Of a stretch of DNA of 64,000 nucleotides, positions 1 to 64,000 are shown piece after piece. Source of the stretch: Thermoguttaceae bacterium (GTDB lineage Bacteria > Planctomycetota > Planctomycetia > Pirellulales > Thermoguttaceae). The stretch covers positions 62,001 through 126,000 of the forward strand of contig JAFQXE010000038.1 in NCBI GenBank assembly GCA_017407125.1, read 5' to 3'. How positions within the stretch are numbered: the first letter of the stretch is position 1; every line of letters starts with the position of its first letter. The notes under the pieces were generated by a model. That model was not told where the DNA came from. It did no database searches and saw nothing but the letters and a program-made list of their open reading frames with translations. Made by a program: the position numbers and the translations under genes.

Positions 1-26
1 TATAGAGTTTACCAAATTGCGTAAGA

Positions 27-130
27 AACCTCACGCAAAGTTCGCAAAGTCCGCAAAGTTTTAAATAACGAACGCAAAGCGTTCATCTCACTTATCACTA
101 ACCACTTACCACTTCACCCTATCCCCCTAA
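27..130. repeat. Short tandem repeats upstream of the first gene
   Basis: Two simple arrays lie side by side. Positions 33-60 hold three near-copies of a 9-base unit with core CGCAAAG. Positions 88-121 hold 7-base units of the type CACTTAC or CACTAAC. Similar 7-base arrays recur at many gene boundaries in this window. No gene is seen before position 143. Confidence 0.6.
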
Positions 131-142
131 CCCCATACAATC

Positions 143-1345
143 ATGAAAAGAATCCCCTCCCTTTTATCGTTGTTTTCCGTCCTGACGTTAACGCTCTCGG
201 CGTTTTCCAGCACAATGTATGCGGATGAGGACAATATAGATCATTCAGGTAACCGTTTCATTGGCTTCGGAACATCACACGACCATGCAAGAGCTGTAGC
301 TGTCGGCGGGGGTACGCCAGAAAGCGAGCGAGCTGTTGCGTTGGGATTGCAATGGATTGCCAATCATCAGCTTCCTAACGGTTCATGGAGCTTTAATCAT
401 CAATTAGCGCCTTCATGTCAAGGCGCATGCAAAAATCCCGGCAAATATGACAAAGAGTACAATGCCGCTACCGGCTTGGCGCTATTGTCGTTCCTCGGCG
501 CTGGCGTAACTCATAAGGAAGGTCGATATAAGCAAAACGTATATAATGGTCTCAATTTCCTTTTAAAAAATGGTAAAACAACATCTAAGGACGACGACTT
601 TTTTATAGGATATCCAGAGGACTGCGTCATTTTTGTAGAATCCAAAGGCACGATGTACTCTCAAGGAATTGTCGCTCTTTGCTTGACAGAAGCGTATGCC
701 AAAACCAGAGATAAAAGATTGCTTCCTGCCGCTCAGGGGAGTTTAAACTATATCTATTGGCATCAAGACCCCTCCGGCGGCGGTTGGCGTTATACGCGAT
801 GGCAGGCAGGCGACATATCGGTAACAGGCTGGCAAATGGCGGCTATTAGAACCGCCGCCAATATGAAGAACTTGGACGTTCCAGATAAAGTAGTCGTCAA
901 GGCGTCGCGTTTTCTTGATTCTGTTCAGACTGACTCCGGCGCCAAGTACGGTTATTCAGACCCCGGCGAGGGTCCGTCAACTACTGCTATCGGTCTGCTG
1001 ACTCGTATGAATTTTGGATGGGAGCATGACAACCCGGCTTTACAGCGTGGGGTAGAATGGCTTTCCAAAATAGGTCCAAGCAAGACTGACAGCTACCATA
1101 ATTACTATGCCACTGAGGTCATGTTTCAATATAACGGACCGTTGTGGGAAAAATGGAACGCTGTTATGCGCGATCAACTGGTTAATTCCCAGGTTCAGCA
1201 AGGACACGAAAAAGGTTCGTGGTATCATGCTGGTCCGTGGAGTGATCCCGGCGGACGTCTGTACGACACCGCGATGTCGACAATGATTTTGGAAGTCTAC
1301 TATCGACACCCGCGGATTTACAAAACGAATGCCGATCAGAAATAA
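143..1345 (+). CDS. Secreted prenyltransferase/squalene-oxidase-repeat protein
   Basis: This 400-residue protein starts with a signal peptide of about 27 residues (KR, a hydrophobic core, then a polar stretch). The rest resembles the alpha-alpha toroid fold of the prenyltransferase and squalene-oxidase repeat family. Repeated helical units carry QW-like Gly/Trp motifs such as LPNGSWSF (about residue 80) and GGGWRYTRWQ (about residue 215). No DXDD motif typical of squalene-hopene cyclases is seen, so cyclase activity is not supported. Planctomycete genomes encode many exported proteins of this fold with unknown roles. The stop codon lies 68 bases before the start of the next gene on the same strand, so the two may be co-transcribed. 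The fold call is fairly secure; the function is unknown. Confidence 0.75.
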   Translation: MKRIPSLLSLFSVLTLTLSAFSSTMYADEDNIDHSGNRFIGFGTSHDHARAVAVGGGTPESERAVALGLQWIANHQLPNGSWSFNHQLAPSCQGACKNPGKYDKEYNAATGLALLSFLGAGVTHKEGRYKQNVYNGLNFLLKNGKTTSKDDDFFIGYPEDCVIFVESKGTMYSQGIVALCLTEAYAKTRDKRLLPAAQGSLNYIYWHQDPSGGGWRYTRWQAGDISVTGWQMAAIRTAANMKNLDVPDKVVVKASRFLDSVQTDSGAKYGYSDPGEGPSTTAIGLLTRMNFGWEHDNPALQRGVEWLSKIGPSKTDSYHNYYATEVMFQYNGPLWEKWNAVMRDQLVNSQVQQGHEKGSWYHAGPWSDPGGRLYDTAMSTMILEVYYRHPRIYKTNADQK

Positions 1346-1413
1346 CATTGCAAATTGAATTCCCCATTTCCTTTAAAATAATTGTTCAAACAAGGAAGAC
1401 TCACAGGTTTACC

Positions 1414-4389
1414 ATGAAAAGATTCATTCCATTTTTATTATTATCCCTCCTGACGTTCGCGCTGTCCGCACCGGCGCAGGACGCCGTTCAGACAAACGGT
1501 CAGAAGTTTACGTATGACAAAATCGAATGGACGGCGCAGGTTCCAGACGTTACTCGCGGCGCCGTTGCTGTTACAGACAAGGCACAGTCCGTCCGGTTGT
1601 CGGCGTTCGCCAATACGGACATGTGGGCTGTCCGCAACGCTGCGCCCATCGCGTTTACGCCGTCGCCGGAAGGGAACTTCGCGTTTGAAGCCTGCGTAAC
1701 GTACGACGCCCAAAGCGCTCAAGCGGTAGCGGGAATAACCGTATTTAGCGGAGGCGAAAACGCCGTTCCGCGCTTTACCTACGGGCTGGATCAATGGAAC
1801 GGGACGACGCTGGTTAAATTCCAGGGTCTGCCGCCCAGCGCCAACAATCCCGCAGCGGCGAAAGAACATCGCGGCGTGAACAAGGTCTGGCTTCGTCTGG
1901 AATGTTACAGAAAGGCGCTCACCAACCGCCCGGCGGATCTCTATATCGCGAAGTACAAGCTGCAGGAATGCGCCGACTGGACTGAGCTGACGGCGTTTGC
2001 GGAACCGTGCGCCAACGACGTCTGCGCGCTGTTTATCAAATCCAACGCGCCGCGGTCTGCGGAGTTTACTCAAGTTGCATTTGAAAAGCTGGACTCCAAT
2101 CTCTACATGATGGAGCCGGAGAAAGTCGCCAATCCTGAACAGGTTGCTCAAATCACCGGCGGATATCCGATTCTGTTTATCTCTCGAAATCAGTATCGAA
2201 ACGACCATCACAACACCGCGACCATGTTCCAGAACGGGGAAGTCAACGAACATTCCTTTGCCGGCGGTTCCGCGATGAAAATCATTGACGTCGCCGACGG
2301 CGGGAAAGTCAAGACGCTGCTCGACTGTCCGGAAGGGATTATTCGCGACCCGGAAATCTCCTACGACGGCAAACGGGTTCTGTTCTCCATGCGTAAAAAC
2401 AAGGCGGACGATTACCACATCTACGAAATGACGCTCTCCGATAAGTCTGTACGCCAGATTACCTTCGGCAAAGACCTGTCGGATATTGACCCGAACTATC
2501 TGCCCAACGGCAAGATTGTGTTCTCATCCACGCGCGAGCCGAAATACTGCATGTGCAACCGCCATATCATGTGCAACCTGTACACGATGAACGCGGACGG
2601 CTCCAACATGATTCAAATTGGTCACAGCACGCTTTTTGAAGGCCATTCCGGCATCCTCTCCGACGGGCGAATCATCTACGACCGCTGGGAATACGTCGAC
2701 CGCAACTTCGGCGACGCTCAGGGTCTTTGGGTAACCAACCCGGACGGGACGAGCCATCTGCTTTACTACGGGAACAACACCGGGGCGCCGGGCGCATTCC
2801 TCGAAGCGCGCGAAATCCCCGGCACGACAAAGGTCGTCTGCACGCTGGGGTCTTGTCACGACAGACCCTGGGGCGCTATTGGCATTCTCGACCGAACCAA
2901 GGGAATCGAAGGCAAAGACGGCGTCGTCAAAACATGGCCGGCTCAGGCGATGGATTTAATCAACGTCTACGGCTCGTTCGACGCCATGCATCAAATCAAT
3001 CCCAAAATGGAAGACCCGTTCCCGATTGACGAAAACAACATTCTCGTTTCGCGTCAGCTGGAAGGCAAAGGCGAAAAGACGGGAATTTATCTTCTCCGCA
3101 TGAACGACTCGGAACTGAAAATCTACGAAGACGAGAACTCCGGTCGCGGCTGTTTCGACCCGATTGTCGTCGCGCCGCACGAAAAGCAGCGTCTGATTGT
3201 CGATAAAACCGACTTGAGCAAAAAGACCGGGACGTTCTACGTCGCCGACGTCTATATTGGAACCGGCATGGAATCGATCCCGCGCGGGACGGCGAAATGG
3301 CTCCGCGTGGTCGAGTCGCCGGAAAAGCGGTTCTTCACGTATTCCAGCGGCTGGTTCGGCCAAGGCGAACAGGCGCCCGGCATGAACTGGGACGACTTCG
3401 TCAACAAGCGCATTCTCGGAACCGTTCCGATTGAGTCCGACGGCTCCGCCAACTTCGAGCTGCCTGCCGATACGTTCGTCTATTTCCAGATTCTCGACGA
3501 ACAGGGGCGAATGATTCAATCCATGCGTTCCGGAACAATCGTCAGGCCAGGCGAAAATCAGGGCTGCATCGGCTGTCACGAAGACCGGCTCAACGCGGTC
3601 GCCCCGCGCCGCTCGACTATCGCCATGATGCGAGCGCCGAGCAAACTCGACGGCTGGTACGGCCCCGCGCGCAACTTCTCCTTTACAAAAGAAGTTCAGC
3701 CCGTGTTCGACAAACACTGCGTAAAATGTCACGACGCCGGCAAGCCGGGCGCAGCCCGAATCTGCCTCGCAGGCGACAGAAACCTCGTCTTTAACAACTC
3801 GTATTACGAACTGATGACCCATCGGGACATCGTCCACGTGATTGGCGCCGGCCCCGCTCAGGTTCAAAACCCGCGAACGTGGGGATCATCCGCTTCCCGC
3901 CTGGCGGACGTCGTTCTCAACGGGCACGGCGTCCCGGAACGCGACGCGCAGCTCAACCTCTCGCAGGAAGACAAAGACCGCGTCGTTACATGGCTTGACC
4001 TCAACGCGCCGTATTATCCGGAATACGCCAGCTCCTTCGGCCCCAACAACTTCGGACGCTCTCCGTTAACGCGTCAACAGGTTGACCAGCTTTCCAAACT
4101 AACGGGAATCAACCTCGGGCATCAATCCAACGCCAACAAAGTCTGGTTTGACCGTCCGGAACTCAGCCCGTGCCTGCAGAAGCTGGACAAGAACTCCGAC
4201 GCCTACAAACAGGCACTGAATCTGATTCAGGAAGGACGCCGCGTCCTGGTTGACAACCCTCGCCCGGACATGCCCGGCTGCCAGCTGGACGAACGCGACC
4301 AGAAGTACGAAGACAAGTACGAATCCCGCCTGGAGGACGAACGCGCCCGCGTCCAGGACGCCGCCAAAGCGCAGGCGGAGAGTCGGTAA
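1414..4389 (+). CDS. HzsA-like secreted protein with two haem c motifs
   Basis: The open frame extends upstream to a TTG, but the ATG at 1414 begins a clean signal peptide (MKRFIPFLLLSLLTFALS, then APAQD), so it is chosen as the start, giving 991 residues. The middle of the protein resembles TolB/PD40-type beta-propeller repeats (for example DPEISYDGKRVLFSMR) of the kind found in the HzsA-related family. Two CxxCH haem-attachment motifs follow: C718-C721-H722 in GCIGCHEDR and C769-C772-H773 in HCVKCHD. The C-terminal tail is highly charged. The family shares the middle domain of the hydrazine synthase alpha subunit, but many non-anammox planctomycetes carry such proteins and nothing here suggests anammox. 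A periplasmic redox or electron-transfer role is an inference. A relic of a second copy of its 3' end lies at 5207-5272. Confidence 0.75.
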   Translation: MKRFIPFLLLSLLTFALSAPAQDAVQTNGQKFTYDKIEWTAQVPDVTRGAVAVTDKAQSVRLSAFANTDMWAVRNAAPIAFTPSPEGNFAFEACVTYDAQSAQAVAGITVFSGGENAVPRFTYGLDQWNGTTLVKFQGLPPSANNPAAAKEHRGVNKVWLRLECYRKALTNRPADLYIAKYKLQECADWTELTAFAEPCANDVCALFIKSNAPRSAEFTQVAFEKLDSNLYMMEPEKVANPEQVAQITGGYPILFISRNQYRNDHHNTATMFQNGEVNEHSFAGGSAMKIIDVADGGKVKTLLDCPEGIIRDPEISYDGKRVLFSMRKNKADDYHIYEMTLSDKSVRQITFGKDLSDIDPNYLPNGKIVFSSTREPKYCMCNRHIMCNLYTMNADGSNMIQIGHSTLFEGHSGILSDGRIIYDRWEYVDRNFGDAQGLWVTNPDGTSHLLYYGNNTGAPGAFLEAREIPGTTKVVCTLGSCHDRPWGAIGILDRTKGIEGKDGVVKTWPAQAMDLINVYGSFDAMHQINPKMEDPFPIDENNILVSRQLEGKGEKTGIYLLRMNDSELKIYEDENSGRGCFDPIVVAPHEKQRLIVDKTDLSKKTGTFYVADVYIGTGMESIPRGTAKWLRVVESPEKRFFTYSSGWFGQGEQAPGMNWDDFVNKRILGTVPIESDGSANFELPADTFVYFQILDEQGRMIQSMRSGTIVRPGENQGCIGCHEDRLNAVAPRRSTIAMMRAPSKLDGWYGPARNFSFTKEVQPVFDKHCVKCHDAGKPGAARICLAGDRNLVFNNSYYELMTHRDIVHVIGAGPAQVQNPRTWGSSASRLADVVLNGHGVPERDAQLNLSQEDKDRVVTWLDLNAPYYPEYASSFGPNNFGRSPLTRQQVDQLSKLTGINLGHQSNANKVWFDRPELSPCLQKLDKNSDAYKQALNLIQEGRRVLVDNPRPDMPGCQLDERDQKYEDKYESRLEDERARVQDAAKAQAESR

Positions 4390-4401
4390 GCGTTTTTCCT
4401 A

Positions 4402-4435
4402 ATATCGATTTATATTGAATATCGATTTATATTGA
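4402..4435. repeat. Perfect tandem duplication of a 17-base AT-rich unit
   Basis: The unit ATATCGATTTATATTGA is present twice back to back just after the HzsA-like gene. It sits at the border between GC-richer DNA and the AT-rich peptidase gene and may mark the left edge of an insertion. Confidence 0.8.
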
Positions 4436-4487
4436 ACCTCCCGAAAATGTTTTTTCGAAAAACTAATCCAAAAACAGAAAGAGTATA

Positions 4488-5195
4488 ATGCCTAACGAAA
4501 CGATAACTGTCCGTTCTTTTTCTGTAGAAATTATCCGAAAAAGCGATACTAATCCTAATGTTTGCTTTTACCCGCATCGCAGAAAAATTACTGTTACTGC
4601 GCCGGAATCGCTGACTAAAGAGAGTATTGAATCATATTTATTAAAACTCATTTCGGAACTAACCACGGGTCAGTCGCTGCACGAATACGTTTCTGGAGAA
4701 TTTCACTATTTATGGGGAGAACGCTATCGCTTGCAAGTCGTATATGAAGGCTCTCGCTCCAAAATTGTTAAAACGCCTAACAGAATTGTAATGACCGTTC
4801 CCCAAGGAACAGGTTTTAAGGCAAGGAAAAAAGTTCTTAAGGAATGGTATCGGCAAGAGCTAAAAAGAGTTTTGGATATTATCGTCCCAAAGTTCGAAAA
4901 AATAATCGGGGTTTCGGCTAATGAGTTCCGTGTAAAGGATATGAAAACCAAATGGGGTACATGTAATATTACGGATCGTCGAATCTGGATTAATCTTCAG
5001 CTCGTTAAAAAGCCGATGGATTGTCTGGAATATGTTGTTATTCATGAACTTGTTCATTTATTGGTACCGAATCACTCATACAGATTTTACGCTTTAGTTG
5101 AACAATTCTTTCCGACATGGAAGGAATCAAAAGAGCTTCTTAATACATTCCCCTTGGATTCTTATGAAAATGAGGATATTGACCATGATAATTGA
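4488..5195 (+). CDS. YgjP/SprT-like zinc metallopeptidase (DUF45, M48-type)
   Basis: This 235-residue cytosolic protein has no signal peptide. It carries the zinc motif HELVH within VVIHELVHLLVPNHSYRF near residue 190, followed by the conserved downstream histidine. The upstream block KMKTKWGTCN-like (here DMKTKWGTCNITDRRIW) is characteristic of the YgjP-type DUF45 family. The substrate of the family is not established; such genes often travel with restriction systems, but none is present here. The DNA is visibly more AT-rich than the flanking genes, and the gene sits between the HzsA-like gene and a leftover fragment of a second HzsA-like 3' end. Together these suggest acquisition by insertion or replacement. 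The preceding AGAAAGAG provides a modest ribosome site. Confidence 0.85.
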   Translation: MPNETITVRSFSVEIIRKSDTNPNVCFYPHRRKITVTAPESLTKESIESYLLKLISELTTGQSLHEYVSGEFHYLWGERYRLQVVYEGSRSKIVKTPNRIVMTVPQGTGFKARKKVLKEWYRQELKRVLDIIVPKFEKIIGVSANEFRVKDMKTKWGTCNITDRRIWINLQLVKKPMDCLEYVVIHELVHLLVPNHSYRFYALVEQFFPTWKESKELLNTFPLDSYENEDIDHDN

Positions 5196-5206
5196 TAGCT
5201 TTTAAG

Positions 5207-5272
5207 GAAGACCGCCCAGACGAACGCGACCTCGTCCAGGACGCCGCCAAAGCGCAGACGGAGAGCAGGTAG
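5207..5272 (+). pseudogene. Relic of the 3' end of a second HzsA-like gene
   Basis: In one frame this stretch reads EDRPDERDLVQDAAKAQTES followed by R and a TAG stop. The upstream gene ends EDERARVQDAAKAQAESR with TAA. The match covers about 18 residues. The differences include synonymous changes (AGT CGG versus AGC AGG) and a changed stop codon, which fits divergence of a once-functional paralogue rather than a recent copy. The AT-rich peptidase gene lies directly between the two copies. Confidence 0.7.
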
Positions 5273-5284
5273 GACGCGAGTCTA

Positions 5285-5440
5285 TTTCGGAGTGCGGGAG
5301 CAAAGCTCCCGCTTTCGTACTTGACGGCTTGCCGTCAAGCGGCGTTAATTCTGTATCAAGCTACGCTTGACGATTTGAGCGATTCTATATTAAAAAGAAA
5401 GCGAGAGTTTCGCTAACGCTTCACTCTCGCACTCCGAAAA
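5285..5440. repeat. Palindromic dispersed element, family A copy 1
   Basis: The element begins TTTCGGAGTGCGGGAG and ends CTCTCGCACTCCGAAA, which form imperfect terminal inverted repeats. Inside are further hairpins (GGGAGCAAAGCTCCC and TTGACGGCTTGCCGTCAA). Closely related copies lie at 11533-11692 and 42065-42224, and a diverged one at 19792-19970. It has no coding capacity. A small non-autonomous mobile element or a REP/BIME-like repeat is the likely identity. The remaining spacer to 5500 holds another short hairpin, GCGGCGGCAAGCCGCCGC, at 5473-5490. Confidence 0.75.
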
Positions 5441-5499
5441 AATTTTACATCCCTATCGGGTCGTTGGAGAAAGCGGCGGCAAGCCGCCGCACTCCAAAA

Positions 5500-7227
5500 C
5501 TACTCTTCGCTTTCCAGTTCAATCACAGACGTTCTCGCCCAGCAGAAGAGGAAGTAAACGACGAAGCCGACGATGAACGCGCTCATAGTCGGACATGGCA
5601 TCGTGAATCCGGTCAAACCGTCAAAGCCATCCCATTTCAGGTTGGCAAAATGGACGTTCCAGTTTCCAACGACGAAGCCCAAAAGCCACGCCAACCAGCC
5701 AGCCGGGGAGAATCCAGCGCGCGGGCCAGTCCACTTGCCACCGGTCAGGATGTATTCAGCCATCATGGCGCCGCAGACCGGACCGAAGGATGCGCCGATG
5801 AATGCGAATATTGAATCTGCTTTCAATCCCCAACCCGCAAGGCAAATGCCGATTGCCGCCAAGGTGCACAAGCCAACGGAAATAAACGGCGGGATCTTCG
5901 ACAGCGTCGATTTGAGACTGGCGATTCCAATCAAAGACGAAACGCAAGCTGCCGGGAACGCGGAGATAACCAGCAGAATGTTAAACGCCAAAACGACTTT
6001 GCTGCCGTACAAAGCGTTAATCATGGCGACCGGGTTGTTGCCGGTGATGCCTTCAATTCCCGCGCCGTACGCGCCGGCAACGGTCAGAATCGCAGCTGCG
6101 CCTGCAATAAAGGTCGAAACGAAAATACCGAAGAATCCGCCCCAAATAACGTCGGACTTGCTCCGAGCGTTAGAGGAGATGTCAACGCCAGCAGCGCCAG
6201 CGGTCGCGAAGAATCCGGTAATATAAGCAATAACGCCAAGGAAAATCGCCAGGGTCGTCATCGGACCAGCCGGAGCGGCAGCGACTTCTTCAACCTTGGC
6301 AACTTCTTCTTTAGCTTCGGCAGCGGCCTCTTTAACTTCAGCAGCAGCTTCCTGAGCGGCGGCGGCAACTTCGTCGACAGCAGCGGCAGCGGCTTCTTTA
6401 ACTTCGGCAAGAGCTTCTTCGCCAGCGGCTACAACTTCCTGAGCGGCTGTTTTAACTTCGTCAGCAACAGCGGCAGCGTCTGCTTTGACCTCGTCAATTA
6501 CTTGTTCAGCTGTGGAGGCGGCGTCCTGACCTGTGGCGGGTTCAACAGCGGCTTCCTCAGCGGGAACGCTCTGCTCAACGGCAGCGGCAGCGCCAACCAT
6601 TTCCGGCTTGAAGTTTTGAACGCCCTTGAACGTCGGGATAAGAAGCATAACCATCGCAACGATGGGAACCAGAACAGCGTACTGCCCGATAAATCCTACG
6701 AGCTTCATTCCCTTGTACGCCATAAAGACCGCCAGGATAATAAAGACGACGGCGATAATCCAGAACAGCTGATCGTGAACGATTGTCGTAAACGCTGTCG
6801 TGTAGTCGCCCTTGAAGCACTGCCACAACAGAATGGACGCGAAGGTTGCGTTGACGGACAACCACCCGAACTGAAGCAAGCCCATCAAAAAGCCTGGAAG
6901 AATGAATCCGCCTCTGGCGCCGAAAACGCTTGTACCGATAACCGACAGCGGGCGGCCGGTTGTCATGCCCAGCATGCCCGGGACGTAATAAAAGAAGATA
7001 AAGCAGATTGCCGCCGCAGCCGCCAAAGCCGCCAGCGCGACGCCAACACCCTGTGACAGAATCGCCGCAGACGTGTTGCTGAAATCGCCCAAATTGACAA
7101 GAGCCTGCCAAAATGCGTACCAAAGCATGATGCCGGCGTACGCAGGCGCAATGCCTTTTGCCCAGGAAATACGATCGTCTTTCGACACCGGCGTATTGCT
7201 GGTAATAAAGTCCGGTAAATTCGCCAT
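5500..7227 (-). CDS. NCS1-family permease (cytosine/purine type) with large Ala/Glu-rich insert
   Basis: This 575-residue membrane protein resembles CodB-type NCS1 transporters. The N-terminal KGIAPAYAGIMLWYAFWQAL, the GFILPGFLMGLLQFGW segment and the later helices fit a LeuT-fold transporter of about 12 helices. Cytosine, purines or a related nucleobase are likely substrates, but this cannot be fixed from sequence. Residues about 211-319 are an insertion rich in Ala, Glu, Val and Lys with roughly 11-residue periodicity (units such as DEVKTAAQEVVA and EAAAEVKEAAAEA), predicted to be long amphipathic helix. It lies between the helix ending AMVMLLIPTF and the helix TLAIFLGVIAYITGFF. By the LeuT-fold topology this loop (TM5-TM6) should be outside the membrane. 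Family members normally have a short loop here. The start has a strong AGAAGGAGA ribosome site seven bases upstream. Confidence 0.8.
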   Translation of the reverse strand: MANLPDFITSNTPVSKDDRISWAKGIAPAYAGIMLWYAFWQALVNLGDFSNTSAAILSQGVGVALAALAAAAAICFIFFYYVPGMLGMTTGRPLSVIGTSVFGARGGFILPGFLMGLLQFGWLSVNATFASILLWQCFKGDYTTAFTTIVHDQLFWIIAVVFIILAVFMAYKGMKLVGFIGQYAVLVPIVAMVMLLIPTFKGVQNFKPEMVGAAAAVEQSVPAEEAAVEPATGQDAASTAEQVIDEVKADAAAVADEVKTAAQEVVAAGEEALAEVKEAAAAAVDEVAAAAQEAAAEVKEAAAEAKEEVAKVEEVAAAPAGPMTTLAIFLGVIAYITGFFATAGAAGVDISSNARSKSDVIWGGFFGIFVSTFIAGAAAILTVAGAYGAGIEGITGNNPVAMINALYGSKVVLAFNILLVISAFPAACVSSLIGIASLKSTLSKIPPFISVGLCTLAAIGICLAGWGLKADSIFAFIGASFGPVCGAMMAEYILTGGKWTGPRAGFSPAGWLAWLLGFVVGNWNVHFANLKWDGFDGLTGFTMPCPTMSAFIVGFVVYFLFCWARTSVIELESEE

Positions 7228-7698
7228 GAAATTCTCCTTCTAAATTTGTTTACATGAAATTCCCAATTCAAAAGATCTATCCCCCAAAAGAAACCTATGT
7301 TCGCGCTTTTTGGATAAATCCTTTATAAATCCGTTTGTTGTACAGCTAACGTATTAGATGTACATCTTTAATTTTACACTATTTTGACGCATAATAAAAG
7401 GGGATTCCAGAGTCAATTATTGATATTTCCCAAGAAAAACCAAACTTTTCTGTATAGACGGCAGAAATTAACACGTTTTGGAGTGCTACGGCGTTTACAT
7501 AAGCGCCGAAGGCGGTCGGGGAATGCGGCGGCTTGACGCCGCCTTAACCAGCGAGTAAAGAAAAAACTATGCGGGATCGAAAACGCCTCCGGATCGCGGA
7601 TATTATCCGCGCCCCAGATAGATGGTTAGCTTCGACGAAGGATTTGAGCGGGGCATTGGACAAGGCGGCGCCTGGGGGCGCCGCATTCCCCGAAATTA
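7228..7698. other. Intergenic region with palindromes
   Basis: No gene is seen. The part next to the permease is AT-rich and should hold its promoter. It contains a perfect 12-base palindrome, AGATGTACATCT, at 7356-7367 that could be an operator. The part nearer 7698 holds GC-rich hairpins: GCGGATATTATCCGC (7598-7612) and GCGGCGCC/GGCGCCGC (about 7667-7686). The phrase GGGGCATTGGACAAGGCGGC recurs at about 46058. These look like repeat debris rather than genes. Confidence 0.5.
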
Positions 7699-10600
7699 CT
7701 AATTCTTGTTACGTTTTCGCCAGTACAGCAAACCGGCGGCGCCGAGAATCAGCAGCGCCCACGTCGACGGTTCCGGAACGGTCTTGCTCATGCTGAAGTT
7801 GTCGAACACGCCGAAGTAATCCCAGCTGTTGGCGCTGGACGACAGCAGACCAATCAAGTCCGTTGTACTAAAGACGCTTCCAATCAGGTCGGAATAGTCG
7901 GCGGTTGAACCGGAGAGAGAAACATCAGCCAGAGTCGCCATCAGTTTGCCGTCTTCCTGGAAGAAGTCCAGATTCATCGTCAGCGTATACCATTCGTTTT
8001 TATCAAAGGAACCGCCAAAGGCAATCGGGTTAGTATAAGTTAAACCGTTGTCTTGCGAATTATCATAATAGTACAGTCCGCCATTGGGAGAAACAACAAT
8101 GCCGGAAAATCCTCGACCAATTTCTCCAGCGTCCGTTCCATAATCAACGTCATAAAAGCCCAGCCCCAAACCGCGGGCAATCTGATATTCGCCGCCAGTC
8201 AAGGATCCCATTTTCAGGTCAACGGACAACTGCATTGAATTAACTTCCCCCTTGTCCCAGTCTGCCGCAATGCCGGAATTGGCGCTCGTTTTGGCTTGGT
8301 TATCGATAATCGTAAACCGCGGTTCGCCAGAGCGAGAACCGTTGATATTCCAATTGCCATTGCCCATACCGCGATTCAGCCAGACGTTGTCGGCTGACTT
8401 CGTATCGATAATATCCATTGTCGTACCGGGAATAACAGTTCCGTTTTCTCCACGGAACGACGTTGCCGCTGCCAAATCGGGACCAGCGGCTTCAATGTAG
8501 TCCGCCTTGTACTGTTCAAACTTCTGATTCCACAGTTCAGGCGTTGCCGTTTCACGAACGATAAGCTGAACATTGTCTACGTAAGAAAACTTTCCGGTTG
8601 TACTGCTGGAACTGGCAAAACCGATCAAGTCGGTCGTGTTGAATACTTTTCCAACAAGAGCAGAGTAGTCAGCGCTGGAACCGATAACGTGTACGTCGAG
8701 GATTTTGGCTTTCAGACCGTCGTCGAGCAACTCCAGATCCATGGAAACGTTTGTCCAGGCGTCCGGTTTCCACGCTCCGCCGCCGTTGGCTTTATCCGTT
8801 CCCCATGGAACGGCTACAGCATGACCGCTGCTCTGAGCGTCAGACTTATCCAAATAGAACAAGTCTCCGTTAGGATTTAAAACCAAACCGGCAAAGCCAA
8901 AATCAACTCCGGAACCGACGCCGCCTGCCTTGAAATCGAAAAAGCCTAATCCAACGCCGCGCCCTGCATTATAACCGCCGGGAGCCGCTTCTGTGGTTAA
9001 AGTTCCAGGCATGAGGTCGGCGCTAAGCGTAATTTTACTGGCGCCGAAGTTTGTGCCTTCGATTTGATCCGCAGTCGCGGTTGCTTTCGTTCCTGTAAAT
9101 TTATAGTCGATAGCCGCGCCGTTGTTATAGTTCATTTTAGCGTCATACTGATCGAAAGTTGACACCTGGTTAAACCCTCTTTCGACTAACGATTTACTCG
9201 CCAGCTGACCTTTAGCGACTTCAGGCTTCGAACCAACAATATCAGAACCATCGTTTTTATTGAACCGAATTTGCAGTGGGATATTGTATTCCTGTTCCGC
9301 CGGGCTGACAAATCGGTTGGCAACGGCTGACAGGTGGAACGTATCAGTGTTTCTATTGTCAAATTGAATATTGATTACGCCGGAATCGTCTGCTGTGCCA
9401 GTATAGCTGACAAGAAGACCGCCGCCGTTGCCGTTTGCCATGTCAACAACATTAATAAGCGGAGACGTTTCCCCGTTAATCGTCATATAGCCAGTACGAG
9501 TAGAAGTCCCGTACGATCTAAAGTAGACCATCGTTTCGTAGGTCGCGCCCGGCTCCAAACCGTTGAGCGTAATTCTGTCCATTGAGCAGGTCGTCCATTC
9601 TGCCAAATTTTTAGAATTATCGTCTTTATAAAGCCCACCGTTAAATCCGTCTTTATGATTGCCGCTTCCGACAACGGAAACGCCGCCGGTAAGATACTGC
9701 TGAGAAATCGGAGAACTGTTACTTGAACCGGAAGCCTGAACGCCAGTAAAATTAAGCGTTTCACCGGAAGCTATCACCATGGGACGAGTTGTACTTGGGG
9801 TATCGCCCAGGCTGATGGCGTGAGAATAATCAGAGGCTTTTCCGTCCAAATAAGCCGTCGCTTGAGAATTCCAGCGGTTTGCCTGCCAGCCGTTGACAGT
9901 CGGGTCGTGCTTGGTTCCGGTAATCGTCGGGGCGACGTATTCGCTGGCCTTGACAATCTGAACGTTGTCTAAAAGCAGCGTACGGTCTGTACCGCCGTCT
10001 GCGTCTGAATAAAGAACGCCGTTAAACCCGAGAGTCGTAGTATAGGGGGCATCGCCCGACTGTGACGTAAACCGATACTCGTTATACGTAAAAATGTTTT
10101 TGTCAAACTGGTTGACGCGCAACGGAGCGTCATAGACGGTTTTTCCGTCAACTGTAGCTTGATAATATGGATTTCGAGAACTGGTTCGGGAGCTGGTGTA
10201 ATACGAAAGAACGTATTCCGTATCCGGTTCCAGAGTAATTTCCTGGCTGAGGCTTCCAGCGTTTTGAATATAAAGCGCTTGCGTACTGCCTTCCGGAAGG
10301 TAAGACATCTGACCAGTTTTGATAAAGTCGCCGCAGCGCTGAACTGTTCTGCTAAGATCTCCCCATTCCGGAGCCATGCCGATTGAAGAGTTGTAAGCGT
10401 GATTCCAGTCTGTAATGGCGTGATGCTTTTGGACGTAGCCGTGGGTGTCGCCCCCGCTGGCGAACGTGTCTTTCTCGAATCCGCCGTTTTTAACAATTTC
10501 AGTCGAAACCGGAATGTCAGTCGGGTTCAAAGTCGCCTCTTTGAGCGAAACGCCGTAAAGGTGCCATGAGTTGCCGCTATTGATGCCTCTGTCTGTGACT

Positions 10601-11280
10601 TTAAACGTTCCGTCTGACGGAGCGGTAAACGTGTATTCCAGCAAATACGGCGTGCCAGCGTTCAAATTCGGCCAGTAGATCGCAGGATTGTCTTCCGACA
10701 TCATGTACCCGGTATACAGGGTTTTGTTCGCGTCGAACGTTTCGACAAACGAATCTGCGCCGCTGCCTGCGCCGCCAGACTGGAACGTATAGCTGTGCTT
10801 GCGGTTGTCGGACGCGCCCCAAACTCTGCCGTAAACGGTATACGTATAGTCTTTACCAGGCGTTAAGCCGGTAAATGACATATCGATCGTACCGTCAACA
10901 GCCTGACCGTCGTTAAAAATCATGCCTTTCATAACCTCGGCAAGTTGTCCAGAGCCAACGTTGGAGCTGTTGCCGGCATGATACAAAATATTACCGGATG
11001 AATTGCTGCCGTAGGTCATAGTAACGCCGTTAGCTGTGTACGTGTTCGTTGTAACAGTCGTAAACGGCACGCCATTGACGTTGTAAACCGTCCCGCTGTT
11101 TTGATTCCAGAAGTTGACAGCCATCACGTACGTTGACGTATTGTCAATGTCGGAGTCGCCGGAAACAGCGCGCATATTGAGCGTAGGAACCTTGACCATG
11201 TCTGCCTGAACGGACTGGAATAACGCTGACGCCGCCAACGTCAAAACACAAAGCGAAACGATTGTAAGCAATCTTTTCAT
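7699..11280 (-). CDS. Large secreted PEP-CTERM protein
   Basis: This 1193-residue protein has an N-terminal signal peptide (MKRLLTIVSLCVLTLAASAL, ending near SVQA) and a C-terminal sorting signal: VPEPSTWALLILGAAGLLYW followed by RKRNKN. PEP-CTERM tails are recognised by an exosortase, which is not encoded in this window. The body is Asn/Gly/Thr-rich and probably beta-sandwich. Near residue 260 the phrase EIVKNGGFEKDTF resembles the start of carbohydrate-binding-like surface modules. Two C-terminal segments are internal copies of each other: ADYSALVGKVFNTTDLIG and ADYSDLIGSVFSTTDLIG, each ending a lectin-like unit of about 200 residues. A role in surface attachment or polysaccharide binding is an inference. 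A good promoter lies 52 bases upstream of the start. Confidence 0.75.
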   Translation of the reverse strand: MKRLLTIVSLCVLTLAASALFQSVQADMVKVPTLNMRAVSGDSDIDNTSTYVMAVNFWNQNSGTVYNVNGVPFTTVTTNTYTANGVTMTYGSNSSGNILYHAGNSSNVGSGQLAEVMKGMIFNDGQAVDGTIDMSFTGLTPGKDYTYTVYGRVWGASDNRKHSYTFQSGGAGSGADSFVETFDANKTLYTGYMMSEDNPAIYWPNLNAGTPYLLEYTFTAPSDGTFKVTDRGINSGNSWHLYGVSLKEATLNPTDIPVSTEIVKNGGFEKDTFASGGDTHGYVQKHHAITDWNHAYNSSIGMAPEWGDLSRTVQRCGDFIKTGQMSYLPEGSTQALYIQNAGSLSQEITLEPDTEYVLSYYTSSRTSSRNPYYQATVDGKTVYDAPLRVNQFDKNIFTYNEYRFTSQSGDAPYTTTLGFNGVLYSDADGGTDRTLLLDNVQIVKASEYVAPTITGTKHDPTVNGWQANRWNSQATAYLDGKASDYSHAISLGDTPSTTRPMVIASGETLNFTGVQASGSSNSSPISQQYLTGGVSVVGSGNHKDGFNGGLYKDDNSKNLAEWTTCSMDRITLNGLEPGATYETMVYFRSYGTSTRTGYMTINGETSPLINVVDMANGNGGGLLVSYTGTADDSGVINIQFDNRNTDTFHLSAVANRFVSPAEQEYNIPLQIRFNKNDGSDIVGSKPEVAKGQLASKSLVERGFNQVSTFDQYDAKMNYNNGAAIDYKFTGTKATATADQIEGTNFGASKITLSADLMPGTLTTEAAPGGYNAGRGVGLGFFDFKAGGVGSGVDFGFAGLVLNPNGDLFYLDKSDAQSSGHAVAVPWGTDKANGGGAWKPDAWTNVSMDLELLDDGLKAKILDVHVIGSSADYSALVGKVFNTTDLIGFASSSSTTGKFSYVDNVQLIVRETATPELWNQKFEQYKADYIEAAGPDLAAATSFRGENGTVIPGTTMDIIDTKSADNVWLNRGMGNGNWNINGSRSGEPRFTIIDNQAKTSANSGIAADWDKGEVNSMQLSVDLKMGSLTGGEYQIARGLGLGFYDVDYGTDAGEIGRGFSGIVVSPNGGLYYYDNSQDNGLTYTNPIAFGGSFDKNEWYTLTMNLDFFQEDGKLMATLADVSLSGSTADYSDLIGSVFSTTDLIGLLSSSANSWDYFGVFDNFSMSKTVPEPSTWALLILGAAGLLYWRKRNKN

Positions 11281-11331
11281 AATAGGGTATGTGGTTAGTA
11301 TACAGTAATTTTAAATTTATTCGTATGATAT

Positions 11332-11360
11332 ATTATACACTGAAATTTTCAGAATTGCAA
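11332..11360 (-). promoter_or_regulatory. Sigma-70-type promoter with operator-like palindrome
   Basis: Read on the minus strand, TTGCAA and TATAAT are separated by 17 bases, upstream of the PEP-CTERM gene that starts at 11280. The spacer contains the inverted repeat CTGAAA-N-TTTCAG, a plausible repressor site. Confidence 0.6.
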
Positions 11361-11532
11361 TATTTTTTGAAAAATTTTTGGGGATTTTCGATAAGAGTCG
11401 TATTACACAGATATATCTATTATTATTGTATATATAGAATTGGTATTGGAGAATTCCATTTTTGGGGAGAAGTCTTGCATTGGATTTGAGAATTTGGTAT
11501 AATAGAGAAAAGCTGGCGCTGTATATCCCCTG

Positions 11533-11692
11533 TTTCGGAGTGCGGGAGCATAGCTCCCGCTTTCGTACTTGACGGCTAAGCCGTCAAGAAGTGGTTTCTG
11601 CTTTTCTTAGCAAGCTGCGCTTGCCGGTGAAAGCAATTCTATGTAGAAGAAAAAGCGAGAGTTACGCTTCGCTCCCCTCTCGCACTCCGAAA
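11533..11692. repeat. Palindromic dispersed element, family A copy 2
   Basis: It has the same ends as copy 1 (TTTCGGAGTGCGGGAG and CTCTCGCACTCCGAAA) and the same internal hairpins (GGGAGCATAGCTCCC, CTTGACGGCTAAGCCGTCAAG). It ends 22 bases before the sulfatase start. Apart from this element and the promoter at 11332-11360, the spacer 11281-11714 is AT-rich and shows no gene. Confidence 0.75.
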
Positions 11693-11714
11693 GATTTACC
11701 CATTTTATCAAACT

Positions 11715-13127
11715 ATGAATATTTCCCTTTTTAAAACCCTTGCCGCCTTATCCCTTTTAGCCGTCTTACTGACTCCCGCGTTTGCTGACGAATCCAGTTC
11801 CCCGGCGGCGGGAGCGCGGCAGCCCAATATCGTCTTTATTATGGCGGACGACCTCGGGTACGGGGACGTGAGCTGCTACGGGCAGAAGAAGTTCTCTACG
11901 CCGCGAATCGACTCGCTGGCTCAACAGGGCATGAAGTTTACTCAGATGTACGCAGGGACGACCGTCTGCGCGCCGTCCCGCTGCTGTCTGATGACAGGCG
12001 TTCATTCCGGACACGCCTATATCCGGGGCAACATGGCGGCTAAGCCGTTTGGGGATTCCCCGATTCCCGCTGACGCGGTAACGTTGACGCGAGTTCTGAA
12101 AGACGCCGGGTACTCCGTCGGCGTGTTTGGGAAATGGGGGCTTGGCGCGGTCGGGAACTGCGGCGACCCCAACAAACACGGCGTCGACCGGTTTTTCGGG
12201 TACTATTCCCAGTTGGAAGCCCATAACTATTACCCGCCCCGTCTGCACGACAACGGCTTTCAGATCGATCTTGACGGCAAGACGTATTCCCACGATTTAA
12301 TCGTTATCAAGGCGCTGGAGTTCATCCGCGCCAACAAGGACAAGCCGTTTTTCTGCTTTATGCCCGTTACGATTCCGCACGCCGCCATGCAGGTTCCGGA
12401 ACCGTACATGACCCCATGGCGCGAGAAGTTCCCGCAGTTTGAAAAAGTCCTGGGGCGTTACACGTACAAGACCGTCGTTCGCAACCCGGTCGCAGCGTTT
12501 CCCGCCATGGTAACGCGTCTGGACGACACGGTCGGGCAGGTTCTCGACCTGCTCAAAGAACTGGGCTTGGAAGAGGACACGATTGTCATTTTCACCAGCG
12601 ACAACGGACCTCATCACGAAGGCGGGCATCGACCGGACTTCTTCAATTCCTCCGGCGCCGTTCGCGGTCTGAAACGCGACCTGTACGACGGCGGAATTCG
12701 GGAGCCGTTTGTAATCCAATGGAAAGGCAAAATCCAGCCCGGCTCTGTTACAGAACACGTCGCCGCGTTTTGGGATATTCTTCCTACGTTTGCGGAACTC
12801 ACCGGGGCGAAAACGCCGGACAACCTCGACGGAATCAGCCTCGTCCCGACCCTGTTGGGCGACCCGGACTCGCAAAAGTCCCACGAGTACCTGTACTGGG
12901 AGTTCCACGAGATGGGCGGGAAACGCGCCATCCGATTCGGGGATTTTAAAGCGGTTCAAAACGACATGAACAAAAAGCCCCGCGGGAAAATCGAGATTTA
13001 CAATATCGTCAAAGACCCCAAAGAACTCAACAACCTCGCCGACGAACGCCCCGACCTGGTTCAGAAAGCCAGAAAGATACTCAATTCTGCCAGAACCAGT
13101 AATCCAATTTGGAACTGGGCCCCGTAG
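11715..13127 (+). CDS. Secreted arylsulfatase (formylglycine sulfatase)
   Basis: This 470-residue protein has a signal peptide ending AFA before DES (about residue 24). It carries the sulfatase signature C85-A-P-S-R with downstream LMTG; C85 would be converted to formylglycine, the catalytic nucleophile. D45 and D46 in MADDLGYGD are the usual calcium ligands, and SDNGPHHEGG near residue 295 holds further metal and active-site residues. Length and motif order fit the type I sulfatase family. It would cleave sulfate esters, probably from polysaccharides, in the periplasm or outside. Activation needs a formylglycine-generating enzyme. The SUMF1 protein at 20122 appears unsuitable because its domains lack one of the two active-site cysteines. 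The gene stands alone, with no adjacent transporter or glycoside hydrolase. Confidence 0.9.
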   Translation: MNISLFKTLAALSLLAVLLTPAFADESSSPAAGARQPNIVFIMADDLGYGDVSCYGQKKFSTPRIDSLAQQGMKFTQMYAGTTVCAPSRCCLMTGVHSGHAYIRGNMAAKPFGDSPIPADAVTLTRVLKDAGYSVGVFGKWGLGAVGNCGDPNKHGVDRFFGYYSQLEAHNYYPPRLHDNGFQIDLDGKTYSHDLIVIKALEFIRANKDKPFFCFMPVTIPHAAMQVPEPYMTPWREKFPQFEKVLGRYTYKTVVRNPVAAFPAMVTRLDDTVGQVLDLLKELGLEEDTIVIFTSDNGPHHEGGHRPDFFNSSGAVRGLKRDLYDGGIREPFVIQWKGKIQPGSVTEHVAAFWDILPTFAELTGAKTPDNLDGISLVPTLLGDPDSQKSHEYLYWEFHEMGGKRAIRFGDFKAVQNDMNKKPRGKIEIYNIVKDPKELNNLADERPDLVQKARKILNSARTSNPIWNWAP

Positions 13128-13136
13128 CGGGGCTCC

Positions 13137-13189
13137 TAATCCGCGCTACCGCGCGCCTGCCAATAACCGCTCCCGTTGGTCGCTTGCCA
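13137..13189. repeat. Dispersed repeat, copy 1 of 3
   Basis: A stretch of about 50 bases running from AATCCGCGCTACCGCGCG to CCCGTTGGTCGCTTGC. Near-identical versions occur at about 39714-39764 (same orientation) and at about 50771-50823 (inverted). It contains the hairpin CGCGCTACCGCGCG and follows the sulfatase stop after the hairpin GCCCCGTAGCGGGGC (13120-13134), which could help end transcription. Confidence 0.65.
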
Positions 13190-13247
13190 AGTTCGACCTA
13201 ACAAAGCCTAATGACAAAATTGTAATTTACTAACCTAGATACCTAAA

Positions 13248-14411
13248 ATGTCCCACTCCCTATTCCCTATTCCCTACTCCCTTACAGCCGTTTTCCTGCT
13301 CCTCACGTCGTTCTCCTTCGCCATGGATATCGTTACAGTCAAGACGGACGACAGCGAGAAAACCATCGAGGGCGAGATTATCGTCAACGCCAAAGACGGC
13401 GGGATTGTCATTCGCGACGCGATGAACTTTCTCCACCCGATAACGCCGGACAACATCGTCAGCAAGACGTCCGACGACCGACCGTTTGCGTACTCTACAG
13501 CGCCGGAAATCAAGGAGAAAATGTTGAAGGAGCTGCCGTCCGGGTTCAAGGTTTTCGAGTCGAAACATTACCTGATTTTCTACGAAACGTCCGAGGCGTT
13601 CGCCCGATGGACGGCGCAGCTTTTTGAGAATCTGCATAACGTCTTTTATAACTTCTGGACGTCTAACGGCATGAAGCTGTCTGAACCGTCTACGCCGCTG
13701 ATTGCAATTATTTTTGCCGACAGCAAAGAGTACGTCCGATTCTGCAAAGACGAGTTGGGCGACGCCGGCGATGCGATTATCGGATACTACAGCATGCAGT
13801 CCAACCGCGTCAATCTTTTCGACCTGACCGGCGCGGACTACATGAATCAGCGAGCGTCGAGCCGGGTTTCGGAGGCGGCGAAGATTCGCAACCTGCTGGC
13901 TCAGCCCGACTCCGCGCGAATGGTCGCGACTATCGTTCACGAAGCGACGCATCAGCTGGCGTACAATTCCGGAATGCAGGTTCGTTATGCCGACATGCCG
14001 CGCTGGCTGTCCGAGGGCATCGCCATGTACTTCGAAACGCCCAATCTGAAAATGTCCTCCGGCTGGGGTTCTTTAGGAAAAGACAACCCATCCCGACTGC
14101 GTCTTATCAAACAGCGTCTGCCGCGGCGGAACCCGGAAGCTATCAAAATGATGATTACCGACGACGCCCTGTTTACCAATCTGGAAATTGCCGATGAAGC
14201 CTATGCCGAGGCGTGGGGGCTGACCTGGCTGCTGATCAAACGGAACCCGAAAAAGTTCGTTGAGTACCTAAAGATTATGAGCGAGAAAACGCCCTTCGTC
14301 TGGGACTCGTCCGAAGAACGAATGGAAGAGTTCGAGAAATGCTTCGGCAGCTGGGTGGAAATCAACCGGGCATTCGTCAGCGTCATGAAAAGCAAACGCA
14401 TTCCGAGATAA
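13248..14411 (+). CDS. DUF1570-type secreted metallopeptidase-like protein
   Basis: This 387-residue protein contains the zinc-binding motif H231-E-A-T-H235 in IVHEATHQLAYNSG and a downstream WLSEGIAMYFE that supplies the probable third ligand. This arrangement matches the planctomycete DUF1570 family, which resembles gluzincin-type peptidases. Activity is unproven. The N-terminus (MSHSLFPIPYSLTAVFLLLT, ending SFAMD) serves as a signal peptide. Its first part is encoded by a heptanucleotide array (CCCTATT/CCCTACT units, 13252-13280) of the kind seen in nearby spacers. A shorter start at the ATG of MDIVTVK (13323) would remove the export signal and is less likely. It ends 10 bases from the convergent menA-like gene. 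Confidence 0.75.
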   Translation: MSHSLFPIPYSLTAVFLLLTSFSFAMDIVTVKTDDSEKTIEGEIIVNAKDGGIVIRDAMNFLHPITPDNIVSKTSDDRPFAYSTAPEIKEKMLKELPSGFKVFESKHYLIFYETSEAFARWTAQLFENLHNVFYNFWTSNGMKLSEPSTPLIAIIFADSKEYVRFCKDELGDAGDAIIGYYSMQSNRVNLFDLTGADYMNQRASSRVSEAAKIRNLLAQPDSARMVATIVHEATHQLAYNSGMQVRYADMPRWLSEGIAMYFETPNLKMSSGWGSLGKDNPSRLRLIKQRLPRRNPEAIKMMITDDALFTNLEIADEAYAEAWGLTWLLIKRNPKKFVEYLKIMSEKTPFVWDSSEERMEEFEKCFGSWVEINRAFVSVMKSKRIPR

Positions 14412-14421
14412 CGGCGCGGTT

Positions 14422-15330
14422 CTATTGCATAACTTTGTCCGCAAAAATAGCGATTACGTAAAACGTTGTCATGACCAGATTGACGGTTAGAATCTGTCCC
14501 ATGGCGGCGATTCGGGAGTTGAGAATCAGCGGGTTGCTCAACAGAGCGCGAAGCGGCGGATAGGACGCGATCAAATAGACCGGCAGGATTATCCATCCGG
14601 CAGGGAAGAAGACGGCGACGATTGTTACAATGGACGCAATCCAGAGGTAAACGAACAGATGGTACGTCCGCCTCGCCCAAACTCGCCCGACAATAGCGGA
14701 GAACGTTTTTCTGTTGGCTTGAATGTCTTTCTCGATGTCGCACGTGTTGTTGGTGCACATAATCAAGCCGATTCCCAAAATCAGCGGAATGGAATACAGC
14801 AGAGGCATCCAGGAAAATTTACCGGTCAAAACGGTGGAACTTGCCAGAGTTATCAGTCCGCCCATGACAAAGCCGCTTGTCAGTTCTCCCAACGGCAGAT
14901 AGGAAATCGGCTTCTTCCCAACGCTGTACAGACAAACCGTTACCGCGCCGATTGCGCCGATAACCAGCGGAATCCAGCCTGCCTTCCAAACGACGTACGC
15001 GCCCAACCCGCCCGCCGTCGCCATGAGCAGAAAGAAAAGCGTCAACGCCGCCGCCGGACTGACGCCCCGATAGACCATCGCGGAGTCCTCTTTATCCGGC
15101 TGATTGTCTGCTGTGTCCGCGCCTCGAACGAAATCGGCATAGTCGTTAATCACGTTCGCCGACGACTGCATCAAAATGGAAATCGCCAGCAAGACGAAAA
15201 ACATCAAGGGCGAGAAATTCTCCGGGCAATCATGCATCGTCAGCGCCCCTGCCAGTAAAACCGGCAAGACAGACGCCGGCCACGTATGCGGCGCAAGAAG
15301 TTCGACAGCAGCGGTAGGCGTTAGAGGCAT
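14422..15330 (-). CDS. menA: 1,4-dihydroxy-2-naphthoate polyprenyltransferase (UbiA family)
   Basis: This 302-residue membrane protein belongs to the UbiA prenyltransferase superfamily. The first aspartate-rich motif is N62-D63-Y-A-D66 with D72 downstream. The second is N194-N195 followed by D198 and D202 in NNTCDIEKDIQANRKTFSA, a pattern typical of MenA (compare NNxRDxExDxxxGKxT). About eight or nine hydrophobic segments are visible. MenA attaches the polyprenyl tail to dihydroxynaphthoate in menaquinone synthesis at the cytoplasmic membrane. Other UbiA members such as 4-hydroxybenzoate transferases remain possible, but the NN pair favours MenA. No other menaquinone gene is near. Confidence 0.8.
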   Translation of the reverse strand: MPLTPTAAVELLAPHTWPASVLPVLLAGALTMHDCPENFSPLMFFVLLAISILMQSSANVINDYADFVRGADTADNQPDKEDSAMVYRGVSPAAALTLFFLLMATAGGLGAYVVWKAGWIPLVIGAIGAVTVCLYSVGKKPISYLPLGELTSGFVMGGLITLASSTVLTGKFSWMPLLYSIPLILGIGLIMCTNNTCDIEKDIQANRKTFSAIVGRVWARRTYHLFVYLWIASIVTIVAVFFPAGWIILPVYLIASYPPLRALLSNPLILNSRIAAMGQILTVNLVMTTFYVIAIFADKVMQ

Positions 15331-15344
15331 TTCGTATAGGCGAT

Positions 15345-15540
15345 TGATTGGAAGGCGGTAATGGAGCGAAAAAATATAGGCGAGCCACGGGTGTTAACCC
15401 GTGGGTGTGAGCGAAGCGAACGAAATCGCCGAAGGCGAACCAATTATTGAAATAGTTGCGCGAAGCGCATCCGCTAGAACCGCGTAGCGGTTCAATATCA
15501 GTAGCCGTGGGTTTTAACCCACGGGGGCAAATAATGAAAA
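15345..15540. repeat. Composite palindromic repeat (families F and C)
   Basis: It starts with GGAAGGCGGTAATGGAGCG, the end sequence of the family F element at 16862. It then holds two 20-base near-palindromes: CCACGGGTGTTAACCCGTGG (15385-15404) and CCGTGGGTTTTAACCCACGG (15505-15524). Between them are smaller hairpins such as TTCGCCGAAGGCGAA-like and ACCGCGTAGCGGT. The block 15385-15420 recurs almost exactly at 42346-42381. No gene is seen between 15331 and 15783. Confidence 0.65.
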
Positions 15541-15565
15541 CGTTCCCTCCTTATCGCTGCAGTAT

Positions 15566-15606
15566 CTTTTCTCTTGCCCTCCCTTTATGGGAGGGCAAGA
15601 GAAAAG
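15566..15606. repeat. Perfect long hairpin, family D copy 1
   Basis: Two 18-base arms (CTTTTCTCTTGCCCTCCC and its exact complement) flank a 5-base loop. Structurally related hairpins lie at 42606-42654 and 50371-50413. All three start with a pyrimidine-rich arm of the CCTTTTC..CCCTCC type and occur near family C palindromes. Confidence 0.8.
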
Positions 15607-15668
15607 CGTATTAGGCGATAATAAAAATATTGGTCTGTTTTTTCTTTTTTGTTTTTTTATTACGTTGT

Positions 15669-15740
15669 CCGTGGGTTAAAACCCACGGCTATTAAAAGTC
15701 AACCGCTAACGCGGTTCGAGAGGAACGCTGTCGCGTCTGA
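15669..15740. repeat. Dispersed repeat family C
   Basis: Palindrome CCGTGGGTTAAAACCCACGG, followed by CTATTAAAAG, the hairpin ACCGCTAACGCGGT and a GAACGCT..CGCGTC tail. The same order of parts occurs at 26014-26081, 45885-45952 and 50450-50519, and inverted at 53492-53561. It is followed by a heptamer array (15748-15779, AACTCGC units). Confidence 0.75.
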
Positions 15741-15783
15741 ATTTATTCTCGCAACTCGCAACTCGCTACTCGCAACTCAAATA

Positions 15784-16833
15784 TCACTTGATCTCGTTAT
15801 AGCATCCCAAAACTCGGTAGGAGTCGCAGAGCTTTTCGACCTGTTCCATGACTTTCGCAACGGGGGCGTCGTTGACGTTGGCGTCTACGTCGACGTAAAA
15901 GACGTAGTCGCCCGTCGAGTCGAGAACGGAATCGATGTGACTGAGGTTGATTTTGCTGTCGGCAAAGAGGTTCATGATCGCCGCCAGGGCGCCGGGTTCA
16001 TTCTTCACGAAGAATGAAATCGAGGTCTTGTTTCCACCGTCAGATTTCGGTTCGCTGCCCACGACCAGGAATCGGGTTGCCGCGTGCGGGTTGTCGCCGA
16101 CGTTGTGACGCGCCACTTCCAGATTGTAATACTTCGCCGCCAGTTCGCCGGCAATAACCGCTGTACCGTCCGGCTGATTTTCCGCCAGCCATTGAGCCGC
16201 GCCGGCGGTGTCGAAATACTCAATCGCGTCGAGGTTGTTTTGATGAATAAAGCTCTTGCATTCCGCCAGCGCCATGGGGTGAGAATAAACGCGGCGAAGC
16301 TGGGTCAGCGGCGCTCTGGGCACGACCAGCAGACATTCCTCAACCGGGATGCTGATCGCCCCGACAATGTGAAGCTTGGACTGGTTGAGCAACGCAGTGA
16401 TGTGGTTCTGACGTCCGACAATCGTGTTCTCGATGGGCAGCATGCCGAAGTCGTAAACGCCCTGCTCTATTCCTTCGATAACGTCTGAATTGGTAGCGCA
16501 CGGAATCGGAGCGAGGTTCTTGTTCCATTCCCGACAGGCGACTTCCGTAAACGCGCCGTGTTCGCCCTGAAACGCAATCAACGGACGGGCTTCCGCCTGA
16601 ACGCGCCGGGATTCGGTAAAGATGGTTTGATAAATCGCCTCGATAACTTCGCTGGAAAGCAGCGACCGTTCGCGTTCCATGAGGCTGTTGACAATCGCCT
16701 GTTCGCGTTCCGGAGAGAGGATTTTCTTTTTGAATTTCAAGGTCAATCGACCCCATTCAATTCGACGCTGCAAGGCGCGGAGAATAGAGTTGTCGATTCG
16801 GTCAATTTCACGGCGTATTTTATTGAGATCCAT
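15784..16833 (-). CDS. pheA: Bifunctional chorismate mutase/prephenate dehydratase (P-protein)
   Basis: The ATG at 16833 is chosen because the open frame upstream of it runs into a dispersed repeat; the protein is then 349 residues, normal for the family. Residues 1-85 form an AroQ-type chorismate mutase domain (MDLNKIRREIDRIDNSILR). Residues 86-262 are the prephenate dehydratase domain, with IENTIVG at 134-140 and the catalytic-site T253-R254-F255. An ACT domain for phenylalanine feedback follows (about 270-349, with NEPGALAAIMNLFADSKINL). The enzyme turns chorismate into phenylpyruvate for phenylalanine synthesis in the cytosol. Feedback inhibition by phenylalanine is expected from the ACT domain but not shown. 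No other aromatic pathway gene is adjacent. Confidence 0.92.
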   Translation of the reverse strand: MDLNKIRREIDRIDNSILRALQRRIEWGRLTLKFKKKILSPEREQAIVNSLMERERSLLSSEVIEAIYQTIFTESRRVQAEARPLIAFQGEHGAFTEVACREWNKNLAPIPCATNSDVIEGIEQGVYDFGMLPIENTIVGRQNHITALLNQSKLHIVGAISIPVEECLLVVPRAPLTQLRRVYSHPMALAECKSFIHQNNLDAIEYFDTAGAAQWLAENQPDGTAVIAGELAAKYYNLEVARHNVGDNPHAATRFLVVGSEPKSDGGNKTSISFFVKNEPGALAAIMNLFADSKINLSHIDSVLDSTGDYVFYVDVDANVNDAPVAKVMEQVEKLCDSYRVLGCYNEIK

Positions 16834-16861
16834 GGTGGGTGTTGGGGGAGGAAGTGGATGA

Positions 16862-17000
16862 AAGGCGGTAATGGAGCGACTAACAGGAGCGGAATTACGC
16901 AGTTCGCCGAAGGCGAACCAAAAAGCTGAACCTAAATTCATGTTCGCCTGACGGCGAATGCGTAATTTCGTTCGCTTCGCTCACTTCATTACCGCCTTCC
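16862..17000. repeat. MITE-like element with long terminal inverted repeats, family F
   Basis: The left end AAGGCGGTAATGGAGCGAC and the right end (reversed) AAGGCGGTAATGAAGTGAG continue inward as GGAATTACGC.. and GAAATTACGC.. to TTCGCC..GGCGAAC, so almost the whole element can fold on itself. It lies between the pheA start and the next gene, and would hold or displace the pheA promoter. End fragments occur at 15349 and at 45431-45495. Confidence 0.7.
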
Positions 17001-17007
17001 AATCCAT

Positions 17008-17907
17008 CTATTTATCTAATGCGTTATACTCTTTAATAATTGTCTTTTTAACTTCGTCGTCTTGAGCGTATTTCAGAGCGATTTTATAATAGGACTTTGC
17101 CGATCCAATGCGTCCTTTTTGCGCTGCGGCGCGGGCTTTCTCGATGTTGAGCCGCGCCTTTTCCCGCTTCGGTTCGACGTATTCCTGCTGATACAGCTGT
17201 TTCATTTGAGCGACGGAGCCAACAACGCTGTCGGCGGAACTGGGTTCGTCGTCTGAGTTATTGGAACCGTACGACGGGGAATCGTCCACATCCGAGCGGT
17301 TGTTTCTGGTCAAGCGATCCGACCCGAACGCGGCCCTTCTTAGTCCGTTGGGCGAATCTCCCGCAGGCGTTCCTTCCGCGGCGCGAACTCGGCTTAACGC
17401 CTGAGATACCGGGGAATTCCCAACCGGTCTGGTTAAACCGCTTGTCAGCGATCCGCCAGTAGGGTCGATTAACCCCGGCATTCCCGTCCATGAGCCGACG
17501 ACAGGGGTTGTGCTGATAACAAAGGGCGTTTGCTGCGTGTCGGACATCATTGCCGGTACGCCGTTGAACGATGTAACAGACGGGGTTTGACTAACCAGAG
17601 ATCGGCTGGAACCCTGTTCCATGCGTCCCCAGATGTTGCCGGTAAACCCGTTTCCGCCGAACCCGACGCCGCCCTGAATTCCGCCGCCAGCCCCGCCGGC
17701 GTTTCCAAACGGAGCCGCGCCCGGCAGAGCGTTATTCCCGCCGAAGTTCATGCTCCAGTTTTTGCCCTGCAATGACCAGCTCGTGCCGATGTTTTCATGG
17801 AACGAGTCCCCAAGACGGTTAAACGGCGTTCCCATCGTTACCATTTGGGCGGATGCGACGCTTGACGCGACAACGATAAGCAACGACGCAAGCAGAACTC
17901 GTTTCAT
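17008..17907 (-). CDS. Secreted protein of unknown function, Gly/Asn-rich with helical C-terminus
   Basis: This 299-residue protein has a clear signal peptide (MKRVLLASLLIVVASSVASA, cut before QMVTMG). Residues 25-130 are rich in Gly, Asn and Phe and probably disordered. Residues about 235-299 form a charged helical segment (EKARLNIEKARAAAQKGRIG, SAKSYYKIALKYAQDD) that resembles a single TPR-like helix pair. No enzyme motif is seen. The start has a strong AGGAGG ribosome site. It lies 45 bases downstream of pyrG on the same strand and could be co-transcribed with it, although the spacer is filled with AATTGCT-type heptamers. Similar exported proteins beginning MVTMGTPF seem familiar from planctomycetes, but this is recollection, not a search result. 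Confidence 0.65.
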   Translation of the reverse strand: MKRVLLASLLIVVASSVASAQMVTMGTPFNRLGDSFHENIGTSWSLQGKNWSMNFGGNNALPGAAPFGNAGGAGGGIQGGVGFGGNGFTGNIWGRMEQGSSRSLVSQTPSVTSFNGVPAMMSDTQQTPFVISTTPVVGSWTGMPGLIDPTGGSLTSGLTRPVGNSPVSQALSRVRAAEGTPAGDSPNGLRRAAFGSDRLTRNNRSDVDDSPSYGSNNSDDEPSSADSVVGSVAQMKQLYQQEYVEPKREKARLNIEKARAAAQKGRIGSAKSYYKIALKYAQDDEVKKTIIKEYNALDK

Positions 17908-17952
17908 GATAAACCTCCTAATTGCAAATTGCTAATTGATAATTGACAATTG

Positions 17953-19587
17953 CTAATTGCCCTTCTCCATCGACGCTTTAATAAACCCGAGGAACAGCGG
18001 GTGCGCTTCCGTCGGGCGGGACTTGAATTCCGGGTGCGCCTGCGTGGCGACAAACCACGGGTGATCTTTCAGTTCGACGATTTCGACCAGGCGGCTGTCT
18101 GGATTGACGCCGGAAATGATCATGCCGTGGGCTTCCAGCATGTCCTTGATTTTGGGGTTGACTTCGTAGCGATGGCGATGTCGTTCCCGAACCATTTCCG
18201 TTCCGTAGGCTTCTCTGGCGTGAGTTCCCTGCTTGAGCCAGCAGGCGTACGCGCCCAAGCGCATCGTGCCGCCGCGGTCAACGACGTTTTGCTGCGAGTC
18301 CATCAGGACGACAACGGCGTCTTGCGCCTGCGCCGAGGCGTTGCCCTCGAAAATATCGGTGTCGGTTTTCCATTCGATGCTGTACGCGTTGGGAAGTCCG
18401 CAAACGTGCCGGGCAAACTCAATTACCGCGCACTGCAAGCCGTAGCAAATTCCCAAGAACGGGATTTTGTTTTCTCGCGCCCACTGAATCGCCGCCATCT
18501 TGCCTTCCGCGCCGCGTAAACCGAACCCGCCGGGAGTGAGAACGCCCTGAACGCCCTGTAAAACAGCGTCCGCGCCCTTCTCTTCGATTTCTTCCGCTTC
18601 CACCTTAAGGATGTCCACCTTCGCATGGAACGCGGCGCCGGCGTGCATGAGGGCTTCGTAAATCGATTTGTAGCTGTCGGTGAGCGTGATGTACTTCCCG
18701 ACAACGGCGATTTTCACCGTCTTTTCCGGGTTGACGACGCGATCGATCATGGCTTGCCACTGCGACAAGTCCGGTTCGCGGTCGACCAGGTGCAAACGCT
18801 TGCAAATGATGTCGTCCGTCCCTTGCTGACGCAGCATCAGCGGGACTTCGTATATCGTGTTGGGAACGTCCTGTTCAATAATAACGTTTTGCGGCCGGAC
18901 GCTGCAGAACAAGGCGATCTTTTTCCGGACGTCGTCTTCAATGTGTTGGGTCGTTCGGCAGATAATCATGTCTGGCTGAACCGCCAGTTCGCGCAATTTC
19001 TGAACGGAGTGCTGAGTCGGTTTGGTCTTGATTTCGCCAGACGCCCGCAGGTACGGAATCAACGCCATGTGAATAAACATGACGTCTTCCGGGTCGCGTT
19101 CCAGATGGAACTGACGAATCGCTTCAAGGAAGGGCAAGCCCTCAATGTCGCCGACCGTGCCGCCCAATTCAATTAGAATGACATCGACGTCGTCGCGTTC
19201 CAGATTGAGCCACTTTTTCTTGATTTCGTTGGTAACGTGCGGGACAACCTGAACCGTTGCGCCGTTGAAATCGCCCCGGCGTTCCTGCTCGATAATTTTA
19301 GAGTAAATCGCCCCGGTTGTGAAGTTATTCCGATGCCCCATCGGCTGGTTGACGAATCGTTCGTAATGCCCCAGGTCGAGGTCGGTTTCCGCGCCGTCGT
19401 CGGTTACAAAAACTTCGCCGTGCTGAAACGGGTTCATGGTGCCGGGATCAACGTTAATATACGGATCCATTTTCAGCATCTCGACGCGCAAGCCCCGGCT
19501 TTTGAGCAAAAGCCCAATACTGGCTGACGTCAGCCCTTTTCCCAACGACGAAACAACTCCACCGGTAATAAAAATAAATTTACTCAT
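17953..19587 (-). CDS. pyrG: CTP synthase
   Basis: This 544-residue protein has the full CTP synthase layout. The N-terminal amidoligase domain (about 1-270) begins MSKFIFITGGVVSSLGKGLT with the ATP-binding loop. The C-terminal class I glutamine amidotransferase domain (about 295-540) carries the nucleophile C381 in GICYGLQ, and a His/Glu pair near the end in ATQAHPEFKSRP. It aminates UTP to CTP using ammonia from glutamine, with ATP, in the cytosol; GTP activation and CTP inhibition are known for the family. Length and motifs are normal. The stop region overlaps an AATTGCT heptamer array (17916-17958). Confidence 0.96.
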   Translation of the reverse strand: MSKFIFITGGVVSSLGKGLTSASIGLLLKSRGLRVEMLKMDPYINVDPGTMNPFQHGEVFVTDDGAETDLDLGHYERFVNQPMGHRNNFTTGAIYSKIIEQERRGDFNGATVQVVPHVTNEIKKKWLNLERDDVDVILIELGGTVGDIEGLPFLEAIRQFHLERDPEDVMFIHMALIPYLRASGEIKTKPTQHSVQKLRELAVQPDMIICRTTQHIEDDVRKKIALFCSVRPQNVIIEQDVPNTIYEVPLMLRQQGTDDIICKRLHLVDREPDLSQWQAMIDRVVNPEKTVKIAVVGKYITLTDSYKSIYEALMHAGAAFHAKVDILKVEAEEIEEKGADAVLQGVQGVLTPGGFGLRGAEGKMAAIQWARENKIPFLGICYGLQCAVIEFARHVCGLPNAYSIEWKTDTDIFEGNASAQAQDAVVVLMDSQQNVVDRGGTMRLGAYACWLKQGTHAREAYGTEMVRERHRHRYEVNPKIKDMLEAHGMIISGVNPDSRLVEIVELKDHPWFVATQAHPEFKSRPTEAHPLFLGFIKASMEKGN

Positions 19588-20121
19588 TTGACAGGATTAT
19601 AATAAAACCTCATGTTATGTACGCTTCGACTGGCTTCCAAAATTCCAATCCGGTACTTATCTATTATAACCGAAAGATTTTTAAATAAAAGGGGGCGTGA
19701 GAAGGCAGTAGGCAGTAGGGATTGAAAGACGTTCGAAGGGGGAAAACCGTATTGCGTTAGCCGAACAAGCGCTCGGATGGCGGAAGATCTGTCGGAGTGC
19801 GGGAGCAAAGCTCCCGCTTTTTCGAAAAACGATGAGAACTTTGAAAACGTCATTCACTGCCGAAAAAGTTAGACCCACTGGATCGCGGTTGTCTCAGCTG
19901 CTTAAAGAAAAAACGCGAGCTAACGCTCGCTAAAAGAAAGCGAGAGCTGCGCTCTCGCACTTCGAGAAAATTTAACAGATTAATATGGCGTCTACGGGGA
20001 ATTTACCAGATTTTTTGCTAAAAATTTTTCCTGAAAATTATGCTCTGTGTCAACCCTCGCCGTCGCCTCGCCCGGCTGCCGCCTTGGGCGGGCTTGCGCG
20101 GCTTCGGTCATGACACATTCG
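19588..20121. repeat. Intergenic region with family A copy 3 and heptamers
   Basis: No gene is supported. 19701-19720 holds a short GGCAGTA heptamer array. 19792-19970 is a diverged family A element: it starts CGGAGTGCGGGAGCAAAGCTCCCGC-like and ends CTCTCGCACTTCGAGAAAA, but the middle differs from the other copies. The part near 19588 contains TATAAT on the minus strand and probably holds the pyrG promoter, but no clear -35 is seen. 20045-20105 is GC-rich and has no recognisable feature. Confidence 0.55.
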
Positions 20122-23100
20122 CTAATTTTCCGGACGGGTTATTGACCTCACGCAGCGAAACCCAAGACTGTAGCCCCGGTACTCTGGAGAGTCGCTGCTG
20201 CGGCCCGCCGACCGGCAGTACCCGGCGATGCTGTTCCAGCCGCCACCGCGGTCGACGCGGGCGGAGCCACTCTTAGGTCCTACCGGGTCTGTTACACTCC
20301 CGCTGGGATAATCTCTATCATACCTGTCCTGACACCATTCCCACACGTTCCCGTGCATGTCGTACAAGCCCCAGGCGTTGGGCTTCTTCGTTCCAACGGG
20401 ATGAGTACTTCCTTTAGCATAAGATTCGTTATACCACGCCATCTCGTCCAGATTCCCTGCATACGCTCCTGTTGTTCCCGCCCGACATGCGTATTCCCAT
20501 TGAGCTTCCGTTGGAAGCTGAACCGGCAACCCCAGCTTTGTACACTTCTTACAGAATTCCTGGCAGTCGTTCCATGATACTTGTTCAACTGGCAAATCGT
20601 CGCCTTTAAATTTGCTCGGATTGGTTCCCATAACCGCTTTCCACTGCTTTTGCGTTACTTCCGTTTCCATCATCCAGAAACCTTTGGTCAGCGTTACTTG
20701 ATGTTGCGTTTCGTTGCTATAGCGTCCTTCGTCTGACGATGGCGACCCCATCATGAACGTACCCGGCGGACAATATCTAAAGGCGAATTCCACGCCGTTG
20801 ATAGTTTTCACAGCGCGTTTGCCGGCGTTTTTATCGACATTAGCGTTGACTGGCTCAACAGATTCTTTATCGTTATTCCCGTCAGTTGATTTTACCCCCT
20901 CCGTCATTGAAGATTCTAAATCTAAAGAACTAACGCAACGAAAGCCCCAGGCTGTGTACCGGTTGTCGAAACCGTAGTGGCTGCGGGACGCCGACCGGCA
21001 GTCATGGGCGTAGCGGTCCCAGCTGCCGCCGCGGTTGACGCGGCGGAAGCCATTCTTAGGTCCTACCGGGTCTGTTACACTCCCGCTGGGATAACCTCTA
21101 TCATACCAGTCCTGACACCATTCCCACACGTTCCCGTGCATGTCGTACAAGCCCCAGGCGTTGGGCTTCTTCGTTCCAACAGGATGAGTTTTACTGCCGC
21201 TATTTGAACTATACCACGCCATCTCGTTCAGATCCCCTGCATACGCTCCGGTTGTTCCCGCCCGGCAAGCGTATTCCCATTGCGCTTCCGTTGGAAGCTG
21301 TACCGGCAATCCAAGCGATTTACACTTCTTGCAGAATTCCTGGCAGGCGTTCCAAGAAACCTGTTCAACAGGCAAATCATCGCCTTTGTAGTTACTCGGA
21401 TTGGTTCCCATGACCGCTTTCCACTGCTTTTGCGTTACTTCTGTTTCCAGCATCCAAAAACCTTTGGTCAAGGTTACTTGATGTTGCGTTTCGCCGCTAT
21501 TGCGTCCTTTTTCTGACGATGGCGACCCCATCATGAACGTACCCGGCGGACAATATCTAAAGGCGAATTCCACGCCGTTGATAGTTTTCACAGCGCGTTT
21601 GCCGGCATTTTTATCAATGCTGGCATTAACAGGCGCAGCGTCTGACGGTTCAACGACGCAGCGACCGCCCAGATTCGGCAGACGTATTACCGGGACGTCG
21701 CTGGCGCGGAACGCCGACCGGCAGCGTTCGGCAAAGTAACTCCAGCTCCCGCCGCGGAAGACGCGATTTGTCCCGTTTCCCGGCGTAAACGGATTGGTTA
21801 CTTTCCCGTTGGGATAGGCGGCGTAGCCGTCCAGACACCATTCCCAGACGTTGCCGTGCATGTCGTATACGCCCCAGGCGTTGCGCTGGTAATTGCGAAC
21901 AGGAACAGTCCTTTCCTGATACAGTCCTTTAACCGTCGTACCGTACGGATAGTTGCCGTTGCAGTTCGCTCTGTCGCCGTTGAGAGAGCTTCCCCAGAAG
22001 TACGCCGATGTACTGCCAGCGCGGCAGGCGTATTCCCATTGCGCTTCCGTCGGAAGTTTTGTCTTGCTTTCAATTTTACTACCAAGCCATTTACTAAACG
22101 CGGCAGCATCGCGCCAGGAAATGCACGTTACCGGACTGTCGTCGCTTTGAGCAAATCCCGGATTGAGCCACGAATACCCTGCGTCCTGTTTCCATTTGCC
22201 GTTTGACAGTCCCCACGGCGTCAGACCTTTGGACTGATAGCCGGTATCGTTGACAAACGCCTTGAACATGCCAACGGTAATCTGGGTTTCCATAATCCAG
22301 AACCCTTTGGTCAGTATGACTTCGTGCTGTTTTTCGTCTGCTTTGCGATTGGCTTCAGACGTCGGCGATCCCATTATAAACGTTCCCGGCGGACACCATC
22401 GAAACGCTATCTCCACACCGTCGACGTCCACAGTCTTTCGTTCGCCTGCTTCTTTTCCCGGTTCAAAACCTCGCGGCTTTTCCGGCTCCTGCTCAACCAC
22501 AGGTTCTTCGGGCGCTTCTTCCGGCTCGCCGTAGTCCGGGTCTTTTTCCGGAAGCTCTTTTCCTTCCTCGACAGCTTTTACAAGCTCTTCCGTTTTCTGT
22601 TTTTCTTCTTTATAAAACTCTTCTTTCGGGACAAGTTCAACGGCTTTGTCAATCTTCTCCAACGCCTGAGGATATTCCCGCTGAATTCTGTGCTCAACGT
22701 ACTGTTTATAGTATCCGGTTTGAATATTGAGCTTTTCCTTGATGAAATCTTCGTTATTGGGATCAATCGCCAGCGCGTCCTCAATTTTGACTAACGCCTC
22801 GGCGTACTGTTCTTTTTCTTCCAGGTCAACGGATTCGTTATACGACTCTTCCGCCTTAGCCAAATCCTCAAACTCGGACTTTTCCTCTTTGTACTGTTCG
22901 TTATCCGGATCCAATTTAAGGGCATCGTTGAGCTTTTCAGCCGCCTGAATGTACTTTCCCTGTTTTTGAAGCGCAACCGCTTCGTTATAGACGGCTTCCG
23001 CCCGGCGTTTTGCATTCATTTGAGACGGGGATTCTTCCTCCGCCGCATCAAACATTGCTTTCGCTTCCGCTTCAAGTTTAGCTTTCGCTTCTTCGGGCGT

Positions 23101-24108
23101 CATTGAAGTTCTTGCCGGACGTTTTACTTCCTCAACTTGCGGTTTGCGTTCCGGCTGAGTTGAAATCGGTTTGTCGTCGATATCTGGAACGGGAGCCGAC
23201 TCGTTCTGTTCCAGCTTATCTTCAGTCGCATCAGGCGCAGGCGGCGTTTTTGCTTTCCCTGCAGACGATTTCAAACGAGTTAACGCCTTTTGCTGGACTT
23301 TATACAGTTCGTTGTTCGGCTGTAATTCCACGGCAACATTAATTCTGATTAACGCCTCGTCGTACTCTTCTTTTTCCTGTAAATCAACAGACTGTTCATA
23401 ATACCGTTTTGCCAGCTGAGCCGCATCTGATGGCTGAGAATCGTCTTTGGTTCCTTCGTCAACATTTTGAGGCTGTTCTGCTGCGTTCTGCGCGATTTCT
23501 GTTTTGCTCGGCTTGAGAAGGTAAGCCAACAGTCCGGTTCCGCAAATAATCAACTGAAGGGCGACAAAAGCGCTCAATATCACAATCCAATGCTTTTTGA
23601 GAAAAGCAAACGTCAATTCTGATCTATTGGGAGGATTCGGAACAGGGGGAGCCGCAGTAATCCCTCCGGGAGGAGTTACATGACTTTGAATCCCGGGATT
23701 TACCCCCTGTGGAGCGTTTGACCACGGTTGAGGCGTTAGAGATGCCGCTGACGGCGGCGGCGCGGACTGGACTTCGCCGTAAGAACCCAACGACGACACA
23801 ACCCCGATTCCGCCGTTGGAGCCGGACTTCTGCTCCGCTCGAAGTTTGGCGTCGTAATCCGCCTTTTTCCGTTTGTCAAGAAGCGTTACCCGCGCCTGAG
23901 CCAGCTCGTTGAGAATCTGCTGCGACTGCTGCGAATACTGTCCCGTCTGGAACGTCCGGACAAACGCCATTTGACGGTCTGCTGCGTTGCTGATAACGTT
24001 GGCATTCGATTCAAACAGGGGCAATCCCAGCAATCTATAATAGTTTGCCGGTCTCTCGTCTGGAGGTATGCTTAACCATTCCTGATACGGATCAAATTCT
24101 GCGCTCAT
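20122..24108 (-). CDS. Membrane protein with J-like N-terminus, TPR-type repeats and three SUMF1 domains
   Basis: The protein has 1328 residues. Residues 1-95 resemble the J-like domain common in planctomycete signalling proteins (PANYYRLLGLPLFESNANVI, then LDKRKKADYDAKLR). A Pro-rich linker leads to one membrane segment at 173-197. Residues 230-510 hold repeated TPR-like units with LXXEEYDEALIRINVAVEL-type helices. Three SUMF1/FGE-type domains follow at about 559-818, 844-1061 and 1103-1323, each starting FR(W/Y)CPPGTF and ending GG(S/G)W..C..A.R. Domains 2 and 3 are near-identical, also in DNA, so they arose by recent duplication. Human FGE uses two cysteines five residues apart after GGS; here all three domains keep only the second one, and the first is Tyr, Arg or Ser. 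True sulfatase-activating activity is therefore doubtful. A scaffold or ligand-binding role is an inference. Confidence 0.85.
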   Translation of the reverse strand: MSAEFDPYQEWLSIPPDERPANYYRLLGLPLFESNANVISNAADRQMAFVRTFQTGQYSQQSQQILNELAQARVTLLDKRKKADYDAKLRAEQKSGSNGGIGVVSSLGSYGEVQSAPPPSAASLTPQPWSNAPQGVNPGIQSHVTPPGGITAAPPVPNPPNRSELTFAFLKKHWIVILSAFVALQLIICGTGLLAYLLKPSKTEIAQNAAEQPQNVDEGTKDDSQPSDAAQLAKRYYEQSVDLQEKEEYDEALIRINVAVELQPNNELYKVQQKALTRLKSSAGKAKTPPAPDATEDKLEQNESAPVPDIDDKPISTQPERKPQVEEVKRPARTSMTPEEAKAKLEAEAKAMFDAAEEESPSQMNAKRRAEAVYNEAVALQKQGKYIQAAEKLNDALKLDPDNEQYKEEKSEFEDLAKAEESYNESVDLEEKEQYAEALVKIEDALAIDPNNEDFIKEKLNIQTGYYKQYVEHRIQREYPQALEKIDKAVELVPKEEFYKEEKQKTEELVKAVEEGKELPEKDPDYGEPEEAPEEPVVEQEPEKPRGFEPGKEAGERKTVDVDGVEIAFRWCPPGTFIMGSPTSEANRKADEKQHEVILTKGFWIMETQITVGMFKAFVNDTGYQSKGLTPWGLSNGKWKQDAGYSWLNPGFAQSDDSPVTCISWRDAAAFSKWLGSKIESKTKLPTEAQWEYACRAGSTSAYFWGSSLNGDRANCNGNYPYGTTVKGLYQERTVPVRNYQRNAWGVYDMHGNVWEWCLDGYAAYPNGKVTNPFTPGNGTNRVFRGGSWSYFAERCRSAFRASDVPVIRLPNLGGRCVVEPSDAAPVNASIDKNAGKRAVKTINGVEFAFRYCPPGTFMMGSPSSEKGRNSGETQHQVTLTKGFWMLETEVTQKQWKAVMGTNPSNYKGDDLPVEQVSWNACQEFCKKCKSLGLPVQLPTEAQWEYACRAGTTGAYAGDLNEMAWYSSNSGSKTHPVGTKKPNAWGLYDMHGNVWEWCQDWYDRGYPSGSVTDPVGPKNGFRRVNRGGSWDRYAHDCRSASRSHYGFDNRYTAWGFRCVSSLDLESSMTEGVKSTDGNNDKESVEPVNANVDKNAGKRAVKTINGVEFAFRYCPPGTFMMGSPSSDEGRYSNETQHQVTLTKGFWMMETEVTQKQWKAVMGTNPSKFKGDDLPVEQVSWNDCQEFCKKCTKLGLPVQLPTEAQWEYACRAGTTGAYAGNLDEMAWYNESYAKGSTHPVGTKKPNAWGLYDMHGNVWEWCQDRYDRDYPSGSVTDPVGPKSGSARVDRGGGWNSIAGYCRSAGRSSDSPEYRGYSLGFRCVRSITRPEN

Positions 24109-24155
24109 ATTTCAAAAAAGTTAATTTCCATTCATACTAAGCAATTGCAGTTTTT

Positions 24156-24183
24156 ATTATATTCTTATCGATAGCGCTGTCAA
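24156..24183 (-). promoter_or_regulatory. Consensus sigma-70 promoter of the SUMF1 gene
   Basis: On the minus strand TTGACA and TATAAT are separated by 16 bases. Both hexamers are perfect. They lie 48 bases upstream of the start codon at 24108. Confidence 0.75.
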
Positions 24184-24383
24184 GACGTCGGAAAAATTAT
24201 TTTGATTGGAGAAAGTTTGCAGTCTGGCAACTGCTCTTGACGAACAACGCATAAAATTCTATAAGTCTGCTATGGAAATTAAAAGCAATTTCCCAACGAT
24301 TTTAGATTAATATCGCTCTTAGCAATTACTCGTAAAAGCCTCAAATAATTGCTAATTGCTTATTGATAATTGCTAATTTTATT

Positions 24384-25892
24384 ATGATAACGTCCAACGT
24401 AACCCTCAGCCCCCTGTACGCCAAAAAGCTGTTTCCCAACGCGAATTTTGAGAACTGTTCCGACTTTCGGATCAAGTCCTGTCGATACAACGCTTCAAGT
24501 ATAGAGCCGGGAGAGGTTTACGTCGCCATGGAAGACCCGTCCGTTGACCCGTCCGGGGTGGAACTGGCTCGAAAACAGGGCGCCGCGGCGATTATCGTCC
24601 GAAATCAGTTCGCGTTCTGCGATGCGTGCGACTGTCTGGCGGACATTCCCGTCTGCCGCGTCGAGAACCCGCACGCCGCCTACGCAGAAATCTGTCAGGC
24701 GCTTTACGATTCCCCCGGCAAAAAGCTTCAGATAATCGGCGTTGCTGGCGGGCGCGGGCGCCGAGTCGTCAGTTATCTTATCGCCAATCTGCTTTCTCAG
24801 ACGGGACGCAAAACAGGGATTCTAACCGAATGCGGAGCGACGATTATCAACTCGATAGAAGCCGCCCGGTCGCCAAAAAACATGGACGAATTCTGTCAGC
24901 TCATGTCGGAAATCGTCAAGTCGTATCCATCGTCCATGCCTGGGCTGGCGCCCAAAAAAAGCGCGTACTGGCTTTCTCGAATGGTTCAAAACGAATGCAA
25001 TTCCGTTGTTATGGAAGTTTCCCAGACCGCGCTGGATAAATCCAATTGCGCCGGGATTCCGTTTCATTCCGGCTGCGTTACTCTGATCGACCCCGATAAA
25101 GATTCAATGTTTGAATCCGTTTCACGAGTTCAATTGCTCGATCAGCTGGACGAAAAAGGCTGCGTCATACTCAACGGAGACGCGCCCCTGTCCGGCGACA
25201 CAATTCAGAGGATTCACGGTCCGGTTTTGACCTACGGGCTGGGCGGGAACTGTCAGGTTCACGGGACGATTCTCGAACAGAACCCGGGCGAACAGATTGC
25301 CTTGATCACCGCTGGCAGCCAGACGTCGCCGCTGCGAACGCGAATTGTCGGGCAGGACTATTTGTACTACTGTTTGTGCGCCGTCGCCTTTGGGCTGACG
25401 CTGTCCATTTCGCTGACGGACATTATTCGAATTATCGAGTCTGTTACAATCATTCCCGGATGCATGCAGCTCATTCGCAGCCCGTATAATTTCCCGGTTT
25501 ATCTGGTTCAGGATTTATCCAACAGCGACGACCCGCTGGAAGAGAACCTGAAAACCATTCAGAGCTTCGTTTCCGGGCGCATTCTCAACGTCCTGCCCAT
25601 TCCGGTCTGGTCGCCGCTGACGGGGGAAATCGAATTCAACCCGAAAGTCTACCGTCCAAAACGTGACAGAGTTTACCTCGTCGGGAACCGATCCGACAAC
25701 CCGGATTTCGTCGACGCGCTGGAACGACGTCTGGGCGACCGCGTTGAAATTTTCACTGCCAAGCAGGACGCAATCCACGCCGCGGCCGAAACGGCAAAAC
25801 GCACAGACGCTCTGGTCTGCGCAGGGTGTGACAACTTCCACAAAGCCCTCGCGTTCGACGTACAATCCGACGAAGAGCTGTTTAATTTGTAA
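24384..25892 (+). CDS. MurE-like Mur ligase homologue with a degenerate P-loop
   Basis: The ATG at 24384 is preferred to the upstream TTG, which lies in an AATTGCT heptamer array; the protein is then 502 residues. Its order of motifs follows MurE: an N-terminal UDP-binding-like domain, a central domain with MEVSQTALDKSNCAGIPF (compare MEVSSHALxxxRVxGxxF), TYGLGGNCQVHG, and the C-terminal VTIIPGCMQLI (compare xxVPGRMExV). The ATP-binding loop, normally GTNGKTT, reads GGRGRRV (from G122), so the essential lysine and threonine are both replaced. Ligase activity is therefore unlikely. It may be a regulatory or structural paralogue of MurE, or a protein in decay, although the long intact frame argues against decay. 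No other cell-wall gene is near. Planctomycetes have unusual thin peptidoglycan, which makes this worth noting. Confidence 0.7.
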   Translation: MITSNVTLSPLYAKKLFPNANFENCSDFRIKSCRYNASSIEPGEVYVAMEDPSVDPSGVELARKQGAAAIIVRNQFAFCDACDCLADIPVCRVENPHAAYAEICQALYDSPGKKLQIIGVAGGRGRRVVSYLIANLLSQTGRKTGILTECGATIINSIEAARSPKNMDEFCQLMSEIVKSYPSSMPGLAPKKSAYWLSRMVQNECNSVVMEVSQTALDKSNCAGIPFHSGCVTLIDPDKDSMFESVSRVQLLDQLDEKGCVILNGDAPLSGDTIQRIHGPVLTYGLGGNCQVHGTILEQNPGEQIALITAGSQTSPLRTRIVGQDYLYYCLCAVAFGLTLSISLTDIIRIIESVTIIPGCMQLIRSPYNFPVYLVQDLSNSDDPLEENLKTIQSFVSGRILNVLPIPVWSPLTGEIEFNPKVYRPKRDRVYLVGNRSDNPDFVDALERRLGDRVEIFTAKQDAIHAAAETAKRTDALVCAGCDNFHKALAFDVQSDEELFNL

Positions 25893-26013
25893 TGCGGAAT
25901 TACGAATAAAAAAACTGCTCTTGCGTTAAATTTTAAAAATGTGTAATTAAATAACATAGTAAAAAACAAACGAAAAGCGGGCGTTATAACGCTGTTTTTC
26001 GACCGTCAATCAT

Positions 26014-26081
26014 CCGTGGGTTAAAACCCACGGCTACTAATATTGAACTGCTAACGCGGTTCTTAAGGAACGTTTCGCGTC
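26014..26081. repeat. Dispersed repeat family C
   Basis: CCGTGGGTTAAAACCCACGG, then CTACTAATATTGAACTG, CTAACGCGGTT and GGAACGTTTCGCGTC, matching the copy at 15669. It is followed at once by a heptamer array (26082-26102, AATTACT/AATTCCT units). Confidence 0.75.
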
Positions 26082-26127
26082 AATTACTAATTCCTAACTA
26101 TTCATTTTTCGTTTCAAAGGCGCATTT

Positions 26128-26487
26128 ATGAACAATTCAATTCGATGTGTTTTATTGTCGGCGACGCTGTTTTCGGCGTCATTATTTATTGGCTGCGCTT
26201 ACGACGATTGCTGTCCGCCGCCGTGTTCCCCTTGCGCGCCGTCTTGCGCGTCCCCGTGCGCTCCGTCGCCCTGCGCCGTCCCCTGTACGACCGCTCCGTC
26301 CTGCGCTCCCGCCTGCCCGGTAGCCAGACCCGTTTGCCAGCCCGTCTGCGCCCCGGCTTGCCCGGCTCCCCGACCCGTATGCCAAACCGTTTGTCAGCCT
26401 GTTTGCCAGCCGGCTTGCCAGCCCACAACGCCTGTTACACAGCCAGCCGCCTCTACCGCTGAAGTTACTCCGGCTACATATCAATAA
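26128..26487 (+). CDS. Small Cys/Pro-rich lipoprotein
   Basis: This 119-residue protein has a signal peptide with a usable lipobox (LFIGC, C23), so it is probably a lipoprotein. The mature part is built of short repeats of Cys, Pro, Ala and Ser, first CSPCAPSCASPCAPSPC and then CQPVCAPACPAP and VCQTVCQPVCQPACQP. More than twenty cysteines fall mostly three to four residues apart. The last 20 residues lack cysteine (TTPVTQPAASTAEVTPATYQ). Such spacing could give a heavily disulfide-linked, rigid surface coat, or a metal-binding protein; neither is shown. The start has AAAGG nine bases upstream. It lies 27 bases before the next gene, which also has a Cys-rich mature N-terminus, so the two may act together. 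Confidence 0.7.
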   Translation: MNNSIRCVLLSATLFSASLFIGCAYDDCCPPPCSPCAPSCASPCAPSPCAVPCTTAPSCAPACPVARPVCQPVCAPACPAPRPVCQTVCQPVCQPACQPTTPVTQPAASTAEVTPATYQ

Positions 26488-26514
26488 TAAACCAACTCGC
26501 AAGGCTTTATCACG

Positions 26515-27348
26515 ATGAACCGGAAAATCATGGTGTCAATCAGCGTCCAGAAAACGCGAAACCGATTGCTCGATTCCGTCTGCCGTTCTTCGGAATCGTA
26601 TTGCAGCGGACGTTTCTCGTCTCTGAAAACGCAGGCGCTTTTTGCCGTCCTTTTTCTTTTTGTAACAGGACTTGGCGTCGGCTGCGTTGGACCGAACGCT
26701 GCGCCGCGTTCGAACTGTGGAATTCAAAATGCAGCTTCCTGTCCATCGTATTCCCAAAATTCCGTTTTTCGAGGTCAGACGCCTTGTCAAACCTGTCAGA
26801 CTTCGCCAATTTCCCAATACGCCGGCGGCATTTATAGAAACTCCGTTACCGTTAACTGCTGCAATCCGGCGGTTCTGTGGGAAGCCATGGTCATTCCAGT
26901 GCGAAAGTACTTTTCCATCTATAAAGAAGAACCGTGTCGACAAGTGGGATCCTGCATCAATCAGGGTTTTTTGGAAACGAATCGAACTATTGGCGCTACC
27001 ATTTTCGAACCCTGGCGAGGAGACTCCGTCGGAACGCGCCAGCGATGGGAATCGACCCTGCATACTATCGCTCGAAGCGCCAGAATTACGGTCTCATGGA
27101 ATGAGGGGAGTTCATACACCATTGAAGTCGTCGTTAAAAAGGAAATTGAAAACATAGCTCCTGTCAACTTGTCCCGCAACGGTCAGGACAACTACTTCCT
27201 TTCCGATTCCCGACGCACGTTTACCGACCCGCTCTTTAATTCTGAAAATCAAAGTTCCAATCAATGGTACTGCATCGGGCGCGATCCCCTTCTGGAACAG
27301 CGGCTTCTAGCCGAAATCGAACAGTCGATTCGGGCGAGATGTCGGTAG
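26515..27348 (+). CDS. Envelope protein of unknown function, possible lipoprotein
   Basis: This 277-residue protein has an unusually long N-terminal region (about 40 residues) before a hydrophobic stretch ALFAVLFLFVTGLGVGC. The cysteine after GVG could be lipid-modified, but the residue at -3 is not the usual leucine. The next 60 residues contain seven or more cysteines (NCGIQNAASCPSYS, CQTCQ, NCCN). The C-terminal half looks globular, with EPWRGDSVGTRQRWESTLHT and VSWNEGSSYTIEVVVKKEIE. No known family is recognised. It follows the Cys-rich lipoprotein by 27 bases and ends without an obvious terminator. The true start may lie further in. Confidence 0.6.
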   Translation: MNRKIMVSISVQKTRNRLLDSVCRSSESYCSGRFSSLKTQALFAVLFLFVTGLGVGCVGPNAAPRSNCGIQNAASCPSYSQNSVFRGQTPCQTCQTSPISQYAGGIYRNSVTVNCCNPAVLWEAMVIPVRKYFSIYKEEPCRQVGSCINQGFLETNRTIGATIFEPWRGDSVGTRQRWESTLHTIARSARITVSWNEGSSYTIEVVVKKEIENIAPVNLSRNGQDNYFLSDSRRTFTDPLFNSENQSSNQWYCIGRDPLLEQRLLAEIEQSIRARCR

Positions 27349-27462
27349 AATTAATTCGGAATGCGGAATTACGCAAGCGTCTCACAAAACTACTGCCAAC
27401 TGTCTATTGCCTACTGCCTTTCACTATTTTTCTTTTTTTTCTCAAAATCGCCGGAAACCGGA

Positions 27463-27491
27463 TTGACTATTTACTGTCTTTGGGGTAAAAT
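27463..27491 (+). promoter_or_regulatory. Promoter upstream of nadB
   Basis: TTGACT and TAAAAT separated by 17 bases, ending 113 bases before the nadB start. The leader between them contains an AACTCGC heptamer array (27549-27580). The rest of the 27349-27603 spacer holds an ACTGCCT heptamer array (27390-27420) and no gene. Confidence 0.55.
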
Positions 27492-27603
27492 CTATAAATT
27501 ATTGGTAGTCCTGCAAGTTGACGTAGGGAGTTAGCGGTACAATGTCCTCTCGCAACTCGCTACTCGCAACTCGCAACTTAAAGGGTATTTTGTAACATTC
27601 AAC

Positions 27604-29247
27604 ATGAAAGTTCCACGATATTTGGTTCCGGTAGACTACAAATCTATCGCGCATTACTTTACAGACGTTTTAATTTTGGGCAGCGGTCTGGCTGGCGTTC
27701 GAGCGGCGTTGGCGGTTGACGAGTCGCTGTCCGTTGCCATCGTTACCAAAGGCGCAGAGCTGGAAATCTGCTCCTCAACCCGCGCGCAGGGCGGAATCGC
27801 GTCCGTTCTCGACCCGCTGGATAATTTTGAAGACCACATCGCTGACACGCTCACCGCCGGCGCAGGGCTTTGCGACGAACGCGTCGTCCGGTTTGTTATC
27901 GAACACGGCCCCGCCAGAATCCATGAACTCATTGACTGGGGCACGCATTTTGACCTCGACGAGAATTTCCATCTCGATTTGACTCGCGAAGGGGGGCACG
28001 GGTTCAACCGAATCGCTCACGCGTTGGGCGACTCCACCGGCAAGGAAATCATGCGGGCGCTGTTCGTTCAGATTAAATCTCGCCCCAATATCCATATTTG
28101 TACCAATACTTTCGCCATTGACCTGATCACCGCAGATAACGTCTGTTACGGCGCGATTCTGTACAGTCCGCAAACCGGCATGAAAATCGTCTGGGCGAAA
28201 CAGGTTATTCTCGCCACCGGCGGGTCCGGACAGCTTTATCGAGAAACGACCAACCCGGAAGTTACCACTGCAGACGGCATGGCGATGGCATATCGCGCCG
28301 GCGCGCGGCTGCGCGGCTTGGAATTCGTCCAGTTCCACCCCACGGTTTTGTATCTGGCAGGCGGAGCGAGAAGTCTCATTTCCGAGGCGGTTCGCGGCGA
28401 AGGCGCTCATTTAATCGACAAAAACGGGTATCGATTCATGCCAGACTACGACTCTCGAGCGGAACTTGCGCCGCGTGACATCGTCAGCCGATCCATCGTC
28501 GCCCAAATGGCGAAGACGAACTCCTCGTGCGTCTATTTGACGCTCAAACATTTGGATACAGCGTTCGTTCACAGACGGTTCCCCGGCATCGAAAGCATCT
28601 GTCATCAGTTTGACCTCGACCTGGCGAAAGACAACATCCCGATTCGCCCGGGCGCTCACTACATGATGGGTGGAATTGAAGTCGATTTAGACGCCAAAAC
28701 CAACATCGAAGGGCTTCGCGCTGTCGGCGAGGTTACGTCTACCGGGCTGCACGGCGCCAACCGATTGGCGTCCAACAGTCTTCTGGAAGCCGTTGTATTC
28801 GGGAAAATCGCAGGCGAAGGCGCGTCAATCGACGCCAAACGCGCCCCAAAAGATTACGTCGTGTTCTCTCTGGAAGGACAGTGCGAGCCGACCTCCGGCA
28901 TGCCGCTGGACACAGACGACATCCGCAACACGCTCAAAAGCGTCATGCAGCGCTGCGTTGGCGTTATGAGAGACAAAGACGGATTGCAGGAAGCCAACGA
29001 CACGTTTATGTCGTGGCAGAAGTTTATCAACGATTACCAGTTCAAATTCCCGCGCGGCTGGGAACTGCAAAACATGCTTACCATCTGCCGGCTTATCGCG
29101 CATTGCGCTTTGATTCGAGAAGAAACCCGCGGCGGTCATTCCCGCTCCGATTTCCCCGAACAGAGCGACAACTGGAAAAAGTACACCGTTGTCGAACGCG
29201 TCGCGTCGGGAGACGAAAACGACATTACAGAACCCCTGGAAAATTAG
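27604..29247 (+). CDS. nadB: L-aspartate oxidase
   Basis: This 547-residue flavoprotein begins with an FAD-binding fold (VLILGSGLAGVRAALAVDES). The NadB signature SSTRAQGGIASVL follows near residue 60, with LTREGGHGFNRIAHALGDSTG in the substrate domain and HPT in FVQFHPTVLYLAGG. RPGAHYMMGGIEVDLDAKTN and GLHGANRLASNSLLEAVVFG near the end are typical of the aspartate-oxidase/fumarate-reductase group. It oxidises L-aspartate to iminoaspartate, the first step of de novo NAD synthesis, in the cytosol. NadA and NadC are not nearby. Succinate dehydrogenase flavoprotein is excluded by length and by the SSTRAQGG motif. The next gene starts only 10 bases after the stop, suggesting co-transcription with an unrelated thioredoxin-fold protein. 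Confidence 0.92.
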   Translation: MKVPRYLVPVDYKSIAHYFTDVLILGSGLAGVRAALAVDESLSVAIVTKGAELEICSSTRAQGGIASVLDPLDNFEDHIADTLTAGAGLCDERVVRFVIEHGPARIHELIDWGTHFDLDENFHLDLTREGGHGFNRIAHALGDSTGKEIMRALFVQIKSRPNIHICTNTFAIDLITADNVCYGAILYSPQTGMKIVWAKQVILATGGSGQLYRETTNPEVTTADGMAMAYRAGARLRGLEFVQFHPTVLYLAGGARSLISEAVRGEGAHLIDKNGYRFMPDYDSRAELAPRDIVSRSIVAQMAKTNSSCVYLTLKHLDTAFVHRRFPGIESICHQFDLDLAKDNIPIRPGAHYMMGGIEVDLDAKTNIEGLRAVGEVTSTGLHGANRLASNSLLEAVVFGKIAGEGASIDAKRAPKDYVVFSLEGQCEPTSGMPLDTDDIRNTLKSVMQRCVGVMRDKDGLQEANDTFMSWQKFINDYQFKFPRGWELQNMLTICRLIAHCALIREETRGGHSRSDFPEQSDNWKKYTVVERVASGDENDITEPLEN

Positions 29248-29257
29248 GAGAATAATT

Positions 29258-30517
29258 ATGAAATTCCGATTACTGCTGCTCGCTGCCTGTTTGGCTGTTA
29301 CATCGGCGCTGTTCGTTTCGACGGCTAACGCTCAGGACGCATTCAAAGCCGCTGCTGCGGTCGAGGCTCCGGCGATTCCGCAGTCCGATTCCGCAGCCGA
29401 CTATCTCAATTACCTCAATCAGAACGAAAAGGCGCTTGATGAAGCTGTCCGCAATCTGGTCAACGCCGCGCAAAAAGACAACGTCGATACCAATTCAGAT
29501 CAGTACAACGCCGGGCTGAGCGAACTCATTGCCAAATTCTCGCTCAAGGCGATGGAAGCTCTCAATAAAGGGCTGTCTCTCAAAAACGTCTCAGACGAGG
29601 AACTGGCAAAACTTATTATTGAGAAGAAAAAGCTTATTCCCGCTTACTGTCAGATTACCGGCGCTAAAGAGGAAGACGAGTTGACAGCAATGTCAGCCCA
29701 GCTTCGTCAAATTGGACGTCCGGACGTTGCGGACGCGCTGGATGAAAGCATTTTCAACGTCAAAGTCCAAAAGAGCATAAAGGCAAACGACGCTGAAACG
29801 TTCGGAAAGCTGTTTGACGTTGTCAACGAACAAGTCCAAAAAGCCGGGAAAGACGTCTCGCCCGAACTGGCGTTTAAGGCGACCAAAATCGCTCTGGCGG
29901 CGCGCGACGTCAAAGGATACAAGCTCGAAGACGGCTTATTGAAAAAGTACGTCGAACAGTTTGCTGCTTCTTCCGACCCGAACGTTCAGTACATCTCCAC
30001 GCAGTTGGAACTGCAGGTTCTCTTTGACGCTGGCGAGGAAAAAATGTTCAATCTGCCGGGTAACGAAATCCTGTTCTCTGGAACGTTTATCGACGGTACG
30101 AAATTTAACCCGGAGGATTACAAGGGCAAAGTTCTTTTAATCGAAGTTTGGGCGACCTGGTGCCCGCCCTGCTGCGAGGAACAGACCGTCGTCCGAGACG
30201 CCTACGCCAAGTATCACGACAAGGGCTTTGAAGTCATCGGCGTTTCCTGCGACGACGAAAACGACCTGGACGGGTTCAAGGAATTTCTCGATACGTACAA
30301 GTTTGCGTGGAAACAGATGTTCGAAAACAACGCTGTCATTCCCGGAATGAAAACCGTTACCGGACAGCCCGTTCCGTTTAACAAATACTACGGAATTTAC
30401 AAAGTCCCGCGCCCGATTCTCATCGGGAAAGACGGCAAAGTCGTTACTATCAACGCTCGCGGTCCGGAACTGGAACGACGTCTGAAAGAGATTTACGGTG
30501 ACGATTCAGAGAAATAG
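29258..30517 (+). CDS. Secreted thioredoxin-fold protein with helical N-terminal module (H-T)
   Basis: The ATG at 29258 follows a good AGGAG and starts a signal peptide (MKFRLLLLAACLAVTSALFV, ending ANA), giving 419 residues. Residues about 40-270 form a helical module shared with the next two genes (ADYLNYLNQNEKALDEAVRN; QVQKAGKDVSPELAFKATKI). The C-terminal TlpA-like thioredoxin domain carries C302-P-P-C305 in WATWCPPCCEE and a cis-proline region VPRPILIGKDGK. It should act as a thiol-disulfide protein in the periplasm; whether as reductase or isomerase cannot be told. This is the shortest and most diverged of three paralogues in a row and may be the ancestral layout. Confidence 0.85.
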   Translation: MKFRLLLLAACLAVTSALFVSTANAQDAFKAAAAVEAPAIPQSDSAADYLNYLNQNEKALDEAVRNLVNAAQKDNVDTNSDQYNAGLSELIAKFSLKAMEALNKGLSLKNVSDEELAKLIIEKKKLIPAYCQITGAKEEDELTAMSAQLRQIGRPDVADALDESIFNVKVQKSIKANDAETFGKLFDVVNEQVQKAGKDVSPELAFKATKIALAARDVKGYKLEDGLLKKYVEQFAASSDPNVQYISTQLELQVLFDAGEEKMFNLPGNEILFSGTFIDGTKFNPEDYKGKVLLIEVWATWCPPCCEEQTVVRDAYAKYHDKGFEVIGVSCDDENDLDGFKEFLDTYKFAWKQMFENNAVIPGMKTVTGQPVPFNKYYGIYKVPRPILIGKDGKVVTINARGPELERRLKEIYGDDSEK

Positions 30518-30557
30518 AAATCTCGTACGGATTAAATGACATCTGCAACAAATCAGG

Positions 30558-30584
30558 CGGAACAGAACTTTCTGTTCCGTCTTT
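30558..30584 (+). terminator. Intrinsic terminator after the first thioredoxin gene
   Basis: Stem CGGAACAGA/TCTGTTCCG with a 4-base loop, followed by TCTTTT. It closes the nadB and thioredoxin transcription unit. Confidence 0.75.
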
Positions 30585-30639
30585 TCGTATTAATAAGAAT
30601 AAAAATCAAAATAATCAAATTTTAACCCCGTGTCCCATA

Positions 30640-30667
30640 TTGACGTCATTTTATATAGACGTATAAT
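30640..30667 (+). promoter_or_regulatory. Promoter of the large thioredoxin lipoprotein gene
   Basis: TTGACG and TATAAT separated by 16 bases, 88 bases upstream of the start at 30756. It lies between a terminator and the gene, which makes it convincing. Confidence 0.7.
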
Positions 30668-30755
30668 ATAAATTATGAGTAGTTCGCCGACTCGACCGCG
30701 TTGGTTTTCGGCAAAAAACACAACCCCTATTTCCCATTGAAAGGAAACCCCTTTG

Positions 30756-33700
30756 ATGAAATCACGTCTCTTTTTATTGGCATTATGCCTGATTTTGCCG
30801 TTAGCGTCCTGCACGCCGACCAACACGTTTGAAGAAAACGCAAATCAAACAGCAACTTCAACCAACCCCGTAGTCGATGAAGCTCTTCTTCCAGCTGACG
30901 AACAGCCTGCGGATGCGGCTAAAGACGTCGCCCCTGCCGAAGAAGCCAAACCCGCTCAAGCCGCAGCGGACGACGCAATCCCGGCTGTTCCGGAAAACGG
31001 AACTCTGAAAGACTATCAAGAGTATCTCAGCGCTCTTAACAACGCTCTTAATAAAAAAGCGCTAAGCATGATCGCTCAAGCTCAAAAGGACGGCGTTAAT
31101 CCGCAGTCTGAAGAGTTTACCGCTACTTTAAGAGAAATAACAAACAAATATTTCGACAACATGGTTCAGGCAACCGACAAAGCCCTTCTTCTCAAAGACC
31201 TCTCAGACGACGATTTTGAAGAACTGGCTGGCGGCAAGGTTCGCCTTATCATGCTTTCCGCTCAGATCAACGACGAAGAGGAAGACGCTGTCAACGCCAA
31301 AATGCAGGCGTTCGCCGATCAGCTTCGCTCAATGAACAAAACGAAATTCGCCGACGACATCGAGGCCTCGCTGTTCGCAAATAAAGTTAAGAACTGCGAT
31401 GTTAAAGAATTTGCCAAAATCGCCGCTGAAATTGACGAAAAAGTCGAAAAAGCCGGAAAGGACATTACATCTCCTCTGGCTCAGCAAGCTATGATAATTG
31501 CTTTGTTTTCCAACGAAATGCCGGGTTACGAAGCTCCAGAAGGACGCCTGGAAAAATATAGCAAAGCTTTTACGGAAGCGTCCGATCCGGAAATCAACAA
31601 GATGGCCTCCGTTCTGGATCGCGCTATGCTACGCGCTGAAGGCGAAAAGAGATTCAAGGACGCCTTGGGCGCCGAATTCAAATTCGGCGGAACGTTCACC
31701 GACGGTTCCGAATACAAACCCGAAGATTACGCCGGCAAAGTCGTTCTGATTGACTTCTGGGCAACCTGGTGCGGTCCGTGCTGCGCTGAACTGCCAAATG
31801 TCAAAAAGGCGTACGACGCTTATCACGACAAAGGCTTTGAGGTCATCGGCGTTACCTGTGACAATCCCGAAGACGAAGAAGATTTTAATAAATTCCTCGA
31901 AGAAAACAACATCCCCTGGAAACAGATGTTTGACGATAAAGCGATCGTTCCGGATTTAAAGACAAAATCTGGCGACTCCATTCAGGTTTCCGAATACTAT
32001 GGAATTCACGCTATTCCTCGTCCTATTCTTATTGGAGCAGACGGAAAGGTTGTCTCCCTCAACGCTCGCGGCGAAGCGCTCGAAGAACAACTCGCCAAGA
32101 TTTTCGGCGAAGTTAAGGAAGAAACCCCGGCTGAAGAAACACCGGCTGAAGAAACACCGGCTGAAGAAACTCCGGCTGAAGAAACTCCGGCTGAAGAAAC
32201 TCCGGCTGAAGAAACTCCGGCTGAAGAAACTCCGGCTGAAGAAACTCCGGCTGAAGAAACCCCGGCTGAAGAAACCCCGGCTGAAGAAACACCGGCTGAA
32301 GAAACTCCGGCTGAAGAAACACCGGCTGAAGAAACACCGGCTGAAGAAACTCCGGCTGAAGAAACTCCGGCTGAAGAAACCCCGGCTGAAGAAACTCCCG
32401 CTGAAGAAGCTCCTGCTGAAGAAGCCGCTCCTGCTGAAGAAGCCGCTCCTGCTGAAGAAGCCGCTCCTGCTGAAGAAGCCGCTCCTGCTGAAGAAGCCGC
32501 TCCCGCTGAAGAAGCCGCTCCTGCTGAAGAAGCCGCTCCCGCCGAAGAAGCCGCTCCCGCCGAAGAAGCCGCTTCTGAAACGACCAGCGACGTCATCGTA
32601 TCCGAAGGCGTAAATGATGAAGGCGAATCCGAGAAAGAAGACGAGGCTGACGAAGCTGAAGACGCCATTCCTGCCGTTCCGGAAAACGGAACTCTGAAAG
32701 ATTATCAAGAGTATATTACCAACCTCAAGGAGCGTTTCCAGAATAAAGTTCAAAGCATGATCGCCCAGGCTCAAAAAGACGGCGTCAATCCGCAATCTGA
32801 AGAATTTTCCAATTCTTTAAAAGCAATGGCGAAAGAATACTTCGCTCGCATTGAACAGGCTGTGGATAAGGCGATGCTTCTCAAAGACGTTTCCGACGAC
32901 GATTTTGAAGAACTGGCTGGCAATAAGCTCCAGATTATTCAAATTTTGGCTCAGATCGGCGAGGAAGACGAAAGCGCTGTCAACGCCAAATTGGAAGCGT
33001 TCGCAGCCCAGCTTCGCAAAATGGGAAAAGCTGAACTTGCCAATAATATTGAAGGAAAGCTTATCCAGAACAAGATCATTGGTTATATCCGTTCTGGCAA
33101 CGTCGAAGAATTCTCAAAAATAGCAGCTGAAACTGACAAAGAAGTCGAAAAAGCGGGAAAAGGCATCACGCCTCCTTTGGCTATAAAAGCATTGTTAATT
33201 GTTTTGGGAGCCAAAGATCTGGAAGAGTACAAAGCTCCTGAAGATCGTCAAGCCAAGTACCTCAAAGCGCTTTCGGAAGCCTCTGATCCGGAAGTTCAAA
33301 AGCTGGCTGGCAACCTGAAAAACGCTATTGTTCAAGCTGAACTCAAGTCATATCGGGAAGAAATCTCGAGCTTCGTGAGAAGCGGCAATGTTGAAGAGTT
33401 TACTAAAGCCGCAGCCGAGATTGACGAAAAAGTCGAAAAAGCCGGAAAAGACATCACTCCGGTTCTGGCTCAGCAGGCTATGTTGATTATTATGGCTTCT
33501 AACAGTTTGCCTGAATACAAAGCGCCGGAAGGACGTCTGGAGAAATACACAAAAGCCCTCCGGGAAGCCTCCGACCCAGAAGTCAACGAGCTGGCTGACG
33601 AGTTGGAATCAGCGCTTTTCCGCGCTGAAGGCGAAAAGAGATTCAACGACGCGCTGGGCAAGGAATTCAAATTCGGCGGTACGTTTACCGATGGTTCCGA

Positions 33701-34910
33701 ATACAACGCCAAAGACTACGCTGGCAAAGTCGTTCTGATTGACTTCTGGGCGACCTGGTGCGGTCCGTGCTGCGCTGAACTGCCGAACGTCAAAAAGATG
33801 TACGCTGCCTATCACGACAAGGGATTTGAAGTCATCGGCGTTACCTGTGACGATCCCGAAGCGGAAGAAGATTTCAATAAATTCCTCGAAAAAAACAACA
33901 TTCCCTGGAAACAGATGTTTGACGAAAAAGCGGTCGTTCCTGGCGAAAAGACCAAAGACGGCAAACCGGTTCTGGTTTCCGAATACTATGGAATTAACGG
34001 AATCCCCTGCCCTGTCCTCATTGGCAAAGACGGCAAGGTTATTTCCCTTAACGCTCGCGGCGCCGAACTGAAAAAACAGCTCGTTAAAATCTACGGTGAA
34101 GTCGAAGGTGTTGGCCCTGTCGACGAGGAAGAAGAAGGAGAAGAGGTTGACGTTTTCGCTGACGAAGACGCTGAAGAGGAAGACGTTGACGATCTGGATG
34201 AAGACGATCAAGCCGCTGACGAAGCCATTCCGGACGTTCCGGCAGAAGGAGCTCTGGCGGATTATAAAGAGTACGTCAAAAAAGTAAACGTCTTGCTCAA
34301 TAAAAAAATTAAAAGTGTAATCCGCCAGGCGAAAAAGGACGGCGTCAATCCGCAGTCTGAAGAATATGCCAATTTGTTAAAAAGTACAGCCACAGAATAC
34401 TTTAGCCGCATTGAACAGGCGACTGACAAGGCGATGCTTCTTAAAGACCTTTCCGACGATGAGCTTGCTGAATTGGTTGGAGCGAAAGTTCAGCTTATCC
34501 AAATTGTAACGCAACTTAACGACGACAAGATTGACGTTGTCAGCGCTAAACTGCAAGCTATTGCCGACCAGCTTCGCAAAATGGGAAAAGAGGAATTCGC
34601 TAAAGACATTGAAGACTCAATCTTTAGAACCCAGCTGCATAACTACGTCCAGACAAACAACATCGAGAAATTCGCCAAAGCTGCTGCTGAAGTTGACGAA
34701 AAAGTCAAAAAAGCCGGTAAAGACATCACGCCGGACTTGGCTCAGTTGGCGCTGATGATTGTTTTGGGTGCCAATGAACTGCCTGATTACAAAGCCCCCG
34801 AAGGACGCAACGACAATTATCTCAAAGCCTTTGCGGAAGCCTCCGATCCGGAAGTCAACCAGTTTGTCGACGTTCTGAAAACGGTTATCAATCAAAAAGA
34901 CGACGAATAA
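30756..34910 (+). CDS. Giant lipoprotein with two thioredoxin domains, three helical modules and a TPAEE repeat linker
   Basis: The ATG at 30756, after AAAGGAAA, starts a 1384-residue protein with a perfect lipobox (LASC, C19). The order is: helical module 1 (about 70-300), thioredoxin 1 with C339-G-P-C342, nineteen TPAEE units (457-551), eight AAPAEE units (557-604), an acidic stretch, helical module 2 with its second half duplicated (about 640-965), thioredoxin 2 with C1002-G-P-C1005, an acidic Asp/Glu linker, and helical module 3 (about 1130-1384). Each module carries phrases such as VEKAGKDIT, YKAPEGR and EASDPE. It should sit on a membrane facing the periplasm or outside. The layout looks like an H-T gene fused to an H-T-H gene. 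The thioredoxin domains are intact. The partner proteins and electron source are unknown. Confidence 0.85.
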   Translation: MKSRLFLLALCLILPLASCTPTNTFEENANQTATSTNPVVDEALLPADEQPADAAKDVAPAEEAKPAQAAADDAIPAVPENGTLKDYQEYLSALNNALNKKALSMIAQAQKDGVNPQSEEFTATLREITNKYFDNMVQATDKALLLKDLSDDDFEELAGGKVRLIMLSAQINDEEEDAVNAKMQAFADQLRSMNKTKFADDIEASLFANKVKNCDVKEFAKIAAEIDEKVEKAGKDITSPLAQQAMIIALFSNEMPGYEAPEGRLEKYSKAFTEASDPEINKMASVLDRAMLRAEGEKRFKDALGAEFKFGGTFTDGSEYKPEDYAGKVVLIDFWATWCGPCCAELPNVKKAYDAYHDKGFEVIGVTCDNPEDEEDFNKFLEENNIPWKQMFDDKAIVPDLKTKSGDSIQVSEYYGIHAIPRPILIGADGKVVSLNARGEALEEQLAKIFGEVKEETPAEETPAEETPAEETPAEETPAEETPAEETPAEETPAEETPAEETPAEETPAEETPAEETPAEETPAEETPAEETPAEETPAEETPAEETPAEEAPAEEAAPAEEAAPAEEAAPAEEAAPAEEAAPAEEAAPAEEAAPAEEAAPAEEAASETTSDVIVSEGVNDEGESEKEDEADEAEDAIPAVPENGTLKDYQEYITNLKERFQNKVQSMIAQAQKDGVNPQSEEFSNSLKAMAKEYFARIEQAVDKAMLLKDVSDDDFEELAGNKLQIIQILAQIGEEDESAVNAKLEAFAAQLRKMGKAELANNIEGKLIQNKIIGYIRSGNVEEFSKIAAETDKEVEKAGKGITPPLAIKALLIVLGAKDLEEYKAPEDRQAKYLKALSEASDPEVQKLAGNLKNAIVQAELKSYREEISSFVRSGNVEEFTKAAAEIDEKVEKAGKDITPVLAQQAMLIIMASNSLPEYKAPEGRLEKYTKALREASDPEVNELADELESALFRAEGEKRFNDALGKEFKFGGTFTDGSEYNAKDYAGKVVLIDFWATWCGPCCAELPNVKKMYAAYHDKGFEVIGVTCDDPEAEEDFNKFLEKNNIPWKQMFDEKAVVPGEKTKDGKPVLVSEYYGINGIPCPVLIGKDGKVISLNARGAELKKQLVKIYGEVEGVGPVDEEEEGEEVDVFADEDAEEEDVDDLDEDDQAADEAIPDVPAEGALADYKEYVKKVNVLLNKKIKSVIRQAKKDGVNPQSEEYANLLKSTATEYFSRIEQATDKAMLLKDLSDDELAELVGAKVQLIQIVTQLNDDKIDVVSAKLQAIADQLRKMGKEEFAKDIEDSIFRTQLHNYVQTNNIEKFAKAAAEVDEKVKKAGKDITPDLAQLALMIVLGANELPDYKAPEGRNDNYLKAFAEASDPEVNQFVDVLKTVINQKDDE
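32124..32408 (+). repeat. Nineteen 15-base units encoding TPAEE
   Basis: The unit is ACN-CCG-GCT-GAA-GAA. Only the third base of the Thr codon varies (A, T or C), except for one CCC in the last unit. This points to recent copy-number growth within the gene. The linker is expected to be extended and acidic. Confidence 0.95.
32424..32567 (+). repeat. Eight 18-base units encoding AAPAEE
   Basis: The unit is GCC-GCT-CC(T/C)-GC(T/C)-GAA-GAA. It derives from the same linker as the TPAEE block by a one-codon extension. The second array sits directly after it with one APAEE unit between. Confidence 0.95.
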
Positions 34911-34934
34911 TCGTTAGAAAATAGTTGATGTTAT

Positions 34935-34988
34935 AAGAGTAATATGGCGTCTGAATAATACAATTTCGTAACCATATTACTCTTTTTT
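34935..34988 (+). terminator. Terminator-like hairpin between the thioredoxin genes
   Basis: Perfect 13-base arms (AAGAGTAATATGG and its complement) around a 24-base loop, followed by a run of T. It lies between the giant lipoprotein gene and the next paralogue. The large loop leaves some doubt about efficiency. Confidence 0.6.
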
Positions 34989-35014
34989 ATGGTAAACGTC
35001 AAAAGGAGAGTATT

Positions 35015-37042
35015 ATGAAATCTCGTTTCTTTTTATTGTCTTTGTGTTTGATTTTTTCGCTGGGGTTCTGTGCGTCTGTGAATGCGAAAGAAAAAGCTGC
35101 AGATTCACAAAAAGAAACCGCTGCGGCAGCTGTCGACGCTATTCCGGAAGTTCCGGAAAACGGGACTCTGAAAGAATACAAAGAGTATATCGAAAAACTT
35201 AACGAGGCGTTCCGAAATAAAGCCAGAATTATGATTAACGTCGCGCAGGCGAATCACGTCAGTTTCCGATCTGAAGAGTTTTCCAAGCCATTTAACAGCA
35301 TGGCAAAGGAATACATGGATCGCATTTTCCAGGCAACCGACAAAGCGCTGCTTCTCAAAGACGTCTCCGACAAAGATTGTGAAGAATTGGTTAACAGGAA
35401 AATTCAGCTTCTTCAAGCATTGGCTCAGATTAACAACGATGGCGAAGACGCTTTTACTGCCGAATTGGAAGCCCTTGCAGCTCAGCTTCGCAAGATAGGC
35501 AAAACAAAGCTTGCCGAAAATATTGAAGGAAAGCTTCTCCAGAATAAGATCATTGGTTATGTCCGTTCTGGCGACGTCAAAAAATTCTCAAAAATCGCCG
35601 CTGAAATCGACGAAAAAGTCGAAAAAGCGGGAAAGGATATCACGCCTCCGTTGGCTGTACAAGCAATGATAATCGTTTTGGGCGCCAAAGATCTGAAAGA
35701 GTACAAAGCTCCTGAAGATCGTCAAGCCAAGTACCTCAAAGCGCTCTCGGAAGCCTCAGATCCGGAAGTCCAAAAGCTGGCTTTCCAATTGGAAAACGCC
35801 ATTCGCCGCGCTGAAGGCGAAAAGCGATTCAACGACACGCTGGGCAAAGAATTCAAATTCGGCGGAACGTTTACCGACGGTTCCGAATACAAGGCAGAAG
35901 ACTACGTCGGCAAAGTCGTTCTGATTGACTTCTGGGCAACCTGGTGCGGTCCGTGCTGCGAAGAACTGCCGAACGTCAAAAGGATGTACAACGCCTATCA
36001 CGACAAGGGCTTTGAGGTCATCGGCGTTACCCTCGACGATCCCGACAAAGCGGAAAAGAAGTTAAATACATTCCTTAAATTTAACGACATTCCCTGGAAA
36101 CAGATGTATGATAAAAATGCGGTTGTTCCTGGGGTAAAGAACAAAGACGGCAAACCGGTTACAGTTTCTGAATACTATTCAATTACCGCGATTCCCTGCC
36201 CCGTTCTCATTGGAAAAGACGGCAAGGTTATTTCCCTTAACGCTCGCGATATTGAACTCAAAGAGCAGCTTGTCAAAATCTACGGCGAAGTTGCAAGCCT
36301 CGAGGATGCCGACGAGGATGCCGACGAAGAAGACGATCAAGCCGCTGACGAACCCATCCCGGACGTTCCTGAAAACGGAACTCTGGCAGATTATAGAGAG
36401 TATGTCAAAAAGGTAAACGACATGCTCGATAAAAAAGCGAATCGCATGGAGCGTCAAGCAAAAAAGAACGGCGCAGACCCCCGGTCTGAAGAATTCTTCA
36501 ATTCCTTGAGGGAAATGGAAAAGGAATATTTCAGCCGCATTGAAAAGGCGCTCGACAAGGCGATACTTCTCAAAGATATCCCCGATGAAGAGTTTGATGC
36601 ATTGTTCGTTGCAAAGCTTCAGCTGATCCAGATCTTAACCCAGCTTAGCGACGAAAAGGTCAACACTTTTAACGCCAAAATGCAGGCTTTTGTCGATCAG
36701 CTTCGCAAAATGGGCAAAGAGGAACGGGTCAAGGATCTCGAAGTCATAATCCTTAGAGTTAAAATGCATGAGTACGTCGAGTCAAACAACGTCGAGGAAT
36801 TCGCCAAAGCGGCGCTTGAGGTTGACGAAAGAGTCAAAAACGCCGGAAAAGACATCACGCCGGACTTGGCTCAGTTGGCGCTTGTGACGGTTATGGGTTC
36901 CAAAGAGCTGTCAGAATACAAAGCCCCCGAAGGACGCAATGACAACTATCTCAAAGCCTTTGCGGAAGCCTCCGACCCGGAAGTCCAAAAGTTCGTCGAC
37001 GTTCTGAAAACGGTTATCAATCAAAAGAAAGACGAGAAATAA
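35015..37042 (+). CDS. Secreted thioredoxin-fold protein, helical-thioredoxin-helical (H-T-H)
   Basis: This 675-residue protein has a strong ribosome site (AAGGAGA) and a signal peptide (MKSRFFLLSLCLIFSLGFCA, ending VNA) without a good lipobox. Helical module 1 covers about 45-270. The thioredoxin domain carries C311-G-P-C314 in WATWCGPCCEELPNVK. An acidic linker (EDADEDADEEDDQ) precedes helical module 2 (about 445-675), which ends TVINQKKDEK. It is closest to the C-terminal half of the preceding giant lipoprotein, including the signal peptide start MKSR and the final TVINQK. Tandem duplication is the likely origin. A periplasmic thiol-redox role follows from the CGPC motif; the helical modules may bind a partner. 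Confidence 0.85.
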   Translation: MKSRFFLLSLCLIFSLGFCASVNAKEKAADSQKETAAAAVDAIPEVPENGTLKEYKEYIEKLNEAFRNKARIMINVAQANHVSFRSEEFSKPFNSMAKEYMDRIFQATDKALLLKDVSDKDCEELVNRKIQLLQALAQINNDGEDAFTAELEALAAQLRKIGKTKLAENIEGKLLQNKIIGYVRSGDVKKFSKIAAEIDEKVEKAGKDITPPLAVQAMIIVLGAKDLKEYKAPEDRQAKYLKALSEASDPEVQKLAFQLENAIRRAEGEKRFNDTLGKEFKFGGTFTDGSEYKAEDYVGKVVLIDFWATWCGPCCEELPNVKRMYNAYHDKGFEVIGVTLDDPDKAEKKLNTFLKFNDIPWKQMYDKNAVVPGVKNKDGKPVTVSEYYSITAIPCPVLIGKDGKVISLNARDIELKEQLVKIYGEVASLEDADEDADEEDDQAADEPIPDVPENGTLADYREYVKKVNDMLDKKANRMERQAKKNGADPRSEEFFNSLREMEKEYFSRIEKALDKAILLKDIPDEEFDALFVAKLQLIQILTQLSDEKVNTFNAKMQAFVDQLRKMGKEERVKDLEVIILRVKMHEYVESNNVEEFAKAALEVDERVKNAGKDITPDLAQLALVTVMGSKELSEYKAPEGRNDNYLKAFAEASDPEVQKFVDVLKTVINQKKDEK

Positions 37043-37102
37043 GCGTCATCCGGGGATAGCCCTGTTTGAACTGTGGTTTCGGTTTCATGGAATAAGGAAA
37101 GA

Positions 37103-37318
37103 GAACGCAGAGGCCGCAGACTACTCGCAGAATACGCAGAAGCAAGCGAACATGTGTCATCTACGCCCGTCTTCGACGGACTATGACACGATGTCCGCTT
37201 GCATTATTTTAAAATAATTATTCGGGCGGGAATCGTGGCGTAGACAACGTAGTTGGCGTCGTCGCCACATTCCCAGCCCGTCTGCGTTGTCTGCGAGGAG
37301 TCTGCGCACTCTGCGTTC
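37103..37318. repeat. Three-stem structured element, family B copy 1
   Basis: Outer arms of 38 bases (starting GAACGCAGAG at both ends when reversed, about 33 of 38 matching) enclose two inner hairpins. Hairpin 1 has arms GCAAGCGAACATGTGTCAT and GCAAGCGGACATCGTGTCAT (reversed) with a nested CCGTC-TTC-GACGG tip. Hairpin 2 has arms CGGGCGGGAATCGTGGCG and CGGGCTGGGAATGTGGCG (reversed). An AT-rich link joins them. A second copy is at 62867-63106. No gene lies between 37043 and 37516 apart from this. Confidence 0.8.
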
Positions 37319-37516
37319 AAAAAATATCTATTATCGCAATCTAAGTCAGTTTTGTTTTCTTCGCAAAAAAGAGCGTCTCCCCTGCCCCGGGCGAATATTC
37401 CTATTGCATTCTTTTTAAAAATGAGTAATAATATCTTCTATAAAACATATATAATACAAGCTGGACAGCGTCGGAGCTATCCAGAGCAATAGTACATTTA
37501 AACAAAATCGTTTTTT

Positions 37517-38605
37517 ATGAAAAATTTTTTAATCAACGCCGTTAAGATTTTAGCGTCAGTCGGCATTTTGGCGTTTCTGTTTTACATGGCGATCAACACG
37601 ACAGACGCCAACGGAAAGAACGTGTTTAACGTTCTGATGGAAACGGAAAAGAACTGGACGTATTTGCTTTTGGCTTTTCTGTGCTGCCTTGCGGCGTCCG
37701 TTATAACGTTTATTCGATGGCATCTGCTCAACCGGGCAGTTGGATTTCAGGTGCATTGGCTGGATTCGCTTCGCATCGGGTTTATCGGATATCTTTTCAA
37801 TCTCTTGCCTGTCGGCGGAATCGTCGGCGGCGACCTGCTCAAAGCGTGGATTCTTGCCAAAGAACAGGAAACGATTGACAAAATCTCAGCCATCTCCACC
37901 GGCGACAAGAAGCCGCAGTCGCGCATTCCCGACGCGCTGGCGACCGTCTTTACAGACCGCTTGTTTGGACTGTACGCGCTGTTTCTCCTGGCGGCTGTTG
38001 CGATTTTCTTTTCCGGAATCGACAAGATAGACAACGCCGTCATTCAGAAAATCTGTTATGCGACGTATATTATCGCCGTCGCGTGGACGGCTCTGATTAT
38101 TATCATTCTCGGACCGGACTACACCAACGGCAAATCCATCGAGGCGTTGGGGCGAATCCCCTACGTCGGCGCCGGACTGAAACGAACGGTCGAGTCCATA
38201 CGTCTGTTTCAGAAACACATCAAAACGCTTGTCGTTGTAACAGTCATGGGCTTGGTCGTCCATTTCTTTTTCGCCGCGTGCATCTTCCTGATTTCCGCCT
38301 CGCTTTTTGGCGCGAATTCCCTCCCGCTGGAAACGCATTTGGTTATTACGCCGCTGGGATTGTCAACCGGGGCGATTCCGCTGAGCGTCGGGCCGTTTGA
38401 AGTCGTCCTGGATATTTTCTATTCCGCCATTCCTCTGGCGACGGGAGAAAAGATGCTCGTCGGTTCCGGGCTGGTTGTCGCTTTGACGTATAGAATTCTC
38501 GTGCTGCTGGTGTCGACGTTCGGCGTTGTGTATTATTTCAGCAGCAAACAGGAAATCCAAAGCGTTATGAAAGACAGCGCCAAGGAAAACAACGCCAAAT
38601 CCTGA
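37517..38605 (+). CDS. Lysylphosphatidylglycerol-synthase-like membrane protein (UPF0104)
   Basis: This 362-residue protein has about eight hydrophobic segments, beginning with VKILASVGILAFLFYMAI. Motifs of the family include FIRWHLLNRAVG, RIGFIGYLFNLLPVGGIVGG with DLLKAW, and DRLFGLYALFLLA. The C-terminal region SLPLETHLVITPLGLSTGAI, then PLSVGPFEV, is also typical. The family covers flippase-like domains of MprF and AglD-type proteins thought to move lipids or lipid-linked molecules across the membrane. There is no soluble aminoacyl-transferase domain, so LPG synthesis is not supported. It is followed after 26 bases by the MoxR ATPase and probably shares a transcript with it; a functional link is not evident. 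No clear promoter was found. Confidence 0.8.
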   Translation: MKNFLINAVKILASVGILAFLFYMAINTTDANGKNVFNVLMETEKNWTYLLLAFLCCLAASVITFIRWHLLNRAVGFQVHWLDSLRIGFIGYLFNLLPVGGIVGGDLLKAWILAKEQETIDKISAISTGDKKPQSRIPDALATVFTDRLFGLYALFLLAAVAIFFSGIDKIDNAVIQKICYATYIIAVAWTALIIIILGPDYTNGKSIEALGRIPYVGAGLKRTVESIRLFQKHIKTLVVVTVMGLVVHFFFAACIFLISASLFGANSLPLETHLVITPLGLSTGAIPLSVGPFEVVLDIFYSAIPLATGEKMLVGSGLVVALTYRILVLLVSTFGVVYYFSSKQEIQSVMKDSAKENNAKS

Positions 38606-38631
38606 TTCCTCACCCCAAATTATTCCCAATC

Positions 38632-39648
38632 ATGTCAACTGGAAAACCGAAAACGTTAGTCGAACTGCTGCAGGATTTCGCCGTTCAGCGGAAACGCATG
38701 CAGGACGAATTGCAAAAAGTCATTATTGGTCAAAACGAAGTCATTGAGCAGCTTTTCGCGGCAATTTTTACTCGCGGGCATTGTCTTCTCGAAGGCGTGC
38801 CGGGGCTGGCGAAAACGCTCATGGTTTCGACCCTGGCGAAGATTCTGGACGTCAAATTCAAGCGAATCCAGTTCACGCCTGACCTCATGCCGACGGACAT
38901 TACCGGGACAAACGTTCTCGACGAAGACGAAAACGGGCGCCGCAACTTCCGCTTTGTCGAGGGTCCCGTGTTTACCAACATCCTGTTAGCAGACGAAATC
39001 AACCGAACCCCGCCAAAAACCCAGGCGGCGCTGCTTCAGGCGATGCAGGAACGGGAAGTAACAGTCGGTCAGACGACGTACGAGCTGCCCGCCCCGTTCT
39101 TTACGATTGCCACGCAAAACCCCATCGAACAGGAAGGGACGTACCCGTTGCCGGAAGCCCAGCTTGACCGATTCATGTTCAATATCAAAATCAATTATCC
39201 GACTCTGGAAGAGGAAGAGCGCATTCTCGCCGCCACGACTCGAAGCGAAAAAGTCGAAATCGGACACATCCTCAACGGGAAGACGATTCTCGTTTTCCAG
39301 AAGCTGGTCAACTCGGTCGCCGTGAGCCAGTACATCGTCAAATACGCCGCGGCTCTGGTCAGAGCGACTCGCCCGAAATCGGCGGACGCGCCCAAGTTCG
39401 TTCAGGAACTGGTCGACTGGGGAGCTGGTCCTCGCGCCGGACAGTTTCTCATTCAGGGCGGAAAAGCTATCGCCGCCATGGAAGGGCGTTTCTCCGTCGC
39501 CATTGACGACATTCGCAAGATCGCCGTTCCCGCTCTGCGGCACCGCATCAGCGCCAACTTCCAGGCGCAGGCGGAAGGCATGACGACGGACGACATCATT
39601 AAACGTCTGATTGAAGTTATCCCCGCCCCGGCGATAAGTAAACAATAG
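38632..39648 (+). CDS. MoxR-family AAA+ ATPase
   Basis: This 338-residue protein has Walker A at G55-V-P-G-L-A-K-T62, Walker B ILLADE at 117-122 followed by INRTPPKTQAALLQAM, and sensor 1 in FTIATQNPIEQEGTYPLPEA. These are the hallmarks of MoxR ATPases, which act as chaperones for metal insertion or assembly of larger complexes. In many bacteria a DUF58 protein and VWA-domain proteins follow, but here the gene is followed only by repeats and an opposite-strand gene, so its usual partners are missing from this place. It lies 26 bases after the flippase-like gene. Cytosolic location is expected. Confidence 0.93.
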   Translation: MSTGKPKTLVELLQDFAVQRKRMQDELQKVIIGQNEVIEQLFAAIFTRGHCLLEGVPGLAKTLMVSTLAKILDVKFKRIQFTPDLMPTDITGTNVLDEDENGRRNFRFVEGPVFTNILLADEINRTPPKTQAALLQAMQEREVTVGQTTYELPAPFFTIATQNPIEQEGTYPLPEAQLDRFMFNIKINYPTLEEEERILAATTRSEKVEIGHILNGKTILVFQKLVNSVAVSQYIVKYAAALVRATRPKSADAPKFVQELVDWGAGPRAGQFLIQGGKAIAAMEGRFSVAIDDIRKIAVPALRHRISANFQAQAEGMTTDDIIKRLIEVIPAPAISKQ

Positions 39649-39958
39649 AGCCGGACTACGTGAGTTTCTTTTAGATCGCGGACGAAGTCCGCCCCCGATG
39701 GCGGGGGAGCCAGTCCGCGCTGCCGCGCGAGACGTATTATACCCGCTCCCGTTGGTCGCTTTGCTCTTTCCATATAAAGGTTTTAAACACGAAACACACG
39801 AAAAGAAACGAAAGAAACGAAAAATTTTTTAAAAATCTCTTTCGTCTTTTTCGCTTATTTCGTGTTTTTCGTGTTAAAAAAAAACAATTGATGCGCCATT
39901 GCACAATCGGCGAAATCCTCCGCATCTCCGCGTCTCCGCGTGAGTCTTTTCCCGGGAG
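39649..39958. repeat. Intergenic region with dispersed repeats and an imperfect inverted repeat
   Basis: No gene is seen. 39675-39691 holds GCGGACGAAGTCCGC. 39714-39764 is copy 2 of the GTTGGTCGC repeat. 39787-39876 is an A/T-skewed inverted repeat of about 37 bases per arm, built from ACGAAA-type units of 8 to 9 bases. 39920-39945 has CTCCGCGT units. Confidence 0.6.
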
Positions 39959-41869
39959 CTAAGCGCTCGGCTCGCCAAAATCCGTGTCCGGACTGACCTG
40001 CTCATTCCCTTGAGCCGGCGCGTTTTGAACTCTCGCCTCAACCTCTTTCATGCTTTGCAGGAACTCGTTTTCCAGATATTTCCTCCCTTGTCGGATTTGG
40101 ATGAAGTCCCACGGGAGACGATCTGTTACAGTTTTCGGGGCGTGTAGAATCGCCTTGACGTCCAAGCCGGTTGCCTCGAACGCCTCTTCCCAGATTCGGG
40201 GTTTGAAGTATTCAATCCAGGAATCGAACTGAGCGCCGCGTTTCCAGGCTTCGATAATCGCTTTTCCCGCCCGGCGGTCAGCGCGGCACATGACGCCTTC
40301 CAGCATGGATCCGGCGACGTCGTGCGTCTTGACGGAAATGGACGTCGGCAGCCGTCGATGGCGCAGATAGTAGCCCGCCTCGTTGAAATAGTCCCGCGTC
40401 TGCATGGGCAGCCACTGGAACGGGGAATGCGGTTTGGGCACCAGATTGGAAACGCTGACGGAAATCTTCGGCCAGCGTCCGGAAACCTCTTTGCCCAGCT
40501 TGGCGACGCGTTCCGCCAGCTCGAAAATAGCGTCCAGGTCGTCGTTCCGTTCGCCGGGGAACCCGCACATGAAGTACATTTTCACGCGCTGAAAACCCCG
40601 GGAGAACGCGATTCGGCATCCTTCGAGCAGGTCGTCGTTGGTAATCGGTTTGCCGATAATAACGCGCATGTCCTCGTTTGCCGCCTCGATTGCCAGCGTC
40701 AAGCCGGAATGTTTTTGCGTTCGCAGAACCTCGCCCAGCCGGGTCAGATGGCTGTTGACGCGCAGCGACGGCACGGAGACGGAAAAGTTTCGCGCCGTCC
40801 GTTTGACTTTGCTGATATCGCCGTCAGGGGGAAGCTCGTCGGATTCCTCTTCCTGAGCGCTGTTACACGGACAGCGGGAGACGTCGTCCAGATATTTAAT
40901 AACCTCGTTGATTTTCGGGTAGTCGCCCGTCGAGAGGGACAGCAGCGTTACTTCTTCGTACCCGGTCGCCTCGACCGCTTCTTCCACCGCTTTGCAGACG
41001 GTTTCCGGCTTGCGGATTCTGACTGGTCGTTTAATCGGGTTGGACTGACAGAACCGGCATTTCCACGGACAGCCGCGCATGACTTCCACCGCGACGCGGT
41101 CCTGAACGGCTTCCACCCACGGCACGACGGGTTTTACCGGCAGCGGGTACTTTTCCAAATCCGGGACGATTGCCGGCTTGATAACGGCGGGAACGTCGTC
41201 GTAAATCGGGACGGGGCAGAAACTCTCGTCCGGCGTGTAACACGACGGGACGTAAAGCCACTCGAACTCCGCCGCCATCGCGTGCAAAGCGTCTTTTCGA
41301 CTGACGCCCGACTGACGAAGCTGCCGCCATTTTTCGCACGTCTGCGGCAGCGACTCCTCGCCGTCTCCGATAATAAAGGCGTCGAAAATATCCGCCAGCG
41401 GTTCCGGATTCCAGGCGCACGGCCCGCCCGCCAGAATCAGCGGCGCGTCCTCCGCCCGGTCTGCCGACGTAATCGAAACGCCGGACAAGTCCAGAATCGT
41501 CAGGACGTTTGTGTAACACAATTCGTGCTGAAGGGTAAACCCGAGGACGTCGAACTGGTTCAGCGGCGTTTTCGTTTCGAGAGAGAACCACGGAATCCCG
41601 TACGCTCTGACGAGTTTTTCCATGTCCGGCTGCGGGGCGAACGCGCGTTCCGCCTGCCAGTTGGGCTGAAGGTTCATCAGATGGTACAGCACCTGCAATC
41701 CGTGACAGCTCATGCCGATGGAATACATGTCGGGAAAAATCATACAGAATTTCCCGCCGTGGAAGTTCGGCTTGACAACAGAATTGATCTCCCCGCCCAG
41801 GTACTGACCAGGCGCCTGGACGTACGGGAAAATCTTGTCGCGAAGGAAAGCGGATAGCGAACCTGACAT
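39959..41869 (-). CDS. B12-binding-type radical SAM protein (TIGR03960-like)
   Basis: The ATG at 41869 (MSGSLSAFLRDKIFPYVQAP) is preferred; the longer open frame runs into heptamer-like repeats. The protein has 636 residues. An N-terminal B12-binding-like domain (PDMYSIGMSCHGLQVLYHLM) is followed by the radical SAM core with the cluster motif C267-x3-C271-x2-C274 in RGCPWKCRFCQSNP. The family (TIGR03960) has an unknown reaction and is often next to or fused with a DUF2344 protein involved in tRNA or rRNA modification-type operons; no such neighbour is present here. The C-terminus (about 590-636) is Gln/Glu-rich and probably flexible. Oxygen-sensitive cluster chemistry fits an anaerobic or low-oxygen lifestyle, but this is inference. 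Confidence 0.85.
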   Translation of the reverse strand: MSGSLSAFLRDKIFPYVQAPGQYLGGEINSVVKPNFHGGKFCMIFPDMYSIGMSCHGLQVLYHLMNLQPNWQAERAFAPQPDMEKLVRAYGIPWFSLETKTPLNQFDVLGFTLQHELCYTNVLTILDLSGVSITSADRAEDAPLILAGGPCAWNPEPLADIFDAFIIGDGEESLPQTCEKWRQLRQSGVSRKDALHAMAAEFEWLYVPSCYTPDESFCPVPIYDDVPAVIKPAIVPDLEKYPLPVKPVVPWVEAVQDRVAVEVMRGCPWKCRFCQSNPIKRPVRIRKPETVCKAVEEAVEATGYEEVTLLSLSTGDYPKINEVIKYLDDVSRCPCNSAQEEESDELPPDGDISKVKRTARNFSVSVPSLRVNSHLTRLGEVLRTQKHSGLTLAIEAANEDMRVIIGKPITNDDLLEGCRIAFSRGFQRVKMYFMCGFPGERNDDLDAIFELAERVAKLGKEVSGRWPKISVSVSNLVPKPHSPFQWLPMQTRDYFNEAGYYLRHRRLPTSISVKTHDVAGSMLEGVMCRADRRAGKAIIEAWKRGAQFDSWIEYFKPRIWEEAFEATGLDVKAILHAPKTVTDRLPWDFIQIRQGRKYLENEFLQSMKEVEARVQNAPAQGNEQVSPDTDFGEPSA

Positions 41870-41928
41870 ATTTAGTTGCGAATTGCGAATTTCAAAATAA
41901 TAATTTGCACGTTGCAAATCATTGTTTT

Positions 41929-41957
41929 ATTATAGCGCTAAAGACGAATTTGTACAA
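41929..41957 (-). promoter_or_regulatory. Promoter of the radical SAM gene
   Basis: On the minus strand TTGTAC and TATAAT are separated by 17 bases, 60 bases upstream of the start at 41869. Confidence 0.6.
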
Positions 41958-42008
41958 GAGGACGCGGAAATTATTTTCGGCAGAGGGAGTACGGAAACAA
42001 TGAAAGAC

Positions 42009-42794
42009 GGTTGGCGAGCCGGGGTGCGTAAGCCACCGGAATAATATCGAAGCGAACGAAAAAATTTCGGAGTGCGAGAGCGCAGCTCTCGCTTTCGTAC
42101 TTGACGGCTTGCCGTCAAGAAGTGGAATCTTTTTTCTGTATCAAGCTACGCTTGACGGTTTGAGCGATTCGATTTATTAAAAAAGCGAGAGTTCCGCTTA
42201 CGCTTCACTCTCGCACTCCGAAAAAAACTCACGCGGAGCCGCGGAGACGCGGAGGATGTTCGCGAAGAATGGAAGGCGGTTGGCGAGCCGGGGTGCGTAA
42301 GCCCCCGGAATAATATCGAAGCGAACGAAGTTACGCTTAGGCGAGCCACGGGTGTTAACCCGTGGGTGTGAGCGAAGCGAACGTTGCAAACCAAACCGAC
42401 AAAGCGGAAAACCTCCTCTGGATGTAGCCCGTCCTCGGGCTACGTTGCTGGTACAAGAAAAATCATTTACGCAGGAATGCCAGCCAGAACCCCCGGCTCG
42501 CGGCAGTCCACTGCCGCATACCCCGAAGGGGTTACATTTCTATAACCGGCGGTTTTCAACCTCCGGGGGAAGGAGACGACAACAAAACAAAAAATCGACA
42601 AATACCCTTTTCTTTCCCTCCCTCACGCCAGGCGTGAGGGAGGGAAAGAAAAGGACTGACTCGATTGGGGGGGAGCGCGTTTCACTGCCCGTAGACTAAA
42701 GTCGACGGTTATAGAAATGGCGTCCATTCTGGACGCGGATTACAACTCCGCCGTAGCCGAAAACGCTTCCGGGTCGCGGACGAAGTCCGCTAAA
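42009..42794. repeat. Repeat-rich intergenic block including family A copy 4
   Basis: No gene is supported across about 800 bases. A unit of about 52 bases (GGTTGGCGAGCCGGGGTGCG and onward to GAAGCGAACG) occurs at 42009-42060 and 42278-42330. 42065-42224 is a complete family A element (TTTCGGAGTGCGAGAG ... CTCTCGCACTCCGAAA). 42346-42381 matches the family C block at 15385. 42425-42446 is GTAGCCCGTCCTCGGGCTAC, also seen in variants near 45546 and 45808. 42776-42790 is GCGGACGAAGTCCGC. Confidence 0.65.
42606..42654. repeat. Perfect long hairpin, family D copy 2
   Basis: Two exact 24-base arms with a single base between them: pyrimidine-rich CCTTTTCTTTCCCTCCCTC, then ACGCC, and its complement. 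It is the longest perfect palindrome found in the window. Confidence 0.85.
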
Positions 42795-42821
42795 CAAAAA
42801 AGCGGGAGTTTCCTCCCGCTT
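42795..42821 (-). terminator. Intrinsic terminator of the poly-C surface-protein gene
   Basis: On the minus strand AAGCGGGAG-GAAA-CTCCCGCTT is followed by a T run. It lies 32 bases after the stop codon at 42853. Confidence 0.85.
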
Positions 42822-42852
42822 TAGCGTTTATTCTATTACGATAGCGTATTTA

Positions 42853-45204
42853 CTATTTCCGAGTTCGTTTCCGAACGTACAGCAGCCCCGCAGCGCCGAG
42901 CAACAGCAGCGCCCACGTTGACGGTTCCGGAACGCCAGCAGCCGGTTCAGCATAGCGGACAGACAGAATGCCGGTTGTGGAATCGTACCCAACCAGATCA
43001 AACATGCTCGACTGGAAAACAAGATTATTCATATCGAGATCGTTTCCGTTGCTGCCTTTAATTCCAGCCGGAAGCTGAATTTCCGCCACATCGCCGTCTT
43101 CAAAGGCGTTATCATAGCTGGAATCCAACGCGATTTTAATAATAGAACCGCCTTCAAAAACAGTATCTTTAGGATCAGTTAAATTCGGAACGTAAGTCAG
43201 AGTGTCAGTCAGAATATCGCCCTGTTCGTTCTTTCCAACTTCCAATAACAGTGTAGCGCCTTCTTTGAGTTCATACCCACCGCCATACTTTGCCTCTCCG
43301 ATTGAGTTGCCCGGCGAAAAGACCGCGCCAGAATCAACCGTAATTCCACCTGACATATAACCTTTTAAGTCTACAGGACCAGAGGAAACAACCAAGCTGC
43401 CAAGATTTACGGCGTTTTCAGCGTCAAAGCACAATTGCAGCGTATCTAAACCGGTCTTTGTAACAACCGGTGCGGTAATTGACCCGATAAACTTTGTTAA
43501 ATCGCTGTTATTAAGCGTTAAATTACCAGTTATATTCAAAGTAGCGGAAGCATTTTCGTCGACTACAGCGAGGTTATAGAGTGTTGAAGCATTGCCAATA
43601 TTTAAAGTCGTTCCATCTGCCAGCGTTGTCGTGCCACCGGTTTGAGTAACAGCCCCGGATAAGGTCGCCGTTCCAGCAGAAACGAGAATATCGCCAGCGC
43701 CAGATATATTAGGCGTAATAGTCGTGGTTGAATTGTTGAACTCCAAAGTTCCGCTATTAGTAACAGCGCCTGTTCCCAGCGTTCCAGAGCCGGTTAGTTT
43801 GAGCGTACCATCGGAAATTGTCGTTCCGCCGGTATACGTATTGGCGCCGGAAAGCGTCAGTGTACCTGAATTATCTTTTGTTAATTTGGCATTTCCAGCA
43901 ATAACACAGGGAACTGTCAGTGCGGTAGACGAATTGTACTTGAATTCATTCCCGATCGTTAACTTTCCAGTCATGTTTTGCATTTCGCCATCCAAGTATT
44001 CCAAAGAATTAAATGATTGTTCAAAGCCTCTCCAATCAACGATGCCATTAACAACCTTAATTTTTCCACTATCGGCGTTAAGTACATTAGACTGTACTTC
44101 TAAAGACAGTTTACCAGCTTGAGTGGTCGTACCGACTATAAAAGTACCTGTGAAATTTCGAGCGTGAAAAGAATTATTAATAGCCAAAAATCCACTTCCA
44201 ATAAGCGTAAGCGTTCCCGATCCGGAAAGATTTTTAAATCTATTCCAACTAACTGATGAAATTAATGTTGAATCTCCTGTTATGGTTACGTTGCTAGCTG
44301 GAATGTTACCTTCAAAGGCGGCTTCCATCGTCGCATTTCCGATAGTTAAAGAACCTGTACCTATACTGCCTAAAGATTTTGCAATAAGCGTACCGCCAGA
44401 AATAGTCGTTGTCCCCCTATAAACATTGTTAGAGTTGGTAATCGTCATTGTACCAGCGCCAGTTTTAACAATATTGCCCTTATTATTACCTTCATCAAAA
44501 ATACGAACAGACGATTCCAAAGTTGCATTTTTAGCAACATCAAAGGTAATTGTATAATTAGTAAGATTAAAACCAGAGTTTGTATTAATTCCATCCATTG
44601 TACTTTGGCTAAATTTGGCATTACAATTACTGTCAACTGTTAAAGTGCAATTTTGTCGCACCCATGTGTTTCGTCCAATAATGACTTCTCCATTGCCATG
44701 AAAATGCAGTAAATCACTAGTACCGCATAACATCATATTGCCAGAATCAGTAATTGTGCTATTATAAACACAACTATTATCAACAACACAGTCATTATAA
44801 ATATCAAAACCTGACAAGCATGTACTATTTGAGCACAAACTTGTACCTTGATATGTTATTTTTAAAGTGCCGTCTCCTTTAACTACAATGGCATTTTTAT
44901 TGGGATTTATTAATCCGCTCTGTTCAAAAGTTGCGCCGTTACTAAGAGTAACTGTGAGCGTGGAACCGATAGTTAGAGTCCCAGTATGATTAGCAGTACT
45001 CATAACGCTTCCATCAAGAGTAATGCCGTTTGTAGAGTCAACAGTCCAAGTAGCGCTTAAATCATCCGTAGCGGCATTGTAGTCAGCCTGAACAGACGAT
45101 ATGCAAAAGAACGATGCGAAGAACGCAACAGCAAAAAAAGCAAGAAAAGCCAAAAAAGAAAATCCGTCACGTGTTAAAATGCGGGGGGGGGGAGGAATGA
45201 ACAA
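42853..45204 (-). CDS. Autotransporter-type beta-strand-repeat PEP-CTERM protein, start disrupted by a poly-C tract
   Basis: The open frame encodes 783 residues. A signal peptide is present (FSFLAFLAFFAVAFFASFFC, ending SVQA before DYN). The body consists of beta-helix-like repeats, including units of the autotransporter-associated beta-strand type (LSGANTYTGGTTISDGTLKL). The end is VPEPSTWALLLLGAAGLLYV plus RKRTRK, a PEP-CTERM signal. The frame opens only at a TTG (45204) without a ribosome site. A proper start, AAGGAGT then ATG at 45221, lies upstream but is out of frame because of ten consecutive C's; from it translation stops after 15 codons. Eleven C's would join the ATG to the signal peptide. 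Phase variation or a sequencing error are the two explanations. The product would be exported and anchored by an exosortase system; adhesion is an inference. Confidence 0.75.
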   Translation of the reverse strand: MFIPPPPRILTRDGFSFLAFLAFFAVAFFASFFCISSVQADYNAATDDLSATWTVDSTNGITLDGSVMSTANHTGTLTIGSTLTVTLSNGATFEQSGLINPNKNAIVVKGDGTLKITYQGTSLCSNSTCLSGFDIYNDCVVDNSCVYNSTITDSGNMMLCGTSDLLHFHGNGEVIIGRNTWVRQNCTLTVDSNCNAKFSQSTMDGINTNSGFNLTNYTITFDVAKNATLESSVRIFDEGNNKGNIVKTGAGTMTITNSNNVYRGTTTISGGTLIAKSLGSIGTGSLTIGNATMEAAFEGNIPASNVTITGDSTLISSVSWNRFKNLSGSGTLTLIGSGFLAINNSFHARNFTGTFIVGTTTQAGKLSLEVQSNVLNADSGKIKVVNGIVDWRGFEQSFNSLEYLDGEMQNMTGKLTIGNEFKYNSSTALTVPCVIAGNAKLTKDNSGTLTLSGANTYTGGTTISDGTLKLTGSGTLGTGAVTNSGTLEFNNSTTTITPNISGAGDILVSAGTATLSGAVTQTGGTTTLADGTTLNIGNASTLYNLAVVDENASATLNITGNLTLNNSDLTKFIGSITAPVVTKTGLDTLQLCFDAENAVNLGSLVVSSGPVDLKGYMSGGITVDSGAVFSPGNSIGEAKYGGGYELKEGATLLLEVGKNEQGDILTDTLTYVPNLTDPKDTVFEGGSIIKIALDSSYDNAFEDGDVAEIQLPAGIKGSNGNDLDMNNLVFQSSMFDLVGYDSTTGILSVRYAEPAAGVPEPSTWALLLLGAAGLLYVRKRTRK
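45183..45192 (-). promoter_or_regulatory. Homopolymer tract (C10 on the coding strand) at the start of a surface-protein gene
   Basis: Ten G's on the + strand lie nine to ten codons into the frame set by the ATG at 45221. One added base, or two lost, restores a continuous frame from that ATG through the signal peptide. This is the classic layout of a slipped-strand contingency tract. Confidence 0.65.
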
Positions 45205-45221
45205 TCTTGTGATTTAGCCAT

Positions 45222-46172
45222 TATTTTACTCCTTCTCTAGTGGGTAAAACTGGTAAACGGTTATTGAAACGACTTTTGCGGCGGGACGCCCGGGCGCAAA
45301 AATAATATCGCTTTATTACATTAATTACATTATACACTCAATTCGGCAATCGAAAAGCGGTAAATGGGAAAAATTTTGAAAAAAAGTGAAAAATTTTGAG
45401 AAGATGGGGAAAATGGAGAGGAAAATTGGTTGGAAGGCGGTAATGGAGCGACCATCGGGAGCGGAATTACGCATTCGCCGACAGGCGAACGAAACGATGA
45501 GAAGTGTGCATACCAAAACGACGTAGCCAGAAACCTCCTCTGGATGTAGCCCGGCTTCGGGCTACGTTGCCGGTATCAAAGAAACCCTTTGTTCAGCCCG
45601 GTTCGCGGGCGTGACGTCCGTCGAAGCGAATTTATTATTTTGCGGACTTCGTCCGCGCCCCGGAAAGGTTTTAGGCTGCGGCGGAGAAGTTCAGCGGGTC
45701 AGAGTGCGGCAGGGGACTGCCGCTTGCCGGTTGTACAGACGGGTTTGACGCGTTCTCATGATTTTTGGAGGCTTCCGCATTGTCTTGACGGCTATCGCCG
45801 TCAAGTCGTAGCCCGAGGACGGGCTACATCCAAGGGACGTTATCTCCTACGCAATACGGTATTTCACCCTTCGAACAAAGCTTTCCGTGGGTTAAAACCC
45901 ACGGCTATTAATATTGAACCGCTACGCGGTTCTAGCTGAACGCTTCGCGTCCGTTTTTTAAAACTTTGCGATCTTTGCGTTCTTTGCGGCTTAAAAATCT
46001 TCGGCGGACTTACGTCCGCGATCCAGTATGGTTTTCGGCTGCGGCGCAGATTATTAGCGGGGCATTGGACAAGGCGGCGTCAAGCCGCCGCACTCCCCCG
46101 GCGCAAGCGCTCCCCTCAAGATGAGCGCTTGCGTCAATTGCTAATTGCCAATTGCTAATTGATAATTGCTCA
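45222..46172. repeat. Repeat-rich intergenic block between the surface protein and carB
   Basis: No gene is supported. 45276-45300 is a GC-rich palindromic stretch containing GACGCCCGGGCG. 45431-45495 is a family F end (GGAAGGCGGTAATGGAGCGAC..ATTCGCC). 45541-45568 and 45807-45832 carry GTAGCCC..GGGCTAC hairpins with the CTGGATGTAGCCC lead seen at 42421. 45885-45952 is family C. 45958-45990 has CTTTGCG 9-base units. 46008-46023 is GCGGACTTACGTCCGC. 46138-46170 is an AATTGCT heptamer array next to the carB stop. Minus-strand TATAAT at about 45336 may belong to the surface-protein promoter. Confidence 0.6.
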
Positions 46173-49100
46173 TCAACCGTAGTATTCCTGAAGGCTGGTA
46201 ACGTCGAACTGGGAGCCGTGTTCTTTCATGTAGGAAATCGCCTGGGTGTAGGCGTTGGCGGCGCGGATGGTTGTTACCAGCGGGATGGAGTAGCGAATCG
46301 CGCCGGCGCGGATGCTGACTTCGTCTCGCGTCGGGCGTTTACTGGACGGGCTGTTGATAATCAGCTGAACCGTGCCGTCGATCATGCGGTCGATGATGTT
46401 GGGGCGGCCTTCGGAAACTTTCTGAATCAGCTCGCATTCAATTCCCCACGACTGAAGCAGGTTGGCGGTGCCGCGGGTGGCGATAATCTTGAATCCCATA
46501 TCGACAAACTTCCGGGCAACGTCTTGCAGATGCGCTTTGTCGTCGTCTTTAACGGAAATGAACACAGCGCCCTCGGTCGGGATTTTGCTGCCGGCGCCCA
46601 TTTGCGACTTGGCAAACGCGGCGGCGAAGGAATGGTCGATGCCCATCACCTCGCCGGTCGATTTCATTTCTGGACCGAGAACGGCGTCGACGCCCGGGAA
46701 CCGGTTGAACGGGAAGACGGCTTCCTTTACGCCGACGTGCGAGAACTTCGGGAATTCCAGGCAGTTAAGCTCTTTGAGCGTATAGCCCATCATGACCTTG
46801 GTCGCGATGTTCGCCAGTTTGACGCCTGTTACTTTGGAGACGAACGGGACGGTTCGGCTGGCGCGCGGGTTGACTTCCAATACGTAAACGGTACTGTTGT
46901 TTTTGACCGCGTACTGAACGTTCATCAAGCCTTTGACGTTGAGTTCCAGCGCCATGCGGCGGGTGGAGTCTTTGAGTTCTTCGATAACTTCCGGGGCGAG
47001 CGTTTGCGGCGGAATCGAGCAGGCAGAGTCGCCGGAGTGAATGCCCGCCTCTTCGATGTGTTCCATAATGCCGGCGATGTAAACGTCGGTTCCGTCACAG
47101 ACGCAGTCGACGTCAACTTCAATGGCGTCTGACAGGAAGCGGTCGATAAGAATCGGGCGTTCCTCGTTAATCTGGACGTCTGCCTTGGTTGCGTAGACGA
47201 GCAGTTCAGACCAGTAGTTTCGCAAGTCGGCTTCTGAATAGACGATTTCCATTTTCGCGCCGCCGAGAACGAAGCTGGGACGCATTAAAACCGGATAGCC
47301 GATCTTTTCCGCCTTGACGATAGCGTCGTTGAGTTCGTACGCCGTTGTATTGGGCGTTTGACGAATGTTGAGCTTTTGCAGCATCGCGGAGAAGAGCTTG
47401 CGGTCTTCGGCGGCGTCGATGGACTTGACGCTCGTTCCCAGCACCGGGACGCCGACTTCGACCAGCTTGTTGGCGATGTTGAGCGGGGTCTGACCGCCGA
47501 ACTGAAGAATGACTCCAATCGGCTTTTCCCGGCGCACGACGCCCAAAACGTCTTCGACCGTCAGCGGTTCAAAGTAAAGACGGTCTGACGTGTCGAAGTC
47601 CGTCGAGACGGTTTCCGGGTTGCAGTTCATCATGATAGCCTGATAGCCCAGCTCTTTGACGGCGAACGCAGCGTGACAGCAGCAGTAGTCGAATTCGATG
47701 CCCTGTCCGATTCGGTTGGGACCGCCGCCGAGAATGAGGACTTTCGGCGTTTCGGACGTTCGCGTTTCGTCTTCGCCCTCGTAGGTGGTGTAGTAGTACG
47801 GCGTAACAGCTTCGTGTTCGCAGGCGCACGTGTCGACCAGTTTGCAGACGGCGTCGATGCCCTGATCCAGACGGCGGCGTCGAACGTCTTCTTCCGAAAC
47901 GCCGAAGATTTCCGCCAAGCGGTTGTCGGAAAAGCCCATCTTTTTTGCTTCGAGCATTTCCGGCGCTGACAGCTCTTCAAAGTTGAGCGTCTGCAGATGC
48001 TTGTCTTTGTCCATAATGAGCTTGACGTTTTCCAGCCACCAGCGGTCCATCTTGGTAATGTCGAAAATCTCGTCGATGGAAATGCCCTCGTAGATGGCGC
48101 GGCAGATGGCGAAGAACTGCTCTCGCGTCGGCGTAGACATCTTGCGAATCAGCTCGTCTCGTGTTACGGGTTTGTCCAGGTCCGCCTTGTTGACCAGAGC
48201 GTACCGCTTCGTTTCCATGGATCGGACGCCTTTCTGCAACGCTTCGCAGTACGTTCTGCCGATTGCCATGACTTCTCCAACGGACTTCATGGAAATGGTC
48301 AGCGTCTCGTTTCCGCCGGGGAACTTCTCAAACGCAAAGCGAGGAATCTTGATAACGACGTAGTCGATTGTCGGCTCGAAACAGGCGGACGTCGTTTTGG
48401 TGATGTCGTTTTTCAGCTCGTCGAGCGTGTATCCGATAGCGACTTTAACCGCGATTTTCGCAATCGGGAACCCGGTCGCCTTGGACGCCAGCGCGGAAGA
48501 ACGGCTCACGCGCGGGTTGAGTTCAATGGCAACCATTCGTCCGGTGTCTGGATGCTGAGCGAACTGCAAGTTGCAGCCCGCGGCGCGAAGCCCAATCGCC
48601 TCGACGATCTTTTTACTGTCTTCGACCAGTTTGGCGTACTCGCGGTCGGTCAGAGTTTGTACCGGCGCGACGGTAATCGAGTCTCCGGTGTGAACGCCCA
48701 TCGGGTCCTGGTTTTCAATCGAGCAGACGACGACGCAGTTGCCGGCGCTGTCTCGCATGAGTTCCATTTCCAGCTCTTTCCAGCCCAAAAGGGACTCTTC
48801 GATCAGAATTTCGTGAACCATGGACGCGTCCAAGCCGCCTTTGGCGACGTTCATGAATTCTTCGCGGTTGTACGCTACGCCGCCGCCGGTTCCGCCCAGA
48901 GTGAACGCCGGTCGAATAATGCACGGCAGCCCGACGTATTCCAGCGCCTTGAGGGCTTCGTCCATGTTGTGCGCCAGATCAGAACGCGGCAGGTCGACGC
49001 CAGCCGCCGCAACCGTCGCACGGAAATCTTCGCGGTCTTCCGCATGGTGAATGACTTCCGCGTTCGCGCCGAGCATTTCAATTCCCAACTCGTCCAAAAC

Positions 49101-49418
49101 GCCCATTTCCGCGACCTTGAACCCGAGGTTGAGTCCCGTCTGACCGCCCAGCGTGGGCAGGATTGCGTCTGGACGCTCTTTACGCAAAATAGCCGCTAAC
49201 ATTTCGGGGGTTAGCGGCTCAATATATGTGTGGTCTGCCATAACGGGGTCGGTCATAATCGTTGCCGGATTGGAGTTGACAAGAACGACCTCGTATCCTT
49301 CTTCTTTTAATGCCTTACAGGCTTGAACTCCTGAATAATCGAATTCGCACGCCTGACCGATAACAATAGGTCCAGCGCCAATAATACAAATCTTTTTAAT
49401 GTCTGTTCGTTTGGGCAT
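46173..49418 (-). CDS. carB: Carbamoyl-phosphate synthase large subunit
   Basis: This 1081-residue protein has the two tandem ATP-grasp halves of Car[21 protein letters not shown] opens the first, and [20 protein letters not shown] the second. Characteristic phrases are [20 protein letters not shown] and [20 protein letters not shown], the ATP sites of each half. A C-terminal MGS-like regulatory domain starts near residue 940 ([20 protein letters not shown]). With the small subunit CarA it makes carbamoyl phosphate from bicarbonate, glutamine ammonia and ATP for pyrimidine and arginine synthesis. carA is not adjacent. Length is normal. The start codon is preceded by a TAACTCC-type heptamer stretch (49427-49447) and a clear promoter. 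Confidence 0.96.
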
Positions 49419-49502
49419 GATATTTGGTAGTTAGGAGTTAGGAATTCTGAATGAGGAGCTATTAGCTAGAAGCTTTTACAGCTTCCCCATCCATTTCATC
49501 TA

Positions 49503-49530
49503 ATTATAGCAAAGAGAAAGATTCTTTCAA
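49503..49530 (-). promoter_or_regulatory. Promoter of carB
   Basis: On the minus strand TTGAAA and TATAAT are separated by 16 bases, 85 bases upstream of the carB start. The leader includes the hairpin AGCTAGAAGCTTTTACAGCT-like stretch at about 49466-49486. No PyrR-type attenuator is recognised. Confidence 0.65.
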
Positions 49531-49669
49531 GGACGGGGAGAGGGAGAATTGGGAATAAGAAACATAGAGTGCAACGCAGCCAAAACCCTTCCCGGATCGC
49601 GAGCGAAGCTCGCAACAGAATAATCGAGTCGATTAAAACAGGATTCGTAATCCTTTATGATATATATGT

Positions 49670-50200
49670 TTATTCAATAATTACAAAAGAATTATATGTT
49701 TCGTATGCAATGCAATAAGATATAATAATGCAAATGTTTGAGATGGCGGCTATTCCAAAAGACTTTAAATGAGAGCGCCAAAACATATAAATATTTGTCA
49801 ACGTTTGCAAAATACAACTTGACGCCATCAAAATCTCAACTAAACGACAAAACGAGTGATCTGATACAGTGCTCCCAAAGATGCCAATATTAACGCCACA
49901 GAAATAGAATAAAAATCTGACGCAGGGGAATGCAATCGTTGTTATCAATGTAACAAACAGAATTCTGGTAATGATATAAGCAGTTCTATCTTGATTGAAA
50001 TTGTAGGGATTAGATTTAACTTCTTTTTTATTATTGGTTATGAACTCTATGACCGGAGGAACGCTGGAAAAAGGTATCAACAAAGGAATAAGCGCAATGC
50101 AGATAAACATAAACCTATAGCTTACCAAATAAGACTGTGTCGAGAAAATAGCAAGAATTGCTATTGACACTGATAAAAGCAGGTAATTAATGTTTCTCAT
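49670..50200 (-). CDS. AT-rich membrane protein of unknown function
   Basis: This 176-residue protein has four probable membrane helices: LLLSVSIAILAIFSTQSYL, FMFICIALIPLLIPF, TRILFVTLITTIAFPCVRFL and a C-terminal pair around CILQTLTNIYMFW and AISNICIIISYCIAY. A short polar loop (NNKKEVKSNPYNFNQDRT) separates the helix pairs. No family is recognised. The DNA is much more AT-rich than its neighbours and codon choice differs (many ATA and TTA), which suggests recent acquisition or weak selection. It stands alone, flanked by repeat-rich spacers. A spacing of AAGGGT before the start could be a weak ribosome site. Confidence 0.55.
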   Translation of the reverse strand: MRNINYLLLSVSIAILAIFSTQSYLVSYRFMFICIALIPLLIPFSSVPPVIEFITNNKKEVKSNPYNFNQDRTAYIITRILFVTLITTIAFPCVRFLFYFCGVNIGIFGSTVSDHSFCRLVEILMASSCILQTLTNIYMFWRSHLKSFGIAAISNICIIISYCIAYETYNSFVIIE

Positions 50201-50875
50201 AAGAATACCCTTTTACGCTTTGTGAACAATCTATATATCGGACGTATCGCCCCGCAAGTGGGAAAGCCCGTTCGCGCAACAGCGGTGCAACGGCGCACAT
50301 CCAAAAGCCAATAACAACCTTCACGGATTGTGAGCGGAGCTTGCCGCTGGATCGCCGAATCGTTGCAGTTCCTTTTCCTCCCGCCCTCCTTACAGGAGGA
50401 CGAAAGGAAAAGGTTATTTGACGATGTCTATATTATAGTTTTTCGTGTTCCGTGGGTTAAAACCCACGGCTATTAAAAGTGAACCGCTAACGCGGTTCTA
50501 GTTGAACGCTTCGCGTCTGTTTTAATATCTTTGCGGACTTTGTCCGCCAACTTGAAAAAACTTTCGGTCGCCAGCAAGCTGGCTCCCTTTTAGGGAAGTT
50601 TTTTCAAGTTTTATTAAGAGGGGAAAACCTTTTTTGAAAAAAAGGTTCTTCCCCTCAAACTCCCCTTTCCAAAAAACTTTAGTAAGGGGAGGATATAAAG
50701 TAAGAACGTCGAAAACCAATCGGCGCGAATCCGTCTAATCTGTTAAATCCGTGTGCGGACGTACCGGCAAAAACGCAAGCGACCAACGGGAGCGATTATT
50801 GGCAGGCGCGCGGCAGCGCGGATTGGGAGCGGCGCCTCGCCGCCCGTGTGCGGACTGACCTGCGGATAACGCCGC
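50201..50875. repeat. Repeat-rich intergenic block
   Basis: No gene is supported. 50371-50413 is family D hairpin copy 3 (arms of 20 bases with three mismatches that are G-U pairs in a minus-strand RNA). 50450-50519 is family C. 50530-50546 is GCGGACTTTGTCCGC. 50552-50610 has CTTGAAAAAACTT and its complement as arms. 50618-50656 is GAGGGGAA..TTCCCCTC with an inner CCTTTTTTGAAAAAAAGG. 50771-50823 is the inverted copy of the repeat at 13137. Confidence 0.6.
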
Positions 50876-53452
50876 TTACTCATACACAAACTTCACGCTG
50901 ACTTTGCCGGCAGTTACGGCTTTCGCTCTGAACCAGTACGCGCCCAAGGACGTCGGGAAGTCCGTCTTGAACGTCTTTCCAGGCTCGACAATGGTCTGAT
51001 AGCTGTCAATCCAGAGTTCCTTGTCCGTCGCGTTGGCTTGAATCGTTATTGCAATCGGTTTGTCGCCGTGGTTGACAATCTCGACCGATTTCTTATCGTA
51101 GCCAGCGCCAAGAAACGGGTCGGAGACGTCGCCGGATTTGACGTCCGACTCTTTCCAGACGTACCCGAATCCGCGGGGTTTGCCCAGCGTCCATAAATCG
51201 TCGACCGCGCCCGCCCAAACTGACGCATAACCATCTTCGGAACGGATAATGTGGCTGTTGGCTTCCGGCGATGCGGAGGCGTCAATGCCGCCTAAAACCA
51301 ACAAGCCGCGCCAGGAGCAGTAGTCGTTAATAACGTACCCGTGCGAGGCGATAGGGCGAATCTTGGGAACCGACCCGGCGTTGGCGGCGGGCAGTTCGTA
51401 AAACGTCCCGGCGCAGCTGAACAGGTCGCGTTCCGTCGCAACCTCTCTGTCCAGACGCAGGAAAATCCCGTCTTTGGTTTGGCTGGCGCCGGATTTCTGA
51501 ACTGGCAGACGGTATCGTTTGCCGTCAAAGGTCAGAAGAACAGACAGGTCGTCGATTGTAAAGATGGATTCCGGAATCGGCTCCAGCGCGACCATGCTTT
51601 CGACCTTCTCGATTCTCGCCTGTTCGTTTTCCGTTACGCGAGTCAACGAGCCGTCCACGTTGAGATGATAAAGCCGTTTGGGCTGTTTGACGCCGTCGAT
51701 TACCGGTTCGGGAACGACGCAAAGCCAGCCGCCGTTAGTCGTGCTCCATAGCGTAGACGCTATCCAGGACGAGCTGGCTTTCGTTGCCAAGCCGTTGAAA
51801 ATGGACGACGGCGCGACGGAGCGGTCGTCTTTGTTTCTGTACTGAAATTCGACGGTCGCGTTATCCAGATCGACGTTAGAAACGACGCGAATCCATTGAG
51901 CCGACGGCGCGTCTGAGAAGTCAACGAATGCGGTTTGTGTAACAGAAACCTTCTTCCACGGTTCCCATGCGCCCGTTCCGTCTTTGTCGATTTCAAAGGT
52001 AATTGTCGCCGGATTTTCTATAAACGCAGAGTGTTTATAATTTCCTTCTCCGTCGATCTCGCTAGACCACATCGCCGGCGTATCGACAGCAATCCAGGCG
52101 CACTTGTAGTCGAATCCGGCAAACAGATACGGGGCTGACGGGACGCCCGCCTTGACGGGTTCTTCTTTCCAGACGGCTCCGCGGCCTAACGCCGGACCGA
52201 GTTTTGTAATCTGTTTCGGGTCGATAAACCAGAGGTTGGAGTTGGACTGTCCCGGGGCTTTGAGGTTCCCTTTGAACGGGGATTTGTTGAGGAACTCGCT
52301 CTTGGCGGAATCGTCACAGCCGCAGACGATTTTCCCGTTCCAGAAGCAGAAGTCGCCGACGACTTTCAAATACGACGACAGCGGCTTAATTCCCGCGGAC
52401 GAATTCCGTTTGAACGTTTTGGGGAAGTTCCAGAACATGCCGTGCATCGTCATCAGCAACCCGCCGTCTGGAAGTACGGATTTCCCGTTGTCGGCGACTT
52501 CGCGAATCCGCGGCCATTCGGTATTCCAGCCGTGCGCCCCGTCGTAGCAGTGCGACGCCTTGGGAAGCCGGTACACAGTCCACGTTCCGCCGTCGAGAAG
52601 CATGAGAATAACAGAGCGGTCGTCCCAGCCGACAGCCCAAATCGGGTCGGTTTCCGGGGTTTCGGAACCGTAGATGCCGTTCGGTCCGGTAACTTCGGTA
52701 AACTGGTTTCGGCGAACGAGCGTCCAGTTGTCTTTGCCCGTTCCCTTGCCGTCCCACGACCCCAGCGCTCCGGACGGCGTCGTCGGGTCAACTCGCGCCT
52801 GCGAGGAGTTCTCCCCGTTGTTGGCGTAGACGACAACGCCCTGTCCGGAATAGAAGCCCTTGCCGTGATAGCCGGGCAGGATGTCGACGTAGCCCTCGCG
52901 CGTGCGGTTGGAATCCTGATAGAGTTCTGTCACAGCCAGCGTGTTGACGTCGACTTCGTACATGCCCTCTTCCATGGTCGCGAAATAGACTTTGCCGGAC
53001 GGGTCTGTCAGATGTCGAGCGTTGCCGGTCAGCCGCCCTGGCATGACGTCCGACTTGACAACGCGAACGTTGCGATCGGCGTCTATAAAATACGGACCGA
53101 TAATGAGTTGATTGGACTCTTTGTGAATCATGCGGTTGGCGTGCGTTCCGCCAAAGGACTCCGGACGAATCGTCTGATTGAGGTTGTCGTCAATTTCGTA
53201 GAGTTTGTCTGAACTCCCGTAGGGCAGATGAGGTCCGTAGGAAATCGTCCAGAGGCGACCCGCCCACGGAACGACCGCGCCGGTTCCGCATTCGCCCTCG
53301 TTATTGAACTGCGCCAGATGGGGATAAATCCCGCTGAATTCCAACGGTTTGGCGCTGCCAGCCGACGCAGTTTCCTGCGACCAGCCGACGCACGCCGCCG
53401 ACGCGAAAGCTCCGACTGTCAAACAAAACGTTCTGCGATTCATTGATTTCAT
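50876..53452 (-). CDS. Large exported protein of unknown function with a twin-arginine-like signal
   Basis: The start at 53452 (MKSMNRRTFCLTVGAFASAA) is chosen because the longer open frame is made of a family C repeat. The protein has 858 residues. The N-terminus has RRTF followed by a mild hydrophobic stretch, compatible with Tat export. Two halves resemble each other: GRGAVWKEEPVKAGVPSAPY, then LFAGFDYK, near residue 430, and GFGYVWKESDVKSGDVSDPF, then LGAGYDKK, near residue 765. Many short motifs suggest a beta-propeller followed by a beta-sandwich. No catalytic motif is recognised. It may bind carbohydrate or act as an exported enzyme of an undescribed family. It is not clearly tied to its neighbours. 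Confidence 0.6.
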   Translation of the reverse strand: MKSMNRRTFCLTVGAFASAACVGWSQETASAGSAKPLEFSGIYPHLAQFNNEGECGTGAVVPWAGRLWTISYGPHLPYGSSDKLYEIDDNLNQTIRPESFGGTHANRMIHKESNQLIIGPYFIDADRNVRVVKSDVMPGRLTGNARHLTDPSGKVYFATMEEGMYEVDVNTLAVTELYQDSNRTREGYVDILPGYHGKGFYSGQGVVVYANNGENSSQARVDPTTPSGALGSWDGKGTGKDNWTLVRRNQFTEVTGPNGIYGSETPETDPIWAVGWDDRSVILMLLDGGTWTVYRLPKASHCYDGAHGWNTEWPRIREVADNGKSVLPDGGLLMTMHGMFWNFPKTFKRNSSAGIKPLSSYLKVVGDFCFWNGKIVCGCDDSAKSEFLNKSPFKGNLKAPGQSNSNLWFIDPKQITKLGPALGRGAVWKEEPVKAGVPSAPYLFAGFDYKCAWIAVDTPAMWSSEIDGEGNYKHSAFIENPATITFEIDKDGTGAWEPWKKVSVTQTAFVDFSDAPSAQWIRVVSNVDLDNATVEFQYRNKDDRSVAPSSIFNGLATKASSSWIASTLWSTTNGGWLCVVPEPVIDGVKQPKRLYHLNVDGSLTRVTENEQARIEKVESMVALEPIPESIFTIDDLSVLLTFDGKRYRLPVQKSGASQTKDGIFLRLDREVATERDLFSCAGTFYELPAANAGSVPKIRPIASHGYVINDYCSWRGLLVLGGIDASASPEANSHIIRSEDGYASVWAGAVDDLWTLGKPRGFGYVWKESDVKSGDVSDPFLGAGYDKKSVEIVNHGDKPIAITIQANATDKELWIDSYQTIVEPGKTFKTDFPTSLGAYWFRAKAVTAGKVSVKFVYE

Positions 53453-53491
53453 ATATTGTCCTTTCTGATTTAAAGTTGCGTGATTATAAAA

Positions 53492-53561
53492 CGGACGCGA
53501 CAGCGTTCCTCTAAAACCGCGTAGCGGTTTAATATTAATAGCCATGGGTTTTAACCCACGG
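53492..53561. repeat. Dispersed repeat family C, inverted copy
   Basis: Reads GGACGCGACAGCGTTCC, AACCGCGTAGCGGTT, then CCATGGGTTTTAACCCACGG. It is the reverse of the order seen at 15669. It falsely extends the open frame of the gene at 50876. A CCCTATT heptamer array follows at 53604-53637. Confidence 0.75.
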
Positions 53562-53643
53562 AGCGAGTTGCGAGATTTTGATATTAATAAGGGAGTAGAA
53601 AAACTCTACTCCCTATTTCCTGCTCCCTATTTCCTACAGTCTA

Positions 53644-54615
53644 TTAATCTTCTCCCAAGCCGTTTTCGGGCGAGCCGCCGTTTCGAGTTCCCAGCGCCTT
53701 GTAAACGGCTGTGTCCATATTTTTGTTTAAGAACGAAACGCTTCCGTCAGCTTTAGAAGCGTTAACGCCGTCTACGTGGTCGCTTCCCATTGGAAGATGG
53801 TTAAACGGAACGTTATCGCCAATACGGTCGTAAGGAGCGTCAATTTCGTATCTGATAACTTTGAAAGCGTACATGCCGCGGTTTTCGTTTGCGCCCAAGA
53901 CCCACGGACGGACGTTTCCCGCTTGAGTAGAATACGCGCCAGAAGAGTCTTTCTGAATGTATTCGCTTGCTAAAAGCGTGTTGCTCAAGCCGTCTGTAAC
54001 CATGCTGACTTTGATTGCTTTCATCCAGGTGAACATACCGTTATCCGGCAAATTCCCGTATGTTCCCCCGGAAACTTCTGGCGCAACCGCATACTTTTCT
54101 CCCTCTTTGGCGTTTATTTCTTCCGTGGAACGAATCACGCCGCCGACGCCGTTGTACGTCCACAACGCGCCGTACTTGTAATAGATTGCTTCCGTGCAGA
54201 GAACCTCGCGCTGATAGGACGGACAGTAATACATGGGAATAATTGTTGTCAGAGCTGCCGGACGCGGGTTCTGATAATACATTTGCTTGGAGGAATAGCT
54301 GAAGTCAATCGTATCGTATAAAACCTGCTGGTCAATGAATGGAAGAATAAAAACCGCGAAACTGTGATTGAAAGCGCCTTCTTCTTTGCCTTCGGAATAT
54401 TTTCTCATGCCGTTTCCGGGAGGAAACGTTTCCATGTTGAAATTTGAATAGGCATGACACGCCAAAGCGATCTGCTTGAGATTGTTAGAACATTTCATTT
54501 TTCGCGCCGCTTCTCGCGCTGACTGAACTGCCGGTAAAAGCAATCCAACCAGAAGACCAATAATCGCAATGACGACCAGCAATTCTACCAGTGTGAATCC
54601 GTTCTTTTTACTCAT
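53644..54615 (-). CDS. DUF1559 protein with prepilin-type N-terminus
   Basis: This 323-residue protein opens with a type IV prepilin signal: a short basic leader MSKKNG, then FTLVELLVVIAIIGLLVGLL, with cleavage expected after Gly6 and glutamate at position 5 of the mature protein. LLPAVQSAREAARKMKCSNN, then LKQIALACHAY, is the typical start of the DUF1559 (SBP_bac_10) family, which is greatly expanded in planctomycetes. The C-terminal GSDHVDGVNASKADGSVSFL is the usual H-x-G-G/N-x-x-x-A-DGS motif. The protein is a pseudopilin-like exported subunit; its exact role is unknown. A plausible promoter is found upstream. Confidence 0.9.
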   Translation of the reverse strand: MSKKNGFTLVELLVVIAIIGLLVGLLLPAVQSAREAARKMKCSNNLKQIALACHAYSNFNMETFPPGNGMRKYSEGKEEGAFNHSFAVFILPFIDQQVLYDTIDFSYSSKQMYYQNPRPAALTTIIPMYYCPSYQREVLCTEAIYYKYGALWTYNGVGGVIRSTEEINAKEGEKYAVAPEVSGGTYGNLPDNGMFTWMKAIKVSMVTDGLSNTLLASEYIQKDSSGAYSTQAGNVRPWVLGANENRGMYAFKVIRYEIDAPYDRIGDNVPFNHLPMGSDHVDGVNASKADGSVSFLNKNMDTAVYKALGTRNGGSPENGLGED

Positions 54616-54709
54616 GATTTTTTTACAAGGACGTAACGCTTAGCGCTCCGGTCGGGGGAACTGTTCCGTCCGGGACGCTAAAACAGGAGTTTAATTATTC
54701 CCAAGTAAT

Positions 54710-54738
54710 AATATATTCGATTCTAAAGAGATTTACAA
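54710..54738 (-). promoter_or_regulatory. Promoter of the DUF1559 gene
   Basis: On the minus strand TTGTAA and TATATT are separated by 17 bases, 94 bases upstream of the start at 54615. Confidence 0.45.
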
Positions 54739-54792
54739 GGGGGAACAAGAGAATTTTGCAAATAAATTACAAATCTTTTTATAAATTAATAT

Positions 54793-54987
54793 GGAGTGCG
54801 ACGGCTTGCCGTCGCTTTTATATGAAAAGAGTTGAGAATATTCATAAAAGCGATTCGTGCCAATAACGTATGAACCCTGATAAGTTAAGATATGAAAACA
54901 TCGTTCGTTGCGTTAATGGCACGAATATAATTTTTCGACGTTAGCAGCGGTATTGGTAATGAAAGCGACGGCAAGCCGTCGCACTCC
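54793..54987. repeat. Nested-palindrome MITE-like element
   Basis: The ends are perfect 26-base inverted repeats (GGAGTGCGACGGCTTGCCGT, then CGCTTT), each itself a palindrome around GCGACGGCTTGCCGTCGC. Inside, ATTCGTGCCAATAACG pairs with CGTTAATGGCACGAAT with one mismatch. The end GGAGTGCG links it to family A. A CTCCTAA heptamer array follows at 54991-55018 and runs into the stop of the next gene. The spacer 54616-55002 holds no gene. Confidence 0.8.
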
Positions 54988-55002
54988 AAACACTCCTAAC
55001 TC

Positions 55003-58000
55003 CTAACTCCTAACTCGCTTTCGCAAGTACAGCAAACCCATCGCCCCAAGCGCCATCAGCGCCCACGTTGACGGTTCCGGGACGGAGTTGGCGTCTACCG
55101 TGGCGGAAAGGACGCCAGTGTCGGAATCGTATTCCAGATTCGTCAGGAACGACGGATAGGAAAGAATTACGTTGTCGTCGAAATCTTCAATTCCTATAGG
55201 AAGCTGGAAACTGAGATTCTGGCCCGGCGAAATGGACGTTCCAGCTCCCATTGCCAGAGATACAATCGACCCTTCTTCAAACTCAGCAGCGCCCGCGCCT
55301 GTGCCAGCGCTGTTGAGAACAGTGAGCGAGTCCGTTCCTGTATTGTCAAACTCCATCAGCAACGTGGCGCCGCTGTTGAGCGTGAAAGAGCCGGTAATTT
55401 CCAGCGACCCAATCGAGTTGCCGGGCGAGAATACCACAGTGGAATTATCGGCGTCAGCAAGACCGACTTCCAGAGAGCCGGTAAAGTATTCTTTCATATC
55501 CAGACGACCGGAGGAAACGACCAGACTGTAGATGTCAACTGCGCCCTGAGCCGCATTGATCTGCAGGGTTCCTTCGCCGGTTTTGATGAGTTTCGCGGCG
55601 GAGCCGGAAATCGGAGAATTGATCAACGTCTGTTTGCCTTCGTCAACCTGAAAGTACGTTCCTTCGGGAGATGTCAGATTGATTTGGACAGCTTTCCACC
55701 AGATTGACTCAACGCCGGGATTGGCTCCGGAAATCACCGTGCCTTTGCCGAGGTTGACAGTCGGAATAACGTTGTTGGTATATGAGCCCTCTCGAGGATA
55801 CGTAACGTTAACAACCGACAGCGTCCCGTCGTCAAGCGTAAGCGTTGTGTCAACCGCGTAAGTTTTGTAATTTACGTTGCCAAATTGGACAAAATCAGTC
55901 GTTAAAGAACCTCCATTGGTAATTGTAACGGCGCCTGTTGCGTTTGTTCCGCGACCGTGCAGAGCAACGCTGTTTGCTGTTACTGTTCCGCCGTCGATAT
56001 TGAGCGTACCGGGCATCGTAACGCCGGGATAAATAATGTTGGCGGTAAGCGTCGCGTCTTTGTAGACGTTGACCGTCCCGCTGCCAGCGCCGCCGTCGCG
56101 TCCGATTTTAACGGTGTCCGTTACCTCGATTGTGCCGTAGTTGTCGACAAGACCAGTTCCATAGGAACCGACTTGAATATCCAAACTTTTGAGGGTTCCG
56201 CCTTTTTGGACGGTGATTGTTCCAGATTGCCCTGCGACCGCTGCAAGTTTCATGTTGACTGTGGATTCAAAGCTGCCGCCGTTTTCTACGAGGATCGTTC
56301 CGTTTCCGTTTGAACCAACCGTAACGCTTCCCTTCGCGGTAACGCTGCCGCCGTTTTTAACGTCGACAAGACCCTCGCCATAGGAACCGACAAACAGGTT
56401 TGTGTTACTTGTCAGGGAGCCGCCATCGTAGACGGTAATCGTTCCCTTGGATCCGCCGGAGTGTTCCGCAAGACGAAGCAGAGCGCTTGAGGTCATCGTT
56501 CCGTAAATATTCAGATTACCCGTTCCCCAGGATCCGACTTGAATTTCCTGGCTTCCCGCAGCGTAAGTAACGCCGCTGGCGATGTTGACAGTACCAGTGG
56601 AGTTTTTGTCAGCGCTGGTTTCGCCGCCGATGTACAGTTTCAAATTGCCAGCGTTTTGGGACGTTGTTTCCGTTTTAACGCTGCCGCTGTTGATATTCCA
56701 CGTTCCGTTTCCTTGTTTTCCAACAAAGGAAATACCGCCGCCGAGAATTGTCAAAGAGCCGGATTCCGCGCCGTTATAATTGACAACCGCGCCGTTGTCG
56801 ACTCTCAAATAACCCAATCGAAGCGCGTTGGCGTTGAGAGAATCGGTCGTTCCAAAGTTCGTTACGCCAGCCGTGGTTTCGAATCCGGTACTGCTGATAT
56901 TGGCGGAATAGTTGAGCGTTGCCGCCCCGGACTTAATCAATCGTCCAGTTTTATTCCCGCCTGTCGCCGCATTGGAATAGTAATCGCTTTTAATATTTCG
57001 AGTAAAGTTGATCTCGCCAGACGTTTGAGCCAATTCCAGCGTCGCGTACATGTCTGCGGCGGAAGACGTAACAGTAATTTCGCTTGTTGATGAACCAAGC
57101 GTTCCGTAGTCGGTAAGACGAATCGTTCCCGCTTCAATAGATGTATTTTTTGAGTACGTATTCGCTGCGGAGAAAACTAAAACGCCTTTTCCCGTTTTAA
57201 CAACGTTGGGTCTTGAATTTGCAGCAATTTTACTGTCAAATATAACGGCGTTTACCGTCAACATGGCATTTTCAGCGACATCGAACAGACCGCCGCTTTC
57301 GGTATGATTGTCGTTGCGAATTGAAATTCTGTTAGCGTCAATGACGTTCGTCGTTCCACCCGTTACGTGAATGCCGTTGTCGATAATATAGTTGCCGTAA
57401 TCGTCGCCCTGGTCGGTGGGAGTTGTTATGGTAAATTTGCCCTCATTGAGATACATGACGCATCCCATTGTAATGTGACCAGATGTAACGTTTATTGAGC
57501 CGCCGTCATTAAGATTGAGTCTGCTAACGGCGCCCGCTCCATATCCTAAAACCGTACCGGATCCGCTTAGGACGGCAGTCGATCCTTCAACGGTTATAAC
57601 GCTTTGTTTTGCAAACGTCCCCGTTTCGCCAGTTCTGGTAAGCGTCAGCGTTCCGTCTGTAACTTTAACTTCCCCCTTAAAGCCAGAGGCGTTATTCAGA
57701 ACCAGTTCGCCTGTCCCCGTCTTTTTTATTGTTCCCGTTCCGGAAATAACGTTACTAACTGTTTGTTTTGTATTATGTGCGAATTCCAGCGTCGCCGACG
57801 CGTCATCGGCAGAAGGCGTAACTGTAACGGCGCCTGTTTCAGCGCCGAGCGTTCCGTTTTCAGTCAGACGAAGCGTTCCTTCGCTGATGGTTGTAGCTCC
57901 GGTATAGGTATTGGCGCCGGAAAGCGTCAGCGTTGAAGAGTCTTTCTTGGTTACCGCGCCGCTTCCGGAAATAACGCCCGAGAACGTCGAATCTGAAGAG

Positions 58001-59046
58001 TTATTAAGCGTCAAAGTCTTTCCGCCGTTATTAATCGTTCCGGAGCCGGTCAGATTGTTTAATTGCTGCGCGGCAGACATAGTAATCGCGCCGTTATTTA
58101 TTACGGAAGAAGAACTGGCAATAGCGTTCTCCGCGCCCAGAGAAAGCGTTCCTGCGGAAATCTCCGTTGTTAGCGTATATGAACTAACGCCAGTAAGAGA
58201 CAGTTCTCCTGCGCCTTCCTTTTTAAGACCAACTGTACTTCCAAATATATCAGAGTTGATGGTCAGCTTGGCGTTTTCGGAAACGTTAAATTTGCCGCCT
58301 GAATTTCTGAGCAATACACGACTTGCGTCGATCATGTTTCTGGTATCGCCGGTTACGTTTATAACGTTGTCAAGGATAAAGTTACCGTAAGAGGCAGCTC
58401 CAGAGCCTGTAGCTGTCATTTTGCCATAATTCATATAGACAGGGTAGGGAATAGTCATGTGACTGCCGCTATTGCTGTTGTGGACAGTTCCGCCGTTTAA
58501 TATATTGAGCTTACCAGTATTCCAGGAGTAATACATGATAGCGCCAGCGCCGTCAAGAACAGCGCTTGCCCCATCGACAGTAATAATATTGTTGCTGAGG
58601 AAAGATCCATTGGTTCCGGTAGCATTGAGCGACAATGTCCCTTCTTTAATATAAACGTTTCCAACCAAAATGCGTTTACTGTCCACAGTCAGCGTTCCAG
58701 CGCCGGTTTTATATAATGTAATGGCTCTGGTTGAACCGTAATCATTACTAGCCAGTTGTTGGGTAAGAGTCAGAGTACTGCCCGAATCAATTTTGAATGT
58801 TGAATCTCCGGTAAGAGTTAATGAACCGGTAGCTTTGTTTTCTCCGCTTGAGCTTGTTACCGCAGGCGTGTCGCCTTCGTCTGCCAAAGAATGGGCGTTG
58901 GAATCTGTCTGACCGCCCGACAGGGAGATCGTTTCCGCCTGAGCAAACGCGGTTAGAAACGCCAGCGCGGCTGCGGCAATAAAAATCTTACCGAATTTTG
59001 AAAAGCAGGAAACGGAAAGGGTTTGCAAACGACGGTTATTCTTCAT
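55003..59046 (-). CDS. Giant beta-strand-repeat PEP-CTERM surface protein, paralogue 1
   Basis: This 1347-residue protein has a signal peptide (start MKNNRRLQTL; core IFIAAAALAFLTAFA, cut after QAE region). The body is a long Gly/Thr/Ser-rich series of autotransporter-associated beta-strand repeats (LSGANTYTGATTISEGTLRL and similar), expected to form a beta-helix. The C-terminus is VPEPSTWALMALGAMGLLYL followed by RKRVRS. About 700 residues (roughly 425-1125) are nearly identical to the next gene, while both ends differ. It is probably exported and anchored through the PEP-CTERM system; no beta-barrel autotransporter domain is present. The ribosome site is CGGAGCAAT ahead of the ATG. Confidence 0.85.
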   Translation of the reverse strand: MKNNRRLQTLSVSCFSKFGKIFIAAAALAFLTAFAQAETISLSGGQTDSNAHSLADEGDTPAVTSSSGENKATGSLTLTGDSTFKIDSGSTLTLTQQLASNDYGSTRAITLYKTGAGTLTVDSKRILVGNVYIKEGTLSLNATGTNGSFLSNNIITVDGASAVLDGAGAIMYYSWNTGKLNILNGGTVHNSNSGSHMTIPYPVYMNYGKMTATGSGAASYGNFILDNVINVTGDTRNMIDASRVLLRNSGGKFNVSENAKLTINSDIFGSTVGLKKEGAGELSLTGVSSYTLTTEISAGTLSLGAENAIASSSSVINNGAITMSAAQQLNNLTGSGTINNGGKTLTLNNSSDSTFSGVISGSGAVTKKDSSTLTLSGANTYTGATTISEGTLRLTENGTLGAETGAVTVTPSADDASATLEFAHNTKQTVSNVISGTGTIKKTGTGELVLNNASGFKGEVKVTDGTLTLTRTGETGTFAKQSVITVEGSTAVLSGSGTVLGYGAGAVSRLNLNDGGSINVTSGHITMGCVMYLNEGKFTITTPTDQGDDYGNYIIDNGIHVTGGTTNVIDANRISIRNDNHTESGGLFDVAENAMLTVNAVIFDSKIAANSRPNVVKTGKGVLVFSAANTYSKNTSIEAGTIRLTDYGTLGSSTSEITVTSSAADMYATLELAQTSGEINFTRNIKSDYYSNAATGGNKTGRLIKSGAATLNYSANISSTGFETTAGVTNFGTTDSLNANALRLGYLRVDNGAVVNYNGAESGSLTILGGGISFVGKQGNGTWNINSGSVKTETTSQNAGNLKLYIGGETSADKNSTGTVNIASGVTYAAGSQEIQVGSWGTGNLNIYGTMTSSALLRLAEHSGGSKGTITVYDGGSLTSNTNLFVGSYGEGLVDVKNGGSVTAKGSVTVGSNGNGTILVENGGSFESTVNMKLAAVAGQSGTITVQKGGTLKSLDIQVGSYGTGLVDNYGTIEVTDTVKIGRDGGAGSGTVNVYKDATLTANIIYPGVTMPGTLNIDGGTVTANSVALHGRGTNATGAVTITNGGSLTTDFVQFGNVNYKTYAVDTTLTLDDGTLSVVNVTYPREGSYTNNVIPTVNLGKGTVISGANPGVESIWWKAVQINLTSPEGTYFQVDEGKQTLINSPISGSAAKLIKTGEGTLQINAAQGAVDIYSLVVSSGRLDMKEYFTGSLEVGLADADNSTVVFSPGNSIGSLEITGSFTLNSGATLLMEFDNTGTDSLTVLNSAGTGAGAAEFEEGSIVSLAMGAGTSISPGQNLSFQLPIGIEDFDDNVILSYPSFLTNLEYDSDTGVLSATVDANSVPEPSTWALMALGAMGLLYLRKRVRS

Positions 59047-59157
59047 CTTATTGCTCCGAATAAACCAAAAGGGTTATTCTATTATATTAAAAGGGTTGAA
59101 ATTTATTAGTTGCGAGTTGCGAGAAGAGTTTGTGAAACTCTTGCGTTTCTAGCTACT

Positions 59158-62100
59158 CTATTTATTATAGGCTCGCTTTTTGAAAAACAGCAGCCCCATG
59201 GCGCCGAGAATCAGCAGCGCCCAAGTGGACGGTTCCGGGACGCCTTCGCCGCCGCCATTCATGCCGAGAGCGATTTGTCCTAACGTTCCGTTGTTGTCGG
59301 TCGTGTAGTACAAGTAAGTCGATTCCGGCAGAAGGTTGCTCAGTTCGTCCAGGTTGATGGACGCAATTGAGCCGGCAATGGGAGAAGCAGACGTAATAAA
59401 CGTTCCGAGGATTCCGACGTCGTCAAGCGTAATTTCGTCTCCGGTAAGCAGCAAGTCGATACTGCCGTCCAACTCCGCAGATTCAACATTGTACGGAGTT
59501 GAAAGCGTCCAGTCGCTGCCGGACTTGGTGAGCGTCAGTTTCAAAGTCGAGTTGTCGTTGAGCGTTAGCGAAGAAAACGCAACGGGAGACGTCAATTCGG
59601 AAACGTCGACAATTGCGCCGTCCATAACCGTAAGAGAGCCGGAGCCGAACGTTCCGCTATCGGTCAGTTTGAGCGTACCGGCTTCGACGGTTGTATCGCC
59701 GGCGTACGTATTGTTTGCATTCAGAACCAGCGTCCCTTCGCCCGTCTTGACGAATCCGCCGTTTCCAGCAATGGGGCTGTGGATGATGGCGGTCTTGTCA
59801 GCGTCAACCTGAATGTTCGTCCCGTCTGCGGATGTCAAATTCACGTTGACAGCCGCCCACCAGATTGATTCAACGCCGTCAACCGCTCCGGTAATTACCG
59901 TTCCTTTGCCGAGGTTGACTGTCGGAATAACTTTGTTGGTGTATGAGCCGCGAGGATACGTAACGTTGACAACCGACAGCGTCCCGTCGTCAAGCGTGAG
60001 CGTTGTATTAACGGCGTATGTTGTGTAATTTGCGTTTCCTAGCTGGAGAACTCCTGTCGTTAAAGAACCCCCGTTGGTAATTGTAACGGTTCCCGTTGCT
60101 TTGGATCCGCGACCATGCAGAGCAACTTCGTTTGCGGTTACAGTTCCGCCGTCAATGTTGAGTACGCCTGCCATCGTAACGCCAGGATAAATAATGTTGG
60201 CAGAAAGCGTTGCGCCTTCGTAGACGTTGACCACGCCGGTGTTATCGGGTCCGTCGCGACCGATTTTAACGGTGTCCGTTACCTCGATTGTACCGTAGTT
60301 GTTAACAATGCCATCGCCCCAGGATCCGACTTGAATGTCCAGACTTTTGAGATAGCCGCCGTTTTGAACGGTGATTGTTCCGGTATTAGTAGTGTGTGCT
60401 GCAAGTTTCATGTTGACGGTGGATTCAAATCTTCCGCCGCTTTCTACGAGAATCTCGCCGTCTCCGTAGGAACCGACTGTAACGCTTCCCTTCGCGGTAA
60501 CGCTGCCGCCGTTTTTAACGTCGACAAGCCCATCGCCATAGGAACCGACAAACAGGTTTGAATTGCTCGTCAGAGAGCCGCCGTCGTAGACGGTAATCGT
60601 ACCAGACGACCCGCCGGAATGTTCAGCAAGGCGAAGCAGGGCGCTTGTGGTCATCGTTCCGTAAATATTCAGATTACCCGTTCCCCAGGATCCGACTTGA
60701 ATTTCCTGACTTCCCGCAGCGTAGGTAACGCCGCTGGCGATGTTGACCGTACCGACAGAAGCGTTGTCAGCGTTGGTTTCGCCGCCGATGTACAGTTTCA
60801 AATTGGCGGCGTTGCCGGACGTTGTTTCTGTTTTAATGCTGCCGCTGTTGATATTCCACGTCCCGTTACCTTGTTTCCCGACGAACGAAATGCCGCCGCC
60901 GAGAATCGTCATGGAGCCGGTTTCCGTGCCGTTGTAATTGACGGTCGCGCCGTTGTCGACTCTCAAATAGCCCAATCGAAGCGCGTTGGCGTTGGGAGCG
61001 GCTTCTGTTCCGAAGTTCGTTACGCCAGCCGTGGTTTCAAAGCCGGTGCTGGAAATATTGCCGGAGAAGTTGAGCGTTGCCGCGCCGGACTTGATCAGTC
61101 TTCCGGTTTGAGTCCCGCCCGTCGCCGCATTGGAATAGTAGTTACTCTTAACGTTTCGAGTAAAGTTGATCTCGCCGGATTCCTGAGCCAGTTCCAGCGT
61201 CGCGTACATCTTTTCATCAGAAGACGTAACAGTAATATCGGTTGTTGCCGAACCGAGCGTTCCGTTTCCAGTCAGCTTGAGCGTACCCGCTTGAATAACA
61301 GTGTCTTTTGAGTAGGTATTCGCTGCGGAGAAAACTAAAACGCCTTTCCCCGTTTTAACAACGTTGGGTCTTTTATCGCTGGCAATTGCGCTGTCAAAGA
61401 CGACGGCGTTTACCGTCAACATAGCGCCTTCAGCGACATCGAACAGACCGCCGCTTTCAGTGTGATCGTCGTTGCGAATTGAAACCCTGTTAACGTCAAT
61501 TACGTTAGCTGTTCCGCCCGTTACGTGAATGCCGTTATCGATAATAAAGCTGCCGTAGGAGTCGCCCTGGTCGTCGGGATTGGTTATGGTAAATTTGCCG
61601 TCGTTGAGATACATGACGCATCCCAATGTAATGTGACCAGAGGTAACGTTTAATGAACCGCCGTTATTAAGATTGAGTCGGCTAACGGATCCCGTCCCGT
61701 AACCCAAAACCGTACCGGATCCGCTGAGAACGGCTGACGATCCTTCAACGGTTACAACGCTTTCTTTTGAAAACGTTCCCGTTCCGCCTGATTTAGTAAT
61801 CGTTAGCGTTCCGTCAGTAACCTTAACTTCTCCCTTGAAGCCAGAGGCGTCATTGAGAACCAGTTCGCCAGCTCCTGTCTTTTTAATCGTTCCCGTTCCG
61901 GAAATAGCGTTGCTAACCGTTTGTTTTGTATCATGAGCGAATTCCAACGTGGCGTTGTTAACAACTTTGCCCGATCCCAGAGTTCCCGCGCCGGAGAGTT
62001 TGAGCGTCCCTTCTGTAATCGTTGTTCCGGCAGAGTAAGTGTTGTTCCCCGCTAATACCTGCGTTCCCGTTCCGACTTTTTCGATCGCGGTTGGATAATC

Positions 62101-62667
62101 GTCGACGTTGCTTCTGTAGGTGTTCATGATCTGCCCGCTGAAGGTTGCGTCTTTATTGGCTCCGCCGAGCTGATACGTGATTGTGTGACCGGAGGACTCG
62201 TCGTTGCGAATAAATCCGGTTCCTTCCAGCGCGCCGATTGAAACGATTGCGTCTGTCGACATGGCGGTTCTGACATAGCATTTGTCGCCCAAGACCAAAG
62301 TCCCCTGACTAAACCCGGCGTTCGTACTGGCGAAATACAATCCAGTATTCGCGTCCGAGTTATGAACGTTCATCGTTCCTGTAAACGCGGTGTTGTCCCC
62401 TGTCAATTTGAGGTAATAGTTGACGCTTTTGCCGGTATAGTCAACAAACCCGCCTCCAGACAGATTTCTGGGATAGGAATGCAGCGACGCGTCTGTGATA
62501 ACAAAATACACAGTATCGTAACTGTCGGTATCGATATTGGGCGCGTTATAAATCTCCCCGTTCGTATACGTGACAGTTTGCGCCATCGCGGGAACAATCG
62601 CAGCGCACGCCAAAACAAAAATCGCCAAACAAAGGGTTTTCGGGAACTTCGTCATGGGAACAAACAT
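59158..62667 (-). CDS. Giant beta-strand-repeat PEP-CTERM surface protein, paralogue 2
   Basis: This 1169-residue protein may start at 62667 (MFVPMTKF) or at the second ATG at 62655; neither has a strong ribosome site. The signal peptide is LCLAIFVLACAAIVPAMA, cut before QTVTY. The beta-strand repeats match those of paralogue 1 over about 700 residues, including SAANTYSKDTVIQAGTLKLT, VSNAISGTGTIKKTG and VNVTYPRGSYTNKVIPTVNL. The end is VPEPSTWALLILGAMGLLFF followed by KKRAYNK. The N-terminal 230 and C-terminal 200 residues are unrelated to those of paralogue 1. A perfect consensus promoter lies 83 bases upstream, so strong expression is expected. The two genes lie 111 bases apart on the same strand. 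Confidence 0.85.
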   Translation of the reverse strand: MFVPMTKFPKTLCLAIFVLACAAIVPAMAQTVTYTNGEIYNAPNIDTDSYDTVYFVITDASLHSYPRNLSGGGFVDYTGKSVNYYLKLTGDNTAFTGTMNVHNSDANTGLYFASTNAGFSQGTLVLGDKCYVRTAMSTDAIVSIGALEGTGFIRNDESSGHTITYQLGGANKDATFSGQIMNTYRSNVDDYPTAIEKVGTGTQVLAGNNTYSAGTTITEGTLKLSGAGTLGSGKVVNNATLEFAHDTKQTVSNAISGTGTIKKTGAGELVLNDASGFKGEVKVTDGTLTITKSGGTGTFSKESVVTVEGSSAVLSGSGTVLGYGTGSVSRLNLNNGGSLNVTSGHITLGCVMYLNDGKFTITNPDDQGDSYGSFIIDNGIHVTGGTANVIDVNRVSIRNDDHTESGGLFDVAEGAMLTVNAVVFDSAIASDKRPNVVKTGKGVLVFSAANTYSKDTVIQAGTLKLTGNGTLGSATTDITVTSSDEKMYATLELAQESGEINFTRNVKSNYYSNAATGGTQTGRLIKSGAATLNFSGNISSTGFETTAGVTNFGTEAAPNANALRLGYLRVDNGATVNYNGTETGSMTILGGGISFVGKQGNGTWNINSGSIKTETTSGNAANLKLYIGGETNADNASVGTVNIASGVTYAAGSQEIQVGSWGTGNLNIYGTMTTSALLRLAEHSGGSSGTITVYDGGSLTSNSNLFVGSYGDGLVDVKNGGSVTAKGSVTVGSYGDGEILVESGGRFESTVNMKLAAHTTNTGTITVQNGGYLKSLDIQVGSWGDGIVNNYGTIEVTDTVKIGRDGPDNTGVVNVYEGATLSANIIYPGVTMAGVLNIDGGTVTANEVALHGRGSKATGTVTITNGGSLTTGVLQLGNANYTTYAVNTTLTLDDGTLSVVNVTYPRGSYTNKVIPTVNLGKGTVITGAVDGVESIWWAAVNVNLTSADGTNIQVDADKTAIIHSPIAGNGGFVKTGEGTLVLNANNTYAGDTTVEAGTLKLTDSGTFGSGSLTVMDGAIVDVSELTSPVAFSSLTLNDNSTLKLTLTKSGSDWTLSTPYNVESAELDGSIDLLLTGDEITLDDVGILGTFITSASPIAGSIASINLDELSNLLPESTYLYYTTDNNGTLGQIALGMNGGGEGVPEPSTWALLILGAMGLLFFKKRAYNK

Positions 62668-62749
62668 GAGTTCGAGGTTTATTAAAAAGGGAAAATAATT
62701 GTGTTTAATACTTACGTTTCATGCAGCGAATATATAGTTGCATAAATAT

Positions 62750-62778
62750 ATTATACTCTAAAATTTAAAAGATGTCAA
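62750..62778 (-). promoter_or_regulatory. Perfect consensus sigma-70 promoter
   Basis: On the minus strand TTGACA and TATAAT are separated by 17 bases, in AT-rich DNA upstream of paralogue 2. It is the best promoter match in the window. Confidence 0.8.
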
Positions 62779-62866
62779 AATTTTGGGGGAATTTTTATTA
62801 ATATTTTGATGGATTTTTAAAAAATAGACAAATAAGACAGTTATATTATCCAATTGTTTTTAAAAG

Positions 62867-63106
62867 GAACGCAGAGACCGCAGACTACTCGCAGAATACG
62901 CAGAAGCAAGCGACCATGTGTCATCTACGCCCGATTCTCGGGCTATGACACGATGTTCGCTTGCAAATATTTTAAAATTTTTTAAAAACATTTTAAAATT
63001 TTTTAAAAACCGGGCGGGAATCGTGGCGAAGACAACGTAGTTGGCGTAGTCGCCACATTCCCAGCCCGTCTGCGCTCTCTGCGAGGAGTCTGCGTACTCT
63101 GCGTTC
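62867..63106. repeat. Three-stem structured element, family B copy 2
   Basis: Same architecture as 37103-37318: outer arms starting GAACGCAGAG, hairpin 1 with GCAAGCGACCATGTGTCAT and its partner, and hairpin 2 with CGGGCGGGAATCGTGGCG. The tip of hairpin 1 is GCCCGA-TTC-TCGGGC, different in sequence from copy 1 but still paired. The AT linker is longer and made of TTTTAAA units. An AATTGCT heptamer array follows at 63140-63172. No gene lies between 62668 and 63288. Confidence 0.8.
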
Positions 63107-63288
63107 AAAAAAAGTACAATCAACGCACCCCGACTCGCCTAATTGCTAATTGAAAATTGCTAATTGCTAATTCCCCGCCCCCCCAGCTTGACCTCGACGG
63201 GAAAAAGCGCTACAATCTGAAATAAGTCGATTTCCCAATCGGGAATCGAGCAGTATTTTTCCCTAGTCAGAGAAAACGGAGAGAATCC

Positions 63289-64000
63289 ATGAAACGTTTG
63301 ATTTGTATCGTTCAGACGGGCGTTTTGCTTTGTCTGTCGTCGTTTTGTTTAGCTCAAACCCCGGAGGCAGACATGGCGTCTACCAGCGCATCTCAATTTG
63401 ACCAATATCGCTTTACGCTCTCGGACGCCGACGCCGTCGCGCGCCTGAAAAAGCGGATTCAGCAAGACCATCCCAACGTGGATTTCGGCGTCGTGGACGT
63501 TGCCTCGCCAACCCGGCTGACGTCTCCCGATAACGCTGTTACGTTCTGGTTTTTGTTCAAGGGAAAAGGGGAAATCCTCCTTCCCGCCGGGTACAGAACT
63601 CAAGAGGGCGACGGGGCGTTTTTCTCGTCCGGCTATCAGACCGACGCGACCCCAGCCGACCTGGCAGAGAAGCTCAATCTGATTGAAAAGAAATTCGATA
63701 CCGTCGCTACGGCGGTTCAGACGCCGGTTCGGGCGATTCTCGACCGCGCGACAGCCGGCAAGGACGCGGACGGAAACCCCGCCTTTGCAGGCGACGTCTG
63801 CGGCGAACTCTGGAAGCTGGAAGAGTCGAGCGTTCGTCCGTGGTCGAGCGACGCGGAAGTTCAGGCGGCTCTGGAATGGCTGTTTTCCGTCTACGGGAAG
63901 ATCGGCTGGTCGACAAAACAGGCGGACGGCTGGGAACCGATGATGAGCGGGGATCAGATTACTCTCGCCGCCGGTGAATCCGTTGACGTCCGGGGCGATT
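63289..64000 (+). CDS. Secreted protein of unknown function, truncated by the window end
   Basis: An open frame starts at the ATG after GGAGAGAATCC and runs without a stop to the end of the window (237 complete codons). The first 22 residues are a signal peptide (MKRLICIVQTGVLLCLSSFC, then LA before QTPEA). The visible part has a helical segment (DADAVARLKKRIQQDHPNVD), a beta-rich region (AVTFWFLFKGKGEILLPAGY) and a third stretch around DVCGELWKLEESSVRPWSSD. No family is recognised from this part. The GC content and codon use match the housekeeping genes, so it is likely a real gene. Confidence 0.7.
   Translation, partial: MKRLICIVQTGVLLCLSSFCLAQTPEADMASTSASQFDQYRFTLSDADAVARLKKRIQQDHPNVDFGVVDVASPTRLTSPDNAVTFWFLFKGKGEILLPAGYRTQEGDGAFFSSGYQTDATPADLAEKLNLIEKKFDTVATAVQTPVRAILDRATAGKDADGNPAFAGDVCGELWKLEESSVRPWSSDAEVQAALEWLFSVYGKIGWSTKQADGWEPMMSGDQITLAAGESVDVRGD

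Follow-up and report, generated by a model that had tools for sequence, protein, structure and literature searches.

Among the closest described systems are MITEs and the autonomous IS-derived transposons, in which short, gene-less and dispersed copies have palindromic ends in common with gene-bearing copies. The elements studied here resemble them in these respects; however, the gene of their longer copies encodes a predicted Cas4/RecB-like nuclease and not the transposase of MITE/transposon pairs, no target duplication was seen, the ends are arrays of short units and the body inverts in place. The elements are also similar to the REP/BIMEs with RAYT, which are likewise many-copy intergenic hairpins, but here no RAYT link was found, the arms are long and arrayed, and a nuclease gene lies inside. 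With the Cas4/RecB-type nucleases (4ic1 SSO0001, lambda exonuclease, AddAB) the encoded protein shares the modelled fold and the motif order E-D-ExK-QxxxY, whereas it stands alone and has only 120-140 aa. The genes of the longer copies are members of the GxxExxY family (TIGR04256/PF13366 PDDEXK_3), for which the NCBIfam entry gives a name only, and no paper linking GxxExxY proteins to such repeats or to mobility was found in a search of the literature outside subscription papers and preprints. Repeats of a similar build have been described in Geobacter metallireducens, where three tandem repeats with the consensus TCTCCGTS[Y] form opposite-strand pairs at variable distance and were interpreted as putative sites of global regulators (IHF/HU) (PMC2700814). 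As given in the parts of that paper available to us, this consensus is the reverse complement of the CACGGAGA-type unit, but those passages draw no link to a nuclease gene or to mobility (PMC2700814).

The window analysed in this work (the whole stretch of DNA, 64,000 nucleotides from a Thermoguttaceae bacterium) contains two copies of such an element. We regard both as non-autonomous (MITE-like) forms of a mobile element with a GxxExxY nuclease, by which they would be mobilised (probability about 0.6). They are made up of the following parts:

37068-37102, no strand: outer AT-rich flank on the left of copy 1, weakly common to copies and probably part of the inserted unit
37103-37140, plus strand: left arm of copy 1, four CGCAGA units with spacing 9/11/9
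37142-37202, plus strand: hairpin A of copy 1, with an unpaired G on the 3' side and the tip CCGTC-TTC-GACGG
37203-37222, no strand: AT-rich spacer of copy 1, the place of the GxxExxY gene in longer copies
37223-37280, plus strand: hairpin B of copy 1, with a bulged C and a bulged A
37281-37318, minus strand: right arm of copy 1
37319-37357, no strand: outer AT-rich flank on the other side of copy 1
62867-62904, plus strand: left arm of copy 2
62906-62964, plus strand: hairpin A of copy 2, with the tip GCCCGA-TTC-TCGGGC
62965-63010, no strand: AT-rich spacer of copy 2
63011-63068, plus strand: hairpin B of copy 2
63069-63106, minus strand: right arm of copy 2

The sequence-only reading had described elements at 37103-37318 and 62867-63106, each with a 38-base outer stem around two hairpins, and both the coordinates and the anatomy were confirmed. 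The 38-base inverted arms, which correspond to the terminal inverted repeats of a MITE, are complementary at 87% in copy 1 and 84% in copy 2. Folding of the single strand with DNA parameters gave z values of -12.9 (copy 1) and -16.1 (copy 2), and none of 200 shuffles folded as well. The CGCAGA core of the arm units stands, but not their proposed uniform spacing of 9 bases, the measured distances being 9, 11 and 9. The two tips were also read correctly, although in copy 1 the tip register contains a single C-A mismatch next to its perfectly paired 5 bp. Copy 1 lies between an ORF ending at 37042 and an ORF starting at 37517. The ORFs on either side of copy 2 start at 62667 (minus strand) and at 63289 (plus strand). 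As a separate observation, the minus-strand ORF at 59158-62667 (1169 aa) contains autotransporter-like repetitive stretches and a C-terminal VPEPSTWALLILG motif, which we take to resemble a PEP-CTERM sorting signal.

The element had been thought to occur in two copies. Instead, 22 full-length copies were found in the 57 contigs (4.44 Mb) of the genome, plus interrupted or shortened ones, and a strict arm pattern gave 64 matches in the genome vs 0 for the reversed control. The CGCAGA family was present in all three other genomes of the genus that were searched and in none of 56 other genomes. The gaps orthologous to copy 1 in the relatives G002 and G003 contained about 95 bp of unrelated sequence and no element. 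Five further sites were compared. At three of them a relative retains hardly any sequence, from 2 to about 31 bp, and at the other two different sequence is present. At C6:17555, about 22 bp are present in G001 vs about 308 bp with the element; at C6:30361, 2 bp in G003 vs about 320 bp; and at C33:41918, about 30 bp in both G001 and G002 vs 330 bp. At C33:44909 and C33:52741 the relatives lack the element and have other sequence in its place. None of the three cleanest empty sites, whose flanks have diverged, shows a visible target-site duplication, and in two of them around 30-45 bp of ancestral DNA had been replaced. With regard to a homing-endonuclease element, whose nuclease gene interrupts a recognition site that is intact in empty alleles, the empty sites were compared for unit arrays and carry none. 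Where both genomes had a copy at the orthologous site, the body was inverted between matching flanks in two of eight pairs, one of which was followed base by base. The dispersal of the copies, their presence or absence at orthologous sites and the gene that takes the place of the spacer in longer copies all bear out the earlier suggestion of a non-autonomous mobile element.

Other repeats were seen at or within some of these elements. An insert of about 100 bp, belonging to another repeat, lies within hairpin A or B at C4:2066-2885 (L045), C48:42757-43068 (L036) and C29:19960-20269 (L040), and is missing from the G002 orthologues of the C4 copy (C253) and the C29 copy (C104); it seems to target these hairpins. 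Comparison of L037 (C31:34942-35436) with L056 revealed a MITE inserted in the spacer of one element, with an apparent AATTAA duplication. This MITE, whose ends are presumably ISL3-like, itself carries CACGAAA and ATCCGT arrays. In G002 the site of the element C6:17555 (L253, G002:C9:23000-23700) is occupied by another insertion, about 250 bp long, which also has ACGGATTTG and CACGAAA arrays.

In the longer copies, a GxxExxY gene (TIGR04256/PF13366) takes the position that the spacer has in the window copies, with hairpin A on one side and hairpin B on the other. The genome has four PF13366 matches, two of which lie in identical contig stretches and were counted as one. Its own gene-bearing copy is C4:2066-2885, and C42:82212-83031 is identical to it where compared. 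Two further copies with the gene are found in the sister genome G002. C253 occupies the orthologous position and C52 a second site; in both, the gene again separates hairpin A from hairpin B. The genes match the family models well over the cut-offs (121.8-128.4 bits vs a cut-off of 35) and encode proteins of 136-139 aa. Comparison of C4 with C52 gave a dN of 0.050 and a dS of 0.743 (ratio 0.068), and the protein is, by these substitution rates, under purifying selection. The two remaining GxxExxY genes in the genome of the window are surrounded by inverted arrays of CGCGGAG-like (C28) and ACGGATTTG-like (C32) units; all three distinct genes thus lie within inverted arrays of three different units. 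In the gene-bearing copies that were read, the GxxExxY gene was alone, with no DDE transposase and no helicase, Cas1 or recombinase partner. As points against mobilisation by the nuclease, short elements were present in G003 with no PF13366 match (the assembly is 87% complete), and none of the three GxxExxY genes of G001 lies at a known CGCAGA element position. A plasmid search with the gene-bearing copy gave no DNA match, and the protein was found in 8 of 72,556 plasmid records.

The residues E27, D67, E77, K79, Q91 and Y95 were invariant in 16 of 16 sequences, so that the catalytic residues of the PD-(D/E)XK nucleases are present. The invariant E, D, ExK and QxxxY are consistent with an active nuclease of the RecB type. 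An AlphaFold2 model of a family member (44 rows, the first being L169) reached a mean pLDDT of 94.2. The best PDB match of this model was 4ic1, SSO0001, which we take to be a Cas4 (Foldseek E 0.0026; VIA-align Z 9.5, rmsd 3.8, 98 aligned), followed by other PD-(D/E)XK nucleases. The protein is therefore modelled as a minimal Cas4/RecB-like PD-(D/E)XK nuclease. When solved structures were searched by sequence, the sole chain at E<=1 had an E of 0.21, and PADLOC returned only weak Cas4/DRT-like and candidate-defence scores for the protein.

One important question is whether arrays accompany GxxExxY genes in general. These genes occur in 124 of 198 genomes of the class. Among the best 30 loci of the class, 26 had inward arrays on one side at least, 22 of them on both, whereas arrays were found at 0 of 29 loci (of 30 selected) of Uma2, another multi-copy PD-(D/E)XK family used as control. 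In GTDB species genomes, 76 of 80 loci were used, the flanks of the rest being too short. An inverted-repeat score of at least 32 was obtained at 51 of the 76, but at none of 61 far flanks and in none of 380 shuffles. By record title these loci belong to archaea, Bacteroidetes, Proteobacteria, Planctomycetes, Chloroflexota, Acidobacteria, Verrucomicrobia, Cyanobacteria, Spirochaetota and others. In the pooled set of 150 loci, in which two genes appear twice as overlapping loci (L274/L290 and L277/L289), inward arrays of units of about 9 bp were present on both sides in 93 and on at least one side in 126, vs 0 of 1500 shuffled flanks, and 9 was the commonest spacing. A control with backwards flanks gave 17/150 and was discarded, since 8-bp arrays also fit the pattern when it is reversed; the shuffled control is unaffected.

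The letters of the units were then set on a tree of the 147 distinct proteins from these 150 loci, with labels only where four or more units had been found. The variable letters change less often than shuffled labels (e.g. 12 vs 23.5); at four positions only 0-1 of 300 shuffles reached so low a count, in a test without correction for shared descent, and two of those four positions still cluster within the class alone. Forty-eight same-order genomes (the listed family- and order-level genomes) had a median of 8 arrays with PF13366 (n=30) vs 0.5 without (n=18; p=0.001), with a Spearman coefficient of 0.585, uncorrected for shared descent. Arrays were found despite the lack of PF13366 in G096 (19) and G170 (11). 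In G229, the 57 listed arrays form 22 convergent pairs, with no divergent and no same-strand pairs, mostly of 183-240 bp. Of the 18 elements read in this genome, one holds the GxxExxY gene and two enclose an unrelated ORF, labelled by eye as ferredoxin-like (74 aa; L314, 144-368, minus strand) and membrane-protein-like (154 aa; L315, 132-596, minus strand). These elements have their arms in common, but not their inner sequence. None has hairpins like A and B, and the hairpins are therefore not a general trait.

The strongest rival to nuclease-driven mobilisation builds on some of these results. The arrays might be sites for host factors, or the ends of a cassette moved in some other way, and GxxExxY, perhaps a defence nuclease, would often travel along as a passenger. 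The nuclease could be cargo, given that other ORFs are found within arrays as well; arrays in genomes without PF13366 fit the same explanation, as does the interpretation, in the part of the Geobacter metallireducens paper available to us, of the paired three-unit repeats as putative IHF/HU sites (PMC2700814). Against it, gene and arrays are paired across domains with different units, while the other PD-(D/E)XK family gave 0 of 29; the array letters follow the protein tree; and no other gene recurs within the arrays of the few elements read. We consider a passenger role unlikely on balance. If the nuclease does prove to be a passenger, the window elements would instead be a new family of MITE-like repeats.

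Nuclease-driven mobilisation could operate as follows. In the full element, the two arms enclose hairpin A, then the GxxExxY nuclease gene, then hairpin B. The GxxExxY protein would bind the arrays and cut or nick at or near the element, perhaps once inner arms have been extruded as hairpins. Repair and recombination, and not a classical transposase with target duplication, would then copy, invert or insert the DNA bounded by the arms, and gene-less copies that retain the ends and hairpins would move in trans. The pairing of the gene with similar repeats across many phyla points to a kind of mobile element of which no description was found in the literature searched. With about even confidence, we propose that such minimal elements exist across archaea and many bacterial phyla, that their sole gene is the Cas4/RecB-like GxxExxY nuclease, which would recognise the inward arrays of 9-bp units as ends, that cut and repair would move and flip the arm-bounded DNA with no transposase, and that large gene-less populations are seeded in this way, the window copies belonging to a genus-specific family with added hairpins. 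The novelty rests on the gene-array pairing and on the absence of any transposase or known end type. GxxExxY genes are common, yet no role for them was found in print; the link with arrays offers a testable function for the family and would explain a widespread type of intergenic repeat once taken for regulator sites. It suggests, too, that a single Cas4-like nuclease is enough to maintain a mobile element; this would be relevant to how nucleases of the Cas4/RecB type came to act together with mobile DNA.

A Y1 (TnpA_REP-like) transposase encoded elsewhere in the genome might alternatively move the hairpins as single-stranded hairpins of the REP/IS200 type. Enzymes of this kind read features such as bulged hairpins, and the genome (G000) has 10 Y1_Tnp matches. 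However, none of the 10 Y1 genes has hairpin A, hairpin B or an arm within about 1.5 kb, and a RAYT link was rejected on this basis; moreover, the hairpins occur almost only together with arms, and the gene inside the element is a different one, GxxExxY. Movement by a Y1 enzyme is thus quite improbable.

Pairing in the hairpins was analysed in 45 of 49 distinct hairpin A sequences from four genomes (two on the wrong strand and two with nested inserts were left out) and in 26 of 29 distinct hairpin B sequences (three nested inserts left out), by shuffling and by sliding the partner columns. In hairpin A, 95.1% of cells were paired and 27 had changed on both sides vs a shuffled mean of 4.8; the values for hairpin B were 95.0% and 23 vs 5.3, and in neither case were any of 500 shuffles as high. 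The signal was lost when the partner was slid by 1-3 columns. Covariation is therefore real. Further pair types did not exceed the shuffles (233/500 for hairpin A and 463/500 for hairpin B), and the count of pairs with a change on both sides was weak in hairpin A (51/500). Hence, pairing is kept, though not beyond every measure. At paired columns there was no excess of G-T over A-C (9 vs 25 and 3 vs 10 for A and B); much of the A-C count of hairpin A appears to stem from columns 7 and 55, a single pair with 13 unpaired cells. The sequence-only reading had taken the paired tips as a mark of selection for structure. The pairing holds, but this conclusion is weakened because inverted repeats can correct one arm on the other, which could maintain pairing just as selection could. 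The unpaired G at A3 column 49 was invariant in 45 of 45 hairpin A sequences, which argues against correction alone and makes recognition of the element through its fold possible. A structured RNA gene or cis-regulatory RNA held by selection on its fold, the other option raised at first, would agree with the strong fold and the covariation, but is the least probable explanation, given that a gathering-score search of the window against Rfam 15 gave 0 matches, that paired columns show no G-T excess, that the body reverses orientation at fixed sites, that the frame is a 38-bp palindrome of repeated units and that the family is restricted to one genus among the 60 genomes searched.

The window also contains, at 39781-39880, a palindrome built of CACGAAA-type units, probably a further family whose arrays are organised on the same principle. 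A similar palindrome, not present in G002, was seen in L021.

Follow-up and report, generated by a model that had tools for sequence, protein, structure and literature searches.

A poly-C tract in the leader of a Thermoguttaceae PEP-CTERM gene: most likely an on/off surface-protein switch

A C10 tract between a well-formed start and the body of a PEP-CTERM gene

Does a run of ten cytosines that separates a good start codon from the reading frame of an exported protein act as a switch for that protein? The question is raised by a gene on the minus strand of the window (the whole stretch of 64,000 nucleotides that was analysed, from a gut planctomycete of the Thermoguttaceae). Its intact body ORF (42853..45204, minus strand) encodes a 780-residue beta-strand repeat (PF12951/TIGR02601) protein with a C-terminal PEP-CTERM region. 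The body matches the profiles for the PATR repeats (PF12951, 3e-17, and TIGR02601) and scores above cut-off with the PEP-CTERM profiles PF07589 and TIGR02595. The product has the features of an exosortase substrate: a hydrophobic signal-peptide-like segment (FSFLAFLAFFAVAFFASFFCISSVQA, 45085..45162, minus strand, recognised by eye from the translation), the PEP-CTERM sorting motif (VPEPSTWALLLLGAAGLLYVRKR, 42865..42933, minus strand), a transmembrane segment and a basic tail, together with an exosortase encoded in the same genome (TIGR02602, 120 bits, over cut-off).

On the plus strand the tract consists of exactly ten G residues (45183-45192), bounded by C45182 and A45193, and the coding strand therefore reads C10 (45183..45192, minus strand), the length that had been given in the earlier note. 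Upstream of it on the same strand lie an ATG (45219..45221), a Shine-Dalgarno sequence AAGGAG (45229..45234), a 5'UTR (45222..45328) and a -10-like TATAAT (GTGTATAAT, 45329..45334). That the well-formed AAGGAG and ATG are out of frame with the body was confirmed: at C10 the ATG opens an OFF-phase ORF of 15 codons and a stop (MAKSQDCSFLPPPAF, 45174..45221, minus strand). Among the lengths considered, leader and body are joined only at eight or eleven Cs; with either of these lengths the frame of the ATG would run on into the body, and the tract is a candidate switch. Addition of one C gives MAKSQDCSFLPPPRILTRDGFSF, with three prolines followed by arginine; the opening of the frame at C11 had thus been predicted correctly, and the four prolines expected there belong instead to the frame that runs at C10 from a TTG (45202..45204, minus strand). 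Apart from this TTG, which has no Shine-Dalgarno sequence, the C10 copy has no upstream start in frame, as stated before.

The C10 tract is the only C/G run of at least 8 in the window (3 overlapping matches, against a shuffle mean of 1.2); its length by itself is unremarkable, its location is remarkable. On the plus strand, antisense to the gene, the tract forms part of a G-strand element (TGTTAAAATGC-G10-AGGAATGA, 45172..45200), the local copy of a family-wide motif TGTTAANNTG(S)-G(n)-NAANATAG. An invertible promoter was dropped as a candidate, since there is no inverted repeat of at least 11 between positions 44900 and 45700 of the window and the locus thus lacks the mark of an inverton.

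Several other genes in the window deserve mention. Three further proteins end in PEP-CTERM (7699-11280, 55003-59046 and 59158-62667) and a pilin-like gene with a short leader is found at 53644-54615, all without a C/G tract of at least 8. A thioredoxin-like protein (30753-34910) carries a long ETPAEETPAEE / AEEAAPAEE array between domains, of which the in-frame repeat number could vary, and in a membrane transporter-like protein (5500-7227) about 90 inserted residues rich in Ala, Glu and Val (TAEQVIDEVKADAAAVADEVK...) separate hydrophobic segments.

The leader family within the genome and the genus

The source genome (4.44 Mb in 57 contigs) contains 14 C/G runs of at least 9, and seven of its ten runs of at least 10 sit at the identical leader position (binomial P about 2e-8 for seven of ten runs no more than 45 nt away from a gene start). 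The seven tract leaders all begin with AGGAGTAAAA..ATG, ahead of a signal-peptide-like segment; six are near-identical, and in the divergent seventh (L012) C10 is the length needed for the ON state, counted from its own SD-ATG. A search for the leader start identified about 20 genes with a common promoter, 5'UTR and N-leader, and the 19 copies that were aligned largely share the -10-like GTGTATAAT, the 5'UTR and the Shine-Dalgarno sequence, the -10-like region being clearly common to most.

The tract copies in this genome are C10 or C11 and three of the seven are in frame, whereas the tract-free copies, which have mixed codons in place of the run, have an open ATG frame in 14 out of 14 cases (Fisher P 0.006). 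Identical leaders occur at C11 (ON) and at C10 (OFF) in this one genome. Tract-free leaders in which the GCATTTTAAC point is retained measure 37 or 40 nt up to it, which are the C8 and C11 lengths, as if these leaders were arrested switches.

The leader module is also present in three other genomes of the genus. The four congeneric genomes, all drafts or MAGs in which tract lengths may carry assembly error, together hold 24 tracts (one C9, 13 C10, eight C11 and two C12), and with start codons assigned by rule and paralogs that are not independent, 7 of these are ON and 17 OFF, where random phase predicts 8 ON. The comparison of tract length with related genomes that the earlier note had proposed showed that orthologs differ: in three of four ortholog pairs the lengths are unequal (C10/C12, C12/C10 and C11/C10). 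The fourth pair (C10/C10) consists of the window gene and its true ortholog (L131 in G001), which is adjoined by carB at the same place. OFF bodies of about 500 codons or more contain no further stop in the stretch read; three OFF copies near contig ends or in short ORFs (L122, L133 and L134) fall outside this statement. The dN/dS ratios for OFF/OFF pairs across species are 0.28, 0.31 and 0.43, which indicates that the OFF bodies are under purifying selection.

We consider a slipped-strand contingency switch, that is phase variation, the best explanation for the tract, with a probability of about 0.78. The gene has a homopolymer of at least 8 between start and body in which one unit shifts the frame, and tract length varies between copies and orthologs of genes that are otherwise intact, as in known cases of translational phase variation by simple sequence repeats. 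The ON/OFF frame switch proposed in the earlier note is supported by the C10 and C11 sister leaders, the length differences between orthologs, the constrained OFF bodies and the mixture of phases (7 of 24 ON). In the proposed mechanism, a shared promoter, 5'UTR and SD-ATG leader would feed a set of exported PEP-CTERM/beta-repeat proteins, and replication slippage in the C run would decide whether leader and signal peptide share a reading frame. The window gene would be OFF in the assembly (C10), with C11 or C8 as the ON state. As the roughly 20 genes of the module would comprise some with live tracts and some with interrupted, locked-ON tracts, cells of one clone would display different sets of surface proteins. 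The slippage within a population, and the change in expression and at the surface that it would bring about, are what we infer from this architecture.

A strand-polarised element around the tract

A BLAST search with the leader recovered the poly-C plus ATTTTAACA in other genera. The poly-C form of the element was found there before exported proteins, and leaders of pilin-like genes (FTLVELLVV) contain its reverse complement, TGTTAAAATG-G(n). Overall, the genes that follow comparable tracts in other genera encode pseudopilins and exported repeat proteins, and one is glycosyltransferase-like. Of 119 Thermoguttaceae genomes, 37 (in 7 of 40 genera) contain the pattern TGTTAANNTG(S)G8, and a reversed control pattern has zero matches in these 37 genomes. 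The narrower GTTAAAATGNG8 was found in 26 of 119 Thermoguttaceae genomes and in none of a sample of about 290 other genomes from across the phylum. When named genomes were scanned, the matches listed were mainly Thermoguttaceae/Planctomycetaceae MAGs with a few scattered outsiders, and several of these listed MAGs carry ruminant gut site names; other carriers of the element presumably come from termites, to judge by their isolate names. For the family as such, a strain is reported to have been isolated from digesters (PMC11929135). The matches outside the family (Bacteroidales, Sumerlaeota) were taken as chance, being scattered and not in comparable leaders.

In some genomes the number of G runs of at least 10 ranges from tens to about a hundred (102 in G048 and 74 in G045), and one single-contig relative has none. 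We read 40 unbiased loci from G048 and G067 and then about 49 more, and most of these are followed by a pilin motif or by an exported repeat protein. One element precedes a glycosyltransferase-like gene, and the tracts of its ortholog pair (G048/G073) differ in length, with G12 in one member and G10 in the other. Insertion as a mobile unit was disfavoured, as both members of this pair have the element with the same flanks; in the one pair examined nothing thus points to a recent move. Nor was an empty site for the element found.

Some loci differ from the common layout. The pilin-like genes L357 and L345 of G045 have a leader with poly-Phe followed by poly-Gly, in which a long T run lies near 17-18 G. 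In L333, L339, L342 and L348 (G045, genus g9) the element has the variant form TGTTAAAATAGGCAA-G12-16, with the TAG box before and not after the G run. At L063 (G123, another family of the order) the contig ends in 24 C beside GCATTTTAACA and adjoins a sigma-factor-like gene, which may be chance or an artefact. At L108/L066 (G087) the element lies in the leader of what by eye is a membrane O-acyltransferase-like protein; membrane O-acyltransferases are a class that is often phase variable elsewhere.

The most conspicuous property of the element is its strand polarity. Some genes carry the G run on the coding strand and others the C run, so that the element occurs in either orientation, and the sequence logos agree between the two. 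As the box columns of the logos are inflated by their use for anchoring, GTTAA was counted against shuffles: it lies 5' of the G run in 22 of 46 sense and 11 of 23 antisense loci (shuffles, 1.2 and 0.4), and on the C side in only 1 sense and 0 antisense loci. Where both boxes are clear, TGNYAA and the downstream TAG stand 20 nt apart in 16 of 21 sites in G048 and in 7 of 10 in G067. This spacing is kept although tract length and edges vary, and shuffling of flanks against tracts rarely reaches the same constancy (P 0.001 for G048 and 5e-5 for G067).

Constant spacing as a mere reading-frame effect was rejected: in genera g18 and g29 few of the sites at the modal spacing of 20 nt are in frame (2 of 21 ON, P 0.013, in a tally assembled by hand), and frame by itself is therefore no sufficient reason for the spacing. 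In these genera 11 of 54 loci are ON, which is below one third (P 0.027, with the start codon assigned by rule). Both figures speak against the phase-variation reading, as does the DNA-level motif around the tract, which simple phase variation would not predict.

It is possible, and we put it forward tentatively, that TGTTAANNTG-G(8+)-NAANATAG is a dedicated DNA element in 5' coding leaders, conserved as DNA and not as peptide or frame, which would serve as a purpose-built hypermutation or regulatory cassette. Such a cassette, as opposed to a chance homopolymer, might be a promoter, form a G-quadruplex or be bound by a protein, and in some gut Thermoguttaceae a single genome would carry it in tens of surface genes. 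The strongest competitor of the phase-variation reading takes the DNA element (GTTAA box, G run and TAG box) as the conserved unit, with frame switching as secondary; for instance, an extended -10 promoter might start transcription inside the G run and favour a G-quadruplex or an R-loop, in the manner of Neisseria pilE. We regard this as rather doubtful. It would account for the occurrence of GTTAA 5' of the G run in both orientations, far above shuffles, and for the 20-nt spacing in most two-box sites, and start sites of the pilE G4 promoter do lie inside the G4 sequence (PMC3547852). The leucine codon of the tract-free leaders in the source genome is TTA in 10 of 10 cases, against a background of 16% elsewhere, a figure that is weakened by the common descent of these leaders. 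Against it, no -35 was seen, a promoter scan gave no match on the G strand of the element, the likeness to a -10 was judged by eye, and the TAG box is degenerate in the genus of the window. A sigma-70 promoter in which the G run would be the -35/-10 spacer was rejected on the empty promoter scan and because position 1 of the -35 is unconserved. An extended -10 from which transcription would enter the G run, on the model of pilE, should be seen as a lead and not as a result.

Other explanations and known systems

Phase variation has also to be weighed against readings in which C10 is no OFF state. Constitutive expression through transcriptional or ribosomal slippage, with C10 as the working state, would fit with C10 being the commonest length (13 of 24) and being shared by the ortholog of the window gene, and homopolymers are slippery for RNA polymerase as well (PMC3711429). 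We consider it unlikely, as three of the four ortholog pairs differ in length, the C11 leaders read straight through and the tract-free copies are all in frame. Only slightly less credible is an assembly or sequencing error by which a true C11 was reported as C10 and the gene is simply ON. Long homopolymers are error-prone, and of 20 tracts in G012, 6 are at most 150 bp away from the end of a contig where 0.64 is expected, an excess that fits a mixture of lengths and sequencing difficulty alike. Set against this are the C9, C10, C11 and C12 copies in four separately assembled genomes and a proportion of 7 ON to 17 OFF that matches random phase and thereby disfavours a uniform error; even with single lengths in error, the conservation of the poly-C as such in the leader would stand. 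That the OFF copies are pseudogenes, as the 17 of 24 copies out of frame in the assemblies might suggest, is very improbable given the long bodies free of other stops and the low dN/dS of the OFF pairs. The least probable of all is expression of the C10 state from the in-frame TTG at 45204, which is without a Shine-Dalgarno sequence, is not present in the majority of the 14 OFF copies compared within the genus and has no counterpart in the true ortholog, where there is no in-frame start at all; this lack of conservation weakens the objection that the earlier note had named.

The tract is thus most likely an on/off switch for a surface protein, of a kind apparently undescribed in this phylum, and the strand-polarised element with its DNA-level conservation is the newest part. 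Phase variation by homopolymers is itself a known kind of switch (PMC8355987, PMC5084427). In the literature searched, with most subscription papers outside it, we found no planctomycete or PEP-CTERM homopolymer switch. The earlier remark that no such case is known for PEP-CTERM proteins has to be qualified: Akkermansia PEP-CTERM genes are reported to be enriched near invertons, which are invertible segments (PMC11892184). If the phase-variation reading is true, slipped-strand switching would occur on a large scale in a phylum where the searched literature shows none and would be tied to PEP-CTERM and pilin-like (FTLVELLVV) proteins, suggesting that gut Thermoguttaceae of ruminants and termites diversify their surface like host-associated pathogens do. 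The strand-polarised motif raises the more general question of whether bacteria have dedicated elements that make tracts hypermutable.

The loci resemble the poly-G/C loci of Campylobacter, Neisseria and Helicobacter in having a run of at least 8 near the 5' end of surface genes (PMC8355987, PMC5084427), in the frame shift caused by a one-base change, and in the many loci per genome with a mixture of ON and OFF. They differ from these in belonging to the Planctomycetota, in having the tract in a shared leader that is followed by a signal peptide or prepilin motif, and in the strand-polarised flanking motif with near-constant spacing around the tract. Akkermansia muciniphila is similar as a gut bacterium with an exosortase and PEP-CTERM proteins, in which mononucleotide tracts were proposed to be phase variable and homopolymers were named in capsule and acyltransferase genes (PMC3048395, PMC11892184); here, in contrast, the tract lies inside the PEP-CTERM leader and the window locus has no inverted repeat of at least 11. 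A third likeness is that to the G4/cis-acting sRNA of pilE in Neisseria gonorrhoeae, where a G run is found at a pilin locus (PMC3547852); a -10-like box immediately 5' of the run, on its G-rich strand, may be a further common point. The pilE G4 lies upstream of the gene and drives gene conversion, whereas the runs described here occur in either orientation and inside the coding leaders of numerous genes.
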